Positions 1-64,000 are shown, counted from the first letter of the stretch. The stretch is DNA of 64,000 nucleotides from an uncultured Alphaproteobacteria bacterium (GCA_902574995.1 CACGPP010000005.1:32980-96979), one strand, 5' to 3'. Notes: generated from the sequence alone by a model not told the origin. Made by a program: numbers and translations.

Positions 1-228
1 TGAGATTTGTTTTGAGGGATATATTTGTGTTATTTTTGGTGTAACTATCATAGTTAAAACAGAGCCAATTGAAAAAATTACAAACAAATATCCCATACCT
101 GTATAATCGACATTAATTTGATCTTTTATATCTGGTATTCTTACTGCCCAAAGTCCAACAAAAAAAGAAATTGAGAAAAATAATGCTTTGCACGCATTAG
201 CCTCTGAAAAATTACTCTTTAATTTCAA
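1..228 (-). CDS. MFS transporter, N-terminal part (truncated by window edge; TTG start inferred)
   Basis: Reverse-strand open frame to window edge: LKLKSNFSEANACKALFFSISFFVGLWAVRIPDIKDQINVDYTGMGYLFVIFSIGSVL..., YbjJ/FucP-like MFS N-terminus; missed by the ORF track. Confidence 0.55.
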   Translation of the reverse strand, partial: MKLKSNFSEANACKALFFSISFFVGLWAVRIPDIKDQINVDYTGMGYLFVIFSIGSVLTMIVTPKITQIYPSKQIS

Positions 229-246
229 AATAGATTAATTAAATAG

Positions 247-684
247 CTACCAACCACCATCATCATCTGCTTTTTTGTCTTTAACAGATTTAATAGATGA
301 AGTTTTAACTAATTTCCATATACCACTTCCAGAAACAATAATTTCATTTTTTGAAAAGACTTTACAATTAACAAAACAAAGTGTTTTAGTCATTCTCTCT
401 ATAGTTGGTAAGCCTATTAGTTCATCTCCTTTTTGAGCTGAAAATGTAAAGTGAGTGTTCATGGATATAGTAACACAAGGTTTATTTCCAAAAGACTTAT
501 AAGCAGCATTGCCCATAACATTATCTAAAAAAGACATTAAGAAACCTCCATGTGCAAATTTTCCTGAGTTAAGATGTTTTTCAGTAACAAACATTCGATA
601 TTTATCCTGATTATTTTCTGATTTTGTCTCTAATTCACCAAGTAATTGTGTATATGAAGATTTTGATATTAACTTCCAGGTCAT
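247..684 (-). CDS. PaaI/YbgC-like hotdog-fold thioesterase
   Basis: N..G.FAHGGFLMSFLDNVMGNAA hotdog thioesterase signature. Confidence 0.75.
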   Translation of the reverse strand: MTWKLISKSSYTQLLGELETKSENNQDKYRMFVTEKHLNSGKFAHGGFLMSFLDNVMGNAAYKSFGNKPCVTISMNTHFTFSAQKGDELIGLPTIERMTKTLCFVNCKVFSKNEIIVSGSGIWKLVKTSSIKSVKDKKADDDGGW

Positions 685-778
685 ATATAACTTTATAATG
701 CAATCTTTAAAAAAAGAAATATTTTATGAAATTTCATAAACTATTTAACTTAGTTATTAATACTAAACTTTATGCGTA

Positions 779-2530
779 ATGAATAGATCTTATAGAATTG
801 AAGATAATAGCTCTAATAGTTTTATACCTAGTTACTCTGGTACTAATGGTGCAGTAGCAACACATTCAAATTTATCCTCAATGACAGCCTATAATATTTT
901 AAATCAAGACAGAGGTAATGCATTTGATGCTGCTGCTGGAGCAATGTTAATTGAAGGTCTTGTAAATCCTCAAATGTTTGGAATGGGTGGTGAAGGTGTG
1001 ATGATATTAAAACCCAAAAACCAAAACCCTGTTGTCTTAAATGGAAATACTTTATCGCCAAGAAAATTTAATTTTTTAAATTTAGTTACCAGGGGTTTTA
1101 CAGAAGTTCCAGATGAAGGAGTATTATGTGCTGGAGTTCCAGCAGCATTTTCTAGTATTTTTAGAATGTTACAATTATATGGAACATTAGATTTTAGGAC
1201 TATTTCTAAATATGCAAAAATATACGCAAAAGAAGGATATCCTTTACACACAGGAATAATAAACCAAAATAAATTTGGGTTAAAAAGTCTAAAAGGTAAA
1301 TTTATAAGAGAGTGGAAAAATTCTGCTAAATTATATTTAAAAAATAATAAAATTCCAAAAGTAGGAAGTTTATTCAGAAATTCGGCTTACGCAAACTTAA
1401 TAGATTATCTTGGTAATTACGAGAAAAAGATTACAGGATCTCGAAATAATAAATTTAATAAATTGCATGATGCTTTTTATAAAGGTGATGTTGCAAACTC
1501 AATTTTAAAATATTCACAAAAAAATGAAGGGCTACTTTCAAAAGAAGATTTTGAAAATTTTAATGTGAAATTTGAAAAAACAATTTCAGAAAAATATGGT
1601 GATTACCAAGTTCATAAAACTAATTTCTGGGGACAAGGATTGACTAGTTTAATGATGTTGAAAATGCTTAACAAACAAAAAATTAAATCACTTAATTCAG
1701 CTGGTGATATTCATAAATTTACAGAAATTTTAAAATTAACTTTTGCTGACAGAGAGATGTATTTCACTGGGAAGTACAATTCAAAAGTCAAAGCAAATCA
1801 CCTATTAGATGACTCTTACCTCAATAAAAGAATGCAATTAATTAAAGATAAGGCAATTGACTCTATAATTCCAGGGAACCCCCTATCCAAGAAATCATTT
1901 CTCCCAATTGAAAATGATATTAAACCATGGGGCGCTGGCACAGTTCATATAAGTATTATAGATAAAGATAATAATGCTATTTCGTGCACACCAAGTGGTG
2001 GATGGATCAGATCTAATGAAGTAATCAATGAATTAGGATTTCCCCTAGGTAATAGATTAATGACGTTTTATTTATCAAAACCAGGTCACGTAAATTTTAT
2101 AGCACCTGTACAACAACCAAGGACAACATTGAGCCCTACTTTGATTATCAATCAAAAAAAGAGAGAAATTTTAAGTTGTGGGACTATGGGCGGTGACGCT
2201 CAAGATCAATGGCAAGCACAATTTTTAATGAATTATATATTTTCAAATATGCCTATTGACCAAGCTTTAAATGAACCCAGAGTTTCATCAGAGCATTTAC
2301 CTGCTTTTTTTCACCCTCATGATCCAAATTTGAAACAATTATTATTAGAAGAGCGACTTTCGCCCTTTATTTCTCAATTAAATAAAAAAGGACATAAATG
2401 CCTTAAAACTACAGACTGGAGCGAAGGTTTTATTTTATGCGCCAGAAAACAAGATAAAATTTATGATGCATATGCAGATATTAGAAGTTATAAGAGTCAA
2501 ATATTTCAAGCACAGGCACTAGCATGGTAA
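779..2530 (+). CDS. ggt: Gamma-glutamyltransferase family protein
   Basis: GGT fold: DAAAGAMLIEGLVNPQMFGMGGEG, nucleophile region GAGTVHISIIDKDNNAISCTPS, GGDAQDQWQAQFLMNYI. Confidence 0.85.
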   Translation: MNRSYRIEDNSSNSFIPSYSGTNGAVATHSNLSSMTAYNILNQDRGNAFDAAAGAMLIEGLVNPQMFGMGGEGVMILKPKNQNPVVLNGNTLSPRKFNFLNLVTRGFTEVPDEGVLCAGVPAAFSSIFRMLQLYGTLDFRTISKYAKIYAKEGYPLHTGIINQNKFGLKSLKGKFIREWKNSAKLYLKNNKIPKVGSLFRNSAYANLIDYLGNYEKKITGSRNNKFNKLHDAFYKGDVANSILKYSQKNEGLLSKEDFENFNVKFEKTISEKYGDYQVHKTNFWGQGLTSLMMLKMLNKQKIKSLNSAGDIHKFTEILKLTFADREMYFTGKYNSKVKANHLLDDSYLNKRMQLIKDKAIDSIIPGNPLSKKSFLPIENDIKPWGAGTVHISIIDKDNNAISCTPSGGWIRSNEVINELGFPLGNRLMTFYLSKPGHVNFIAPVQQPRTTLSPTLIINQKKREILSCGTMGGDAQDQWQAQFLMNYIFSNMPIDQALNEPRVSSEHLPAFFHPHDPNLKQLLLEERLSPFISQLNKKGHKCLKTTDWSEGFILCARKQDKIYDAYADIRSYKSQIFQAQALAW

Positions 2531-3297
2531 ATAAAAAGAACAAATTAAATGATTTAATTGATGTAGTTAAGAGACTAAGAAATCCAAAAAATGGATGTCC
2601 ATGGGATATACAACAAACTTCCAAATCATTAGCAAAGTATACTTTAGAGGAAGCTTATGAGGTTATCGAAGCAATTGAGTCAAATAATAACAAAGAGCTA
2701 GAAGGAGAACTTGGCGATTTATTACTACAAGTTATTTATCACTCAGTTATTGCTGCTGAAAAAAAGAAATTTTCTATTGATGATGTCATTGATACAAGTG
2801 TAAAAAAAATGAAATCTCGTCATCCTCATATTTTTATGCGTGATGAGTCAATCAAAACTGTTCAAGATGTTAATGATTTTTGGGAAACACAAAAAAAATT
2901 TGAAAGAAAAAAGAAAGGTGCTAAGTCTGTTTTAGATGGTGTAAGTGTAAACCTGCCTGCTGTTACTCGTTCACTTAAACTTCAAAAAAGAGCCGCAAAA
3001 GAGGGATTTGATTGGAAAAATGCAAATGGAACGTTAAAGAAGGTGAAAGAGGAATTAAATGAACTTTCAAATGAAATGAAAATTAATAATAAGAGAAAAA
3101 TTAAAGAGGAATTAGGAGATTTATTATTTTCATGTATTAATTTATCAAGAAAATTAGGCCTAGATACTGAAACAGTAATTAGGGACTCTAATAGGAAATT
3201 TGAAAAAAGATTTAAAAAAATGGAAAAAACAATGAATAAAAAAAAATTGAAATGGAATTTGAATAATTTGGAGAAAGAATGGCAAAAATCAAAATAA
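2524..3297 (+). CDS. mazG: Nucleoside triphosphate pyrophosphohydrolase MazG
   Basis: RLRNPKNGCPWDIQQT...EEAYEVIEAIE...ELGDLLLQVIYHS, two MazG domains. Confidence 0.93.
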   Translation: MVNKKNKLNDLIDVVKRLRNPKNGCPWDIQQTSKSLAKYTLEEAYEVIEAIESNNNKELEGELGDLLLQVIYHSVIAAEKKKFSIDDVIDTSVKKMKSRHPHIFMRDESIKTVQDVNDFWETQKKFERKKKGAKSVLDGVSVNLPAVTRSLKLQKRAAKEGFDWKNANGTLKKVKEELNELSNEMKINNKRKIKEELGDLLFSCINLSRKLGLDTETVIRDSNRKFEKRFKKMEKTMNKKKLKWNLNNLEKEWQKSK

Positions 3298-4553
3298 TTG
3301 TTTTAAGTACATTCTTTTTATTTTTTTCAAAAGGTATCTTATCCTATGAAATCACTGATTTAATAAAAATTCTAGTCGAAAAAAATGAAACAAATTCTAA
3401 ATTTAAGTATGATAATCTAATTGATGAAAAAAATTTAGAATTAGCTGATACACTCTACATACCAGAAATTGATTATTCATTTAATGTTTCAAACAGTACT
3501 ACTAGTACTAATTCTACTTCTACACTTAACTCAAATACTCATACATTAAGCGCCACAGTCAACCTCTATAACGGTGGGTTTAGCCAGTTAAATTTAATTA
3601 CTACGCAAACTAGAAATCAAGCGTTTGACTATCTTAGAGAGTATCAAAAAGAGTTATTAATCAAAGAACTCCTAAATGGTTATAGTAATTTACAGACATT
3701 GATCTTTAAAAAGAAAAATCAACAACTGAATTTAGAATTTTATAGAAAAAAAGTCTTAGAAGCTGAAATATTATTTAAGGCAAACAGAGTTACAAAAACA
3801 GAAGTATTAGATTTAGAAAATGAGCTATTAGAGGCACAATCTGTGTCTTTGGATTATGATAGAAAAATAGATAATTTAATGCTTCAAGTTAGTAAGTTAC
3901 TTGATCTAGAAATTTATGATGAAGATGTAAATTTTGATTATGTGATAGACGTATCTAATTCACAAATTACTAAGAAATTATTTTCAGAATTGATGAATTC
4001 CTCTTATGGCCAATATCTCTCTTTTATTGAAGACACATATTTACCTGAACTAGAAATGAGCAAAAAAGATTTGAGACCTTCTGTTGATCTTACCTATTCC
4101 CTAAGTGAGAGTGATAATTATTCTGCAGCAATTGATCATAGAAGATCCTCATCTTTGTCACTATCACTTAGCGTTCCTATTTATGACGGCTATAAAGATG
4201 AAAATAATTTTAATATTGAGGAATATAATTATCAAAAAAAATTATTAGAACATAAAGACTTAAAGAGAGACTTACTTAATACTTACTTAGAGTCTTGGAA
4301 CAATTATGATTTTTATTTAAATAAAATAAACAACCAAGAAAAAATAATTAATAGCTTAGAATTAAAATTACAAGGAAATGAAATTTTATATAAAGCCCAA
4401 AAAATAGATATTAAACAACTTATTGAAAGTAAGAATGAATTAAATGATGCTCACAACATTTTATTGGATTTGAAATCCTCAAAAAAATATTATTTAATAG
4501 ACATACTGATATTAAACGGGGATTTGAATACAATTATTAATGGATTGGGATAG
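3279..4553 (+). CDS. TolC-family outer membrane efflux protein
   Basis: Signal peptide, coiled-coil TolC pattern, overlaps mazG by 19 nt. Confidence 0.75.
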   Translation: MAKIKIIVLSTFFLFFSKGILSYEITDLIKILVEKNETNSKFKYDNLIDEKNLELADTLYIPEIDYSFNVSNSTTSTNSTSTLNSNTHTLSATVNLYNGGFSQLNLITTQTRNQAFDYLREYQKELLIKELLNGYSNLQTLIFKKKNQQLNLEFYRKKVLEAEILFKANRVTKTEVLDLENELLEAQSVSLDYDRKIDNLMLQVSKLLDLEIYDEDVNFDYVIDVSNSQITKKLFSELMNSSYGQYLSFIEDTYLPELEMSKKDLRPSVDLTYSLSESDNYSAAIDHRRSSSLSLSLSVPIYDGYKDENNFNIEEYNYQKKLLEHKDLKRDLLNTYLESWNNYDFYLNKINNQEKIINSLELKLQGNEILYKAQKIDIKQLIESKNELNDAHNILLDLKSSKKYYLIDILILNGDLNTIINGLG

Positions 4554-5433
4554 ACTTAAAACATTTTATCACGTAGCTACAGCAGGTAGCATCTCTAGAG
4601 CTATGGATACTATTCACCTCAGTCAGTCTGCTATTACTAGACAAATTCAATCTCTTGAGCATAGTTTAAAAACCAAACTATTTAAAAGACACACAAAAGG
4701 TATAACTCTCACAGAGCAAGGTTCTTATCTTTTTGAAGAAACTGAAAAAATTTTTGCCGATTTAAATTCTATTGAAAAAAAGATAGTTGAATATAAGTCA
4801 GTTCCCACTGGTAACCTCTCCATTAATACTACAGTTGCTTTTGGATCGATGTGGCTTAGCCCAAGAATCAATGAATTTATTCATGAATACCCTGAAATTA
4901 ATCTTAAACTAAACTATTCTGAGGATGAGCAAGATATGCTTCGCCAAGATTATGATATTGGTTTATGGATGAGAAAACCAAGGCATTTAGATTTAGTTTC
5001 AAAGCACATAGCAACAATCAAATACCATATTTATGGATCAGCGAATTACATAAATGAAATGGGTATGCCTTTGAGAAGATCAGAGCTTAATAGCCATAGA
5101 TTAATTACATATGGAATAGGAAAACCATCCCCACTTTCTGACACCAATTGGATACTGAAAACTGGTGTTAAAAAAAACCAAAAAAATAGAAGACCTCATA
5201 TTACAATCAATAATCTATATGGTTTATTAGTAGCTGTTGAAACTGGTGCAGGATTAGCTGCATTACCTGACTATATGGCTCAACATAAAGCCCATCTTGT
5301 TAAAGTATTACCAGATATAGAAGGACCAAGTTACGATGTTCATATGGTTTATCATGAAAATCTAAAAGGGAGTTTAAAACTTATAGCTTTTAGAGATTTT
5401 CTTATGAATAAAATAAGCCAATGGAGATTTTGA
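4540..5433 (+). CDS. LysR-family transcriptional regulator
   Basis: N-terminal HTH WDRLKTFYHVATAGSISRAMDTIHLSQSAITRQIQSLE; substrate-binding C-terminus. Confidence 0.93.
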   Translation: MDWDRLKTFYHVATAGSISRAMDTIHLSQSAITRQIQSLEHSLKTKLFKRHTKGITLTEQGSYLFEETEKIFADLNSIEKKIVEYKSVPTGNLSINTTVAFGSMWLSPRINEFIHEYPEINLKLNYSEDEQDMLRQDYDIGLWMRKPRHLDLVSKHIATIKYHIYGSANYINEMGMPLRRSELNSHRLITYGIGKPSPLSDTNWILKTGVKKNQKNRRPHITINNLYGLLVAVETGAGLAALPDYMAQHKAHLVKVLPDIEGPSYDVHMVYHENLKGSLKLIAFRDFLMNKISQWRF

Positions 5434-5477
5434 CTATCAAAATTTTCTTTTTTTATTAAAAATATACATAAAAAAAC

Positions 5478-6632
5478 ATGAATAATTTATTAAAAACATA
5501 CAAATTTAGTAATTTTAGAGTGGTAAAGGGTAATGGATGTTATTTATACACCTCTGATAAAAGAAAATTATTAGATTTCTCAGCAGGGGTTGCTGTAAAT
5601 TCTCTTGGATATAATCATCCAGTAATTAAAAATAGCCTTAAAGCTCAACTTAAAACAGGAATTACTCATCTGTCAGGATCACAAATACATGAATTTAAAA
5701 CTAAATTATCTAAGTTACTATCTGATAATTCCAATAAAGGGGATGTATTCTTTTCTAACTCTGGTGCCGAGAGTATTGAGGCTGCTCTAAAAATTGCGAG
5801 AAATTACGGTAATAAAAATGGTAAAGATGAGATTATAGCAATGACCTCCTCTTTTCATGGGAGAACAATTGGGGCTTTATCCGTTGGTAGTAATAAAAAA
5901 TATAAATCGAATATTGGTCCTGTTCCTGGGAAAGTAAAATTTTGCAAGTTTAATGATGTCTCTCATCTCAAAAAATTAGTAAATAAAAAAACGGTAGCAA
6001 TCATAATTGAATTTGTTCAGGGAGACGGAGGTATAAATATTTGCAGTAAGAATTTTGCAAAAGCTATAAAAGGGATATGTAAAAATAAGAAAATTTTGCT
6101 TATTGGGGATGAAATACAAGGTGGTATAGGTCGAACTGGTAAAATATTTGCTTACAAACATTACGGTGTCAATCCAGATATCATAACCTCTGCAAAAGGC
6201 CTAGGTTCAGGCATCCCCATAGGTGCTACAATAGTAAAAAAATATATATCCAAAATTATTTCTACTGGTTTTCATGGCTCAACTTTTGGAGGTGGTATGC
6301 TTCAAACAAGAGTTTCATATAATGTATTTAAAACTATAAATACTAAAAGATTTTTAAATAAAGTACTGATTAATGGTAATTTACTATCTAGTCTAATTAA
6401 GAAAATGCACCATCTACATAAAGATAAAATAGTTGATACAAGATGTTTGGGTCTTATGGCTGGTGTTGAGTTTAAAAATAATCAAATCGCATTAAAAACA
6501 TATGAAAAAATGTCAAAAAACGGCCTTATATCAACTCTAATACAAGGAAACATAATCCGTCTTACACCACCTTTAATTGTTTCAAGTGGAGAAATAAGAA
6601 AGGCAATAAAGATAATAACTCAATCGTTGTAA
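5478..6632 (+). CDS. Class-III PLP aminotransferase, acetylornithine aminotransferase-like (ArgD family)
   Basis: FFSNSGAESIEAALKIAR, GDEIQGGIGRTGKIFA, SAKGLGSGIPIGA. Confidence 0.88.
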   Translation: MNNLLKTYKFSNFRVVKGNGCYLYTSDKRKLLDFSAGVAVNSLGYNHPVIKNSLKAQLKTGITHLSGSQIHEFKTKLSKLLSDNSNKGDVFFSNSGAESIEAALKIARNYGNKNGKDEIIAMTSSFHGRTIGALSVGSNKKYKSNIGPVPGKVKFCKFNDVSHLKKLVNKKTVAIIIEFVQGDGGINICSKNFAKAIKGICKNKKILLIGDEIQGGIGRTGKIFAYKHYGVNPDIITSAKGLGSGIPIGATIVKKYISKIISTGFHGSTFGGGMLQTRVSYNVFKTINTKRFLNKVLINGNLLSSLIKKMHHLHKDKIVDTRCLGLMAGVEFKNNQIALKTYEKMSKNGLISTLIQGNIIRLTPPLIVSSGEIRKAIKIITQSL

Positions 6633-6634
6633 TT

Positions 6635-7483
6635 TCAATAATCTAAAGATTGTTTTTGAAATACAGTACCAATACCCTCTTCTGTCTCTAACTCATTTAT
6701 AAGAGCATTTTTTATTTCGCCACTTATAATATGAATTTTTTGAACACCTTGATTTAGAGCTTTTAATGAGTTCTCGACTTTTACAATCATCCCATTAGAG
6801 ATGATTTTCTCATCAAATAGTTTTCTTGCAACATTTTCATCAACTGCAGAAATTCTTTCTCCTTGTTTATCTTTGATAAAAGGGACATCAGAGATAAAAA
6901 TTAGCTTACTAGCTGAGAGGTTTATTGCTAATTCAGTAGCAATGGTGTCAGCATTAACATTTAATACTTCAGATGTATTTTTATCTAAAACTAAACTTGG
7001 CATAATTATCATATCATGTTCTTTAAATAAGTTTTTAATTTGTAAAGCATCAACTGAAACGACGTCCCCTACTTGACCATAATCAATGTCATCAACTACA
7101 TCTCTTCTTTTTGCTGCAATAAAGTCTTTCTTTGAAATAGGAATTGGAAAATTCCTGATATTATATCGTGAACTCAAGCTAAAAATATCTATTAAAATTT
7201 GACCAGATATTTTTTTGGCTGCCTCTATGTCTGTAGGAGATGTTACTCTTCTGCCATTTATTTTTTTTGGCTCAATACCATGTACATTGATCATATAGTT
7301 ATCTAGCTGTCGTCCAAATCCAAAGACTAAAACAACTTTTAACTTTGAAATAGAATTCAATAATTCTTTTATGTCGCTAATAACATTAACTATACTACCT
7401 TCATTATCACAAATTTTACCACTAACTTTTATGACAAGAATGGAATTTTGTAATATTGATTGGTAAAAACTTTGATTTTTCAT
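6635..7483 (-). CDS. Amino acid kinase, divergent acetylglutamate kinase-like (ArgB family)
   Basis: KVSGKI..., INGRRVTSPTDIEAA, LNVNADTIATELAINLSASKLIFISDVPFI; the usual HGGGP motif reads FGFGR. Confidence 0.8.
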   Translation of the reverse strand: MKNQSFYQSILQNSILVIKVSGKICDNEGSIVNVISDIKELLNSISKLKVVLVFGFGRQLDNYMINVHGIEPKKINGRRVTSPTDIEAAKKISGQILIDIFSLSSRYNIRNFPIPISKKDFIAAKRRDVVDDIDYGQVGDVVSVDALQIKNLFKEHDMIIMPSLVLDKNTSEVLNVNADTIATELAINLSASKLIFISDVPFIKDKQGERISAVDENVARKLFDEKIISNGMIVKVENSLKALNQGVQKIHIISGEIKNALINELETEEGIGTVFQKQSLDY

Positions 7484-8475
7484 TATAGATATAAAGGTAT
7501 CATTTGTTTTAATCCTAAAGTTTGATCAAGATCAAAGATTATATTCATACATTCAACAGCGTTACCTGAAGCACCCTTTACTAAGTTATCTAAACAAGCC
7601 TCTACAACGAAGTGCCTCTGATCTCTATAAGAGAGTGAAATATCACAATAATTTGAACCTACTACATTAGAAAGCTTAGTATTATTTTGTATTCTAATGA
7701 AAGAAGAAGATTTAAAACAATCAACTAAACTAGAATTTAAGGACTCATAAGTTGTGTCTTCAATTGTTTCTATATGACTTGTTAGATATATCCCTCTTGA
7801 AAAAGGACCCGACAATGGAACAAATGATAGAGTCTCCTTTAAATTCGGAAAAGATTGATAAATTTCTGCCAAATGTCGATGTGAATTAATATTATATGAA
7901 AAAATATCTTTAGACCTTGTAGAATGATGATTTTTTATAGAGGGATTTTTACCACCACCACTTGAACCAGTAATAGCAGTAATAGATACTTTTTTAATTA
8001 TATATTGAAATGGTAATAAAGATAGTTGAGCCGTTAGTGCAAAACAACCAGGATTAGATATGTTTGAGGATTTTTTTATTTCATCAATTGAATTTTCAAT
8101 AAATCCATATTGAAACTTGCTTTGAATATCAGCGTCAAAATTTGATTTGTAATATTTGTTATAATCCTCTTGATTAGAAATTCTAAAATCAGAACTTAGG
8201 TCTATGATTTTAACTTTTGACAATAATTCATTGACATATTCATGGGCTGAACCATGAGGTAATGATAAAAAAACACAATCGAGATTTTTAAAATCATCAA
8301 GATTAGATGTCTGTAAATCTTTCATATTTAATGACTGTAAATGTGGAAATTCCTCATCTATTTCCATTTCTCTTTGAAAGATTTTTGATAATTTTACTTC
8401 AGGATGTACAGAGAGAATTCGTATTAACTCAATACCTAAATAACCATTTGCTCCAATTATGCCTACTTTAATCAT
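7483..8475 (-). CDS. N-acetyl-gamma-glutamyl-phosphate reductase-like (ArgC/LysY family)
   Basis: GIIGANGYLGIELIRILSVHPEV, SNPGCFALTAQLSLLPF, TGSSGGGKNPSIKNHHSTR...SHRHLAEI. Confidence 0.88.
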   Translation of the reverse strand: MIKVGIIGANGYLGIELIRILSVHPEVKLSKIFQREMEIDEEFPHLQSLNMKDLQTSNLDDFKNLDCVFLSLPHGSAHEYVNELLSKVKIIDLSSDFRISNQEDYNKYYKSNFDADIQSKFQYGFIENSIDEIKKSSNISNPGCFALTAQLSLLPFQYIIKKVSITAITGSSGGGKNPSIKNHHSTRSKDIFSYNINSHRHLAEIYQSFPNLKETLSFVPLSGPFSRGIYLTSHIETIEDTTYESLNSSLVDCFKSSSFIRIQNNTKLSNVVGSNYCDISLSYRDQRHFVVEACLDNLVKGASGNAVECMNIIFDLDQTLGLKQMIPLYL

Positions 8476-9514
8476 TATTAATCCTATTAATTATCTTAGC
8501 AAAAACATTGACATGGTTAGTTGAATTATAAATATTTAAATAATCTAAATTAGGTATAGAAAACTTATCAATTGATTGCTTATAAGCAGATACATTATTA
8601 GTTACAGGGCCACTTATTATCAGTAATTTGTTATCTAAATTATTTGATTTTAAATTTTCTATAATATTTACTGCTCCTGATACGTCATAAGCGCAAATTA
8701 CAATAACTTCAATTGGTTCTGTAATATCAGTATTTTGAATTATTTCTTTAGTTCCATAATCGCCATGATAACCATCACCTAATTCCATAAGAATTATTTC
8801 AGCGTCCTCAGACATATTGCTAATAATTGATGTTGAACAACTTTGTATAGTTTTTTTATCGTTCATACATGTACTAGGCAGACCGTAATCTACAAAATCT
8901 GATGTTTTATAAGCGCCATTATCCTCATAAGAATATAAATCTTTTTGTGAAGCAGTGCCTGCTAATTTACATGCATTAATTTTCTTAAAATAATTACTAA
9001 GAGTTTTGATAATAAAGGATGTGACAGTAGTTTTACCAGAGTCAATACCTGTTCCGATGACTGCAATAGATGGTACTTTATTTTTAATTTGTATTTCTTT
9101 AATTTTTGAATAATTAACTAGATTCAATTGTTTGTTACTATTATCTACAATCGATCCGAGGACTTCACATTCTGTAGCTGGTCCTAAAAGAATATTAAAA
9201 TCTTTACAATTACCAATAACTCCTCCTAAATTTAAAATGTGAATTTTATCGTGCTTATTTAATTCAGTTGGAACAGAGCCTGTCATTCCTGAAGAAGCAA
9301 TTCTATTACCTAAGGCTCCAACGATAATATCTCCTTCTGTTAATTCAGTAATTCTTCCAGAGACTAACTCTAATTTATTATAATTTGGATTGACTGAAAT
9401 TACTTTAACAGCAATTAATTGACCTTGATTACAATCAACTACATCTGAAATACTCAATTCATCAATATTATTAATGTTTTTGAGAACAGAGCCTATTTTT
9501 TTTGTGTTAATCAT
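8468..9514 (-). CDS. P-loop NTPase of unknown function (MobB/DUF1611-like P-loop) coupled to argC-like gene
   Basis: Walker A GTGIDSGKTTVTSFI; beta-rich N-terminal domain; 8-nt overlap with argC-like gene. Confidence 0.6.
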   Translation of the reverse strand: MINTKKIGSVLKNINNIDELSISDVVDCNQGQLIAVKVISVNPNYNKLELVSGRITELTEGDIIVGALGNRIASSGMTGSVPTELNKHDKIHILNLGGVIGNCKDFNILLGPATECEVLGSIVDNSNKQLNLVNYSKIKEIQIKNKVPSIAVIGTGIDSGKTTVTSFIIKTLSNYFKKINACKLAGTASQKDLYSYEDNGAYKTSDFVDYGLPSTCMNDKKTIQSCSTSIISNMSEDAEIILMELGDGYHGDYGTKEIIQNTDITEPIEVIVICAYDVSGAVNIIENLKSNNLDNKLLIISGPVTNNVSAYKQSIDKFSIPNLDYLNIYNSTNHVNVFAKIINRINND

Positions 9515-9591
9515 CTTAAGGTTGGTTTTATATAATTATCAAGAATATAAGCAATATTTTATTTGATTTAAAAATATTAGTAAAAATTAGA

Positions 9592-10779
9592 CTAAAGCTT
9601 TAGATTACGTACATTTTTAGCTGCTTGACGAATTCTTTGCTCGTTTTCAACCAGTCCTATGCGAACAAAACCTTCGCCATATTCGCCAAATGCAATACCA
9701 GGAGAAACAGCTACATCTGCTTTAACCATTAAGTCTCTGGCAAATTTTAAAGATCCTTTATTTTGGTACTTTTTAGGGATTGGTGCCCATGCAAACATGC
9801 TAGCCGCAGGACTAGGAATATCCCAGCCAGATCTTGACATAGACTCTACTAAAACATCTCTTCTACTCTGGTAAGTTGCTCTAATACTAGCGACACAGGT
9901 TTGAGGACCATTAAGTGCTGTTGCTGCTGCTACTTGTACCGGCGTATAAGCACCATAGTCTAAGTAAGATTTAATTTTTGTAAGAGCTTCAATTAGTTTT
10001 TTATTTCCAACAGCAAAACCTATTCTCCAACCAGCCATAGCATAAGTTTTTGACATTGAGGTAAATTCAACTGCAATTTCTTTAGCTCTATTTATTTGAA
10101 GAATTGATGGGGGTGGTTTTTTATCAAAATATATCTCTGCATAAGCAAGGTCTGATAAAACATAAACATTAAACTTCAAGGCCATCTTAACTATTTCTTT
10201 GTAAAAATTTAAGTCAACTACTTGCGCTGTTGGATTAGATGGAAAGGATACAATTAGAGCTACTGGAGATGGAGTGCTATTTCTTATAGATCGATCTAAT
10301 CTTTCAAGATAGGTTTCAGGATCAAAAACTCCGTCTTTCATTGTCTGTAAATGTCTCAAAGAGGCTCCTGCTATAATAAATCCATAAGGATGTATTGGAT
10401 ATGAGGGGTTAGGAGAAATAATAATGTCACCAGGTGTTGAGATTGCTTGAGCTAAGTTAGCTAAGCCCTCTTTCGACCCCAATGTTACAATAACTTCACT
10501 ATCAGGATTTAGTTTTACTCCAAATCTCTTTTGATAATACTTAGCTTGAGCCCTTCTTAATCCTGGTACACCTTTACTGACTGAATATCTTCCTGTTCCT
10601 GGCTTATCTGTAACCTCTTTTAATTTTTCTCTGATATGTTTAGGTGTTGGCATATCAGGGTTACCCATACCAAAATCAATAATGTCTTTTCCATTCTTTC
10701 TAAGTTTAGCTTTAAGTTTATTAATCTCTCCAAATATATATGGAGGTAAACGCTCTATTCTATTAAAATTATCTTTCAC
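9592..10779 (-). CDS. alaC: Class I/II aminotransferase, AlaC-like alanine/aspartate transaminase
   Basis: IIDFGMGNPDMPTPKHI, SMSKTYAMAGWRIGFAVGN PLP-lysine region. Confidence 0.85.
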   Translation of the reverse strand: MKDNFNRIERLPPYIFGEINKLKAKLRKNGKDIIDFGMGNPDMPTPKHIREKLKEVTDKPGTGRYSVSKGVPGLRRAQAKYYQKRFGVKLNPDSEVIVTLGSKEGLANLAQAISTPGDIIISPNPSYPIHPYGFIIAGASLRHLQTMKDGVFDPETYLERLDRSIRNSTPSPVALIVSFPSNPTAQVVDLNFYKEIVKMALKFNVYVLSDLAYAEIYFDKKPPPSILQINRAKEIAVEFTSMSKTYAMAGWRIGFAVGNKKLIEALTKIKSYLDYGAYTPVQVAAATALNGPQTCVASIRATYQSRRDVLVESMSRSGWDIPSPAASMFAWAPIPKKYQNKGSLKFARDLMVKADVAVSPGIAFGEYGEGFVRIGLVENEQRIRQAAKNVRNLKL

Positions 10780-10865
10780 AATTATAAAATAGATTTTTTT
10801 CTAAATATCTGAAGTATAAAATTCAAAGAAATATTCTTTACCAATTAACTTTATATTTCTTTAAA

Positions 10866-12728
10866 TTAATCAAATAAATTAAATATACCATTAAGAAATG
10901 GTTTATAGTTTTTCCATTGGTCAGAACTACCTTGATAAATTTTTTCTCTAATTTGTACATTAGAAGCAGTAGAAATAATTCTTTTATTTACCTCTGGTGA
11001 TAAAAATTTTTCATCCCATTTTAAGCCTATATAATCAATCATCTGCCTTATCTCAAATTCTTGATCAATAGTTAATTTATCATAATCTATATTATAAATT
11101 TTATGATTTAGATGCTTTGACCAATAATCCATTAAATTATCGTAAAGTTTATAATAAGAGACTATATCTTCTAGTGAGTGACTATATCCAATATCTTTTT
11201 TAAAATATTGTTTATAATTTGCCCAACATACCGCAGATGGATTTCTTTTTACATGTATGATTTTAGCTTCAGGAATTACACATGTGATTAATCCTAAAAA
11301 TAGAAAATTTTGTGGCATTTTATCTGTAACAAAAAAATGATCCTCAGCAATATTATGCATTTTATCTAGGTAACTATTTCTAAATTTTAAAAGAGATTGA
11401 TGATCTATATTAGACAATCCCCTAGCTATTGAACCGCCTAAATCATTAATGTACGGTAACTCACCAGCACCTTTAACACTCGGATGTAATGATATAATTT
11501 GTTCAATTAATGTAGTTCCTGAACGAGGCATTCCGACAATAAATATTGGTAAATGATTATTTAATACTTTATTAAATTTTTCTGACTCAATTGAAATCTT
11601 TTCATAATTAATCTTTATTTGATTAAAAATTTCTATATCTATATTTATATTATATTTCGATTGTTTTTTTCGTAATGTATTTCCCTCGCTGTAATGTTTA
11701 AATGCATGCTCATAATTTTCTAAATCTTCATGTACTTTAGCTAATGCAAAATTTATATGGCATAGGTCCTCATCTGAAATTTCTTTTCTTAAGTAAAGTT
11801 CATTCATTTTTAAATATTGATTATCTTGTGAATTAAATTTTTTGATTAAAGTTAGGTTTCTATGAGCCTCAGCATAATCAGATTTTAATTCTATTGCTTT
11901 TGTGAGATGTTTTGTTGCTTTTTCTATTTTGCCAAATTCAGTATATGTAATACCTAAGTTAAAGTGTGCTTCGGCAAAATTTGGTTCAAGTTCAGTAGCT
12001 TTTTTATAACTATTTTTTGCATCTTTGAACTTTCCAAGTTTTTTTAAAACATTACCAAAGTTACTATGCGCTTTTGCAAAATTAGGATTTAATTCTATAG
12101 CTTTTGTATAACTATGAAGTGCTTTATCTATTTCTTCTAATTCGTAAAAAACATTACCTAAATTATAATGTGCTTCAACAAAATTTGGGTTAAAATGAAT
12201 AGCTTTTTCATAACTTTTTCTTGCATCTATTAGATTTCCAAGTGATTTAAGAGTAATACCTAAATTATAATATGCCTCAACATAATTATTTTTAAGTTTA
12301 ATGGCATTTTTATAACTTTCTGCTGCATCAGTTAATTTACCTAATTGTGTAAAAATAACACCCAAATGAAAATGTGCAGGAGTATATTTAGAGTTTAATT
12401 TTATTGCTTCTTTATAACTTAATTCAGCTTCTTCATATCTTCTAAGTAATTTAAGTGTGTTGCCTAAATTTGTATGGACCTCAACATCCTTAGGGAATAG
12501 TTTCACAGTTTTTTGAAAAATAATTAATGAGTCTTCTATTCTTCCAGTTTGTCCAAGAACTGCACCAAGTACTTTCCATCCAAGGGAATGTTTAGGATAA
12601 TTTAAAGTTAATGATTTAGATAAATTTTCAGACTCAATATATCTTCCAGCATTAAAATGCTCTAAAAGGACCTTTAATAGTTGTTTGGGAGGAATTTCCC
12701 TATCATTAATTGAGTCTTCTAAATTCAT
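10866..12728 (-). CDS. TPR-repeat protein with C-terminal sulfotransferase domain
   Basis: About nine 34-aa TPR units (AEAHYNLGNVFYELEEIDKALHSYTKAIELNPNF...) followed by PIFIVGMPRSGTTLIEQIISLHPSVKGAGE (PAPS-binding 5'-PSB loop). Confidence 0.9.
   Translation of the reverse strand: MNLEDSINDREIPPKQLLKVLLEHFNAGRYIESENLSKSLTLNYPKHSLGWKVLGAVLGQTGRIEDSLIIFQKTVKLFPKDVEVHTNLGNTLKLLRRYEEAELSYKEAIKLNSKYTPAHFHLGVIFTQLGKLTDAAESYKNAIKLKNNYVEAYYNLGITLKSLGNLIDARKSYEKAIHFNPNFVEAHYNLGNVFYELEEIDKALHSYTKAIELNPNFAKAHSNFGNVLKKLGKFKDAKNSYKKATELEPNFAEAHFNLGITYTEFGKIEKATKHLTKAIELKSDYAEAHRNLTLIKKFNSQDNQYLKMNELYLRKEISDEDLCHINFALAKVHEDLENYEHAFKHYSEGNTLRKKQSKYNINIDIEIFNQIKINYEKISIESEKFNKVLNNHLPIFIVGMPRSGTTLIEQIISLHPSVKGAGELPYINDLGGSIARGLSNIDHQSLLKFRNSYLDKMHNIAEDHFFVTDKMPQNFLFLGLITCVIPEAKIIHVKRNPSAVCWANYKQYFKKDIGYSHSLEDIVSYYKLYDNLMDYWSKHLNHKIYNIDYDKLTIDQEFEIRQMIDYIGLKWDEKFLSPEVNKRIISTASNVQIREKIYQGSSDQWKNYKPFLNGIFNLFD
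11830..12620 (-). repeat. Tandem ~102-bp coding repeat (34-aa TPR units)
   Basis: Periodic 'cataattttt...ctttttcataactt' blocks encoding A.A..NLG....LG...A..SY..AI.LNP. Confidence 0.8.
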
Positions 12729-12809
12729 CTATTCTCACTCAACAATAGAAAGAGGTTTACTAGTTATAACATATAGGGCTTTATTTTTCCTAGGTACTAT
12801 ATTAACTAA
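12729..12809 (-). pseudogene. Decayed guaA 3'-end remnant (27 codons)
   Basis: Ungapped alignment to 14816-14896, 62/81 identical by eye; translates LVNIVPRKNKALYVITSKPLSIVE*E* versus [26 protein letters not shown]. Confidence 0.85.
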
Positions 12810-12816
12810 ATTAAAA

Positions 12817-14307
12817 CTAAAATAATTTAGCATATTCCATCAACTCTTTATTACCAATTTTGGTAAATAATCCTTGTCCGTTGTTAATGTACACATCGTT
12901 ATTACCTTTAACAAAATGATGTCCATTTACCATAAAATCAATATGCCCATCAAAATTAACATCTAGTGGATGTAATGAGAGATACCAACCATTTTCATCA
13001 TGCCCAACTTCAGACTTTGGCCAATTTTCTTTATTAAATTTTGTTACACTATGAATTGAATGTTGCCAAAATATAGAAAAATTACCATCACCATCATTTA
13101 GATAAGTAATTAAATAACCACCAACATAATTTAGACCAATAGTAGAACCAACAATGTCCATATCTCCATCATTATCAATATCAGCAATCATAGTACCGAC
13201 TGGATTACAAAGTGGAATTTTGTCTTTAGTCTTAGTGTGATACCCCACATTCTTTATTTCTTTTGAGTTTTTAGTGTTCCATTTGTTGGAACCATCACCC
13301 CATAGAATTCTAATATTATGTCTTTCTTTATTTTTAGCATTATGACCTGCCCAATTGTTGTGATAATTGAAGCAATTAGAGCTATGTCCACCAGACAGTA
13401 TGTCTATATGACCGTCACCATTGAAGTCTGCATGTCTCGCTAAGAAACCGAACTGATTTGCACAAACGGTACTTTTCATTATGCCTTTACCATCATTAAT
13501 AAGACATAGCATTTCACCGTTGCTTCCTTTCCAATCAATACTGGCAAGAATGATATCCATGTCACCGTCTTTATCGAAATCACCCGCATCAGCACGGTGT
13601 GAAAAATTACAAAATCTTTTGAACTTTTTATTATAGTCTGCTCCACTAATATGCGTTGCACTTGACTCTTTTAAAAAACCTTCAGGTTGGGATAAAAAAT
13701 ACGAGTGATAACCCCCACAACCTGTTCCAAAATCATTTACTGCTGCTGCCAAATATATATCATCCCAACCATCACCATTAAAATCAGCAACAAGTGGTTG
13801 TGCTGTTCCACTTTGAATAAAAGGTAAATTGTCTTGTATAAGACCTGTACCCCAAAAAGATTCATCACCTTTAGCTCTACCAGTTTTTGATTGACCAAGA
13901 ATAATTTGATAATTGTGTTGAGTTACTCCGGCTTCTGCTAAACAAGCACCAGCGTTTTTATCAGCTTTACAAACATATATCCCAAGATTTGGATCTAACT
14001 TTTGTTTAAATTTCTTATCAAGATTAAGAACTGTTACAACATAATCCTGCACACCGTCTCTATTAAAATCACCAGTCGCTATAAAATCATGCAGAGTAAA
14101 CCAAGGTTGTGATTTATCATAAGCTAATAATTTAGCAAGAAATTGATCTTTGAGAATTTTTTTAGGGATGAGCCATTTTTTTTTATCACTATTAGCCTCT
14201 CCCCATAAATATTTCTCATCAAATCCCTGACCTGCCTGAAATGGTAAAATATTATCAGCTTTAGCAAAACTAAAAATAAACAAAAAAACTACAATAAAAT
14301 ATTTCAT
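12817..14307 (-). CDS. Secreted VCBS/FG-GAP repeat protein (start at MKYFIV; ORF track start 14325)
   Basis: Signal peptide MKYFIVVFLFIFSFAKA; Ca-binding-type motifs DFNRDGVQDY, DFNGDGWDDI, DFDKDGDMDI, DFNGDGHIDI, DIDNDGDMDI, DVNFDGHIDF. Confidence 0.85.
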   Translation of the reverse strand: MKYFIVVFLFIFSFAKADNILPFQAGQGFDEKYLWGEANSDKKKWLIPKKILKDQFLAKLLAYDKSQPWFTLHDFIATGDFNRDGVQDYVVTVLNLDKKFKQKLDPNLGIYVCKADKNAGACLAEAGVTQHNYQIILGQSKTGRAKGDESFWGTGLIQDNLPFIQSGTAQPLVADFNGDGWDDIYLAAAVNDFGTGCGGYHSYFLSQPEGFLKESSATHISGADYNKKFKRFCNFSHRADAGDFDKDGDMDIILASIDWKGSNGEMLCLINDGKGIMKSTVCANQFGFLARHADFNGDGHIDILSGGHSSNCFNYHNNWAGHNAKNKERHNIRILWGDGSNKWNTKNSKEIKNVGYHTKTKDKIPLCNPVGTMIADIDNDGDMDIVGSTIGLNYVGGYLITYLNDGDGNFSIFWQHSIHSVTKFNKENWPKSEVGHDENGWYLSLHPLDVNFDGHIDFMVNGHHFVKGNNDVYINNGQGLFTKIGNKELMEYAKLF

Positions 14308-14311
14308 TTCT

Positions 14312-14335
14312 TTATTCCCATTCAATAGTAGATGC
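14312..14335 (-). repeat. Short guaA 3'-end duplicate
   Basis: ttattcccattcaatagtagatgc versus tcattcccactcaatagtagatgg at 14816-14839 (21/24 identical); both encode STIEWE*. Confidence 0.75.
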
Positions 14336-14390
14336 TAAAAATATCATTGTTTATCAACTATTTTAAAGCCATTTTTTAAATTGTGTAAGT

Positions 14391-14815
14391 TTAATGACCA
14401 TCATATTTCTTAAGTAGATTATCAAAATTTCTTATTTTCTTATAAACATTACTTTTTTTATCGTATTCAACTCTCCAAAAAGGAAAGTTGGGGCATTCAA
14501 GTTTTAAATATTTTGTTTCTATAAGTGAATAATCTATTGCCAATCTTAGAAATATACCAAAAGTTACTGGACAAGTATTGTCCGCTTTACTTTTTTTAGC
14601 CAACTTTAGTCTAATATCTTTAAAGTTATACTTTTTGGTAGAGGGAGTTTTTTTAATAAATTTTATAATATCTTTTGGGGTTGATATGAGCATTAATTCT
14701 CCTTTTTTCATATCAGCAAAATTAAAATCTAATTTTTTAATTTTTGGTAAAAATTCTCTATTAAATTTCTTAAATGTTTTTAATTCATCAATTGATAATT
14801 TTGTAATATCTAAAT

Positions 14816-14825
<10 letters not shown>
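14391..14825 (-). CDS. Hypothetical protein, 144 aa, start overlaps guaA stop
   Basis: Intact ORF, no recognised family; alternative start MNLDITKL at 14819. Confidence 0.6.
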
Positions 14826-17838
<3,013 letters not shown>

Positions 17839-17860
17839 TTATATTAAAATCAAGATCTGA

Positions 17861-18205
17861 CTAGGATAGTTTTCTTCCGTCATTGAGACCAGCTTCGTAG
17901 TCTAGTGGATCTACATCATCTAAGCATCCTAGATTAATACCCATTCCGTTTGGATCAGTTCTTCTATTGTGGTGAGTGTATATCCCGCAATGCTTGCAAA
18001 AAAAATGTTCTGCTAAGTTTAGATTAAATTGATAAAGAGATAGATCTTCTTTTCCCTTTAAAAGTTTAAAATTAGATTTAGGAACCATTATCATTTTTGC
18101 ATTTTTTCTAATACAAATGGAGCAATTGCATTGCATTATTTTTTCAAGATCAGAGTCAATCTCAAACTCAATAGCTTTACAGTGACACGATCCTTTATGA
18201 AGCAC
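17861..18205 (-). CDS. GFA/CENP-V family zinc protein
   Basis: GSCHCKAIEFEI, CNCSICIRKN, FCKHCGIYTHH. Confidence 0.88.
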   Translation of the reverse strand: MLHKGSCHCKAIEFEIDSDLEKIMQCNCSICIRKNAKMIMVPKSNFKLLKGKEDLSLYQFNLNLAEHFFCKHCGIYTHHNRRTDPNGMGINLGCLDDVDPLDYEAGLNDGRKLS

Positions 18206-19004
18206 GGCTATTTTCTTTAAAGAAATTTTTTAAAATATTTTTAGTTTCACTCGCCGTTTCTAAAATAGACATATGTCCAGACTCTTCTAAAACGACTGTT
18301 TTTGATCCCTCTATATTTGAAGCTAATTCTAGACCCACTTTTTTAGGAGTCATTTTATCATGTTTACCTACGATACATAAAGTTGGGTGTTTAATGCTTT
18401 TAGCAGCAGCTTCACCATTAGTGTATTTATCGCAAGCATTAAAGTCTGCACCAAGAGTTCCGTCATTATTTGAAGATACTAGCTGACCACCCATACCTAA
18501 ATGGCTTAATCCTGGAACAGGATGGCCACCTTTATGCCCTAAAGGTCCATGCACCCAATCCATCATAAGATCAACTGCTTTTTGATCTTTATTCAATGCT
18601 AAGTCTAAAAGTTCAGTGTTCATTTTCATTGACATAGATCCATTGATTAGTGCAAGTAAATCTAATTTCTCAGGATGTCTTTGTGCAAATTCTAATCCCA
18701 CCAAACATCCCTGTGAATGACCGACGTACGAGGCTTTATCAATACCCAAAGATGTTAATAGGTCTGCAACCCAATCAGCCATCTCCTCGATAGTTTTTAA
18801 TGGTGGTCCCTCTGAGTCACCATGACCGGGTAGATCTACTGCAATTGTATTGTAACCATGAAATGCAAAGTATCTTGTTTGAAGCACCCATGTGACATGG
18901 CTCAAACCACTACCATGAACAAATACAATCGAGGGTTGATTTTTATCTATTTCTCTTCCACTAGATGTGTAATATGCCTCTTTTCCGTTAACTTTAAGCT
19001 TCAT
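18195..19004 (-). CDS. Alpha/beta hydrolase
   Basis: VFVHGSGLSHVTW, GHSQGCLVGLE nucleophile elbow, KHDKMTP, ESGHMS. Confidence 0.9.
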   Translation of the reverse strand: MKLKVNGKEAYYTSSGREIDKNQPSIVFVHGSGLSHVTWVLQTRYFAFHGYNTIAVDLPGHGDSEGPPLKTIEEMADWVADLLTSLGIDKASYVGHSQGCLVGLEFAQRHPEKLDLLALINGSMSMKMNTELLDLALNKDQKAVDLMMDWVHGPLGHKGGHPVPGLSHLGMGGQLVSSNNDGTLGADFNACDKYTNGEAAAKSIKHPTLCIVGKHDKMTPKKVGLELASNIEGSKTVVLEESGHMSILETASETKNILKNFFKENSRAS

Positions 19005-20314
19005 TTAGAAGCTACAAGTCTCGGCTTTTGAGATGCTCTGAAACCATTTTCAAAGTCATTAATAATGTCATCCATGTCTTCCAAGCCAACAGAAAAACGT
19101 ATCATATCTTCAGTTAGACCTGCCAACTCTAATGATTTTTTATCCATTTGAGAGTGAGTTGCGGATGCTGGATGAATGACTAGTGATTTTGCGTCGCCAA
19201 CGTTAGCTAAATGTGATGTTAGTTTTAAAGAGTTTATAAATGCGTGACCAGCCTCTTTGCCCCCTTTAATTCCAAACGCTATCATTGAGCCGGCACCCTT
19301 AGGCATTAATTTTGCAGCAACTTTATGATCGGGGTGATCCGGTAAGCTTGGATGGTTTACCCAAGAAACACTTGGGTTGTTACTTAAGTAATCAACCATT
19401 ATTTTAGTATTGGATAAATGCTTTTCCATTCTCACTGAAAGAGTTTCTATTCCTATTAAAATATTAAATGCATTTGTTGGACTCATACATGGACCAAAGT
19501 CTCTCATGCCCTCTGCCCTTGCTCTCATAGTAAATGCTGCTGGACCAAATTCTTCTGCAAAAGAAAGACCGTGATAACCATCATATGGTTCAGTCATTGT
19601 TGGAAACTTATCTCCCTTAGTCCAATCAAAGTCACCCTTTTCAACAATTATACCACCCATAGAAGTGCCATGACCTGCCATCCATTTTGTTAGAGAGTGT
19701 GTAATTATATCTGCACCTAATTCAAAGAGATTACACAAATATGGTGTGTTAAATGTTCCATCAACCATTAAAGGAATACCTGCGTCTTTTGCTATTTTTG
19801 AAATTTCAGGTAAATCCATAATTTCAATTCCAGGATTACCAATCAACTCACCCCATATACATTTTGTATTTGGTTGAATTGCTTTTTTGAAACCCTCTGT
19901 GTCTCTTGGCTTAACAAAAGTTGTTTCAATACCAAATCTTTTTAAAGTTAGTCTCAGTAAATTAAAAGAACCTCCGTACAATTGTGATGAGGAAACAATA
20001 TGATCTCCTGCACTACAAATATTTAAAAGAGCTAGCATCATTGCGCTCATACCAGAGGCAGTGGCTAGAGCAGCAGAACCACCTTCTAAAGCTGCAACTC
20101 TTTCTTCAAGAACAGATATAGTTGGGTTGGATATTCTGCTATAGATATGTCCACCCTCCTCTAGATTAAATAAAGCAGCTGCGTGATCTGCATCTTGGAA
20201 TAAGTATGATGTTGTTTGATAAATTGGAACGGCACGGGAGCCAAAATTTTTATCTGGCTGATGCCCACTATGTAAAGTTTTAGTGTTAAACTTATATGTT
20301 TTTGGATCGGTCAT
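19001..20314 (-). CDS. metY: O-acetylhomoserine aminocarboxypropyltransferase/Cys-Met metabolism PLP enzyme
   Basis: FNTKTLHSGHQPDKNFGSRAVPIYQTTSYLF, DIITHSLTKWMAGHG. Confidence 0.88.
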   Translation of the reverse strand: MTDPKTYKFNTKTLHSGHQPDKNFGSRAVPIYQTTSYLFQDADHAAALFNLEEGGHIYSRISNPTISVLEERVAALEGGSAALATASGMSAMMLALLNICSAGDHIVSSSQLYGGSFNLLRLTLKRFGIETTFVKPRDTEGFKKAIQPNTKCIWGELIGNPGIEIMDLPEISKIAKDAGIPLMVDGTFNTPYLCNLFELGADIITHSLTKWMAGHGTSMGGIIVEKGDFDWTKGDKFPTMTEPYDGYHGLSFAEEFGPAAFTMRARAEGMRDFGPCMSPTNAFNILIGIETLSVRMEKHLSNTKIMVDYLSNNPSVSWVNHPSLPDHPDHKVAAKLMPKGAGSMIAFGIKGGKEAGHAFINSLKLTSHLANVGDAKSLVIHPASATHSQMDKKSLELAGLTEDMIRFSVGLEDMDDIINDFENGFRASQKPRLVASK

Positions 20315-20361
20315 AATTTAAACATATCATAATTTTTATATTGAAAGTATTACAAAAAGTC

Positions 20362-21633
20362 TCAATTCATACACTTTGGCTCAAAACCAAAATTTCTATC
20401 AACAAAATACTGAGATTTTTTTGCTTTCCACATATAATTATTTCTGACATGTGTTGGGTCTCTGTCTGAAAAATTTTCAATTAACCAATCTAAAGAAATA
20501 GCCATTTGATGAACATGATAAGCGGCATCTTTTTGATCAGTTGAAAAATTCTTTAGACCGCTTGGATCTTTTCGTTCTCTGTACTTTTCAACATCTGTAA
20601 GACCTAAATTAAGAACATCTATAGTTTTAAAAATTCTTTGTTTTAACTCTGCAGGAAACTTATTGTAATTCCATACTTCTGTTATAGCCAATAAACCTAA
20701 AAGATTATTTACACCTTGTGAGTGATACCAGACATCGCGAACACCTCTGAAACTATTATTATGAATGTAGCCATCTTCATAAATTACCTTACTAGCTTTT
20801 TTAATACCTCTATCAAACCAAAAATCTACTTCTTCTAATTTATTTTTCCATGCTAGATAAGCTATAACAGAAATTGTACCATCTGCCATTTGGATAAAAC
20901 CACGATCATCGTTTAAATGTTTATCAGCCCAAGGAAAAATATATTTTTCGTATAATTTTTGAATGTATTTATCAATTAAGATAAATTGTTCTTTTGAGAA
21001 CTGGTCTTTAACCAAATATGCGTTAATTATAAAACTAGCACCATATATTTGAGCTTCGTGAACTTTATGTGGTAAGCATTTAGCTTTTGTATCTCCTTTT
21101 GAGCCGCCATAACAACTTTTAGGTGTTTTACCTTCTTCTTTGAGTTTATTAATATCTTCTAAAGTCATAGTGTTTAAAAAAACACCAGACTCTGCCCAAG
21201 CTGTCATAATTTGAGTAATTGAATCTGATTGTAGCTCCATATTATTAGAAATAATTGCATTAATAATAGATCCATGTAACAAGGCTAATCTTGATGTATG
21301 TTTTTCATGATTAACGGAAAGGCTGTTTGATCTATCTTCATGCTCTTTTTGCCAATCGTATTCAGTTAGCTTCATCAAATAGTTAAAATTTTTCTCGTTT
21401 GTAAGGTCAAGATCTAATTCACTATATTTTTCACCATAGCTTCCATCACCATGAACTCCTTTTATGGTGCATGTATTTGAATTCAATACATGTGCAAAAA
21501 AAAACTTTGGAATAACGGTGGTAGAATTTTTATCAAATTCAAATTTATTCTCCTCAACTATTTTTCCATCTTTGAAAGTTAAAGAAAATGAAAGACTTGG
21601 TATTAAAAATAATAAGATAAAAATATTTTTCAT
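20362..21633 (-). CDS. Secreted alginate-lyase-like (alpha/alpha toroid) protein
   Basis: Signal peptide; QIYGASFIINAYLV..., NNSFRGVRDVWYHSQGVNNLLGLLAITEV reminiscent of PF05426-type lyases. Confidence 0.5.
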   Translation of the reverse strand: MKNIFILLFLIPSLSFSLTFKDGKIVEENKFEFDKNSTTVIPKFFFAHVLNSNTCTIKGVHGDGSYGEKYSELDLDLTNEKNFNYLMKLTEYDWQKEHEDRSNSLSVNHEKHTSRLALLHGSIINAIISNNMELQSDSITQIMTAWAESGVFLNTMTLEDINKLKEEGKTPKSCYGGSKGDTKAKCLPHKVHEAQIYGASFIINAYLVKDQFSKEQFILIDKYIQKLYEKYIFPWADKHLNDDRGFIQMADGTISVIAYLAWKNKLEEVDFWFDRGIKKASKVIYEDGYIHNNSFRGVRDVWYHSQGVNNLLGLLAITEVWNYNKFPAELKQRIFKTIDVLNLGLTDVEKYRERKDPSGLKNFSTDQKDAAYHVHQMAISLDWLIENFSDRDPTHVRNNYMWKAKKSQYFVDRNFGFEPKCMN

Positions 21634-21667
21634 TAGTATAAGAGTATCTTAAATATAAATTAGTTTA

Positions 21668-23422
21668 TCAATAGTTAGTAATCCATAGAGTTTGGTAAGC
21701 CTTTAGAGTAATTGTTGATTTAATATCAATGATTATCTCATTAGAAATTAAATCCCACCATTCGTTTGATGCTATTAGATTTAATTCTGACAAATCTAAA
21801 TATTGGAATACATTAGTTACATTACTTACACAAAATATCGACTGTCTTTTATCATGACTCTGTCTCCAAAAACCAAAAAAGTTCTTACCTAAATTAAATG
21901 TAAATTGTGTAGCATTTGGATGAAATGCAGATTGGTTTTTTCTAATTTCAATTAATTTTGATAATTGATTATATATTTTTGAATTAAAAGTATCAGTATT
22001 TGCAAGTAATCCATCAATTTCATCATACTTCCAAGTTCTTCTATTTATAGATCGATTACTTTTTGTTTGCTCTAACTTTTCATAGTCATTTGTAGAGCCC
22101 AAAATACTATGTATATAAAATGCTGGAATTCCCTCGAGTCCTAGCATTATTGCATGGCAACAAATAAATCTTTCAATTTGCAAATGATCACTTCCTTGAA
22201 ATGTACCTTTCATAGCATCTATGAGTGAGATATTTATTTCATAAACAGTCTCGGTGTTATCTGTTTTTTTTCTTTTGGTAGTTTTTGCTCCAAAATCGGT
22301 CATGATATCGACTAAGTTATTTCTTTCTTTTTCCGTTAAAATTCCCTCTGTCGGTCTTAGGCCAATACCATCATGAGAGGCTATGAAATTGAAATAAGAA
22401 GTGTGATCTTTTGCAGGAGGCATGCCCATAGACCATTTACGAAGAGCCGTGCTATCTCCCATCACAAGAGTCCACAGTAGCAAGGGTGGTAGAGCAAAGT
22501 TGTATACAGCATTTGCTTCATCGTTTTCACCGAAATAACTAAGATTTTCTAAATTAGGTAAATTTGTTTCAGTTATAAGTAAAGTATTTTTACTAAAAGC
22601 ATTGAGAAGTGTTCTAATTAATTTCACAACTTCATGAGTCTGTGGTAAGTTTAGACAGTTGGTGTCATGTTCTTTCCAAAGGAATGCAATGGCATCTAAC
22701 CTGAATACTCTAACACCATTTTTAAGATATAAATGAATTAACTTTATGAAGAAAAATAAAACCTCAGGATTTTTAAAATTAAAGTCAACTTGATCGTGGC
22801 TAAAAGTACACCATAAATAATAAATTTCTTTATTAATTTCAAATTCTCTAAAAAGATCTGAGCTTCTAGGCCGAACAACTTGTTCATAACCTTGTTTGTT
22901 TTTAAGTTTTATAAAAAAATTTTGTGTTTCAGTTTTATTTTCAATAAAAGATTTAAAATATTTACTTTCAATAGATGCATGATTAATAACTATATCACTC
23001 ATTATCCTAAAATTTTTTGATAGTGATTTAATATCTTTCCAATCACCTAAATCAGACCTTACTTCTTCATAATCAGTTATAGAAAATCCATCATCTGAAC
23101 TGTAAGGAAAAAAAGGTAGAATGTGTAAATTGTTGAATTGTTTTTTACAATACTTATCTAAGAACTTGCTTAGAGTTTTTAATTTATTATTTTTTTCTTC
23201 ATATATTGAGTCACCATACGTAATTAAGAAAACATCTTTTTGAGACCAATTAGGTTCAGAAATACCTAGGTCTTTATTTTGAAATAAATCAAGAACTCTA
23301 TTAATTAGTTTCAAAATTTCGTTTTGATCTAATATATCCTTGTAAATTATTTGGAAATGTATGTTTAGATTATTTTTTAATTCTTCTTGCACTTTAGGAG
23401 TTATCTTCCATGACGGCATCAT
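21668..23422 (-). CDS. GH13_18 phosphorylase (sucrose-phosphorylase family; probable glucosylglycerate phosphorylase)
   Basis: LHILPFFPYSSDDGFSITDY, nucleophile region VRVFRLDAIAFLWKE, acid/base ITETNLPNLENLSYFG, IASHDGIGLRPTEG; genomic context with GpgS/GpgP. Confidence 0.82.
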   Translation of the reverse strand: MMPSWKITPKVQEELKNNLNIHFQIIYKDILDQNEILKLINRVLDLFQNKDLGISEPNWSQKDVFLITYGDSIYEEKNNKLKTLSKFLDKYCKKQFNNLHILPFFPYSSDDGFSITDYEEVRSDLGDWKDIKSLSKNFRIMSDIVINHASIESKYFKSFIENKTETQNFFIKLKNKQGYEQVVRPRSSDLFREFEINKEIYYLWCTFSHDQVDFNFKNPEVLFFFIKLIHLYLKNGVRVFRLDAIAFLWKEHDTNCLNLPQTHEVVKLIRTLLNAFSKNTLLITETNLPNLENLSYFGENDEANAVYNFALPPLLLWTLVMGDSTALRKWSMGMPPAKDHTSYFNFIASHDGIGLRPTEGILTEKERNNLVDIMTDFGAKTTKRKKTDNTETVYEINISLIDAMKGTFQGSDHLQIERFICCHAIMLGLEGIPAFYIHSILGSTNDYEKLEQTKSNRSINRRTWKYDEIDGLLANTDTFNSKIYNQLSKLIEIRKNQSAFHPNATQFTFNLGKNFFGFWRQSHDKRQSIFCVSNVTNVFQYLDLSELNLIASNEWWDLISNEIIIDIKSTITLKAYQTLWITNY

Positions 23423-24605
23423 TAAAAGATTTTAAAATAGTTGGGTCAGCGCTATCAACTCTTCTCCAAGTTGGTATATTTGGATTTTCACTTGGTGAGT
23501 CTAGGAATATTTTTCCTGCTTCGATAATATTTTGTGCAAAGAGTTCAACCATTTCCTCTTCTTTGTGGACATCGAAGTTTAATCCATTCATCTCTGCATC
23601 TGTTTTATAAATCTGAACCATATCAAGGGCTAATCTATAATATGTTGCTTTTAGTGTTCTAAACTTCTCATTAGAAAATACATGACCTTGGGTAGCTAAT
23701 TTTCTAAATAAAGCTTTAGAAATATCTATTGTCATTTTAGATAAACCTTTTTGCCGATTATTTTTAGAGACCTCTTGGTGTTTATGTTCATAGGTATCTG
23801 CTATATCTACTTGGCAAATTTTATTATTAGCAAAGTTCCTATACATTTCAGAGAGTATTCCTATTTCAAGGCCCCAATCATGTGGAATTCTTATGTCATT
23901 CAATAAATTATATTTAAATGAAAATTCACCAGCCAGAGGATATTTAAATATATCTAAGAAATTTAAATATTCGTTAAATCCAACCATTTTTTGTAAGGAT
24001 TTAACTAAAGGTGTAACTAGTAACCTTGTCACTCTTCCATTCATAGATTTTTGAGCTACCCTAGGATAAAAACCCTTACAAAAATCAAATGAAAATTTTG
24101 GATTAGCAACAGGGTAAAATAGTTTTGCTACTAAATTTTTATCATAGGTGACTATGTCACAATCATGCATTGCAACAGATCCTGACTCTTTCAGAGAAAT
24201 TACAAATCCCATACAGTACCAAATATTTCTTCCTTTCCCCTTTTCAGCAGGAGCAAGGTCCATTTTAGATAAATGTTGATCTATTTTTTTTAATTTAGGT
24301 CCATCATTCCAGAGGATGTATTTTTTTTGAGGAAGTACTGAAAAAAATTTTTTAGCTTTTATAAATTCTTGTTTATTGGCTTGATCTAAACCGATAACAA
24401 TATTTTTTATGTATTTAACTTTTTTTAAAGTATTCACAATATATGTTAAAGCTGGCTTTTCTAATTCTGAATACAAAGATGGAAGAATTAAAGTCATGGG
24501 TGAGACTTTTGAGAAGTCTAAAAGTTCTTTTTCTATTTCCTCTATAGGTTTCGAATTAAAATTATGTAGGGTAGCTATAACACCGTTTTGATGAAAATCA
24601 GGCAT
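23394..24605 (-). CDS. gpgS: Glucosyl-3-phosphoglycerate synthase (GT81-like)
   Basis: GVIATLHNF...PMTLILPSLYSELE.PAL..IV, GKGRNIWYCMGFVI...VAMHDCDIVTYDK. Confidence 0.85.
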   Translation of the reverse strand: MPDFHQNGVIATLHNFNSKPIEEIEKELLDFSKVSPMTLILPSLYSELEKPALTYIVNTLKKVKYIKNIVIGLDQANKQEFIKAKKFFSVLPQKKYILWNDGPKLKKIDQHLSKMDLAPAEKGKGRNIWYCMGFVISLKESGSVAMHDCDIVTYDKNLVAKLFYPVANPKFSFDFCKGFYPRVAQKSMNGRVTRLLVTPLVKSLQKMVGFNEYLNFLDIFKYPLAGEFSFKYNLLNDIRIPHDWGLEIGILSEMYRNFANNKICQVDIADTYEHKHQEVSKNNRQKGLSKMTIDISKALFRKLATQGHVFSNEKFRTLKATYYRLALDMVQIYKTDAEMNGLNFDVHKEEEMVELFAQNIIEAGKIFLDSPSENPNIPTWRRVDSADPTILKSFNDAVMEDNS

Positions 24606-24607
24606 GG

Positions 24608-25441
24608 TTAAAAAATTTTATTCTCTAAAGTTTTATTTAATTTATACAGGACTTCACTCCAACCGTCAGGTGCTATCTTTGATGATTTAAAAACATTTTT
24701 TTTATTAAGACGCAATTTTGGATATGTGTCGGAGGAATTTTTTATCAGGCAGGAGTATTTACAAGAATTTAACATGTCAATATCATTTTTACTGTCACCC
24801 AGAGCTATAGTATTTATTGAGTATTTATCACGAAATTGAATATCATAAGCATGAGATATTAGCTTTTTAGCTATTCTTTTGTTGCATATAGAAGAAATTT
24901 GCATGAACCTACTCCCTTTAATCAAAACTCCATCTTTTTCAGATTTAAGATCTTTTTTAAATAGTTTTAATTTTGTTAAGTTATCTTCCCAAAGTATAAT
25001 TTGACTTGCCTCACGATCTAGCATCATATTAGTGTTATTCAAATTCGTGTATTTTTTTAAAATCTTTGGTGAAAGATCTTGGGCAATAAAAAAATTATAT
25101 TTTTTTTGTTTCAGTTTTAAAAATTGATACCAATTCTTTGAAGATAATTTAGCAATTCGAACACTCCAATATCTTCCAAATGAAGATGAGTTTTTAATTT
25201 TATTAAATCTTATTTTAGGGAAATATATAACAGCACCATTTTCAGTACTGAAAGGCATATTTAATAATTTTAATTCTTTAAGTAATTTTTTACATTCACT
25301 GTATGTTTTACTAGTATTAAAAATAATATCATTTTTGTTATTGATAATTGTAGATATCGTTTTCTTATTAGCTCCAAAGGAATAATTTTCATGATCAAGT
25401 AAAGTTCCATCAAGATCAGTAAAAATAAGATATCTTTTCAT
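24608..25441 (-). CDS. HAD phosphatase, mannosyl/glucosyl-3-phosphoglycerate phosphatase family
   Basis: IFTDLDGTLLDHENYSF, PFSTENGAVIYFP, NTIALGDSKNDIDML. Confidence 0.85.
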   Translation of the reverse strand: MKRYLIFTDLDGTLLDHENYSFGANKKTISTIINNKNDIIFNTSKTYSECKKLLKELKLLNMPFSTENGAVIYFPKIRFNKIKNSSSFGRYWSVRIAKLSSKNWYQFLKLKQKKYNFFIAQDLSPKILKKYTNLNNTNMMLDREASQIILWEDNLTKLKLFKKDLKSEKDGVLIKGSRFMQISSICNKRIAKKLISHAYDIQFRDKYSINTIALGDSKNDIDMLNSCKYSCLIKNSSDTYPKLRLNKKNVFKSSKIAPDGWSEVLYKLNKTLENKIF

Positions 25442-26292
25442 TTGTATGTAATTTTTTTAATTGATTGATTTTTATCTAAAGTTATTAAAACATTACAATA
25501 ACTTGGTGTTTTTAATGACATCCATTTAGATAATTTTTCATAATATTTGATAAATTGATGGAGCTTTTTTTTTAGATGAATACTACTCTTTAATGATCGG
25601 AGATCTAATTCTTGTTTATATTTCCAATCAATTACAAATTCCCAATCTGGTAATTTTATAAATAAATAATAATTGAATTTTTTAAAAAGTTTTTGGTAAT
25701 CAGTTAAGGCACTATTATAAGCAGTTCTCCAAATTAAATTTGAGTCATTCTTTTTTTCTAAATCATTAATGTTCACTTTTAAATATTTCATGTCGATTGG
25801 TTTTGAGCCAACACACCAACCCTCTAAAATTAGCAAATCTACTTTACTAATTTTTCTTTTATAATTTTTTTTGTTGTCAGTAACTTTATCAAATACAGGA
25901 ACATAGACTGGAAATTCCTTTTTCATTAAATTATTTGTTACTTTATAGAGTAATTTTAAATTGTGAGTGCCAGGTACACCTCTAGTTTCAAATAAATCTG
26001 TGTTGAATTTTCTTGCTAATCGTTTTCTTTGAAAAGATGATAGATAAAAATCGTCAATACTTAATATAACAACATTCTTTGAGTAAAATTTCAGAAAAAA
26101 TTTTTTAATTAGAACTGATAAAGTAGACTTGCCTGAACCCTGGGAACCTGCAATCATAAGTGTTTTCTTATGTTTTAAATGAGATAATAATTTAAGGTAA
26201 TGATCTTTTATTTCCTTTTGACTAACTTTCTTTCCTGTTAATCTTATCAGTGTATCTTGTGTAAATTTTAGTTTAGCTGTAATTTCTGACAT
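25438..26292 (-). CDS. D-glycerate 3-kinase (GLYK-type P-loop kinase)
   Basis: IAGSQGSGKSTLSVLI, LSIDDFYLSSFQRKRLA, FETRGVPGTHNL, ILEGWCVG. Confidence 0.85.
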   Translation of the reverse strand: MSEITAKLKFTQDTLIRLTGKKVSQKEIKDHYLKLLSHLKHKKTLMIAGSQGSGKSTLSVLIKKFFLKFYSKNVVILSIDDFYLSSFQRKRLARKFNTDLFETRGVPGTHNLKLLYKVTNNLMKKEFPVYVPVFDKVTDNKKNYKRKISKVDLLILEGWCVGSKPIDMKYLKVNINDLEKKNDSNLIWRTAYNSALTDYQKLFKKFNYYLFIKLPDWEFVIDWKYKQELDLRSLKSSIHLKKKLHQFIKYYEKLSKWMSLKTPSYCNVLITLDKNQSIKKITYK

Positions 26293-26394
26293 TTATAATG
26301 GATATTATTTTAGAGGATTTTTTACTAAAATTACATGTATCAGATAAAGTAAAAATAATCTTATATTTCGTTTAAAAAATTTATGTAACTTTAA

Positions 26395-27276
26395 TTAACC
26401 TTTTACAGCTCCAGCTGTTAGACCACTGATTAATTGTTTTTGAAAAAACCATATAATCATAAATAAAGGGGCTGTCGCAGAAACAACACTTGATACTGCC
26501 CACATATAATTTCCACCGTACTCTACTGTGCCGAGATAAGCATTAATTTTAGGCACCATCGTATAATTATGCTGATTAAGTAACAATGCGGTGACTGTAA
26601 AATCGTTATACGCCAACATCATACTAAATAAACCTGCCGTAACTACTCCAGGCCACATTACTGGCATAATAATATACCTAAATGCTTGAAAATATGAGCA
26701 ACCATCAATCAAAGCACTTTCATCTAATTCTTTTGGTACAGTTTTAAAAAAAGAGTACAGCAACCAAAGAGTAAATGGTTGGTTTATAGCTACCAAAACA
26801 ATAATTGTAGTTGGAAGTATTCCCCATATATTTAATTGGAAAAAAGGAAATAAGTAGCCTGATACTAGAGTAATATGTGGCATAGCTCTAAATATCAAAG
26901 CAATAATTAGAATATAAAAAGTATATTTGAATGTTGACCTAGACAAAGCATAAGCGCCTAAAGTTCCAAGAAACAATGAAATTGATACTACTGATACAGT
27001 TACAATCATTGTATTCATTGTAGCTCTTCCAAATTCGCCCTCTGTCCATGACTCTAAATACGCTTTAAATGTTGTAGTAGCACCTGTTTCAATTAAAGTA
27101 TTAAATCCACTTAAAGCATATGTCCAATCAGCTCTTGAGAAAAAATCTGCTTTTACTTTAAAGGAACCCCAGAGTGTCCAAATAAAAGGAAAAATTGATA
27201 TAGTAAGCCAAAATAATATAAAAATACTATTTACGATTATTATTTGTTTTGAATATTTATTGATTGTTTGGTTCAT
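26395..27276 (-). CDS. Carbohydrate ABC transporter permease (MalG-type)
   Basis: Six TM pattern and EAA loop DESALIDGCSYFQAFRYIIMPVMWPG. Confidence 0.9.
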   Translation of the reverse strand: MNQTINKYSKQIIIVNSIFILFWLTISIFPFIWTLWGSFKVKADFFSRADWTYALSGFNTLIETGATTTFKAYLESWTEGEFGRATMNTMIVTVSVVSISLFLGTLGAYALSRSTFKYTFYILIIALIFRAMPHITLVSGYLFPFFQLNIWGILPTTIIVLVAINQPFTLWLLYSFFKTVPKELDESALIDGCSYFQAFRYIIMPVMWPGVVTAGLFSMMLAYNDFTVTALLLNQHNYTMVPKINAYLGTVEYGGNYMWAVSSVVSATAPLFMIIWFFQKQLISGLTAGAVKG

Positions 27277-28305
27277 TTATCTTTCAGTTTTAAATTCTTT
27301 CCAAGTTCTAATGAGCACAGGTGTAAGTAAAAAAGCTATCCCTAATATTGTTAACATTGACGTGGCTCCAGCAGAACCAAAAAGCATTTTATTTTCATTT
27401 CTTAAGTCTTGATAAATCATCCATGATAATGATTGAGCTACACCCTCAGCAGAAAAACCAATAATAGGTTCGAATACTCTAAAATTATCCATTAAACAGA
27501 TTAGCATTATGAAAGTAGCCACAGGGTATAGATGAGGAATAACAATAAAACGAACGCGTTCAAATCTTGTTGCGCCATCAATGTAGGCTGCTTCTAAAGG
27601 ATCTTGCGGGACCGTCTGTAAGGCTGCATAAAAAACAACAAATGCAAATGGAGTATTATGCCATATTCCATAAATAATCAGGGTTATCCATGTTAAATTA
27701 CTCGAGGCTTTTAAAGACAGATTAGGGTCATCAAAAAGAATTTGGATGCTAGCTCCAATTATTCCTTGAGAGTCAATCATCCAAAACAATACTAAAGAAC
27801 CAATTAAAGGTGTTACAATCATTGGTAAAATTGTACCAAATACAATTAGACCTTTTAGATTCTTTGCTAAAGTATTAACACTTAATGCTACTATAAAACC
27901 TAATACTATCACTGGTGGAGTAACAGCAAAACAAAATGTTAGTGTAAATAATAATGCTTTATAAAAAGGAAGATTTAAAACAATATCTTTGAATTCACCT
28001 ATTGATGTCTTGTTATCCCATGCCTCTCTTATTTCATCAAAAGCTAAGTGATTTCTATCAGTATAAGTGCCAAAGCCATTAAATCTTCCTAATGGATTTT
28101 CAGCCTCTATTTTTTCTGTAGCCTCTACATCTACTCTAACATTTGTAGTGCACCCAAATGGATCACAATTTTCCACCTCCATAAGAACCTGTTCATTTTC
28201 AATATGAAGGGATTGAAAGAAACTAGAAACAATTGGTAAACCTATAAACAAAATCATTGCCAGAGCTGTAGGTAAAATAAACCAAATGAAAGTTCTGTGA
28301 GGCAT
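27277..28305 (-). CDS. Carbohydrate ABC transporter permease (MalF-type) with periplasmic insertion
   Basis: EAA loop LEAAYIDGATRFERVRFIVIPHLYPV; CDPFGC-containing loop after TM1. Confidence 0.9.
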   Translation of the reverse strand: MPHRTFIWFILPTALAMILFIGLPIVSSFFQSLHIENEQVLMEVENCDPFGCTTNVRVDVEATEKIEAENPLGRFNGFGTYTDRNHLAFDEIREAWDNKTSIGEFKDIVLNLPFYKALLFTLTFCFAVTPPVIVLGFIVALSVNTLAKNLKGLIVFGTILPMIVTPLIGSLVLFWMIDSQGIIGASIQILFDDPNLSLKASSNLTWITLIIYGIWHNTPFAFVVFYAALQTVPQDPLEAAYIDGATRFERVRFIVIPHLYPVATFIMLICLMDNFRVFEPIIGFSAEGVAQSLSWMIYQDLRNENKMLFGSAGATSMLTILGIAFLLTPVLIRTWKEFKTER

Positions 28306-28323
28306 TATATTTTTTTTGTAAAA

Positions 28324-28353
28324 AAGTGTGGAACTTTACTAAGATCCACACTT
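28324..28353. promoter_or_regulatory. Intergenic stem-loop between SBP and permease genes
   Basis: aagtgtgga-N12-tccacactt: perfect 9-bp inverted repeat. Confidence 0.7.
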
Positions 28354-28375
28354 AATAGAATTTATTAGCTTTGGA

Positions 28376-29611
28376 TTATAAAAAACCCTGCTCAGTAGCC
28401 TTAGCTATGTACGCAGCTTCAACATCAGCTAATGCTTTTTCGGCTGACTCATTACCTTGAAGAAATTCCACAAGTTCTGTGCTTAAAGCGCCGTGCATTA
28501 AGCTCATGTGTGGAAAACTAGGGTAAGGTGTTGTGCCTCTACTTGCTGCATCAACAACAGGCCCTGCTGTATCACCAGGTGTATAACCTTTAATCAACCA
28601 AACAGTTGCATTTGGGTTGTTATTGGCTAAATCAGTTGATGAAGCGGCTCCAACTAAAGCTCTAAATGAGGCCTCTGCATTTTCATCAGATGTATTTGTA
28701 GCAATTGCAATTCCATCCCACCAAAGAGTGGTTGCAGGTTTACTACCACCGCCTACAGTTGGTGATGGGGCTAATCTTGTATCAGCTTTGATATTTTGAT
28801 CACCTTCGTCATCAAGTAAAGAAGCTGCGCCTGAGTTCCAAATATGCATTAATGCAACATTACCAGACTCCCATTCTTCTTTAACAGCGTTTGTATCTTG
28901 TGTTAAAAAGTCAGGATTACTTAACTCAGTTAATTTTTTAATCATATTCAGTGCTGCAACACCTTTTTCATTATTCACATTAGGTTGCGCGGAACCTGAT
29001 TTAAAAAACTCACCACCATGACCAAGATACATATTTACAAACTCTTGACCAAGATTCCATCCTGATTTGAAAGCTCCTGCATATGGATTTTCCATTACTC
29101 CAGCTGCTTTAATTTTTTCAGCAGCAGCAATTACTTCTTCATAAGTAGAAGGAACAGCTATGCCTAAATCGTTAAGAATACTCTCTCTGTACCAAAGATG
29201 TTGTGCGTTAGCCATAAAAGCTACAGCATAAATCTTACCATCAATTGTAATCTTTTGATTATCATTTAAGTTTGACCCATATTTTGCAACTAAATCATCT
29301 AGTGGACGAATTAAACCGTCATTCATTAAAGGTGTAATTGAACCATTAGTAACTAATTTTGCAGAAAATTCAGCAGGGTTTGCTGATAAAGCAGCTACTT
29401 GTAATTTATTATGGTCAACAGAGTGCGTGACATTAAAATCCGCCTCTGGTCCAGCACAACTTTTTACTTCATCCATAAAAATTCTGTATGTAGTAAATTC
29501 GTTAGCTAAAATATTTATTGAACCGCTTGTTACACCACAAGGTGAATGGCTACCCGCAAAAACACTAGTAGATGCAAAAGAGATCAATAGAGCTATTATT
29601 AGTTTTTTCAT
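28376..29611 (-). CDS. Carbohydrate ABC transporter substrate-binding protein (COG1653-type)
   Basis: Signal peptide MKKLIIALLISFASTSVFAGSH; SINILANEFTTYRIFMDEV, GNVALMHIWNSGAASLL. Confidence 0.88.
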   Translation of the reverse strand: MKKLIIALLISFASTSVFAGSHSPCGVTSGSINILANEFTTYRIFMDEVKSCAGPEADFNVTHSVDHNKLQVAALSANPAEFSAKLVTNGSITPLMNDGLIRPLDDLVAKYGSNLNDNQKITIDGKIYAVAFMANAQHLWYRESILNDLGIAVPSTYEEVIAAAEKIKAAGVMENPYAGAFKSGWNLGQEFVNMYLGHGGEFFKSGSAQPNVNNEKGVAALNMIKKLTELSNPDFLTQDTNAVKEEWESGNVALMHIWNSGAASLLDDEGDQNIKADTRLAPSPTVGGGSKPATTLWWDGIAIATNTSDENAEASFRALVGAASSTDLANNNPNATVWLIKGYTPGDTAGPVVDAASRGTTPYPSFPHMSLMHGALSTELVEFLQGNESAEKALADVEAAYIAKATEQGFL

Positions 29612-29717
29612 TTATTTCCTCTTCTTTATGTTAATAAATTGTTAATTTTAATATACTAAATAAAATAAAATTTAAATGTAAGAGAAATGGTCGCGGAAAT
29701 TATTATGATATTCTCTT

Positions 29718-30137
29718 TTATCTAAAACTAAGGCCCATTTGTTCGAAAACACCATGGTTATCGACCATCACATAATTATCCATAAATTTACCATTTTCTA
29801 TTGTCCAAAAATCAGAAAACTGCATTTTAATTGCCTTACCAGTTGGTTTTACACCTAAATAAGTTCCGCTATGAGTGCCAGTTAAATAACCTGTCGCACT
29901 TATCCAATTACCTTCTGCGACAACAATATCATTTTTTACATGATAGTCTGGAAACGCTTCATAAAAAGGTTTAAGAACCTTATATTTAAAATTTTCAATA
30001 CCGTGTATATCACCAAAACCTGGAGGTCCATGCCAAATCATATCATCATTCCAATATTTATGCTGTGCCTCTAAATCTTGTGCATTCAAGGCATCGTACA
30101 TATTTTGCAATAGTATTTTACTTTCATTTAAATTCAT
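29718..30137 (-). CDS. SnoaL/ester-cyclase (NTF2-like) protein, single domain
   Basis: DDMIWHGPPGFGDIHGIENFKYKVLKPFYEAFPDYHVKNDIVVAEGNW...GTHSGTYLGVKPTGK. Confidence 0.85.
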   Translation of the reverse strand: MNLNESKILLQNMYDALNAQDLEAQHKYWNDDMIWHGPPGFGDIHGIENFKYKVLKPFYEAFPDYHVKNDIVVAEGNWISATGYLTGTHSGTYLGVKPTGKAIKMQFSDFWTIENGKFMDNYVMVDNHGVFEQMGLSFR

Positions 30138-31273
30138 TTTTTTTCTCCTAAAATTTGTATTAAGATTGCCAATTCATTGAAACCAGTCCATTCTTTTGTG
30201 ATTTTATTATTTTTAATTTCCCATTGTGTAATGCCCCAAAGATAACACTCTTTATTAGATGGTTTTCCATAAATTCCATTTCCTTTGTGAGTTCCCACAG
30301 CGCCCCAACGAATTGATACTAAATAACCGTCTTTACTATTTCCCATCCAATATAAATCTTCAATACTTAGTGCAAGGTCAGGAAATGATGCAATTAATGA
30401 AATTATAAAATGTTTCAGCTTTGGTATTCCAACAAATTTTCGACTAGTTGATCCTTCAAATTTTATATTTTTTGTATAAACACTATCAATAGCAGAAAAA
30501 TTTCTTCTATTCCAAATAGTATCAAAAACCGCATGAACAAATTCTCTAATGTTTTTAATTTTATCAGGTATCGCGAAGCTTATGGGGTTTAACTTTTTAA
30601 TATTTCTTTTGGGTTTTGAATTTCTAAAATCAGGAGCAAATGGACCAATATTTCCTTTATTAGCAATTTGTTTTGCTACTTCATTTAAGTCTAAGCCTAA
30701 TTGTTTTATTAAACCTGCAGTATCATAAACAACATTTTCGTAATATATTTCATTATTTTTTGCAACACAGTTTGCAATACAGAACAACCTAACTGATTTA
30801 CCTGTTGGTTTGGCAAAATTGCTATAACCAGTGTTCGTGCCCGTAATTATAGTTCTGTGTGAAGTATGAAAACTAGTTTTGTCATCTCCTGCCCATATAA
30901 CCTCATCAGCATATAATCGAATATTTGGGAAGGCGTTGTTAGTATGAACTGTATCAGAGACTATTTTTTCAGATCCGAATTGTAATCCAAGTTCATCCCA
31001 AACACGACATTTTGGGCTATAAGTATCATATATATAACCAATATTTTTTTCTTCCCATATGCTGTAGGTAATTCTGACAATATAATCAATTATATTTTTA
31101 TATTGTTTTTCAAATCCCTGCATTGATTGAAATGGTAAATTTTTAGGGTTTGGATTTAAAGATTTAGCATTACCACCTCCGCCATAAGATTTAAGAGAGA
31201 TATCAAAATTTTTAGGCATATGATGATCTTTTAAAGGGATTGGTTTTAAATCTTTAATTAAAGTTTTTTTCAT
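30134..31273 (-). CDS. Two-domain SnoaL-like protein (type A)
   Basis: Two NTF2 repeats, GTNTGYSNFAKPTGKSVRLFCIANC and GTHKGNGIYGKPSNKECYLWGITQWEI; ATGA overlap with 29718 gene. Confidence 0.8.
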   Translation of the reverse strand: MKKTLIKDLKPIPLKDHHMPKNFDISLKSYGGGGNAKSLNPNPKNLPFQSMQGFEKQYKNIIDYIVRITYSIWEEKNIGYIYDTYSPKCRVWDELGLQFGSEKIVSDTVHTNNAFPNIRLYADEVIWAGDDKTSFHTSHRTIITGTNTGYSNFAKPTGKSVRLFCIANCVAKNNEIYYENVVYDTAGLIKQLGLDLNEVAKQIANKGNIGPFAPDFRNSKPKRNIKKLNPISFAIPDKIKNIREFVHAVFDTIWNRRNFSAIDSVYTKNIKFEGSTSRKFVGIPKLKHFIISLIASFPDLALSIEDLYWMGNSKDGYLVSIRWGAVGTHKGNGIYGKPSNKECYLWGITQWEIKNNKITKEWTGFNELAILIQILGEKK

Positions 31274-31368
31274 AAATAAATTTACTAATACTATTAAATA
31301 AAATTCAAAGCAATAATTTTATATAAAATGAATATTATTATTTTTTCTTTTGTATTATAAATAGACTA

Positions 31369-32373
31369 ATGTCCGATTTTCAGAAAGAAAAATCATTAGT
31401 ATTAAATTTTATAAATGAAGTTGATAATGCTAATGAGGATAACTTAATTGAAATAATTTCTAAGTATACATCTAATAATTTTAATATGAAATGTACACAT
31501 CCTTTTAACGAGATAATAGGCATTGAAGAATTTGTAACAAAATTTTGGTTTCCTATAAAAAAATCATTTAAGCCTATCCAAAGAAGAATGGATATCTTTT
31601 ATGCTGGCACAAATTTAGTTGACAATCATTCTTCAAAATGGGTTGTGAATATGGGACATTTGCTTGGAAGTTTTAATTTTCCTTTTTTTGACATTCAACC
31701 AAATTTTAAGACTGTAATGTTATGGTATTGCGAGTTTTATAAAGTCGAGGATAACAAAATACAAGAAGGTGCCTTTTTTTTAGACATTTTAAAATTTATG
31801 CAACATTTAAATTTATCAGTTGTCCCGGAGTCAACGGGGATGATTGGCTTTAATCCGGGACCTAAAACACATCAGGGTTTATGCTTTGAAAAACAAAGTG
31901 AAATAGAAGGAAAGAAAACTCTTGAACTTATAATGAGAATGGCAAATCGATTAATTGGTGAGGGGATGAGGACAACAATTCCTGATTTACAAAAAGACTG
32001 GCATGAGGACATGATATGGTGGGGACCAGGGGGTATTGGTGCATCATATACCTATGATGGTTATTTAAAAGGTCACACGGGTCCTTTTGAGGATAATTTA
32101 GATTTTATAGATTTCTCTGGGCATATACTTGAAAACTCAGAGGGAAATTATGGTGGATGGTTTGGTTGGCCAAATTTAAAAATGAAACCAAAAGGTAACT
32201 ACATGGGTTTCAAACAAGACACAAATCTTATTGGGGAGATGAGAGTTGTTGACCTTTATAGAAGAGATGGAGATAAAATAGCAGAAAATTGGATATTAAT
32301 TGATCATCTTCATTTTTTAAAATGTGTGGGTATTGATTTACTTGAGAGAAATAAAAATGAAAATTCTAAATAA
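31369..32373 (+). CDS. Two-domain SnoaL-like protein (type B)
   Basis: KDWHEDMIWWGPGGIGASYTYDGYLKGHTGPF; paralogous to 36241 gene. Confidence 0.78.
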   Translation: MSDFQKEKSLVLNFINEVDNANEDNLIEIISKYTSNNFNMKCTHPFNEIIGIEEFVTKFWFPIKKSFKPIQRRMDIFYAGTNLVDNHSSKWVVNMGHLLGSFNFPFFDIQPNFKTVMLWYCEFYKVEDNKIQEGAFFLDILKFMQHLNLSVVPESTGMIGFNPGPKTHQGLCFEKQSEIEGKKTLELIMRMANRLIGEGMRTTIPDLQKDWHEDMIWWGPGGIGASYTYDGYLKGHTGPFEDNLDFIDFSGHILENSEGNYGGWFGWPNLKMKPKGNYMGFKQDTNLIGEMRVVDLYRRDGDKIAENWILIDHLHFLKCVGIDLLERNKNENSK

Positions 32374-33496
32374 ATTTAGAAGCGAGTTTAGTACCCTCCA
32401 CTAGTGCAATAAGTTTTTCATAACAAATATTTTCATCAATTTTTCCAAAGCCTGCAAAAGTACTAAAGCCACAATCAGTTCCAGCCATTAATTGCTCTTT
32501 AGGCACTACTGTTGAATACTTAATTAATCTTTCAGCTACTACTTCTGGGTGTTCTACAAAATTAGATGTAGAGTCAATTACGCCAGGTACTAACACTTTA
32601 TCTTTTGGTAATTTAATTTCTTCAAAGACTTTCCACTCATGTGCATGTCGAGGATTGGATGACTCAATTAGAAAATATTTAACTTTTGATTTTAAAATTA
32701 TAGGTAATATTTTTTTTAGAGCTATATCATGAGTATGTGGCCCCTCATAATTACCCCAACAAATATGCATTCTAGTTTTTTCAATATCAACGTTTTTTAA
32801 AGCATGATTTAAACACTCAATTTGCATTTCAGCTTTTTTTAAAAAATCCTCCTCAGATAGATCTTTAAAATTCATATGCCTAGCTAGTGCTAAATCTGGA
32901 CAGTCTAATTGAACATGAATATTTGCATTAGTAATTTGTTCATACTCATTTGCCATAATACTAGAGAGTTTATTTAAATATTCATCATCGCTAGTGTAAA
33001 ATTTATTTGGCATAAAAACATTAATAACACCCGGTGATGCTGCATTCATAAATGCTTTTGCATGACCATACTTTTTTAAGGCGTTGCTAAAATTTTCAAT
33101 ATCATTTAACAAAGAAAAATTATCTTTTATTTTTAATTCATTGGTGCAACATGGTCTTGAATAAGTAGGTGTTCCTCCACTAATAGCTAACTTTTCCTTA
33201 TAGTCTGGAAAATCGTCTAAATCGGCAGGTGCTCTTCGTTCACTTTCTCCTGAAAAACCATCAATTCTATCCTTAATATAAGTAGCATAACTAATCTTGC
33301 TCATCTCACCGTCACTTATGAAATCTAACCCAACTTCAAGTTGTCTTTTTACAATTTGTTCAACATTTGAGCTTAAAATATTTCCAAATAATTTTTTGTT
33401 GTATTCTTCACCCTTATCCTTGGTAAAGAGATATTCTGATAGTTCTTTGGATCTTGGTAAGCTACCAACGTGTGTTGTCAAAATTTTAGATGCCAT
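32366..33496 (-). CDS. Cobalamin-independent methionine synthase C-terminal / epoxyalkane:CoM transferase-like zinc enzyme
   Basis: ILTTHVGSLPRSKEL, HICWGNYEGPHTHD, IESSNPRHAHEW, GTDCGFSTFAGFG (H-x-C ... E ... C zinc ligands). Confidence 0.82.
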   Translation of the reverse strand: MASKILTTHVGSLPRSKELSEYLFTKDKGEEYNKKLFGNILSSNVEQIVKRQLEVGLDFISDGEMSKISYATYIKDRIDGFSGESERRAPADLDDFPDYKEKLAISGGTPTYSRPCCTNELKIKDNFSLLNDIENFSNALKKYGHAKAFMNAASPGVINVFMPNKFYTSDDEYLNKLSSIMANEYEQITNANIHVQLDCPDLALARHMNFKDLSEEDFLKKAEMQIECLNHALKNVDIEKTRMHICWGNYEGPHTHDIALKKILPIILKSKVKYFLIESSNPRHAHEWKVFEEIKLPKDKVLVPGVIDSTSNFVEHPEVVAERLIKYSTVVPKEQLMAGTDCGFSTFAGFGKIDENICYEKLIALVEGTKLASKFI

Positions 33497-33501
33497 AATA
33501 A

Positions 33502-34203
33502 TTATGAATTGATAAATTTTTTATACTTATCTAAAAATTGTTTTTTCGAAAATTTTTTATTATTTCTAAAGAAATCAAAAATTATTTTTTCTTTTTTTAT
33601 CATTTTTTTAATAGCCAATGGTAATTCAATTAAAAAGTCTCTTTTTATTATAACAGCACCGTGTAAGTCTGCGTGAATAAGGTCGTCAGGTTTTACTTTC
33701 ATATTAAAAATATCAACATTGCAATTGATTTTATGAATTTGATTGTATCCATGCCCTACTCTTATTTCACCACTTAATATTTGAAACTTTCTATTTATCT
33801 CCTGTAAGTCCCTCATTGCTCCGTTTGTTATAGCTCCAACAAATCCAAAATTTAAATGTATAGATGCATTAAGTTCACCCCACCATGCACCAATTGTATT
33901 AGTCTTATCCTTATCCTCGATAACACAAATCTTTGGGTAGTTTCCTTCGAACATATACTCGTAATATTTATCTCTATTTTTAATTATATTTGTATTTTTC
34001 TTTTTTCTGGATGTAATAATCGCTGTTTTGGCAAAACCAATGATTGGTTTTAAACTTGGATTAATACAATGCATTGTTTTTTGTGTGTGTCCTTTTGATC
34101 GTAGAGTTGGATCTAATAATTCTAGTGAATTTGAGATAGTTGGAGTGTCATAATTTCTTATGTATTCAATAATTTTCTTTTCTCTTTTTGTTAGTAGTTT
34201 CAA
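33502..34203 (-). CDS. RraA-family / HMG aldolase-like protein
   Basis: GAWWGELNASIHLNFGFVGAITNGAMRDLQEI. Confidence 0.8.
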   Translation of the reverse strand: MKLLTKREKKIIEYIRNYDTPTISNSLELLDPTLRSKGHTQKTMHCINPSLKPIIGFAKTAIITSRKKKNTNIIKNRDKYYEYMFEGNYPKICVIEDKDKTNTIGAWWGELNASIHLNFGFVGAITNGAMRDLQEINRKFQILSGEIRVGHGYNQIHKINCNVDIFNMKVKPDDLIHADLHGAVIIKRDFLIELPLAIKKMIKKEKIIFDFFRNNKKFSKKQFLDKYKKFINS

Positions 34204-34206
34204 TTG

Positions 34207-35178
34207 TTATCCAGTTTTTAATAAAATTTGTTTCCAAATTGTTGTTTCATCAAATAGAACCCATTCATTTTTGATCCCTCTTGGACCAAATTCAGCCTGA
34301 GATATTCCCATTATATGAACATTTGCATTACTAGGATTAGAAAATAAACCAGGTCCTGAATGAATTCCCTCTAGTGACCATCTGATGGATGCCTTTTTAT
34401 ACTCATTTTTTTCCTCTAAATAGCATACATGTTCAACTTTAAAAATTGAATCCGGAAACATAGATCTTAGTGAAGACCAAAAACTCTTTACCTCATCTAC
34501 CCCTAATGCTTTCTTGCCTCCAGGCTGCTCTTGATTGACTGATCGATCATAAACTTTATCTATTATGTTAAAATTATTATTAAATATTTCCTTTAAAATG
34601 TTAGCATAATCTATTCCAGTATTATTTGTTGAGATCGGTATTTGTATATATTTTACTTCATGTGAGGTATCGTTATTAAAGGGAGCTGGGCATTTATCTT
34701 TACCGCCTTGATTTTCAATTACTTTTGCTGCATGTTTTTTAGGGTCAATATTTAACTGCCGAACAATAGCACCCTGGTCTCTTACAAGCCATTCATCATA
34801 AACCTGGTTATTCTTGCAAGCGCAATCAGCTATTACTCGATACTTGAGAGTTTTACCAGTAGCTTTTCCATAAATACCATCATTTAAATGCGTCGCCTTA
34901 GATAAAATTCTATGTGATGATAAATATCCATGTTCTTCATTACCAATCCAAATAACATCTTCGCCTAATAACTGTCGATCTGGAAATTCATTCAAAGTGG
35001 CATAAGTAGCCTTCACTACAGCATCAGGGCCATATATTACACCGTCTGGAGATCTAACTGGAATACCCTCAGCATAATAGTCTCTAATTGACTCAACATC
35101 TTTATTTTCCCAAATTTGATATGTTATTTTAAATATATAATCTGGTAGATCTAAAAATTTATTATCAAAACCTTTCAT
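34207..35178 (-). CDS. Two-domain SnoaL-like protein (type A)
   Basis: DLPDYIFKITYQIWENKDVESIRDYYAEG..., THLNDGIYGKATGKTLKYRVIADCACKN; paralogous to 30134 gene. Confidence 0.8.
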   Translation of the reverse strand: MKGFDNKFLDLPDYIFKITYQIWENKDVESIRDYYAEGIPVRSPDGVIYGPDAVVKATYATLNEFPDRQLLGEDVIWIGNEEHGYLSSHRILSKATHLNDGIYGKATGKTLKYRVIADCACKNNQVYDEWLVRDQGAIVRQLNIDPKKHAAKVIENQGGKDKCPAPFNNDTSHEVKYIQIPISTNNTGIDYANILKEIFNNNFNIIDKVYDRSVNQEQPGGKKALGVDEVKSFWSSLRSMFPDSIFKVEHVCYLEEKNEYKKASIRWSLEGIHSGPGLFSNPSNANVHIMGISQAEFGPRGIKNEWVLFDETTIWKQILLKTG

Positions 35179-35180
35179 TA

Positions 35181-36155
35181 TTAGAGGTTTTTTTGTCGTA
35201 TAATAAAGATACTTCCTTCTTGATTGCTAATATTTTTTAAACTTCTATTTGATCCTCTTGGAGACGAGAAAGAGTCGTTTGGTCCAATTGTGGTTTTTTG
35301 ATCATTGCAAGTTACTTCCCATTCACCCTCTAAACATAAATAAACTTCAGACTCTTTTAATGTGTACGGATGAATGTGAGCATTCTTACCATTTAACATT
35401 GTCAAACCAAAGCCAGTATTATGGTCTATGTTTGGCTCAAAATCTTTGTTATGAACATTAAAATGGTCAAGGTAATTTAAAATTGAATTAGAGTTATAAT
35501 GCTCATCATCTTTTAAATATTTATCCTTATTTTCATAACGTATTACATATTTTTCAATTTCTTCAGAAGTGTAATGATCGAAAGACTCTAGATCTTTTTC
35601 TTTAATAGGTTCAAGGGCAGCTTTTCCGTCTGGTATTTTATTTTTATCAAGATCAATTAAGGTATTGTCATTTAATAAAACCATTCCAGACTCTTTTGCT
35701 TTTTCTAAAACTTTTGGTGTCCATGTTATCACACCCGGATCATTTTCTCCAAGGACAACAAATATTAATGCGTTTTCATCACTTACATTTTGAAATCCTC
35801 GAAACATATTAGTGGGAAATGAAGCAACATCTCCCTTGTTTAAAACTACTTCGCCCTCTTTACCATCTGTGCCCCAATAAAAGCGCCAAGAGCCTGAAAA
35901 TATCAAAAATACTTCTGCAGTCGTGTGGCTATGAAGTCCCGATCCATTCATTGGAGCGGCACTTACTGCACCGATATTGAAGCCATGTTCTTCAGCTATT
36001 TTAACGTTTTGCTTGGTATCCTCACTCACTCCAGGGCCAACTATAGAATAATTCAGTCTATCTTGATGCCCTTTGAGCTTCCCTTCTACAAATGGAACTT
36101 TACTTGGAATTAGTTCATTAAACTTTACCAAACGACTGTTAATATCCTGCGTCAT
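35181..36155 (-). CDS. Bicupin protein
   Basis: Two cupin halves: GLHSHTTAEVFLIFSGSWRFYWG and HIHPYTLKESEVYLCLEGEWEVTCND. Confidence 0.85.
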   Translation of the reverse strand: MTQDINSRLVKFNELIPSKVPFVEGKLKGHQDRLNYSIVGPGVSEDTKQNVKIAEEHGFNIGAVSAAPMNGSGLHSHTTAEVFLIFSGSWRFYWGTDGKEGEVVLNKGDVASFPTNMFRGFQNVSDENALIFVVLGENDPGVITWTPKVLEKAKESGMVLLNDNTLIDLDKNKIPDGKAALEPIKEKDLESFDHYTSEEIEKYVIRYENKDKYLKDDEHYNSNSILNYLDHFNVHNKDFEPNIDHNTGFGLTMLNGKNAHIHPYTLKESEVYLCLEGEWEVTCNDQKTTIGPNDSFSSPRGSNRSLKNISNQEGSIFIIRQKNL

Positions 36156-36240
36156 TAATTAGAATTTAAATTTCCTCATTTTGTTAAATATTATTTAAAT
36201 TGTGAAGTTAATCAAAGTAATATTTATTTATATTAGATAG

Positions 36241-37350
36241 GTGAGGCAATATAACTTGAGCGAAATTAAAAATTTTGATACCGGTATTCCAATTAAAAGT
36301 GGGGCAAAAATTATAAATTTGGACCCTAAAGAAAATATATTAAATAAAAAAAAAATTAGAAATCTTCTCAAAAAAATTTCTGAGTCCAAAGATAGTGATT
36401 TAAGTCAAAATATAAAGAATGCATATCATGAAAATGCTGAAATCTATGCATTCCACCCTGTAAACCATATAAAAGGCATTGATGAAATAATGAATACCCT
36501 TTGGAAACCTTTACTGAATTCTTTTCCAGATTTAGAGAGAAGAGATAATTTAATAATTGGAGGGAGTTTTCAAGATAGGGTTTATGTCTCAACTGTTGGT
36601 CATTTAACTGGCACTTTTGTCAATCCATGGTTAGGTGTTCCCTCCAATGGAAAAACTATTCATTTACGAATTTGTGAGGTTCATCAAATAGAAAATGAAA
36701 AAATAATCAATTCTCATGTGTTAATTGATATAATGGATTTTATAAGGCAAGCAGGTTTTTGGCCAATTAATTCATCTTTAGGTATAGAAGAAATGTGGCC
36801 AGGACCCATTACTGGAGACGGAACAACCTTTGAAAACCTAGACTCTGATTTATCAGCTAGAACTCTTGATCAGGGTCTTACGATGCAAAGAAGTTTAGAT
36901 ATAAAACCAGAAACTGAGACTGGAGCTACTAAAGATAGTGTCAGACAGAAATTAATTAACCATCCTCAAAAAGATTATTGGCATCCGAAAATGATGTGGT
37001 ACGGACCATGTGGCATAGGCACTGCCAGAGGTTTAAAAGGTTTTATTGAGCATCATCAGCTACCATTTAGATTGACGTTTAAAGAGAGAAATTATTGGAA
37101 AATTGGCCATTACATTGAAATAGGTGATGGTAATTATTCTATGACAGGTGGTTGGCACAGTATTCAGGCTACACACGGTTCAAGTGATTGGCTCGGATAT
37201 GAACCTACTAATAAATTAGTTACTATGAGAGTGATGGATTTTTATTTACATAATGAGGGTCTTATTAGGGAAAATTGGGTACCAATAGATATTGTCCATA
37301 TTTTATTTCAATTAGGAATAGATGTGCTCAAATTAGTTCATAAGAAATAA
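36241..37350 (+). CDS. Two-domain SnoaL-like protein (type B; GTG start)
   Basis: [66 protein letters not shown]. Confidence 0.82.
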
Positions 37351-37352
37351 AA

Positions 37353-38678
37353 ATGACAGTTGAATTTATCAAAAAAAGTTTAAATGAAAAACAAAGAGCT
37401 GAAGAAAACAATAAAGTTAAAGCAGTAGTTGAGAACACTTTAAAAGAAATTGAATTAAAGGGAGATAGCTATGTAAGAGAATTATCAGAGAAATTTGATA
37501 AATACTCACCTAGTTCATTTAGATTATCTGAAGATGAAATAAGTAAATTAGTGGATGAAGTTTCTGATAATGACAAAGAGGATATTAGATTTGCACAAAA
37601 ACAAGTTCGATCGTTTGCTGAGGCACAATTAAAAAGTTTAAATGAAATTGAAGTAGAAACTCAACCAGGTGTAATTCTTGGACATAAAAATATACCTGTT
37701 CAATCAGTTGGCTGTTATGTTCCTGCTGGAAAATTTCCAATGGTGGCATCAGCTCATATGTCTGTAGTCACTGCTTCAGTTGCTGGAGTTCCAAGAATAA
37801 TAGCAACAACACCACCCTATCAAGGAAAACCAAATGCTGCTGTAGTTACAGCTATGAAAATGGGAGGAGCACATGAAATATACGTTTTAGGTGGAATGCA
37901 AGGTGTTGGAGCTATGGCTATTGGAACTGAAACCATAGAACCAGTAGATATGATTGTTGGTCCTGGAAACGCATATGTTGCAGAAGCAAAAAGGCAATTA
38001 TTCGGTAAGGTTGGGATCGATTTATTTGCCGGTCCTACCGAAACAATGATTATTTGCGATGATACTGTAGACGCAGAAATATGTGCTACTGATCTTCTTG
38101 GTCAAGCAGAGCACGGTTATAATTCTCCTGCAATAATGATTACTAATTCAAGAGATTTAGCAACAGAAACAATAAAAGAAATAGATAGACTGCTCAAAAT
38201 TTTACCAACAAAAGATACTGCTGGTGTTAGCTGGAAAGATTATGGTGAAATAATTTTATGTGAAAGTTATGATGAAATGTTAATGAAAGCTAATGAGATA
38301 GCTTCAGAGCATGTTCAAGTAATGACAGATAGAGATGAATGGTTTTTAAAAAATATGACATCTTATGGAGCACTTTTTTTGGGTGCAAGAACAAATGTTG
38401 CGAATGGAGATAAAGTAATAGGAACAAACCATACATTACCGACAAAAAAAGCTGGAAGATACACTGGTGGTTTATGGGTTGGTAAATTCATAAAGACTCA
38501 TACCTATCAAAAAATTACAACCGATGAAGCAGCTACAAAAATTGCAGAATATGGATCAAGATTATCATATTTAGAAGGTTTTATTGGTCACGCAGAACAA
38601 TGTAATGTTCGTGCAAGAAGATTTGGTGGTGTAAATGTAGAGTATGGAAAACCAATATCTAAGTTAAAAGATCAATAA
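37353..38678 (+). CDS. Histidinol-dehydrogenase superfamily, HpsN-like (sulfopropanediol 3-dehydrogenase type)
   Basis: [74 protein letters not shown]; motifs resemble remembered HpsN rather than biosynthetic HisD. Confidence 0.8.
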
Positions 38679-38708
38679 TATGTTATAGAGTTTATTTGAA
38701 TTAACAAA

Positions 38709-39767
38709 ATGGCTGAAATAGAATTACAATCAATAAATAAATATTATGGTAAAACTCATGTTATCAAAGATTTTTCTCTAAAAATTAAAGATCAGTCTTT
38801 TACAACACTCGTTGGTCCTTCTGGTTGTGGAAAATCAACACTCTTAAGAATGATAGCTGGTCTAGAGGAAATTAATTCAGGAAGCATTCTTATAAATAAT
38901 AAATCTGTTAATGACTTACCACCAAGAGATAGAGGAATAGCTATGGTTTTCCAATCTTACGCTCTGTATCCGCATATGACTGTATTTGAAAATATGGCTT
39001 TTGGATTAAAGATAGAAAAGAAATCAAAGGATGAGATAAATAGCAGAGTTAAAGAGGCAGCTAAAATATTACAAATCGAAGAATTGTTAGATAGAAAACC
39101 AAAACAATTATCAGGTGGGCAACGTCAACGTGTTGCAATAGGAAGAGCTATAACAAGAAAACCGAAAGTTTTTTTATTCGATGAACCTCTTTCGAACTTA
39201 GATGCTGCTTTAAGAGTTCAAATGAGGGTTGAGTTGGCAAAATTACATGAACAACTTGATGCAACAATGATATATGTAACTCATGATCAAACTGAGGCTA
39301 TGACACTATCAGACGAGATAGTCGTACTGGATGAGGGCAAGATTTCTCAATTAGGCAAACCTTTAGAATTATATAATAAACCAAATAACTTATTTGTTGC
39401 TGGTTTCATAGGTTCACCCAAAATGAATTTTATTCCAGCTAAATTTATTTCAAAAAACAAAAATGATATTGAAATAGAATTTTTAAATTCCAAATTTATA
39501 TTTAATTATGAAAATGATATAAATTTTAAAAAACAAGAAATCATTGTTGGTATAAGACCTGAAAATATCTACGTAAGTTTTGACAATGATTACAACTGGC
39601 GTAGCAAAGCTTTTGTTGTTGAAAAACTTGGCTCAAGTACTTTTATCTACTTAGATAGTCATGTTGAACCTGTGGTGGTTGAATGCGACGGTGATATTTC
39701 AGTTAAAACTGGTGATATTATAAATGTTAAATTTAACTTTGAAAAAATTATTCTTTTTAATAAATAA
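38709..39767 (+). CDS. Carbohydrate ABC transporter ATP-binding protein (MalK/UgpC type)
   Basis: GPSGCGKSTLLRMIAGLE, LSGGQRQRVAIGRAI, C-terminal TOBE-like domain. Confidence 0.93.
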   Translation: MAEIELQSINKYYGKTHVIKDFSLKIKDQSFTTLVGPSGCGKSTLLRMIAGLEEINSGSILINNKSVNDLPPRDRGIAMVFQSYALYPHMTVFENMAFGLKIEKKSKDEINSRVKEAAKILQIEELLDRKPKQLSGGQRQRVAIGRAITRKPKVFLFDEPLSNLDAALRVQMRVELAKLHEQLDATMIYVTHDQTEAMTLSDEIVVLDEGKISQLGKPLELYNKPNNLFVAGFIGSPKMNFIPAKFISKNKNDIEIEFLNSKFIFNYENDINFKKQEIIVGIRPENIYVSFDNDYNWRSKAFVVEKLGSSTFIYLDSHVEPVVVECDGDISVKTGDIINVKFNFEKIILFNK

Positions 39768-39790
39768 AAATTATAATTGTAAATGTATAT

Positions 39791-40558
39791 ATGTATTTGA
39801 AAAATTTTAATTTAAAAAATAAAACAGCACTTGTAACTGGAGCTGGTAAAGGTATCGGAAAAGCATGTGCTATTGCTTTGGCACAAGCAGGTGCAGATTT
39901 AATAATCATAAGTAGAACTAAAAAAGATTTATTGGGCGTGCAAAAAAAAATTATTTCATATAAAAGAAAATGTACATTTTTTGAATGTGATTTATTTGAT
40001 ATAGAAAAATTAGATACTGTTTTTAAAAAAATTAGAAAAATTGATATTCTTGTCAATAATGCAGGAACAAATCGTCCAGCGCATTTTACTAAAATTAAAA
40101 GAGAAGATATGGATTACATGATAGATCTTAATTTAAAAATAGCTTTTCATGTTGCCCAATTATCAATCAAGAAAATGATGGTAAACAAAAATAGAAAATC
40201 TATAGGAGGAAGTATAATTAATATGTCTTCTCAATTAGGAAAAGTTGGCGCGCCTAACAGAAGCATTTATAATATGTCAAAATTTGGAATAGAAGGTTTA
40301 ACAAAAGGTATGGCTTTAGATTTAGCTGCGAAAAATATTCGTGTGAACTCTATTTGCCCAACCTTTGTAGAAACACCAATGGTAAAAAAATTTTTTAAAG
40401 ATAAAAAATTTAAAGATATGGTATTAAAAAATATACCTCTTGGTCGATTAGCTAAAGAGAGTGATATTGCAACTGCAACAGTTTATTTAGCTTCTAATGC
40501 ATCTTCAATGATTACAGGGACATCTTTAGTTATTGACGGCGGTTGGACAGCACAATAA
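39791..40558 (+). CDS. Short-chain dehydrogenase/reductase
   Basis: ALVTGAGKGIGKACAIALAQAGA, LVNNAGTN, YNMSKFGIEGL, VIDGGWTAQ. Confidence 0.93.
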   Translation: MYLKNFNLKNKTALVTGAGKGIGKACAIALAQAGADLIIISRTKKDLLGVQKKIISYKRKCTFFECDLFDIEKLDTVFKKIRKIDILVNNAGTNRPAHFTKIKREDMDYMIDLNLKIAFHVAQLSIKKMMVNKNRKSIGGSIINMSSQLGKVGAPNRSIYNMSKFGIEGLTKGMALDLAAKNIRVNSICPTFVETPMVKKFFKDKKFKDMVLKNIPLGRLAKESDIATATVYLASNASSMITGTSLVIDGGWTAQ

Positions 40559-40588
40559 TAATTATTTTAAATAAATTTTACAAGTAAT

Positions 40589-41245
40589 TTGATGAAAGCA
40601 GTCATATTTGGTTCAATTGGGACCTTAGTTGAAACATCAGATATTCAAAGACAATCTTTTAATCAAGCTTTCAAAACATTAGGTTTAGATTGGTACTGGG
40701 ATAAAGAAAATTATAAGAATTTACTTAAAAAATCAGGTGGAGCTAATAGAGTCAATTATTTTTCTAATTTAAAGAAAAAATTTGTTGACTCAAAAAAAGT
40801 AAGAGAAATTAAAACTCTTTTTTTTAATAATTATTTAGAAAATAATTTTATTAATCCTCGTGATGGGGTTTTAGAGGTAATTGAATACGCTAAGTTTAAT
40901 GATATTAAAATTGGTCTAGCGTCAACAACCTCTATTGAAAATATTGATGCTATTTTTAAGACTCTTAATAAAAAAATAGAAAAGAAAGATTTTGATTTTA
41001 TTGGAAACAATGAATTAATAAAAAACGTAAAACCTGACCCAGATATTTATATCAAGGCTCTTAATGATTTAGGCGTAAACCGAGATGAATGTATAGCAAT
41101 CGAGGATTCTGTTGATAGTGCACTTTCAGCTTTTAATGCTAAAATTGAATGTGTTGCATTTCCAGGATTATTTCATTTGGATAATGATTTCAGTATTTGT
41201 AAAAAGTATTTAAATAAATTAGATATTTCAATTTTTGAAAATTAA
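40589..41245 (+). CDS. HAD-fold protein (CbbY/beta-PGM-like) lacking the DxD motif
   Basis: VIFGSIGTLVETSDIQRQSFNQAF (canonical FDxDGT replaced by FGSIGT); GLASTTSIENIDAIF; KPDPDIYIKALNDLGVNRDECIAIEDSVDS. Confidence 0.82.
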   Translation: MMKAVIFGSIGTLVETSDIQRQSFNQAFKTLGLDWYWDKENYKNLLKKSGGANRVNYFSNLKKKFVDSKKVREIKTLFFNNYLENNFINPRDGVLEVIEYAKFNDIKIGLASTTSIENIDAIFKTLNKKIEKKDFDFIGNNELIKNVKPDPDIYIKALNDLGVNRDECIAIEDSVDSALSAFNAKIECVAFPGLFHLDNDFSICKKYLNKLDISIFEN

Positions 41246-41351
41246 TAAATTAAGTTTAAATCTTCAAATAATATTGGTGGGTATATTTAATTTTATTTAA
41301 TCTAAAAATTTGTCTAAAATTGAAAAAATTTTTTAAGTAAGGAGATAATCA

Positions 41352-41636
41352 ATGGTCAATATGCTTGTAACAATTAATATTTCAAAAGGATGGGAAACTT
41401 GGTCTGAAATGGCCAAAGGTTTAGAGCCAAAAATGAATGAAGTTGGTTCTAAAATCATATGGGCTGGCTGTAATGCTGACGAGAGTTCTGTTTATGTATT
41501 AGTGGAAATGAAAGATCCATCTTTCATAAAGTCTTTTGGAGAAAGAGAGGATATAGTGAAGATTAGAGAGACTGCAGGGGCAGATGTTTCATCAACAACA
41601 CCTATAGCACAAATAAGTAATTACTTCATGGGTTAA
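41352..41636 (+). CDS. Small conserved protein, DUF3764-like
   Basis: 94-aa ORF preceded by aaggagat RBS; TINISKGWETWSEMAKGLEPKMNEVGSKIIWAGCNADES. Confidence 0.55.
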   Translation: MVNMLVTINISKGWETWSEMAKGLEPKMNEVGSKIIWAGCNADESSVYVLVEMKDPSFIKSFGEREDIVKIRETAGADVSSTTPIAQISNYFMG

Positions 41637-41717
41637 GATTTTTCAATATTGTATATCTGACATTTTCTAAAAAATATTATTTTAAAAAATTTTTATTTAA
41701 AAATCTTAGGTTGCAGA

Positions 41718-41794
41718 TGGCGCGCTCTGCAGGATTCGAACCTGCGACCCTCTGCTTAGAAGGCAGATGCTCTATCCAGCTGAGCTAAGAGCGC
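41718..41794 (-). tRNA. tRNA-Arg (anticodon TCT), CCA encoded
   Basis: Minus strand: gcgctcttagctcagctggatagagcatctgccttctaagcagagggtcgcaggttcgaatcctgcagagcgcgcca. Confidence 0.93.
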
Positions 41795-41857
41795 ATTTAT
41801 TGGAATATTTACCACTTCAACTTTATATTTTCTACTTTAATATGCATTAATTTTTAA

Positions 41858-42634
41858 ATGAACAATATTTTAATAAAAGTTGAAAATTTGGTGAAAACAT
41901 TTGGTGGATTAGTTGCACTAAATGATTGCTCCTTAGAAATTAAGGATAAAGCTATAACAGGAATTATTGGACCTAATGGATCTGGTAAAACTACTTTATT
42001 TAATGTAATTACTGGTAATCTTAAACCAGATACTGGTAAAGTTTTCTATAATGGTGTTGAAATAACAAATGAAGAGTCGCACGACTTATTTCATTTAGGT
42101 GTATTAAGAACATTTCAAATAGCTCATGAATTTTCAAATATGACAGTTATTGAGAATTTAATGGTAGTGCCGGGTAATCAAAAAGGTGAAAAGCTTCTGT
42201 ATTCGCTGATGAATAGTCAAAAAATTAAAAAAGAAGATGAATTAATTAAAGATAAAGCCATGGAAGTATTAAAATTTTTAAAAATTGAACACCTTAAGAA
42301 CGAGAGAGCTGGAAATTTATCGGGAGGTCAAAAAAAACTTTTAGAGTTGGCAAGGACAATGATGGTAGATGCTAAAATAGTTTTTTTAGATGAAGTTGGC
42401 GCTGGAGTTAATAAAACACTCCTTAGAGACATAAGTGATTCAATTTTAAAACTTAATCAAGATAAAGGTTACACATTTTGTATGATTGAACATGATTTTA
42501 ACTTTATAAGCGAGTTGTGTGACCCCGTAATTGTTTTAGCTGAGGGATCAGTTCTTTTTAAAGGTTCAGCTGAAGAGGTTAAGTCAAATGAACAAGTTAT
42601 TGAGTCTTATTTAGGTAAGGGATTAAAAAAATAA
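41858..42634 (+). CDS. livG: Branched-chain amino acid-type ABC transporter ATP-binding protein (LivG)
   Basis: GPNGSGKTTLFNVITG, NLSGGQKKLLELARTMM. Confidence 0.88.
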   Translation: MNNILIKVENLVKTFGGLVALNDCSLEIKDKAITGIIGPNGSGKTTLFNVITGNLKPDTGKVFYNGVEITNEESHDLFHLGVLRTFQIAHEFSNMTVIENLMVVPGNQKGEKLLYSLMNSQKIKKEDELIKDKAMEVLKFLKIEHLKNERAGNLSGGQKKLLELARTMMVDAKIVFLDEVGAGVNKTLLRDISDSILKLNQDKGYTFCMIEHDFNFISELCDPVIVLAEGSVLFKGSAEEVKSNEQVIESYLGKGLKK

Positions 42635-43335
42635 TGTTTTTTTCTGCTTCAAATTTAACTGGTGGTTATGGAGGTGTAAATATTATCGAAGAGTGCTCTT
42701 TTAGCGTTAATAGAGGTGAAATTGTGTCCATTCTAGGTCCTAATGGTGCTGGTAAATCGACAGCAATGAAAGCAATGCTTGGTATACTTGACTTAAAAAA
42801 TGGAAATGTCGTACTTGATGGGAAAGACATCACAAAACTCAAAACACAAGATAGAATAAAGCTAGGTATTTCCTTTGTACCTCAAATTAAGAATATATTT
42901 ACAGAATTAACAGTAAAAGAGAACTTAGAGATGGGTGCTTTTTTAAATGATGCTAATTTATCAACGAGATTAGAGGAGATGTACGATTTATTTCCCATAA
43001 TTAAAGAGAAAAAGGATCAATTTGCAGGCGAATTATCAGGTGGTCAAAGACAACAGGTTGCTATCGCCAGAGCTTTAATGACTGAGCCAGATGTTTTAAT
43101 GTTAGACGAACCAACTGCAGGTGTTTCACCTGTAATTATGACAGAATTATTTGAACATATACTAAATATAAAAAAACAAAACATAGCAATACTAATGGTT
43201 GAGCAAAATGCCCGCCAAGCTTTAGAAATATCTGACCGAGGTTATATTTTAGTGACAGGAAAAAATGCTTACGAAGGGAAAGGCGATTATCTTCTAAATG
43301 ATAAAGAGATTAGAAAGGCTTTTTTAGGAGGGTAA
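42634..43335 (+). CDS. livF: Branched-chain amino acid-type ABC transporter ATP-binding protein (LivF)
   Basis: GPNGAGKSTAMKAMLG, ELSGGQRQQVAIARALM. Confidence 0.88.
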   Translation: MFFSASNLTGGYGGVNIIEECSFSVNRGEIVSILGPNGAGKSTAMKAMLGILDLKNGNVVLDGKDITKLKTQDRIKLGISFVPQIKNIFTELTVKENLEMGAFLNDANLSTRLEEMYDLFPIIKEKKDQFAGELSGGQRQQVAIARALMTEPDVLMLDEPTAGVSPVIMTELFEHILNIKKQNIAILMVEQNARQALEISDRGYILVTGKNAYEGKGDYLLNDKEIRKAFLGG

Positions 43336-44346
43336 ATGGATTTTTTAAACTCAATCATACTTCTAACAAATTTTATTATTGTGCCTGGAATAACTTATGG
43401 ATCACAGTTGGCTTTGGGCGCGATTGGGGTAACTCTTATTTATGGTGTTTTAAGATTTGCTAACTTCGCTTATGGGGATTTAATGGCTTTTGGAACAATG
43501 ATTGTAATCCTTGTTACTTGGTTTTTACAATCAAAAGGAATTACCTTTGGTTTACTTCCAACTGCTTTACTAGCATTACCAGTTGGTATCCTATTGACAA
43601 TTGCAGTGAGTTTATTTTTTGACAAAACAGTATTTGAATATTATAGAAATAAAAAAAGTGATCCCGTAACATTTATAGTTGTTAGTCTTGGTATAATGTT
43701 TGTTTTAAACGCAGTTGTTAGAATTATCATTGGACCAAACGATATAAACTTTATGGATGGTCATAAGTTTATTATGAAAGCTAGAGAGTTTAAGCAAATG
43801 ACTGGATTAAATGAGGGACTTGCATTAAAATCAACACAAGTAATAACATTGATTACGACAATTATTACTTGCTCCATACTTTTTTATTTTTTAAATAAAA
43901 CAAAAACAGGCAAATCTATGAGAGCTTATTCTAATAATGAGGATTTAGCTTTGCTATCAGGCATCGACCCTAAAAAAATTGTTTTACTGACCTGGATAAT
44001 TGTTTCTATTTTAGCAACTGTCGCTGGAACTTTGTATGGATTGGATAAAAGTTTTAAGCCATTCACTTATTTCAACAATCTTCTTCCTATTTTCGCAGCA
44101 ACAATTGTTGGCGGTATTGGAAATCCTTTAGGTGCATTTTACGGGGGATTTCTAATTGCTTTCTCTGAAATAGGCCTTACTTATGCATATAAAAAATTTT
44201 TTAAGTACATCATGCCTGAAGGTTTAGAACCTAGTACACTAATACAATTTATCTCTACTGATTATAAATTTGCGATCTCTTTTGCAATATTAATTGTCGT
44301 TCTTATTTTTAGGCCAAATGGTATCTTTAAAGGAAAAGTCATATGA
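43336..44346 (+). CDS. livH: Branched-chain amino acid-type ABC permease (LivH)
   Basis: ALGAIGVTLIYGVLRFANFAYGDLMAFG, AATIVGGIGNPLGAFYGG. Confidence 0.88.
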   Translation: MDFLNSIILLTNFIIVPGITYGSQLALGAIGVTLIYGVLRFANFAYGDLMAFGTMIVILVTWFLQSKGITFGLLPTALLALPVGILLTIAVSLFFDKTVFEYYRNKKSDPVTFIVVSLGIMFVLNAVVRIIIGPNDINFMDGHKFIMKAREFKQMTGLNEGLALKSTQVITLITTIITCSILFYFLNKTKTGKSMRAYSNNEDLALLSGIDPKKIVLLTWIIVSILATVAGTLYGLDKSFKPFTYFNNLLPIFAATIVGGIGNPLGAFYGGFLIAFSEIGLTYAYKKFFKYIMPEGLEPSTLIQFISTDYKFAISFAILIVVLIFRPNGIFKGKVI

Positions 44347-45713
44347 TCAAAAATTCTGAGTTTAAAATTTGTTTCTCAGTAATGACTGTTTTAACTATTT
44401 TAGTTGGTCTATTTCAGTCATGGGGCATTGCATTATCAATGTTAAATCTCTGTCTTATCTCTGCTGTAATGGCGATGGGAGTAAATATTCAGTGGGGTTT
44501 TGCTGGTTTAATTAATTTTGGTGTAATGGGTTTTTTGGCCATTGGAGGGTTAGCAACTGTTTTAATTTCAGTTCCACCTGTTCCTGAAGCATGGAGTGCT
44601 GGCGGTATTGGAATTTTAATTTCTGGTTTATTTTTATTAACAGTTGTTTTTAGTGTTTTAATAATAAATAAAAAAATACCAAATCATAAATATAAAAATT
44701 ATTTTATATTCGTAATCATAATTTTATCTATACCATTACTTAAATTTATAGCTGGTCCATCAATTAGTAAAATTGAGTCAATTAATGCAGCGACATCAGG
44801 TTTTTTAGGTGGAGCTAATTTGCCAATTATATTTTCATGGTTTGTTGGAGCAATTTTATGTGCCCTTGTAGCTTTTGTTGTAGGTAAAGTTTGTTTAGGG
44901 TTAAGGTCTGACTATTTGGCAATATCAACTTTACTAGTCTCTGGAATAATAATAACGATTGTCAAACATGAGGAGTGGCTATCAAGGGGGGTAAAGAATG
45001 TTATTGGTTTGAAGAGACCAGTTCCATATGAAGTGGATTTACAAAACTCTGAGTGGTTTATAAAACTCGTTGAATTTTTAAATTCTTCAAAATTATCAAA
45101 TGTCTTGGATTTTGATGAAAGAACTTCTTTACTTAATGAACTCGTAATCTCCTCTTCTGGAGTTTTTGTAAAGCTATGCTTTAGTCTAATTTTTTTAGCT
45201 GTTGTATTAATAATTCTATATTTTTCTGAGAAAGCTCTGAACTCTCCTTGGGGTAGGATGATGAGAGCCATAAGAGACAATGAAGAGGCTGCTAAAGCCA
45301 TGGGAAAAAATGTTGTAAAGCAACACCTTTTTATTTTTATGTTAGGTTCTGCGATTATTGGATTTGCAGGTGCAATGTTAGTTACCTATGACGGTCTTTT
45401 CACTCCATCAAGCTATCAACCTTTAAGATATACTTTCTTAATATGGGTTATGGTATTATTGGGAGGCACAGGAAATAATTATGGAGCTATATTAGGGGGT
45501 TTTGTTGTTTGGTTTATTTGGATACAATCAGCTCCTTTTGCACTGCTTGTCATCAACATATTCACTAATCATTTAGATGAAACAAATTACATTAGAGAAC
45601 ATCTGGTAAATAGTGTTCCATACTTTAGATATTTAATGATGGGTCTTGGACTTCTCTTAGTTATGCGATATAGACCTAAAGGCTTACTTCCGGAGAAAAT
45701 TATAAAGAATTGA
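44343..45713 (+). CDS. livM: Branched-chain amino acid-type ABC permease (LivM)
   Basis: NIQWGFAGLINFGVMGFLAIG, GRMMRAIRDNEEAAKAMGKN, LLGGTGNNYGAILGG. Confidence 0.88.
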   Translation: MIKNSEFKICFSVMTVLTILVGLFQSWGIALSMLNLCLISAVMAMGVNIQWGFAGLINFGVMGFLAIGGLATVLISVPPVPEAWSAGGIGILISGLFLLTVVFSVLIINKKIPNHKYKNYFIFVIIILSIPLLKFIAGPSISKIESINAATSGFLGGANLPIIFSWFVGAILCALVAFVVGKVCLGLRSDYLAISTLLVSGIIITIVKHEEWLSRGVKNVIGLKRPVPYEVDLQNSEWFIKLVEFLNSSKLSNVLDFDERTSLLNELVISSSGVFVKLCFSLIFLAVVLIILYFSEKALNSPWGRMMRAIRDNEEAAKAMGKNVVKQHLFIFMLGSAIIGFAGAMLVTYDGLFTPSSYQPLRYTFLIWVMVLLGGTGNNYGAILGGFVVWFIWIQSAPFALLVINIFTNHLDETNYIREHLVNSVPYFRYLMMGLGLLLVMRYRPKGLLPEKIIKN

Positions 45714-45721
45714 TAGCATCT

Positions 45722-45755
45722 TAACCCCACCTAAAAGATGGGGCTAAAAAATAAA
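45722..45755. terminator. Possible terminator between convergent livM and livJ-like genes
   Basis: cccca...tgggg short stem followed by A/T-rich tract. Confidence 0.35.
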
Positions 45756-45757
45756 AA

Positions 45758-46933
45758 TTACCTTTGAGCTACGTCGGTAAATTTACCGCCTTCGATTCCT
45801 TTTTCAAGGAATGCTCCAAATGCCTCTCCTACTTCTGTAAAGTTAACATCTGTCGCCCCATCGTAATCAACTGCAAATCCAGCACATGCTAGTTCAAGAC
45901 CCTTTTTAAGTTCTCCAGCATAAATTTTTGTACCAGGACCATTCGCTACACTCATAATGTTTGCTGCAATTGATGCACTGTCATCAGACTTACCCTTACA
46001 CATTGCAAGCATAATTAATGCAGCAGCGTCATATGACTCTCCAACATAAACTGATGGATCAACACCGTTAGCCTCTGCATAAGCCTTAAATTGCATTGCA
46101 CCAGCACCAAGAGAACCTGGCATTGAACCAAAGGAACCATCAAGATCAGTTCCAAAAGTATCAGTCAGTGAATCACCAATCATACCATCAGAAAGTACAA
46201 ATGTATCAAAAGCGCCACTATCTAATGATCCTTGGATAATTTGATTACCACCTTGATCTAAGTAACCAATAACGACTAATGCATCTCCACCAGCTGATGA
46301 AAGTACACCTACTTCAGCACTATAGTCTGCCTTATCGCCTTCATGAGCAGTTTTAGCTGTAACTTCAATACCTCTAGCAATTGCTGCAGCTTCATAGACA
46401 TCTGCTAAGCCAACACCATAATCAGTGTTAACATATGTAATTGCAACACTTGAAATACCTCTGTCGCTAGTAATGTCTGCTAAAACCTCTCCACCTCTTG
46501 CATCTGAAGGAGCTGTTCTAAAAAACAAACCGTTATCTTCAGCAGTAGTCAATGCAGGTGATGTTGCAGATGGTGAAATCATTGGTACTCCATTTGGAAC
46601 AGCTACATTTGAAAGAACTGCACCTGTGACACCAGAACAGTCTGCTCCCATAATTGCTGTAACACCTTGTGAAATTAAAAATTCAGCTGCAGATGCTGCC
46701 GCTGCTGAGTCGATACATGTTGAGTCAGCTCTAATAGAGCTAACAGTTGAACCACCTAATAATGCGCCTGAGTCTGAAGCTTCATTAAAAGCTAGCTCAG
46801 CGCCTGCAGCCATACCCGGCGTTAATGATTCAATAGGTCCTGTAAAACCTAAAATAATGCCAACTTTAACTTCTTTAGCGTATGACGTGCTAAACATAAA
46901 TAAAGCAAGCAGAGTAGTAATGAACTTAATCAT
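45758..46933 (-). CDS. Branched-chain amino acid-type ABC substrate-binding protein (LivJ-like)
   Basis: Signal peptide; VKVGIILGFTGPIESLTPGMAAGAELAFNEA, MISPSATSPALT. Confidence 0.9.
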   Translation of the reverse strand: MIKFITTLLALFMFSTSYAKEVKVGIILGFTGPIESLTPGMAAGAELAFNEASDSGALLGGSTVSSIRADSTCIDSAAAASAAEFLISQGVTAIMGADCSGVTGAVLSNVAVPNGVPMISPSATSPALTTAEDNGLFFRTAPSDARGGEVLADITSDRGISSVAITYVNTDYGVGLADVYEAAAIARGIEVTAKTAHEGDKADYSAEVGVLSSAGGDALVVIGYLDQGGNQIIQGSLDSGAFDTFVLSDGMIGDSLTDTFGTDLDGSFGSMPGSLGAGAMQFKAYAEANGVDPSVYVGESYDAAALIMLAMCKGKSDDSASIAANIMSVANGPGTKIYAGELKKGLELACAGFAVDYDGATDVNFTEVGEAFGAFLEKGIEGGKFTDVAQR

Positions 46934-47007
46934 TTCTTTCCCCCTTATTAATTAATAATTATGCTGTGATAATAGTATTATATTTAAAAAAAATGAATAT
47001 TTAATTA

Positions 47008-47316
47008 CTAATGTGTCCAGGAAGTTTTTCTATTATTTGAAAAATTACTGGCATAACTCTTTGGTTTTACTGGTTTATAGGTTTGATCAACGACTTTGTA
47101 TTGATATGAGTTCTTTTGACACCACAAGATAGCATCATCTAAGCTGTCAAAGTTTAATTTTAGTTGTTTAGTTGTGTTTTTTGAGCTATTCCAGCCCATT
47201 AATACATCCTTTTGGAGACTAGGATCAAACTCAAACTCGATAATCCACATCTTTGTTTTTTTTAAGCCTGATTGCATATTAGTTTTTGAAGGACGCTTAA
47301 TTGTTACTTTTTTCAT
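47008..47316 (-). CDS. ETC complex I subunit (NDUFS4-like)
   Basis: IKRPSKTNMQSGLKKTKMWIIEFE...LMGWNSSKNTTKQLKLNFDSLDDAILWCQKNSYQYKV. Confidence 0.88.
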   Translation of the reverse strand: MKKVTIKRPSKTNMQSGLKKTKMWIIEFEFDPSLQKDVLMGWNSSKNTTKQLKLNFDSLDDAILWCQKNSYQYKVVDQTYKPVKPKSYASNFSNNRKTSWTH

Positions 47317-47324
47317 TTTATATT

Positions 47325-47401
<77 letters not shown>

Positions 47402-47453
47402 AGTATTGAATATATATACTTTTGTCTTATAAATAGTCAAACAGTTAAATCTC

Positions 47454-48029
47454 ATGCAAAAAGTTACTAAAATAAAAAAATTACTTATATCAAACAGCTT
47501 CTTCAAGTTTTGGAAATATCAATTTTTAGTTCGTAGTTATAACAAGAAAATAAAACCTTATAAGATTTTTAGAGAAATATTAAATGTTGGAGATGTCGTT
47601 TTTGCTCTTTGTTTTAGTCCTGAGGAGAAAAAGTTTTATCTGATCAAGCAATTTAGACCTTTTTACTTTGTCAGAAATAAAACATTAAAATATGAAATTG
47701 TAGGAGGATTAGTAGACAAAGGTGAGTCACTAATTACTGCTTTAAAAAGAGAAATCAAAGAAGAAATAGGAGTCAATACAAAAAAAATTATAAAATTAAC
47801 TACCTACTGCCCAGTTCCAGGATACTCTGATGAAATAGTTCATGTTTATTATGCAGAGGTAGAAAAAATAAAGCTAAAAAATTTCTATAATAGAAATGAA
47901 AATGAGGAAATTAAAATTTTTAAATTGAGTCTTAATGAATTAAAAAAAATAAATGAGAGTAGATCTATAGAAAACGTCTTAACAAAAATTTCTATTTATG
48001 AATATTTTAAAAAATTTAAAAAGAGTTAA
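47454..48029 (+). CDS. NUDIX hydrolase (ADP-sugar pyrophosphatase-like)
   Basis: GGLVDKGESLITALKREIKEEIGV Nudix box. Confidence 0.92.
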   Translation: MQKVTKIKKLLISNSFFKFWKYQFLVRSYNKKIKPYKIFREILNVGDVVFALCFSPEEKKFYLIKQFRPFYFVRNKTLKYEIVGGLVDKGESLITALKREIKEEIGVNTKKIIKLTTYCPVPGYSDEIVHVYYAEVEKIKLKNFYNRNENEEIKIFKLSLNELKKINESRSIENVLTKISIYEYFKKFKKS

Positions 48030-48957
48030 CGTTATTTATAATCTTGTTTTCTTTTAAAAAATCAGCAACTTGATTTGCTACATCAATTGCCACATTAGAT
48101 TGCGCCTCTTTTGAGGAAGCTCCTAAGTGAGGTGTAAGAAGTAAATTTTTTGTTCCAAACATTACATTGTCTGTTGCAGGTTCATTTTCATAAACATCAA
48201 TTGCAGCACCTGCAATAATTTCATTATTGAGTGCATCTTTTAAATCAGTTTCATTAATCAGACCGCCCCTAGCACAATTAATAATCACTGATGTGGGTTT
48301 CATTGTTGATAATGTTTCTTTGTTAATCATATATTTTGTTTCATCATTCAATTTTGTATGAAGAGTAATGATATCAGCTTCCTTAATTAAATCTTCTGTC
48401 GAGACCTTTTTAACATTAAATTTTGATAAATCATCATCGCTTGCTGATTTAGAATTAGTAATAATTTTCATTCCAATTGTTGAGCATATTTCTGCAACTC
48501 TTTGGCCTATGTTGCCATAGCCTACTATTCCAAGCACTTTTCCTTTTAACTCAGTACCAAGAAATTTAGGTTTTTCCCATTTTCCTTGATGAGTTGAGTC
48601 ATTAGCTAGATGAATATTTCTCATAATTGAAAACATTAAACCGACACTTAACTCAGCTGTTGCCTCTAGATTTCCCAGAGGTGTATTCATCACTAGAATT
48701 CGATTTTTTGTTGCTTGATCAAGGTCAACATTATCGACACCAACTCCCGCTCTACCAATAACTTTAAGGTTCTTACAGTTAGAGAGTATATCTGAGGTTA
48801 GTTTAGTTGCAGATCTGATTAAGATGCCATCATATTGATCAATCACACCTTTAAGTTCCTCAGGAGACATCCCGGTTTTAATATCATAATCAATTTGTTT
48901 TGACTTTAAGACATCTTCTACCTTGTCACTCATCTTATCAGAAATTAAAATCTTCAT
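48016..48957 (-). CDS. serA: D-3-phosphoglycerate dehydrogenase-type 2-hydroxyacid dehydrogenase
   Basis: GRAGVGVDNVDLDQATK, GIVGYGNIGQRVAEI, LLTPHLGASSKEAQ; adjacent serC. Confidence 0.88.
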   Translation of the reverse strand: MKILISDKMSDKVEDVLKSKQIDYDIKTGMSPEELKGVIDQYDGILIRSATKLTSDILSNCKNLKVIGRAGVGVDNVDLDQATKNRILVMNTPLGNLEATAELSVGLMFSIMRNIHLANDSTHQGKWEKPKFLGTELKGKVLGIVGYGNIGQRVAEICSTIGMKIITNSKSASDDDLSKFNVKKVSTEDLIKEADIITLHTKLNDETKYMINKETLSTMKPTSVIINCARGGLINETDLKDALNNEIIAGAAIDVYENEPATDNVMFGTKNLLLTPHLGASSKEAQSNVAIDVANQVADFLKENKIINNVNSF

Positions 48958-50117
48958 TATTTATACCTTCCCATTGTTTCAAAAAAAGACCATTCGATCC
49001 ACGGTAGAACTTTTTCAATGTCAGAGGCTTCAACAGTTGCACCTCCCCAAATTCTTATACCTGCTGGTGCATCTTTATATGCATTTATATCGTACCCAGC
49101 CTCCTCTTTCTCTAATGTAGAGCATATTTCTTTTACAAGTTTTTTTTGATTATCATCATCTAAAGCTACAAAGTCAGGATGTGTAAACTTAAAACATATA
49201 CTTGTTGAAGAATATGTATTTGGGTCAACAGCTAAAAATTCAACCCAATCTCTCTGATCAATCCATTCCTTAATGACTTGAAGATTTTTTTTTGATCTAG
49301 ATATTAATTCTTTTTGACCACCTATTTCAATACACCAATTCAATGCGTCCAATGCATCCTCCGCGGCGAGCAAGGAGGGAGTATTTATAGTAGCTCCTTC
49401 AAAAATTTCTCTGGAAAACTTCTTATTTTTAGCTAATTGAAAAATTTTAGGCATTGGCCAAGATGGCTCATAAGTCTCAAGTCTTTCAACTGCTCTTGGT
49501 GATAAGGCAATCATACCATGTGCAGCCTCTCCTCCCAAAACTTTTTGCCATGACCAAGTCACAACATCTAGTTTTTTAAAGTCCATATCCATAGCAAAAA
49601 CTGCTGAAGTGGCATCACAAATAGATAGACCTAGTCTATTATCTGGTATCCAATCTGCATTAGGGATACATACACCTGAAGTAGTGCCATTCCATGTAAA
49701 AACAACATCTTTATCAAAATTTACTTTTGACAAATCAGGAAGTTCACCATAGTTATCAGTTTTATGAACTGTTACATTGCCTAATTTTAATTGTTTTGTA
49801 ATATCTTTTACCCATGTTAATCCAAAAGTCTCCCAACCACATACTTCTACATCTTTTAGACCAAGAAGGCTCCACATAGCCATTTCTATTGCACCAGTAT
49901 CAGAGGCAGGCACAATACCTACTAAATAATCATCTGGTAATTCTAAAACTTGCTTCGATTTAACAATTACTTCATTGAGTTTTGCCTTACCACTTTTTGC
50001 TCTATGCGATCTACCTAAAACGGCATCATTTAAAACTTCTAATTTCCATCCAGGTCTTTTGGAACAAGGTCCTGAGGAAAAGAATGGATGATTTGGTTTA
50101 ATGGTAGGTTTTTGCAT
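48957..50117 (-). CDS. serC: Phosphoserine aminotransferase
   Basis: [60 protein letters not shown]. Confidence 0.92.
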
Positions 50118-50146
50118 AATTAATATCTCTCCTTAGTGTTTATGAA

Positions 50147-51289
50147 CTATTCAATAATTTTGTAAAAAAATAAACCATCTAGTGGTTTAGGTTCGAACCA
50201 AGTAGCTTTAGGTGGCATAAATTTTAAATTTCTAGAGTATTCTATGACTAAATCCATACTTACTGGTCTCATTAATGTCGATAAATCTGTTATACCCGTA
50301 TCAACTTGATTAATCAAATAATCTGTGCCTAATGAGGGTGGGACGAATTCGACCCTTTGATCATTAGTCTCGTCCTGAATTTTCAAAATTTCTTTCAAAA
50401 CAAACTCACCAAAATCAATGCAGTCTGCGCCATTTGTAGAAAAATCGTTTTTTAAGTCTATTTTAAAATACTTACCTTGATAGTAGATAACGAAGAAACG
50501 GTCTATCTTTTCATGATATTTTAGCTCTTCAACATGGAAATATTTTTTCAAGTCAGTCACAAACGAATCTTTATTGTAGGTATCAGGGAATTTAATACTT
50601 CTATTATATGCTAGGTTTAAGCATTTAGATTTTGGAAAAACAATAGATAGAAATTTAGTTTCTTTATCAACATCTAATTGAGCAAAACCCTCTATTCTAT
50701 GATGGCCATCTGCAACAAAAAGTTCCTTAAAATTTATACCAGTGAAATCAGTTTTAGTTTTATATATTGAGTGAGTATATTTTCCAGATTTAAACTTTAT
50801 TAATGGTTTTTTGTCGTGATGAATATCAAGATTTAAATCTATATTTTCATCATCATAAAATAGGTAGATGGGACATAATTGGAATTTTACTTTAGATAAT
50901 TGATCAGCTCTTTCTTTACCTTTGCTTACTAAAATTTTTTCATGAGGCTTTATATTTCTATTTATGTAGTCTTGTATATTTAACAGAGAAATTAATCCTG
51001 TTTGAGTATGACCATCAGAGTCAATTCTGTATAAAAAATATTCACTGTCTGATTTGTATATAATTTTTTCATCAATAAGTCTCTGGTAATACTGCTTTGA
51101 TAAATTAAAAAATTCTTCATCAGAAAGTTTCTTATTAAAATAAATATCTGGTCTCAGAATTTGCAAAAGATTGAGCTTATGAACCTGATCAGAAGTAAAA
51201 TTGTAATCAATAATATCTGTACTTGGTGAAATAATTGATTGTAAATATTTATTGTTAAGTACATAAGTATTTGGTAATAATGGCTTCAT
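50147..51289 (-). CDS. DUF1015 family protein
   Basis: FVADGHHRIEGFAQ; conserved next to serC/serA. Confidence 0.82.
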   Translation of the reverse strand: MKPLLPNTYVLNNKYLQSIISPSTDIIDYNFTSDQVHKLNLLQILRPDIYFNKKLSDEEFFNLSKQYYQRLIDEKIIYKSDSEYFLYRIDSDGHTQTGLISLLNIQDYINRNIKPHEKILVSKGKERADQLSKVKFQLCPIYLFYDDENIDLNLDIHHDKKPLIKFKSGKYTHSIYKTKTDFTGINFKELFVADGHHRIEGFAQLDVDKETKFLSIVFPKSKCLNLAYNRSIKFPDTYNKDSFVTDLKKYFHVEELKYHEKIDRFFVIYYQGKYFKIDLKNDFSTNGADCIDFGEFVLKEILKIQDETNDQRVEFVPPSLGTDYLINQVDTGITDLSTLMRPVSMDLVIEYSRNLKFMPPKATWFEPKPLDGLFFYKIIE

Positions 51290-51291
51290 TT

Positions 51292-51381
51292 ATGAAAAGA
51301 GACAAAGCTCCATATTATTTTGCATTGTTAATAGCTTTGATAATCTTTTTATATGGGATACTTTCAGTATTAATTAATTAA
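51292..51381 (+). CDS. Possible 29-aa single-TM peptide
   Basis: MKRDKAPYYFALLIALIIFLYGILSVLIN*, fills the gap between flanking genes. Confidence 0.4.
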   Translation: MKRDKAPYYFALLIALIIFLYGILSVLIN

Positions 51382-51680
51382 TCCTTTTTGTTTGTTGTAT
51401 TTGGAAGGTTCTTTTCTTTATACCAAGAGGATTTATCTGGTATGTTTCCATCCCATAAATAACTTTCATAATCAAATTTTGGCATACCTTTGTCTGATCT
51501 CTCATAGTAGAGCCCAAACTCTCTGCAATATTCTGATAATTGATCAGCTTCAATTTCTAGTATATTTAATTTTTCCCATTTTTTTGATGATACAACCCAT
51601 TTAAAACCCTTAGATTTTAACCAATCCTTGTGATAATAGGTTTCGGAACCTGAAACCGCGAATGTTATATTTTCACTCAT
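51378..51680 (-). CDS. Hypothetical protein (start at MSENITFAVSG; ORF track start 51737)
   Basis: VSGSETYYHKDWLKSKGFKWVVSSKKWEK, resembling DUF5710-type short motif. Confidence 0.5.
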   Translation of the reverse strand: MSENITFAVSGSETYYHKDWLKSKGFKWVVSSKKWEKLNILEIEADQLSEYCREFGLYYERSDKGMPKFDYESYLWDGNIPDKSSWYKEKNLPNTTNKKD

Positions 51681-52500
51681 AAAAAACCTCTTGAAACAAT
51701 TTGTACGGATAATATGTAAAAATAGATAAGTTTTCAAAAGATTTTTTTGAATTTATAAAAAAATTTAGATCTTTGTAGTTATAAATAGGTTTATTAAGCT
51801 TAATTTGCTTCTCTTTAACTGTATTGGTTAAATTTTTATCAAAATTGCTAGTTAATATTACATTAATTTTTAACTTTTGATCTATCTCAATATTACACTT
51901 AAGATGTGTTAATTTATTGGTTAACTTATCAAGAGCACTTTCAATTTTAAAAATCGATATTTTTTTTTCACGATACTTATAAATTAAGTAAAAAAGCTCT
52001 GGGCATAATTCAAATAAAACATCTTTTCTATTTAAACTATTCTCAAGTTTATTTAGATCTTGGAAAGATTTTGTAAAAGAAATAATATTTTTTTTAATCG
52101 AACATAAATATAGCTTTTTTATATTTACTTCATCTATTAAAAAAAGATTATTAATCAAATTTGTGTTTATCAATCTATTGAAATAAATTAAATCATTTGA
52201 ATTAGTAATAATCGGGTAATCGGTTATAACTTTAATATTATTTTTTAGACAAAGATAAATATATTCAAATTTAATACCTGGGGGCAAAAAATTTAAAATA
52301 AAATCAACATTTTTGTCATTTATAAGATCTTCATATGAACCATAATATTTGTTGATATTGTTAGCATCTGCAAATTTCTGTGCTACTTCGATACTCCTTG
52401 AACTATTTGCATATAAATTTAGTTTTATAGATAAGTTATTATCTTTGACAAAATCAATTGATTTTTGATCTGAACTCAAAATGGCTAAATTGCTTTTCAT
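51673..52500 (-). CDS. Gfo/Idh/MocA-like oxidoreductase, degenerate (start at MKSNLAIL; ORF track start 52581)
   Basis: Rossmann-like N-terminus, YANSSRSIEVAQKFADANNINKYYGSYEDLINDKNVDFILNFLPP. Confidence 0.65.
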   Translation of the reverse strand: MKSNLAILSSDQKSIDFVKDNNLSIKLNLYANSSRSIEVAQKFADANNINKYYGSYEDLINDKNVDFILNFLPPGIKFEYIYLCLKNNIKVITDYPIITNSNDLIYFNRLINTNLINNLFLIDEVNIKKLYLCSIKKNIISFTKSFQDLNKLENSLNRKDVLFELCPELFYLIYKYREKKISIFKIESALDKLTNKLTHLKCNIEIDQKLKINVILTSNFDKNLTNTVKEKQIKLNKPIYNYKDLNFFINSKKSFENLSIFTYYPYKLFQEVFYE

Positions 52501-52523
52501 TTTAATTTTATTATAATCCTTGA

Positions 52524-52949
52524 ATGAAACAGGTTTTTTTAAGCTATCACGATATACATACTGATTGTATAAAATTAGCAAAATTAATAAAAAAAAAATA
52601 TAAACCTAAAAAACTAATTCTCATATCTAGGGGTGGCCTCATACCAGGGTCTATTATTGCTAATTATTTAGGAATTCAGGATATTGATGTTATTGCTCTT
52701 AAAACTTACTCAGACAGAAGAAAAAATAATGATATTAGGATTTTTAAAAGAATTAAGTCTGAGAAAAAACTGGTTGTAATTGATGATTTAGTTGACAGCG
52801 GTGACACAGCAAAAATAGTTAAAGATATGATGCCAAATTCAAAGTTTGTTGTTTTATATGCTAAGACTTCAGGAAAAAAACAAGCCGATCTTCATTTATA
52901 TGATTTTAAAGATAAAGACTGGCTTGTTTTTCCTTGGGAACAGGATTAA
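52524..52949 (+). CDS. gpt: Xanthine-guanine phosphoribosyltransferase
   Basis: LILISRGGLIPGSIIANYLGI, LVVIDDLVDSGDTAKIVKDM PRPP motif, DWLVFPWEQD. Confidence 0.88.
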   Translation: MKQVFLSYHDIHTDCIKLAKLIKKKYKPKKLILISRGGLIPGSIIANYLGIQDIDVIALKTYSDRRKNNDIRIFKRIKSEKKLVVIDDLVDSGDTAKIVKDMMPNSKFVVLYAKTSGKKQADLHLYDFKDKDWLVFPWEQD

Positions 52950-52963
52950 ATATTTATTTTATT

Positions 52964-54034
52964 CTATTGAGGCACCTCTCCGTCTATACCTTGAACATAA
53001 AACATCATAGAGGCCAACATACCATCGTCAGCGACTTCGCCCTCTTTGACAACAAGTTCACCAGCTTGATTATAAATAGGACCTTCGAATGAATGAAGAG
53101 TTCCATTTTCAATTGCTGTTTCCATACTTTTTGCTTCCAAAATTAAGTCTAATGGTAAGAGTTTTGTGTTATAAGGTGACATTTCTACCATACCGTCCTT
53201 AAACCCCTGCCATGTATCTTCGGAAGACCATGTGCCATCAACAACCGCTTGCGCTTTTGCAGCATAGTAAGGTCCCCAGATATCCTCAATCGAAGTCATA
53301 TGAGAATTTGGGCAGAATGCTTCTTGATTTGAGGCTTGACCAAAAGCAAGTACTCCAGCTTTTTCGGCAGCTTGGCACGGTGCATATGAGTCAGTATGTT
53401 GAACTATTATATCTGCACCTTGGTTTATCAAAGTGTTCGCTGCATCAGCCTCTTTTCCAGGATCATACCAAGAATAATTCCAAATAATTTTAATTTTTAC
53501 ATCAGGATTGACTTTAGAGGCAGCTAAATAAAATGCATTAATTCCTCTTATAACCTCTGGTATGGGAAAAGAAACTATATATCCAATAGTATTAGTCTTA
53601 GTCATTTTACCAGCAATGTGTCCAATAATAGTTCTACCCTCGTAAAATCTTGCAGAATATGTTGAAACATTATCCATTCTCTTAAACCCAGTAGCGTGCT
53701 CAAATTTGACATCTGGAAACTCTTTAGCTACCTCAAGAGTTTGATCCATGTAATTGAAAGACGTTGTGAAAATTAGATCATGACCTGATGCGGCTAATTT
53801 TCTAATAGCTCTGACTGCATCAGCATTTTCAGGGACATTTTCTATGTAAGTTGTTGAAATTGAGTCTCCTAGCGCATTTTCCATGTAAATTCTGCCTTGA
53901 TCATGCATGTATGTCCATCCGTGATCACCTGGAGGTCCAATATATATAAAGCCAATTTTCTTTTGATCAGCGTGAACTGCAGATACAGAAATTACAGCTA
54001 AAAATGAGAGAATAGTGAGTATTTTTCTTAACAT
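52964..54034 (-). CDS. BMP-family ABC transporter substrate-binding protein
   Basis: KIGFIYIGPPGDHGWTYMHDQGR; signal peptide. Confidence 0.92.
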   Translation of the reverse strand: MLRKILTILSFLAVISVSAVHADQKKIGFIYIGPPGDHGWTYMHDQGRIYMENALGDSISTTYIENVPENADAVRAIRKLAASGHDLIFTTSFNYMDQTLEVAKEFPDVKFEHATGFKRMDNVSTYSARFYEGRTIIGHIAGKMTKTNTIGYIVSFPIPEVIRGINAFYLAASKVNPDVKIKIIWNYSWYDPGKEADAANTLINQGADIIVQHTDSYAPCQAAEKAGVLAFGQASNQEAFCPNSHMTSIEDIWGPYYAAKAQAVVDGTWSSEDTWQGFKDGMVEMSPYNTKLLPLDLILEAKSMETAIENGTLHSFEGPIYNQAGELVVKEGEVADDGMLASMMFYVQGIDGEVPQ

Positions 54035-54184
54035 ATTTAAATCCTATCTTTTAAAAATTAATAAAATTTATTATAGAGCTAATTTCATTAATAAATAATG
54101 AATCTAGTTAATAATAAATATGTTATTAATTTATAACAAAAAAGAAATAGATGCCCTTTATATGAAAAAAAATAAGTGGATAAC

Positions 54185-55054
54185 CTATTGATTTTTTTCA
54201 AAAGGTATATTTAAAGATGATGGCGCACTAAGTTTAAGTCTAAGTTTGTTGGATGAAATAAAAACTAACACAATAATCGTTGCCAAATATGGCATCATGT
54301 TAAAAAATTGACCTGGTAATTTAACACCTATGGCTTGTAAGTTCATTTGCATAATCGCAACGCCTCCAAAGATATAAGCACCAACTAATAACCTCCAAGG
54401 CTTCCACGTCGCAAAAACAACTAAAGCAAGAGCTATCCAACCCCTACCAGCAGTCATACCCTCTTGCCACATTGGGGCATAACATATTGAAATATAATAA
54501 CCTGCTAGAGAACTCATAACACCACCGAAAATAATAGTTAAATATCTTGTTTTTATAACATTATATCCCAAGGCGTATGCTGAGTTATGATTTTCACCAA
54601 CAGCTCTGACTATGAGGCCAGTTTTTGTTTTTGATAAAAAATAAGCAACAAAAAAAACTAACAAAAAAGATATCACTATGAAATAATAAGGATTTAATCC
54701 ATCTATGGGTGTTCCACCAAATTTTTTACCAAGCATTGCACTTAATCCAATACCAAAAATAGTTAATGCTAATCCAGTCGCTATTTGATTAGTCATAAGG
54801 TTTAACACTAGAAAAGCAAAAATTCCTGACAGAATTACTCCAGATATTATTGATAAAAATAAGGAATAAAAATAATTACCAGTTATTACTAAAGTAATAA
54901 ATCCTGTTACTGCTCCAACTAACATCAATCCCTCTAATCCGAGATTGAGGACGCCACTTTTTTCAGTAACCAACTCACCAATTCCAGCAAAAACAAGAGG
55001 CGTTGTCGATATTAAAACTATATTTAAGATGCCTATAATTAGCTCGATACTCAT
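54185..55054 (-). CDS. BMP-type (nucleoside) ABC transporter permease
   Basis: TTPLVFAGIGELVTEKSGVLNLGLEGLMLVGAVTGF. Confidence 0.9.
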   Translation of the reverse strand: MSIELIIGILNIVLISTTPLVFAGIGELVTEKSGVLNLGLEGLMLVGAVTGFITLVITGNYFYSLFLSIISGVILSGIFAFLVLNLMTNQIATGLALTIFGIGLSAMLGKKFGGTPIDGLNPYYFIVISFLLVFFVAYFLSKTKTGLIVRAVGENHNSAYALGYNVIKTRYLTIIFGGVMSSLAGYYISICYAPMWQEGMTAGRGWIALALVVFATWKPWRLLVGAYIFGGVAIMQMNLQAIGVKLPGQFFNMMPYLATIIVLVFISSNKLRLKLSAPSSLNIPFEKNQ

Positions 55055-56112
55055 TTAATAAATACCTTATATTTATTTAAAAAATCTGTGCCTAACAAAA
55101 AGAATAGAACTAAACCCTGGAATACAAAACCTACTGCAGAAGGTATCTTAAGAAATAATTGTGCATCCTCAGCGCCTAAATATGTTAATGCAATTAGTAA
55201 GGAGGATAAAATTATACCAAAAGGATTCAATCTACCCAAAAATGCAACAATTATTGCAGTAAAACCATAATTAGGAGAAATATCTCTATACAATAAACCT
55301 ATAGGTCCTGAAACCTCAAATAGCCCAGCTAATCCTGCGCATGCTCCACTTATAATAAATGTATAAAAAATTAAATTTTTATATTTAAAACCAGCATATT
55401 GAGATGCTTTTGAACTCAAGCCAGTAACTTTCAGTTTAAATCCAAATAATGTTTTGTTGTAAATAATATAAGTTATCAAACAAATTATTAATGCAAAATA
55501 GACACCAATGTGAACACGAAGGCCATCAATTAATACAGGGAGTCTTCCAGCATCAGGAAAAGGCATTGATTTAGGCAAACCATATCCTGCAGGGTCTTTC
55601 CACGGACCAACAACAAAATAATCCAGAATATAAAGAGCCACATAGGTTAACATCAAACTAGTTAAAATTTCATTTGTATTAAATTTTGTTTTAAGAATAG
55701 CGGGTATAGTTGCCCAAAATGCTCCTCCTATAGCGCCAAATAAAATCATTAATGGAAGTAAAAAAAAACTTGTCGAGTCATTAAATAATAGTCCAATACC
55801 ACCGCCAAATATTGCTCCCATTGTTAATTGCCCCTCAGCTCCAATATTGTAAATATTGTTTTTGAAACAATAAGATAATCCTAAAGCAATAATTGCAAGT
55901 GGTGTAGCTTTTACAAATAATTCCGAAATACCGTAAGAATTTGAAATAGGGCTGATAAAAAAAATTTTAAAAGACTCAATAGGACTTAAATCCAAAATTA
56001 AAAAAATAAATGAGCCAAAAAATAAAGTTAAAGCTACTGCAACTAATGGTGACAAATAAAATATTAAATTTGAGTAATCTTCTCTTAATTGTACTCTAAT
56101 CAAAAAGACCAC
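55051..56112 (-). CDS. BMP-type (nucleoside) ABC transporter permease
   Basis: ATPLAIIALGLSYCFKNNIYNIGAEGQLTMGAIFGGGIGL. Confidence 0.9.
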   Translation of the reverse strand: MVFLIRVQLREDYSNLIFYLSPLVAVALTLFFGSFIFLILDLSPIESFKIFFISPISNSYGISELFVKATPLAIIALGLSYCFKNNIYNIGAEGQLTMGAIFGGGIGLLFNDSTSFFLLPLMILFGAIGGAFWATIPAILKTKFNTNEILTSLMLTYVALYILDYFVVGPWKDPAGYGLPKSMPFPDAGRLPVLIDGLRVHIGVYFALIICLITYIIYNKTLFGFKLKVTGLSSKASQYAGFKYKNLIFYTFIISGACAGLAGLFEVSGPIGLLYRDISPNYGFTAIIVAFLGRLNPFGIILSSLLIALTYLGAEDAQLFLKIPSAVGFVFQGLVLFFLLGTDFLNKYKVFIK

Positions 56113-57598
56113 CCATATACTTGCCTAATTTGGTGATATTTATATTTTCTACATTTAAGGGATTTGACAGAGACCCCTCATATAAAACCGAAATTCTGTG
56201 ACACACTTCAAGTAATTCATCTAAATCGTGTGAGATAATAATAATAGATACTCCCTTTTGTGATAATTCTACAATTGTTTTCTTAATAAATGCTTCAGAA
56301 CCTGCATCTATGCCCCATGTAGGTTGAGATAGAATTAATAGCTCAGGATTTGACATAATTTCTCTTCCAATGATAAATTTTTGAAGATTTCCTCCAGAAA
56401 GTTTACCGGCTTTGACATTAAAAGAGGGGGTATCCACATTAAAATTTTTTATAACATCACTTGCATAAGAGTTAATCTTTTCAAAGTTTATAAAATCACC
56501 TTTCTTGAATTCACTTTTATGGTTCATGCTTAAAAATATATTTTCAGATAAAGACATCTCAGGTACTGCACTATGGCCTAGCCTCTCCTCAGTAACAAAT
56601 GAGATAGAAAGAGATTTTCTTTGAAAAGTCGATAAATCATTAATATTTGAATCTTTAAAAATGATATCTCCACTAAATTCATAATCGTTTTCATTAAGTA
56701 AAATTTCCATTAATTCTTTCTGGCCATTTCCTGCTACTCCAGCAATTCCAAAAATTTGTCCTTTTTTTAAATTTAAATTAATTTTATTTAAATTAATTCT
56801 AAAAGGGTCTTTAGATTGAGTTGATAAATTTTTAATATTCAAAATTTCCTCAGAAAAATTAATGTCACTTACCTGTTTTGCTTTAGATACTTTATAACCT
56901 AGCATTTTATATCCTAAAGTTTCAGGATCCTCATTTTGAGTCGTAATTGTGCTTACAACTTTTCCATTCCTCATAATTGTTACATAATCAGACAAATTTA
57001 TAATTTCTTCTAATTTATGAGATATGAAAATAACTGTTAAACCATCTTTGACTAAATTTTTTATAATTATAAATAATTTACTAATTTCATCTGGTGTAAG
57101 AACAGAAGTAGGTTCGTCCATGATTAAAATTTTTGGGCTATTCAATAATGACCTAACAATTTCAACGGATTGCCTCTGACCAACAGATAGAGAACTAATA
57201 GGAGAATTTAAATTTAAATTAAAACCGTACTTATCGCATATTGTCTTAGACTTCTTTTTTAATCTAGTTAAAGATATATTTTCATTCATACCAAGTATTA
57301 AATTTTCAGCTACAGTAAGTGACTCAAATAAACTGAAATGTTGAAAAACCATATTTATACCTAAGTTTTTTGCAGTAGATGGTGAATTAATTATTGCTAA
57401 ATCAGAATTTATTAAAATTTCACCACTATCAGGTTTTACATGTCCATATAAAATTTTTACTAATGTTGACTTTCCTGCACCATTTTCACCTAAGATTGCA
57501 TGAATTGATTGCTCTCTGATTTTAAATGAAACATCATCATTGGCTATGACTCCGGGATAGGATTTGTGAATATTTTTAAATTCGACTATGGATTGCAT
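56096..57598 (-). CDS. BMP-type (nucleoside) ABC transporter, duplicated ATPase domains
   Basis: GENGAGKSTLVKILYGHVKPDSG, LSVGQRQSVEIVRSLL, second domain GVAGNGQKELMEILL...LSGGNLQKFIIGREI. Confidence 0.92.
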   Translation of the reverse strand: MQSIVEFKNIHKSYPGVIANDDVSFKIREQSIHAILGENGAGKSTLVKILYGHVKPDSGEILINSDLAIINSPSTAKNLGINMVFQHFSLFESLTVAENLILGMNENISLTRLKKKSKTICDKYGFNLNLNSPISSLSVGQRQSVEIVRSLLNSPKILIMDEPTSVLTPDEISKLFIIIKNLVKDGLTVIFISHKLEEIINLSDYVTIMRNGKVVSTITTQNEDPETLGYKMLGYKVSKAKQVSDINFSEEILNIKNLSTQSKDPFRINLNKINLNLKKGQIFGIAGVAGNGQKELMEILLNENDYEFSGDIIFKDSNINDLSTFQRKSLSISFVTEERLGHSAVPEMSLSENIFLSMNHKSEFKKGDFINFEKINSYASDVIKNFNVDTPSFNVKAGKLSGGNLQKFIIGREIMSNPELLILSQPTWGIDAGSEAFIKKTIVELSQKGVSIIIISHDLDELLEVCHRISVLYEGSLSNPLNVENINITKLGKYMGGLFD

Positions 57599-57657
57599 AA
57601 ATATTAATAGATTCGTTTTTTTTAAGATTAAATTGTTTTTTTTAATTTAGGATAAAA

Positions 57658-58245
57658 TTATAAATATAAAGGTTCTGAATCATAAGATGACCAAAGATAC
57701 CACGTTACAATAGTTGAATAATTTCGCCATTTGTTAGAATGAAAAGAAAATTTGGATAAATTTTTATCTCTATAATATTTCTTATAAGCATTGATGAAAC
57801 CAAGGTCTCCTATTGGCATTATATTAGGTAAACCTAAATAAAATATACAAAACATTTCAGCAGTCCATTTACCAATGCCAAAAATTTGAGTTAAATTATC
57901 ATTAACTTTTTCAAAATTACTTTTACTTAATTTTATATCAGTTACTAAATGGTAATTTTCTAAAAGTGAAATTAAACACTTTTTCTTATTTTTACTTAAA
58001 GGTAAATTTTTTATTCTGTTTTTGTTTGTTTTAAAATTTTTAAAATTTATAGGACCTATTATGCTCTTAGAGTTTTTATAAATAGACATAGCAGCAGAAA
58101 CAGATATTTGCTGTGAACATATAGATTTAAATAGAACATCAAATTTATTTTTATTTGTTTTTAGTTGGTGATTTGGATTATAGTATACTTTAAAGATAGG
58201 GTCATTCTTTAATAAATAAGCACAACCTTTTTTCCAATAAATCAT
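57658..58245 (-). CDS. DNA-3-methyladenine glycosylase II-like HhH-GPD protein
   Basis: LFKSICSQQISVSAAMSIY, LTQIFGIGKWTAEMFCIFYLGLPNIMPIGDLG. Confidence 0.85.
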   Translation of the reverse strand: MIYWKKGCAYLLKNDPIFKVYYNPNHQLKTNKNKFDVLFKSICSQQISVSAAMSIYKNSKSIIGPINFKNFKTNKNRIKNLPLSKNKKKCLISLLENYHLVTDIKLSKSNFEKVNDNLTQIFGIGKWTAEMFCIFYLGLPNIMPIGDLGFINAYKKYYRDKNLSKFSFHSNKWRNYSTIVTWYLWSSYDSEPLYL

Positions 58246-59111
58246 TGATCATTAAATGACTTGACTAAACTTGAAGTATCATATTTTTTATAAATTGTAT
58301 TTTGTAAACTTTTATACTTATTAAAGACACTTTTTGTAAGATTTAAGTTTAATTTAGTTTTTTTTGCTTGTTGCAAAACATATTTTAAATCTTTGGTCAT
58401 TAATTCTGTAGAAAAACCAAAATTAAATTTATTTTTGGTAAGTGTTGGATACCTGTTAGTAAATTGCCAAGAATTAGCTGCACCATTTTTTATAGCATTA
58501 AAAATTTTTTTTTGATCAAGTTTATTTTTTTTGCTGAAGAGATAAGCTTCTGATATTGAGTATAAGATACCACATATTAAAATTTGATTAGTAAATTTAG
58601 TTAATTGACCTGATCCTAATTTTCCCATATGAGTTATATTTTTAGAGTAAAAGGAAATTATTCTTTTTGATTTATTAAAGTTTGACTCAGTTCCACCAAC
58701 CATTACTGATAAAGAAGCTTTTTTAGCGCCCTCTTCTCCACCTGTAATAGGAGCATCTAAAAATTTTAGTTTTCTTTGTTTAAACAACCGAGAGAGTAAA
58801 TCTATTTGTCTTAATGATATAGTTGAGTGATCAATAATGATTGAATTTTTGTGAAAATTTGACGTTTTTACAAACTTATTAAAAAAAGAATTTACTGCAT
58901 GATCATCTTTTAAGCAAGAAATAATAAAGTCAAATTTAATATCATTTTTAAAATTATAACTTTCAGCTATAAATTTTTTTTTCCATTTAAATTCAACTGA
59001 TTTAGTTCTATTGAATACGAATAGTTTGAAATTTTTATTTTTGGATAAATATCCAGCCATATGGAAACCCATTTTCCCAAGTCCAACAAATAAAATCTTA
59101 TAAGTTGGCAT
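58242..59111 (-). CDS. 3-hydroxyisobutyrate dehydrogenase-family NAD(P)-binding oxidoreductase
   Basis: ILFVGLGKMGFHMAGYLSKN, FLDAPITGGEEGAKKASLSVMVGG. Confidence 0.9.
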   Translation of the reverse strand: MPTYKILFVGLGKMGFHMAGYLSKNKNFKLFVFNRTKSVEFKWKKKFIAESYNFKNDIKFDFIISCLKDDHAVNSFFNKFVKTSNFHKNSIIIDHSTISLRQIDLLSRLFKQRKLKFLDAPITGGEEGAKKASLSVMVGGTESNFNKSKRIISFYSKNITHMGKLGSGQLTKFTNQILICGILYSISEAYLFSKKNKLDQKKIFNAIKNGAANSWQFTNRYPTLTKNKFNFGFSTELMTKDLKYVLQQAKKTKLNLNLTKSVFNKYKSLQNTIYKKYDTSSLVKSFNDQ

Positions 59112-59814
59112 AAAAAATTATTTTTTTTTCTAATTTTGAATAATCAAATTCCATATTTGGAAGATTTGTTTCAAAATTTAATAACTTCAAAAAACTCATT
59201 GCTGGAAATAAATCCCAAATTTTTGACCCGTACACGGTTAAAAAAGATCTTTCACCCTCTATAGCTTCAATAACATCGTAACCTATAGATCTTGATCTAA
59301 TTTTTTCTGTGTAAGAGTTAATAATATCTTTAAAATAAATTTTTGCATGCTCGCCCAAAAATCCAATTTGATTGGTATATAATCGGGGCTTTATTTGTTT
59401 ATGATTTTTAAAAATTAAATTGTTATGAGTATGGTAAAATACATCTCCAATGGGATCATATATTATAGCAAATTCACATTGAGTTGATTTTATAAAAGAT
59501 AGCATAATAGCAACTTTATTAATACCGTTTATAAAATTTCTTGTTCCATCAATAGGATCTACTGTTAAATATTCATTTTTTCGAATTAACTCTGAATTTC
59601 CCTCTTCTGAGATGATATTAGAGAATCCAATATTTTTAAAATATTCAATTAATTCATTCTCTATAATCACATCATAGCATGTAACTTTGGAATTATCTTC
59701 TTTAGTTGACACCTCACTTTCACTTAGTTTTCCAATATTTGGAATGATTTTTTCAGTAGCAACTTTCTTAAGAAAAGTATGAGTTTCTAAAAAAAAATTA
59801 TGCTCAATCATCAT
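59098..59814 (-). CDS. Inositol monophosphatase-family phosphatase
   Basis: IISEEGNSELI, YLTVDPIDGTRNFINGINKVAIML. Confidence 0.88.
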   Translation of the reverse strand: MMIEHNFFLETHTFLKKVATEKIIPNIGKLSESEVSTKEDNSKVTCYDVIIENELIEYFKNIGFSNIISEEGNSELIRKNEYLTVDPIDGTRNFINGINKVAIMLSFIKSTQCEFAIIYDPIGDVFYHTHNNLIFKNHKQIKPRLYTNQIGFLGEHAKIYFKDIINSYTEKIRSRSIGYDVIEAIEGERSFLTVYGSKIWDLFPAMSFLKLLNFETNLPNMEFDYSKLEKKIIFYANL

Positions 59815-61132
59815 TAATTATTTTTTCTAAAACATGGGAGTCTTTTTGTGAGACGCATAAAATTAATATATCGTTATTTAAAGGAATATGATCATTATTT
59901 TTTAATTCCAAAGTTTCATTTGTCAATGTGCAGACATGATTAATAACTTTAGATTTTTTGATATTTTCATATATTTCATTTTTATAATTTATTTCATAAA
60001 TTAGATACTCATCTTTAAATATAGAATGGTAAGATAAAAGAGAACCTTTAGAAATTTTTTCAATAATTCTTGATGTTGTCAACTCCCGAGGATTTATAAT
60101 AACATCTATGCCTAAATCATTAGCAAAGGATGAGTAAGATTCGTTGTTTATCACAGATATGACAGATTTAGTGCCTCTTTTTTTTGCAATTATAGAAAGT
60201 ATTGTATTTATTTGATCATTATCTGTAACGGTTATAACTAAATCAGAATTATTTAATTTTATCTCCTCATAAAGTGTCTGATCAAGAGCATCTCCATGAA
60301 AAATTGTTGTATTTTTAAGCATACCAGCTAAATAATTACATCTATCTTTGTTTAGCTCTAAAATTTTTAAGTTAATTTCTTGATCATCTTGTTCAATTAA
60401 AGTGGATAAATTTTGACCAATATTCCCCCCACCAACAATCAATACATCCAATACATAATCTTTAAAACCAAAGAACTTAATGAGATTATTTATATATCTT
60501 CTCTTAATTAACAAGTATAGTTGATCTGAGATAGATATATTTTTAAAATCAAAGTTTATTTTATCCTCTTTACTGTGACCTAGATAACAAAGATTATTTG
60601 TTTTAAAAAAAAATTTTATTTCTTCAAAAGTGTGATTTTTAAATAAATCAGAGGACTGCATTCCAATTAATAAATAATCTTGTGTTATTAAAGACTCACT
60701 GAAAAAAGCACCAGGTAAATGAATTTTCTCAAAAATATTATTTGAAACCTCCCATTCAGGAGATATGATATGATCAAGAAATTTATTGGACTCTATTAAC
60801 AATGATTTATTTTCTTCTAAAATTAAATTTTGGTTTCTAACCCTTGCTATTGATTTATCAACATTTAAAAATTCTTTAGCAAATTTACTTGTTATTATAT
60901 TTTTTTCATCACTTCGTGTAACAGCTATAAAATAATCAATTTTCGTGTCAAAATTCTTGTAGAAAGAGGGGTTTAAAGGGTCATCATAAATTGTTTTAAT
61001 GTCAAATCTCTCAGCTAAATTTTTTAATTCATTTGCATCATCATCTAAAAGAAATACATTTTTTCCTTGTTCAGATAACTTTTTAGCAAGATTTGCACCA
61101 ACAATTCCGGAACCCAATATTAGTATATTCAT
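59804..61132 (-). CDS. trkA: Trk system potassium uptake regulator TrkA
   Basis: NILILGSGIVGANLAKKLSEQGKNVFLLDDD, second Rossmann VLIVGGGNIGQNLSTLIEQ. Confidence 0.9.
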   Translation of the reverse strand: MNILILGSGIVGANLAKKLSEQGKNVFLLDDDANELKNLAERFDIKTIYDDPLNPSFYKNFDTKIDYFIAVTRSDEKNIITSKFAKEFLNVDKSIARVRNQNLILEENKSLLIESNKFLDHIISPEWEVSNNIFEKIHLPGAFFSESLITQDYLLIGMQSSDLFKNHTFEEIKFFFKTNNLCYLGHSKEDKINFDFKNISISDQLYLLIKRRYINNLIKFFGFKDYVLDVLIVGGGNIGQNLSTLIEQDDQEINLKILELNKDRCNYLAGMLKNTTIFHGDALDQTLYEEIKLNNSDLVITVTDNDQINTILSIIAKKRGTKSVISVINNESYSSFANDLGIDVIINPRELTTSRIIEKISKGSLLSYHSIFKDEYLIYEINYKNEIYENIKKSKVINHVCTLTNETLELKNNDHIPLNNDILILCVSQKDSHVLEKIINDD

Positions 61133-62379
61133 TAATCTATTTTTATATTTAGTGATTTAACTTTACGATACAAAGATACCCTATCGAGCTTAAGCATTTT
61201 AGCAGTTAAAGTCATATTAAAGTTATTTATTTTTAATTTTTGAACTAAGTAATCTTTTTCAAATTTATCCTTTGCTTCTTTAAAATTTAAATCATAAAGA
61301 TCTTTACTATTAGTAGAATTATTCATTAGATCTTCAATTAGTTTTTTTGATACAAATAAACTATTGTTATTTAATAATCCTGTAATATTTTCAGATAAAT
61401 TCATGATTTCAAATATATTTCCAGGCCAAGTATGATTTAATAATAATCTCTGTACATCATTATCTATCTCAATTCTATTCTCAAACTTTTTAAGTGCAAA
61501 AATATTCAAATAATGTTTAAAAAGAGGAAAAATTTCATCTTTTCTTGTAGTCAGTGGATTCAATATCACTCTGTGATCAATATTGCTCACGAATGGATCT
61601 TTCATATCTAATTTTTTACTATCGAATATTATTGATGCATTTATTTTTTTACTTTTTACTAAATTTAAATAATTTAATAATTCAACTTGGTTAAAATTTT
61701 CATAATCGTTTAAATAAATAGTGAAATAATTATGTAAAGAACTTAATTTTAGTAGATCAGACTCGTTCATTAAATTTTCATTTAAATTAACAAATGTATC
61801 AGGATTATTTGAAGACAAATTCATATGAATAGTATTTGCAAGAAAGTTTTTTCCAATACCATTAGGCCCTATTATCAAAATAGAAGAATTATTTTTTATC
61901 TTTGATATTGTTTTAAAAACATTATCAATATAGTTACCGTAACCAATGGTGTCTATCTTAGAGTGAAAGGAAATTTTGTTTCTATAGTTATTTATTGTAA
62001 CGCGTTGTTTTAGTTCGAGTAAATTTTTTTGGATTATATGAATTAGTTTTTTAGTTTCAAATGGCTTTTCGATAAAATCATTCGCTCCTGCTTTAACAGA
62101 CTCTATTGCGTTATCTATATTTGCATGACCACTAAAGGAAACAATTACTAAATTTTCATATTTATTTTTTAAATATTCAATAATATCTATCCCTTGTTTT
62201 GTACTATTTTTTAGCCATAAATCGACTAATACAACATCATAATCAAAATTTCTTAATTCAAGATCAACAAATTCTTTATATGAATTTGAATACGTGACTT
62301 TATAACCATATTTAGAAAGAATAAGTGAAATTTGTTTACAAATTTCTAATTCATCATCAATTACTAATATTTTTGTCAT
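61132..62379 (-). CDS. ntrX: NtrX-type response regulator (receiver, AAA+, HTH)
   Basis: ILVIDDELEICKQISLILSKYGY, DVVLVDLWL, FIEKPFETKKLI, C-terminal NMTLTAKMLKLDRVSLYRKVKSLNI. Confidence 0.9.
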   Translation of the reverse strand: MTKILVIDDELEICKQISLILSKYGYKVTYSNSYKEFVDLELRNFDYDVVLVDLWLKNSTKQGIDIIEYLKNKYENLVIVSFSGHANIDNAIESVKAGANDFIEKPFETKKLIHIIQKNLLELKQRVTINNYRNKISFHSKIDTIGYGNYIDNVFKTISKIKNNSSILIIGPNGIGKNFLANTIHMNLSSNNPDTFVNLNENLMNESDLLKLSSLHNYFTIYLNDYENFNQVELLNYLNLVKSKKINASIIFDSKKLDMKDPFVSNIDHRVILNPLTTRKDEIFPLFKHYLNIFALKKFENRIEIDNDVQRLLLNHTWPGNIFEIMNLSENITGLLNNNSLFVSKKLIEDLMNNSTNSKDLYDLNFKEAKDKFEKDYLVQKLKINNFNMTLTAKMLKLDRVSLYRKVKSLNIKID

Positions 62380-64000
62380 AAAAAATTATTTCAATTTTAA
62401 ATCCTGAATAACTGTTCGTTGTTATATTCATCTTATAAGAGTTGTCAGTAATTATTTTATTTATTAAAGATAACCCCAGTCCAGATGAATTTTTTGTTGA
62501 AAAATATGGTTTAATAAGATCGTTGATATCGCCATCAAAACCTGGTCCATTATCAAAAAAAGTCAAAATTAAATTTTTATCACTTTTTTTTAAAGTTATG
62601 TCAATTGTTGGATTAATTGTTGAATTCAATGCTTCAATGGAATTTTTAAAAAGATTGTTAAAAATAATATCTAAGTAGGAATGGTCAAAATTAACAAATA
62701 AATTATTTTCAATATTGTGTGAAATTGTAATATTGTCATAATTCCTTTTATATTCCTCAATATATACCAGACAAATTTCTGATAAATTTAATTTTGTAAT
62801 GTTTGCTTTTGGCAATCTTGCATAAGTAGAAAATTCATTTACAAGGTTTTGAATTAAAAAAATTTGCCTTTTAATAGATTTGATTGAATTTATTAATTCT
62901 TCATCTTCAAGTTGGCTTTCAATAAACTCTGTTGACAAAAGCATAGGTGTCAAAGGATTTTTTATTTCATGAGAAATTTTTCTAGCAAGGTCTGCAATGG
63001 CATTATTTTTTTCAGCAAATATTAGATCAGTATAATCATTAAAAATTATAATTTGATCAAATAAAGAATTATTATCAATAAATATAGACTTAACAAAAAA
63101 ATATTTTTGAATATTCTCTAATTTAATTTCTAAATTAATTTCATATGATTTTCTGTAAAAATTTTGAGTATTGTTAAAGTGATTTGTGAGTAATTCTGTG
63201 AAGTTTTGAAATGATGTTTTTTTTTCACTACTAAATATAGAAGATGCAGAATTTTCAAAAATCATAGATTTATTATTTAAAACAAAGATGCCATAAGGTG
63301 AATTTTCTATAATATTATTTATAAAACTTAGTTGATCGTTGATGGTTGCATTAACATCTTGAAGATTATTTCTTTGATTTATTATTGTTTTACTCATCTC
63401 ATGAAAAGAGTTAGTTAACACAGAAATATCATCTTTATTATTCGATTTTTTAAATTCTAATTGTTTATATTTTCCTTTTCTAAGGTCTATTATTGAATTA
63501 TTCAAGTCTCTTATTGGTTTTGCTAATCTAAAACTAAAATTTGTTCCAATTATTATGAATATAAAAATCAAACTTGTTGAGAGAATTATATAAATAGTAA
63601 AAAAGGTTATTTGAATATCTTTTTTATTATTATCAATTGAATTTATAGCTTCGTAAGATTGTACAATGTTTTGATAGTAATTTAATGTCTCTAAATCAAT
63701 ATTTTTAAGTAATAATAAATAGTCTGAGTTATTTAAGTTAATTTTGGAGAAAAGTTGATCATTTGAAAAAAAAATAGTGATATCGTTTTCACTTTTCTTA
63801 CTTGCATCCATTAAATTTTCATCTGATAAAAATATTTTTTCGTCAGAAATATGCTCTATAAATTGATTGCTATTATTATAATTATAGACAGTTGTGATAT
63901 TAAATCTTTGTATAATATCCCTATCTATTAATCTTTCAGCAAGAACATAATTTCTTATAAACTTTGAGTCTGTTATAAGATCTCTTTCAGTTTGGTTAAT
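62357..64000 (-). CDS. ntrY: NtrY-type sensor histidine kinase, N-terminus truncated by window edge
   Basis: HAMP, PAS, ARKISHEIKNPLTPMLLSTEFI, NLFKNSIEAL, GPGFDGD; frame stays open past 63811 (..NQTERDLITDSKFIRNYVLAERLIDRDIIQRFNITTVYNYNNSNQFIEHISDEKIFLSDENL-MDASKK). Confidence 0.9.
   Translation of the reverse strand: MNQTERDLITDSKFIRNYVLAERLIDRDIIQRFNITTVYNYNNSNQFIEHISDEKIFLSDENLMDASKKSENDITIFFSNDQLFSKINLNNSDYLLLLKNIDLETLNYYQNIVQSYEAINSIDNNKKDIQITFFTIYIILSTSLIFIFIIIGTNFSFRLAKPIRDLNNSIIDLRKGKYKQLEFKKSNNKDDISVLTNSFHEMSKTIINQRNNLQDVNATINDQLSFINNIIENSPYGIFVLNNKSMIFENSASSIFSSEKKTSFQNFTELLTNHFNNTQNFYRKSYEINLEIKLENIQKYFFVKSIFIDNNSLFDQIIIFNDYTDLIFAEKNNAIADLARKISHEIKNPLTPMLLSTEFIESQLEDEELINSIKSIKRQIFLIQNLVNEFSTYARLPKANITKLNLSEICLVYIEEYKRNYDNITISHNIENNLFVNFDHSYLDIIFNNLFKNSIEALNSTINPTIDITLKKSDKNLILTFFDNGPGFDGDINDLIKPYFSTKNSSGLGLSLINKIITDNSYKMNITTNSYSGFKIEIIFYDKNISN

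Follow-up and report, generated by a model that had tools for sequence, protein, structure and literature searches.

A predicted four-gene glucosylglycerate unit and the probably separate ABC transporter block beside it at a tRNA-Arg gene in an HIMB59/AEGEAN-169 alphaproteobacterium

In a 64,000-nucleotide stretch of DNA from an uncultured alphaproteobacterium (CACGPP010000005.1:32980-96979; hereafter the window), genes for the synthesis and recycling of glucosylglycerate (GGa) lie directly behind those of an ABC transporter, which raises the question of whether the transporter belongs to the GGa system at all. The window comes from an assembly of 1.16 Mb (74% complete, 22 contigs), and its lineage is that of the HIMB59/AEGEAN-169 alphaproteobacteria, since single-cell genomes and “alpha proteobacterium HIMB59 MED-G104” are among its relatives. 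An earlier note on this DNA had described seven genes as a self-contained GGa cycle with its importer, having biosynthesis, salvage and apparent uptake in one operon. Based on the layout of the genes and on comparison with relatives, we consider it very likely that the GGa system consists of four genes in one unit, GLYK-GPGP-GpgS-GGaP, and that the importer is cargo of a separate block (Table 1).

Table 1. Positions of the GGa genes, the transporter block and flanking features in the window.
Feature	Position	Strand	Remarks
p423, exported helical protein without family	20362..21633	-	34 bp after phosphorylase; optional downstream gene
GGaP, predicted GH13_18 phosphorylase	21668..23422	-	584 aa; YcjM identity, (T/S)ETN, loop-A Glu, triad
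GpgS, predicted glucosyl-3-phosphoglycerate synthase	23394..24605	-	403 aa; NF040724, solved GpgS
GPGP, HAD-IIB MPGP/GPGP family phosphatase	24608..25441	-	277 aa; NF001218, HAD motifs
GLYK, predicted P-loop D-glycerate 3-kinase	25438..26292	-	284 aa; solved relatives
Junction of block and four-gene GGa operon	26293..26394	-	a dozen or more sister loci have tRNA-Arg directly before GLYK here
permG, ABC permease of block	26395..27276	-	BPD_transp_1; travels with SBP and SnoaL/HisD block
permF, ABC permease of block	27277..28305	-	BPD_transp_1; travels with SBP and SnoaL/HisD block
SBP, ABC substrate-binding protein of block	28376..29611	-	SBP_bac_1, sugar-type
SnoaL1, SnoaL2, Meth_synt_2/MetE-like, RraA-like aldolase, SnoaL4, two-domain cupin	29718..36155	-	block genes
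SnoaL3	within 29718..36155	+	block gene
SnoaL5, HisD-like dehydrogenase, ATPase, SDR, HAD phosphatase	36241..41245	+	block genes; partners kept in other genomes
MalK/UgpC-type ATPase	38709-39767	+	block gene
tRNA-Arg(TCT)	41718..41794	-	putative integration hotspot; 3' end faces block

The stretch 21668-29611 contains seven intact ORFs, all on the minus strand, and their family matches agree with the seven genes noted previously. These genes fall into two tight groups 102 bp apart. In the order of transcription, SBP and permF are separated by 70 bp, permF and permG by 0 and permG and the kinase by 102 bp; inside the GGa unit the spacings are -4 (kinase-phosphatase), +2 (phosphatase-GpgS) and -29 bp (GpgS-phosphorylase). 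Of the proposed single operon, the part that stands is the sharing of one tight four-gene unit by synthesis and recycling; the extension to seven genes would have to bridge the 102-bp split. Promoter and terminator scans gave scores no better than those of shuffled sequences. Membership of the downstream gene p423 in the GGa unit is doubtful; only some sister loci carry one, and Pfam, PDB, phage and viral searches returned no matches to it. A structure-based identity for p423 was set aside, as the model was of low confidence (pLDDT 49) and the weak PL5-like matches included none with E <= 0.001.

Two features set glucosylglycerate phosphorylase (GGaP) apart from sucrose phosphorylase, a (T/S)ETN motif and a loop A that carries Glu where the latter enzyme has Gln (PMC7178133). 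Both signatures were found in the window phosphorylase. It has ITETN at residues 283-287, with (T/S)ETN at 284-287, as in E. coli YcjM and in common with 11 homologues, and its loop A reads VYEIN with Glu395, where sucrose and glucosylglycerol phosphorylases have YQ at the aligned place. The GH13 catalytic triad is complete (Asp243, Glu285 and Asp351), family searches placed the protein in GH13 with sucrose-phosphorylase-like matches, and it is 36% identical to YcjM, which is annotated as a glucosylglycerate phosphorylase. These features bear out the earlier assignment to GH13_18 and support a predicted glucosylglycerate phosphorylase activity (EC 2.4.1.352).

The three other enzymes named in the earlier note were also recognized. 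GpgS matches NF040724 almost end to end (positions 2-399 of 402), at 353 bits against the model's curated cut-off of 700, and its alignment with solved GpgS has matching GKG, DxD, KGFY, GE and EIG blocks, the donor-site DxD being DCD opposite DSD in the solved enzyme. The phosphatase matches NF001218 (184 bits) and has the HAD motifs DLDGT and GDSKND. Its solved relatives are MPGPs; its sequence does not set the choice between glucosyl and mannosyl substrates, and a glucosyl preference is presumed only from its position beside GpgS. GLYK is a P-loop kinase related to plant and fungal GLYK, with the yeast protein 1odf and the D-glycerate 3-kinases 7xpc and 6ckg as its best solved relatives, which agrees with its earlier naming as a D-glycerate 3-kinase.

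With these four assignments, the loop proposed earlier would indeed be closed within the tight unit. GpgS would transfer the glucose of NDP-glucose onto 3-phosphoglycerate (3PG), and GPGP would carry out the dephosphorylation step that yields GGa. GGaP would convert GGa and phosphate to glucose 1-phosphate (Glc1P) and D-glycerate, and GLYK would return D-glycerate to 3PG. The unit probably serves to provide a nitrogen-free compatible solute, presumably accumulated, whose level can be lowered and whose carbon can be regained as Glc1P and 3PG. By arithmetic, a full turn including re-activation of Glc1P would convert NTP and ATP to NDP, ADP and PPi, a cost of two NTP, and the risk of futile cycling raised earlier is therefore a fair point. 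As synthesis and recycling share one tight unit, we infer that control acts on the enzymes and not through separate promoters.

The description of the cycle as self-contained was too strong, because the supply of NDP-glucose and the interconversion of Glc1P and Glc6P are encoded elsewhere. Phosphoglucomutase has been reported absent from the AEGEAN-169 clade (PMC10308909). The argument that Glc1P is trapped in the loop for want of this enzyme was rejected as unsafe, because the relative G001 has, besides GlmM, a PgmG-like phosphoglucomutase/phosphomannomutase (L070:940-2334; NF046027 at 450 bits, under the cut-off of 600). A second member of this family is present in many relatives, and Glc1P is probably converted to Glc6P by a PgmG-like enzyme.

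The four-gene unit is a new example of an already described cluster type. In the clusters known from the discovery of GGaP, those of Meiothermus silvanus and Spirochaeta thermophila (reviewed in PMC7178133), GGaP stands with glycerate kinase, GpgS or GpgP, and the same GGa-lowering role was proposed. The window differs from these in having all four genes in one tight unit, and in the position of that unit behind tRNA-Arg in HIMB59-type bacteria. The Prochlorococcus GGa operon, as here, holds genes for de novo synthesis and recycling together (PMC11631117). Offshore SAR11 genera, which are likewise streamlined open-ocean alphaproteobacteria, have GGa synthesis genes for a proposed nitrogen-sparing osmolyte; the Pelagibacteraceae are, however, another group, and a phosphorylase is not mentioned in that study (PMC12636525). 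The AEGEAN-169 genome paper has no “glucosyl” in its text, and a GGa cluster is not reported there for the clade (PMC10308909). The present assignments place a full predicted make-and-recycle unit for GGa in an abundant open-ocean lineage, of which no earlier description was found in the literature examined.

Comparison of relatives revealed a different history for the transporter. In the window, a 15-kb block with the SBP, permeases, ATPase, HisD-like dehydrogenase, five SnoaL genes and others separates tRNA-Arg from GLYK. At a dozen or more sister loci (L015, L016, L019, L020, L023-L025, L027, L028, L032 and L041, among others), GLYK follows tRNA-Arg by ~10 nt with no transporter between them, and none was found between GLYK and livG either. 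Of the 52 genomes compared from the same genus, 34 have GpgS next to GGaP (34/38 of those showing both genes), and only 15 have the SBP at a distance of 6 kb or less from GpgS. Six genomes (G046, G012, G015, G033, G021 and G020) have the transporter, at 88-95% identity, at another locus without GGa genes, where it lies, as far as the contigs reach, within the series SnoaL1/2/3-MetE-like-RraA-SnoaL4-cupin; in four of them permG is followed by genes for a TauD-family dioxygenase and an aldehyde dehydrogenase. In G046 the transporter block and the GGa locus share a contig, at a distance of 85 kb. Stop codons were observed in genes of either group: one breaks the block SBP in G007, and in G021, where GpgS and GGaP are near each other, others interrupt GGaP.

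Outside the genus, in a class-wide sample of 289 genomes (homologue threshold E <= 1e-60), SBP homologues were found in 17 genomes and GGaP homologues in 8, and no genome had both, a zero count that is weak alone as ~0.5 genomes would be expected by chance. The SBP homologues lie beside HisD (73-83%), SnoaL, SDR, LacI, MalK and MetE-like genes in different combinations, often with MalK, and never near GGa genes in the neighbourhoods sampled. The GGaP homologues lie beside GpgS and GPGP. The stretches WWDG and NAQH are invariant across the SBP family, which suggests one ligand common to its members. A literature search found no paper on a HisD/SnoaL/ABC locus.

The SBP and permeases are thus linked to the HisD/SnoaL block rather than, in any conserved way, to the GGa genes, and the window importer is probably not a GGa importer. 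Most likely it imports the substrate of the HisD-like/SnoaL/MetE-like pathway that the block itself encodes, with the MalK of the block or another MalK supplying the energy. The claim of GGa uptake by the operon's importer found no support in this comparison; as the transporter is absent, located elsewhere or HisD/SnoaL-linked in relatives, “uptake in one operon” appears to be an adjacency artefact of this lineage. Incidental use of GGa by the block transporter is possible, as are read-through from permG into GLYK and later co-option of the transporter, because GLYK follows permG on the same strand at 102 bp. The case cautions against naming a transporter substrate from adjacency, given that 52 relatives separate importer from pathway. 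It also shifts the question of the SBP ligand, to another ligand for the window SBP and another SBP for GGa.

The block has the position of a genomic island, lying between the 3' end of tRNA-Arg and GLYK in the window and missing in relatives. Its tRNA-Arg can be recognized as an integration hotspot because a sister genome (G045) carries at the same tRNA an element of 8.4 kb that encodes a tyrosine recombinase and is flanked by the full tRNA and a 45-nt 3' copy (length by eye). In addition, the sister locus L018 has a 46-nt tRNA copy immediately before GLYK, and G050 has extra genes at the hotspot, two of them SDR-like and others, by eye, KDO synthesis-like. No integrase was found in the window itself, nor an attachment repeat or tRNA remnant at its 26.3-kb junction, and the mobility of the block is therefore deduced from these relatives.

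In block-free relatives GLYK begins at a constant ~10 nt past the CCA of tRNA-Arg(UCU), a distance in which a promoter or ordinary leader would not fit. A speculative reading, which we hold to be rather unlikely, is that the GGa cycle in these relatives forms a tRNA-mRNA dicistron, with expression following tRNA transcription and processing, and that insertion of the block swapped this control in the window lineage. If so, the block's own transcription would have taken over, and a compatible-solute cycle would have been rewired.

If this organism does import GGa, a tentative candidate is the agl-type transporter that its genome encodes at another place (G000:C2, L073; SBP at L073:3316-4626). 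An apparent operon joins this type of transporter to GGaP and GH4/GH1 glycosidases in G001 and G007 (order SBP-perm-perm-GH4-MalK-GH1-GGaP at L056 and L058), and G000 has the orthologous transporter at 82%. However, the G000 operon has no GGaP; its place is taken by a GH42-like gene (by eye) and a second MalK, and the substrate could just as well be another glycoside.

It is improbable that GGaP acts mainly in synthesis, from Glc1P and glycerate to GGa and phosphate, as a phosphate-releasing second route in phosphate-poor water with GLYK competing for glycerate. Phosphorolysis is reversible and synthesis is efficient in vitro (PMC11009771), but a complete GpgS/GPGP route is present in the same operon, and the pairing of kinase and phosphorylase fits salvage better.

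That the seven genes are a single operon, with the ABC transporter importing GGa as solute and carbon source, is very improbable: the transporter and GGa genes are adjacent on one strand in the window and 14 relatives, and ABC sugar transporters adjoin GGaP in the HIMB59-like G001 and G007 and in E. coli ycjMNOP...V, but many relatives lack the transporter here or have it elsewhere with its block, its homologues outside the genus keep to HisD/SnoaL, and its ATPase gene is not within 21668-29611, being among the divergently oriented genes of the block. The ycj cluster has YcjM as GGaP with an SBP and two permeases, and differs in lacking GpgS, GPGP and GLYK; its SBP, YcjN, has essentially no similarity to the window SBP (a 29-residue match, E 0.002), and the agl-type SBP is 20% identical to the window SBP over 178 residues. 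In Prochlorococcus, GGa uptake was hypothesised from a putative transporter adjacent to the GGa operon, and expression of that transporter rises with that of the recycling genes (PMC11631117); the window's ABC transporter, in contrast, belongs to another conserved locus.

The four-gene unit that we favor as the whole GGa system is itself an assembled arrangement, since the synthesis genes and GGaP stand apart in three relatives. G001 (complete, 99%) and G007, and by contig placement also G005, keep the three synthesis genes in an operon of their own, with an exonuclease-like gene (by eye) and an RmlA-like nucleotidyltransferase as neighbours. GGaP of G001 and G007 lies inside a glycoside operon that includes a transporter and glycosidases of its own, and GGaP of G005 directly after tRNA-Arg. 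HIMB59 itself has its synthesis and phosphorolysis genes at separate loci. In more distant alphaproteobacteria GPGP, GpgS and GGaP occur together, and such clusters are adjoined by a GLYK homologue in one case (L111) and by a MOFRL-type glycerate kinase-like protein (by eye) in another (L109). Identity among relatives is uneven along the unit, at 89-100% for GpgS and 67-99% for GLYK, a contrast that suggests repeated allelic exchange near the GLYK junction.

Among relatives, GpgS (glucosyl-3-phosphoglycerate synthase) is 89–100% identical, whereas GLYK (D-glycerate 3-kinase; 25438–26292, compared with loci L009–L046) is far less conserved, at 67–99%. This contrast forms a mosaic pattern that may reflect allelic exchange. 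The distance from the CCA of tRNA-Arg(UCU) to the GLYK start codon is a constant ~10 nt (L015:7047–7134 and its equivalents in L016, L019, L020, L023–L025, L027, L028, L032, and L041), and the two genes possibly form a tRNA-mRNA dicistron. The glucosylglycerate cycle copy on contig C30 of relative G021 is in decay, with its phosphorylase gene (GGaP) broken by several stop codons and its GpgS matched in two pieces only.

Other inserts were observed at tRNA-Arg. The far-end ORFs of the element in relative G045 may encode DNA methyltransferases, to judge by a weak MmeI-type match. The distinct L018 insert terminates in a 46-nt copy of the tRNA 3' end.

Features at and around the glucosylglycerate genes
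Feature	Coordinates	Strand	Description
p423	20362–21633	-	423 aa; 34 bp downstream of GGaP
Conserved transporter-HisD-SnoaL-SDR-MetE-like-RraA-cupin locus	29718–41245		
G045 element, 8.4 kb	L075:13520 to L117:3410		Tyrosine recombinase; between partial and full tRNA-Arg
L018 insert	L018:1–7133		Same tRNA-Arg; DUF1376-like protein, other unknown ORFs

The p423 product, which has an apparent signal peptide and is present at only some sister loci, had no match in family, PDB, phage, or viral comparisons. Its predicted structure, of low confidence (pLDDT 49, pTM 0.56), bears a weak resemblance to alpha barrels of the PL5 alginate-lyase type.

The transporter-HisD-SnoaL locus is common across alphaproteobacteria and encodes as many as five SnoaL proteins. 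Adjoining genes in sister species encode a TauD dioxygenase, an aldehyde dehydrogenase, and a homocysteine S-methyltransferase.
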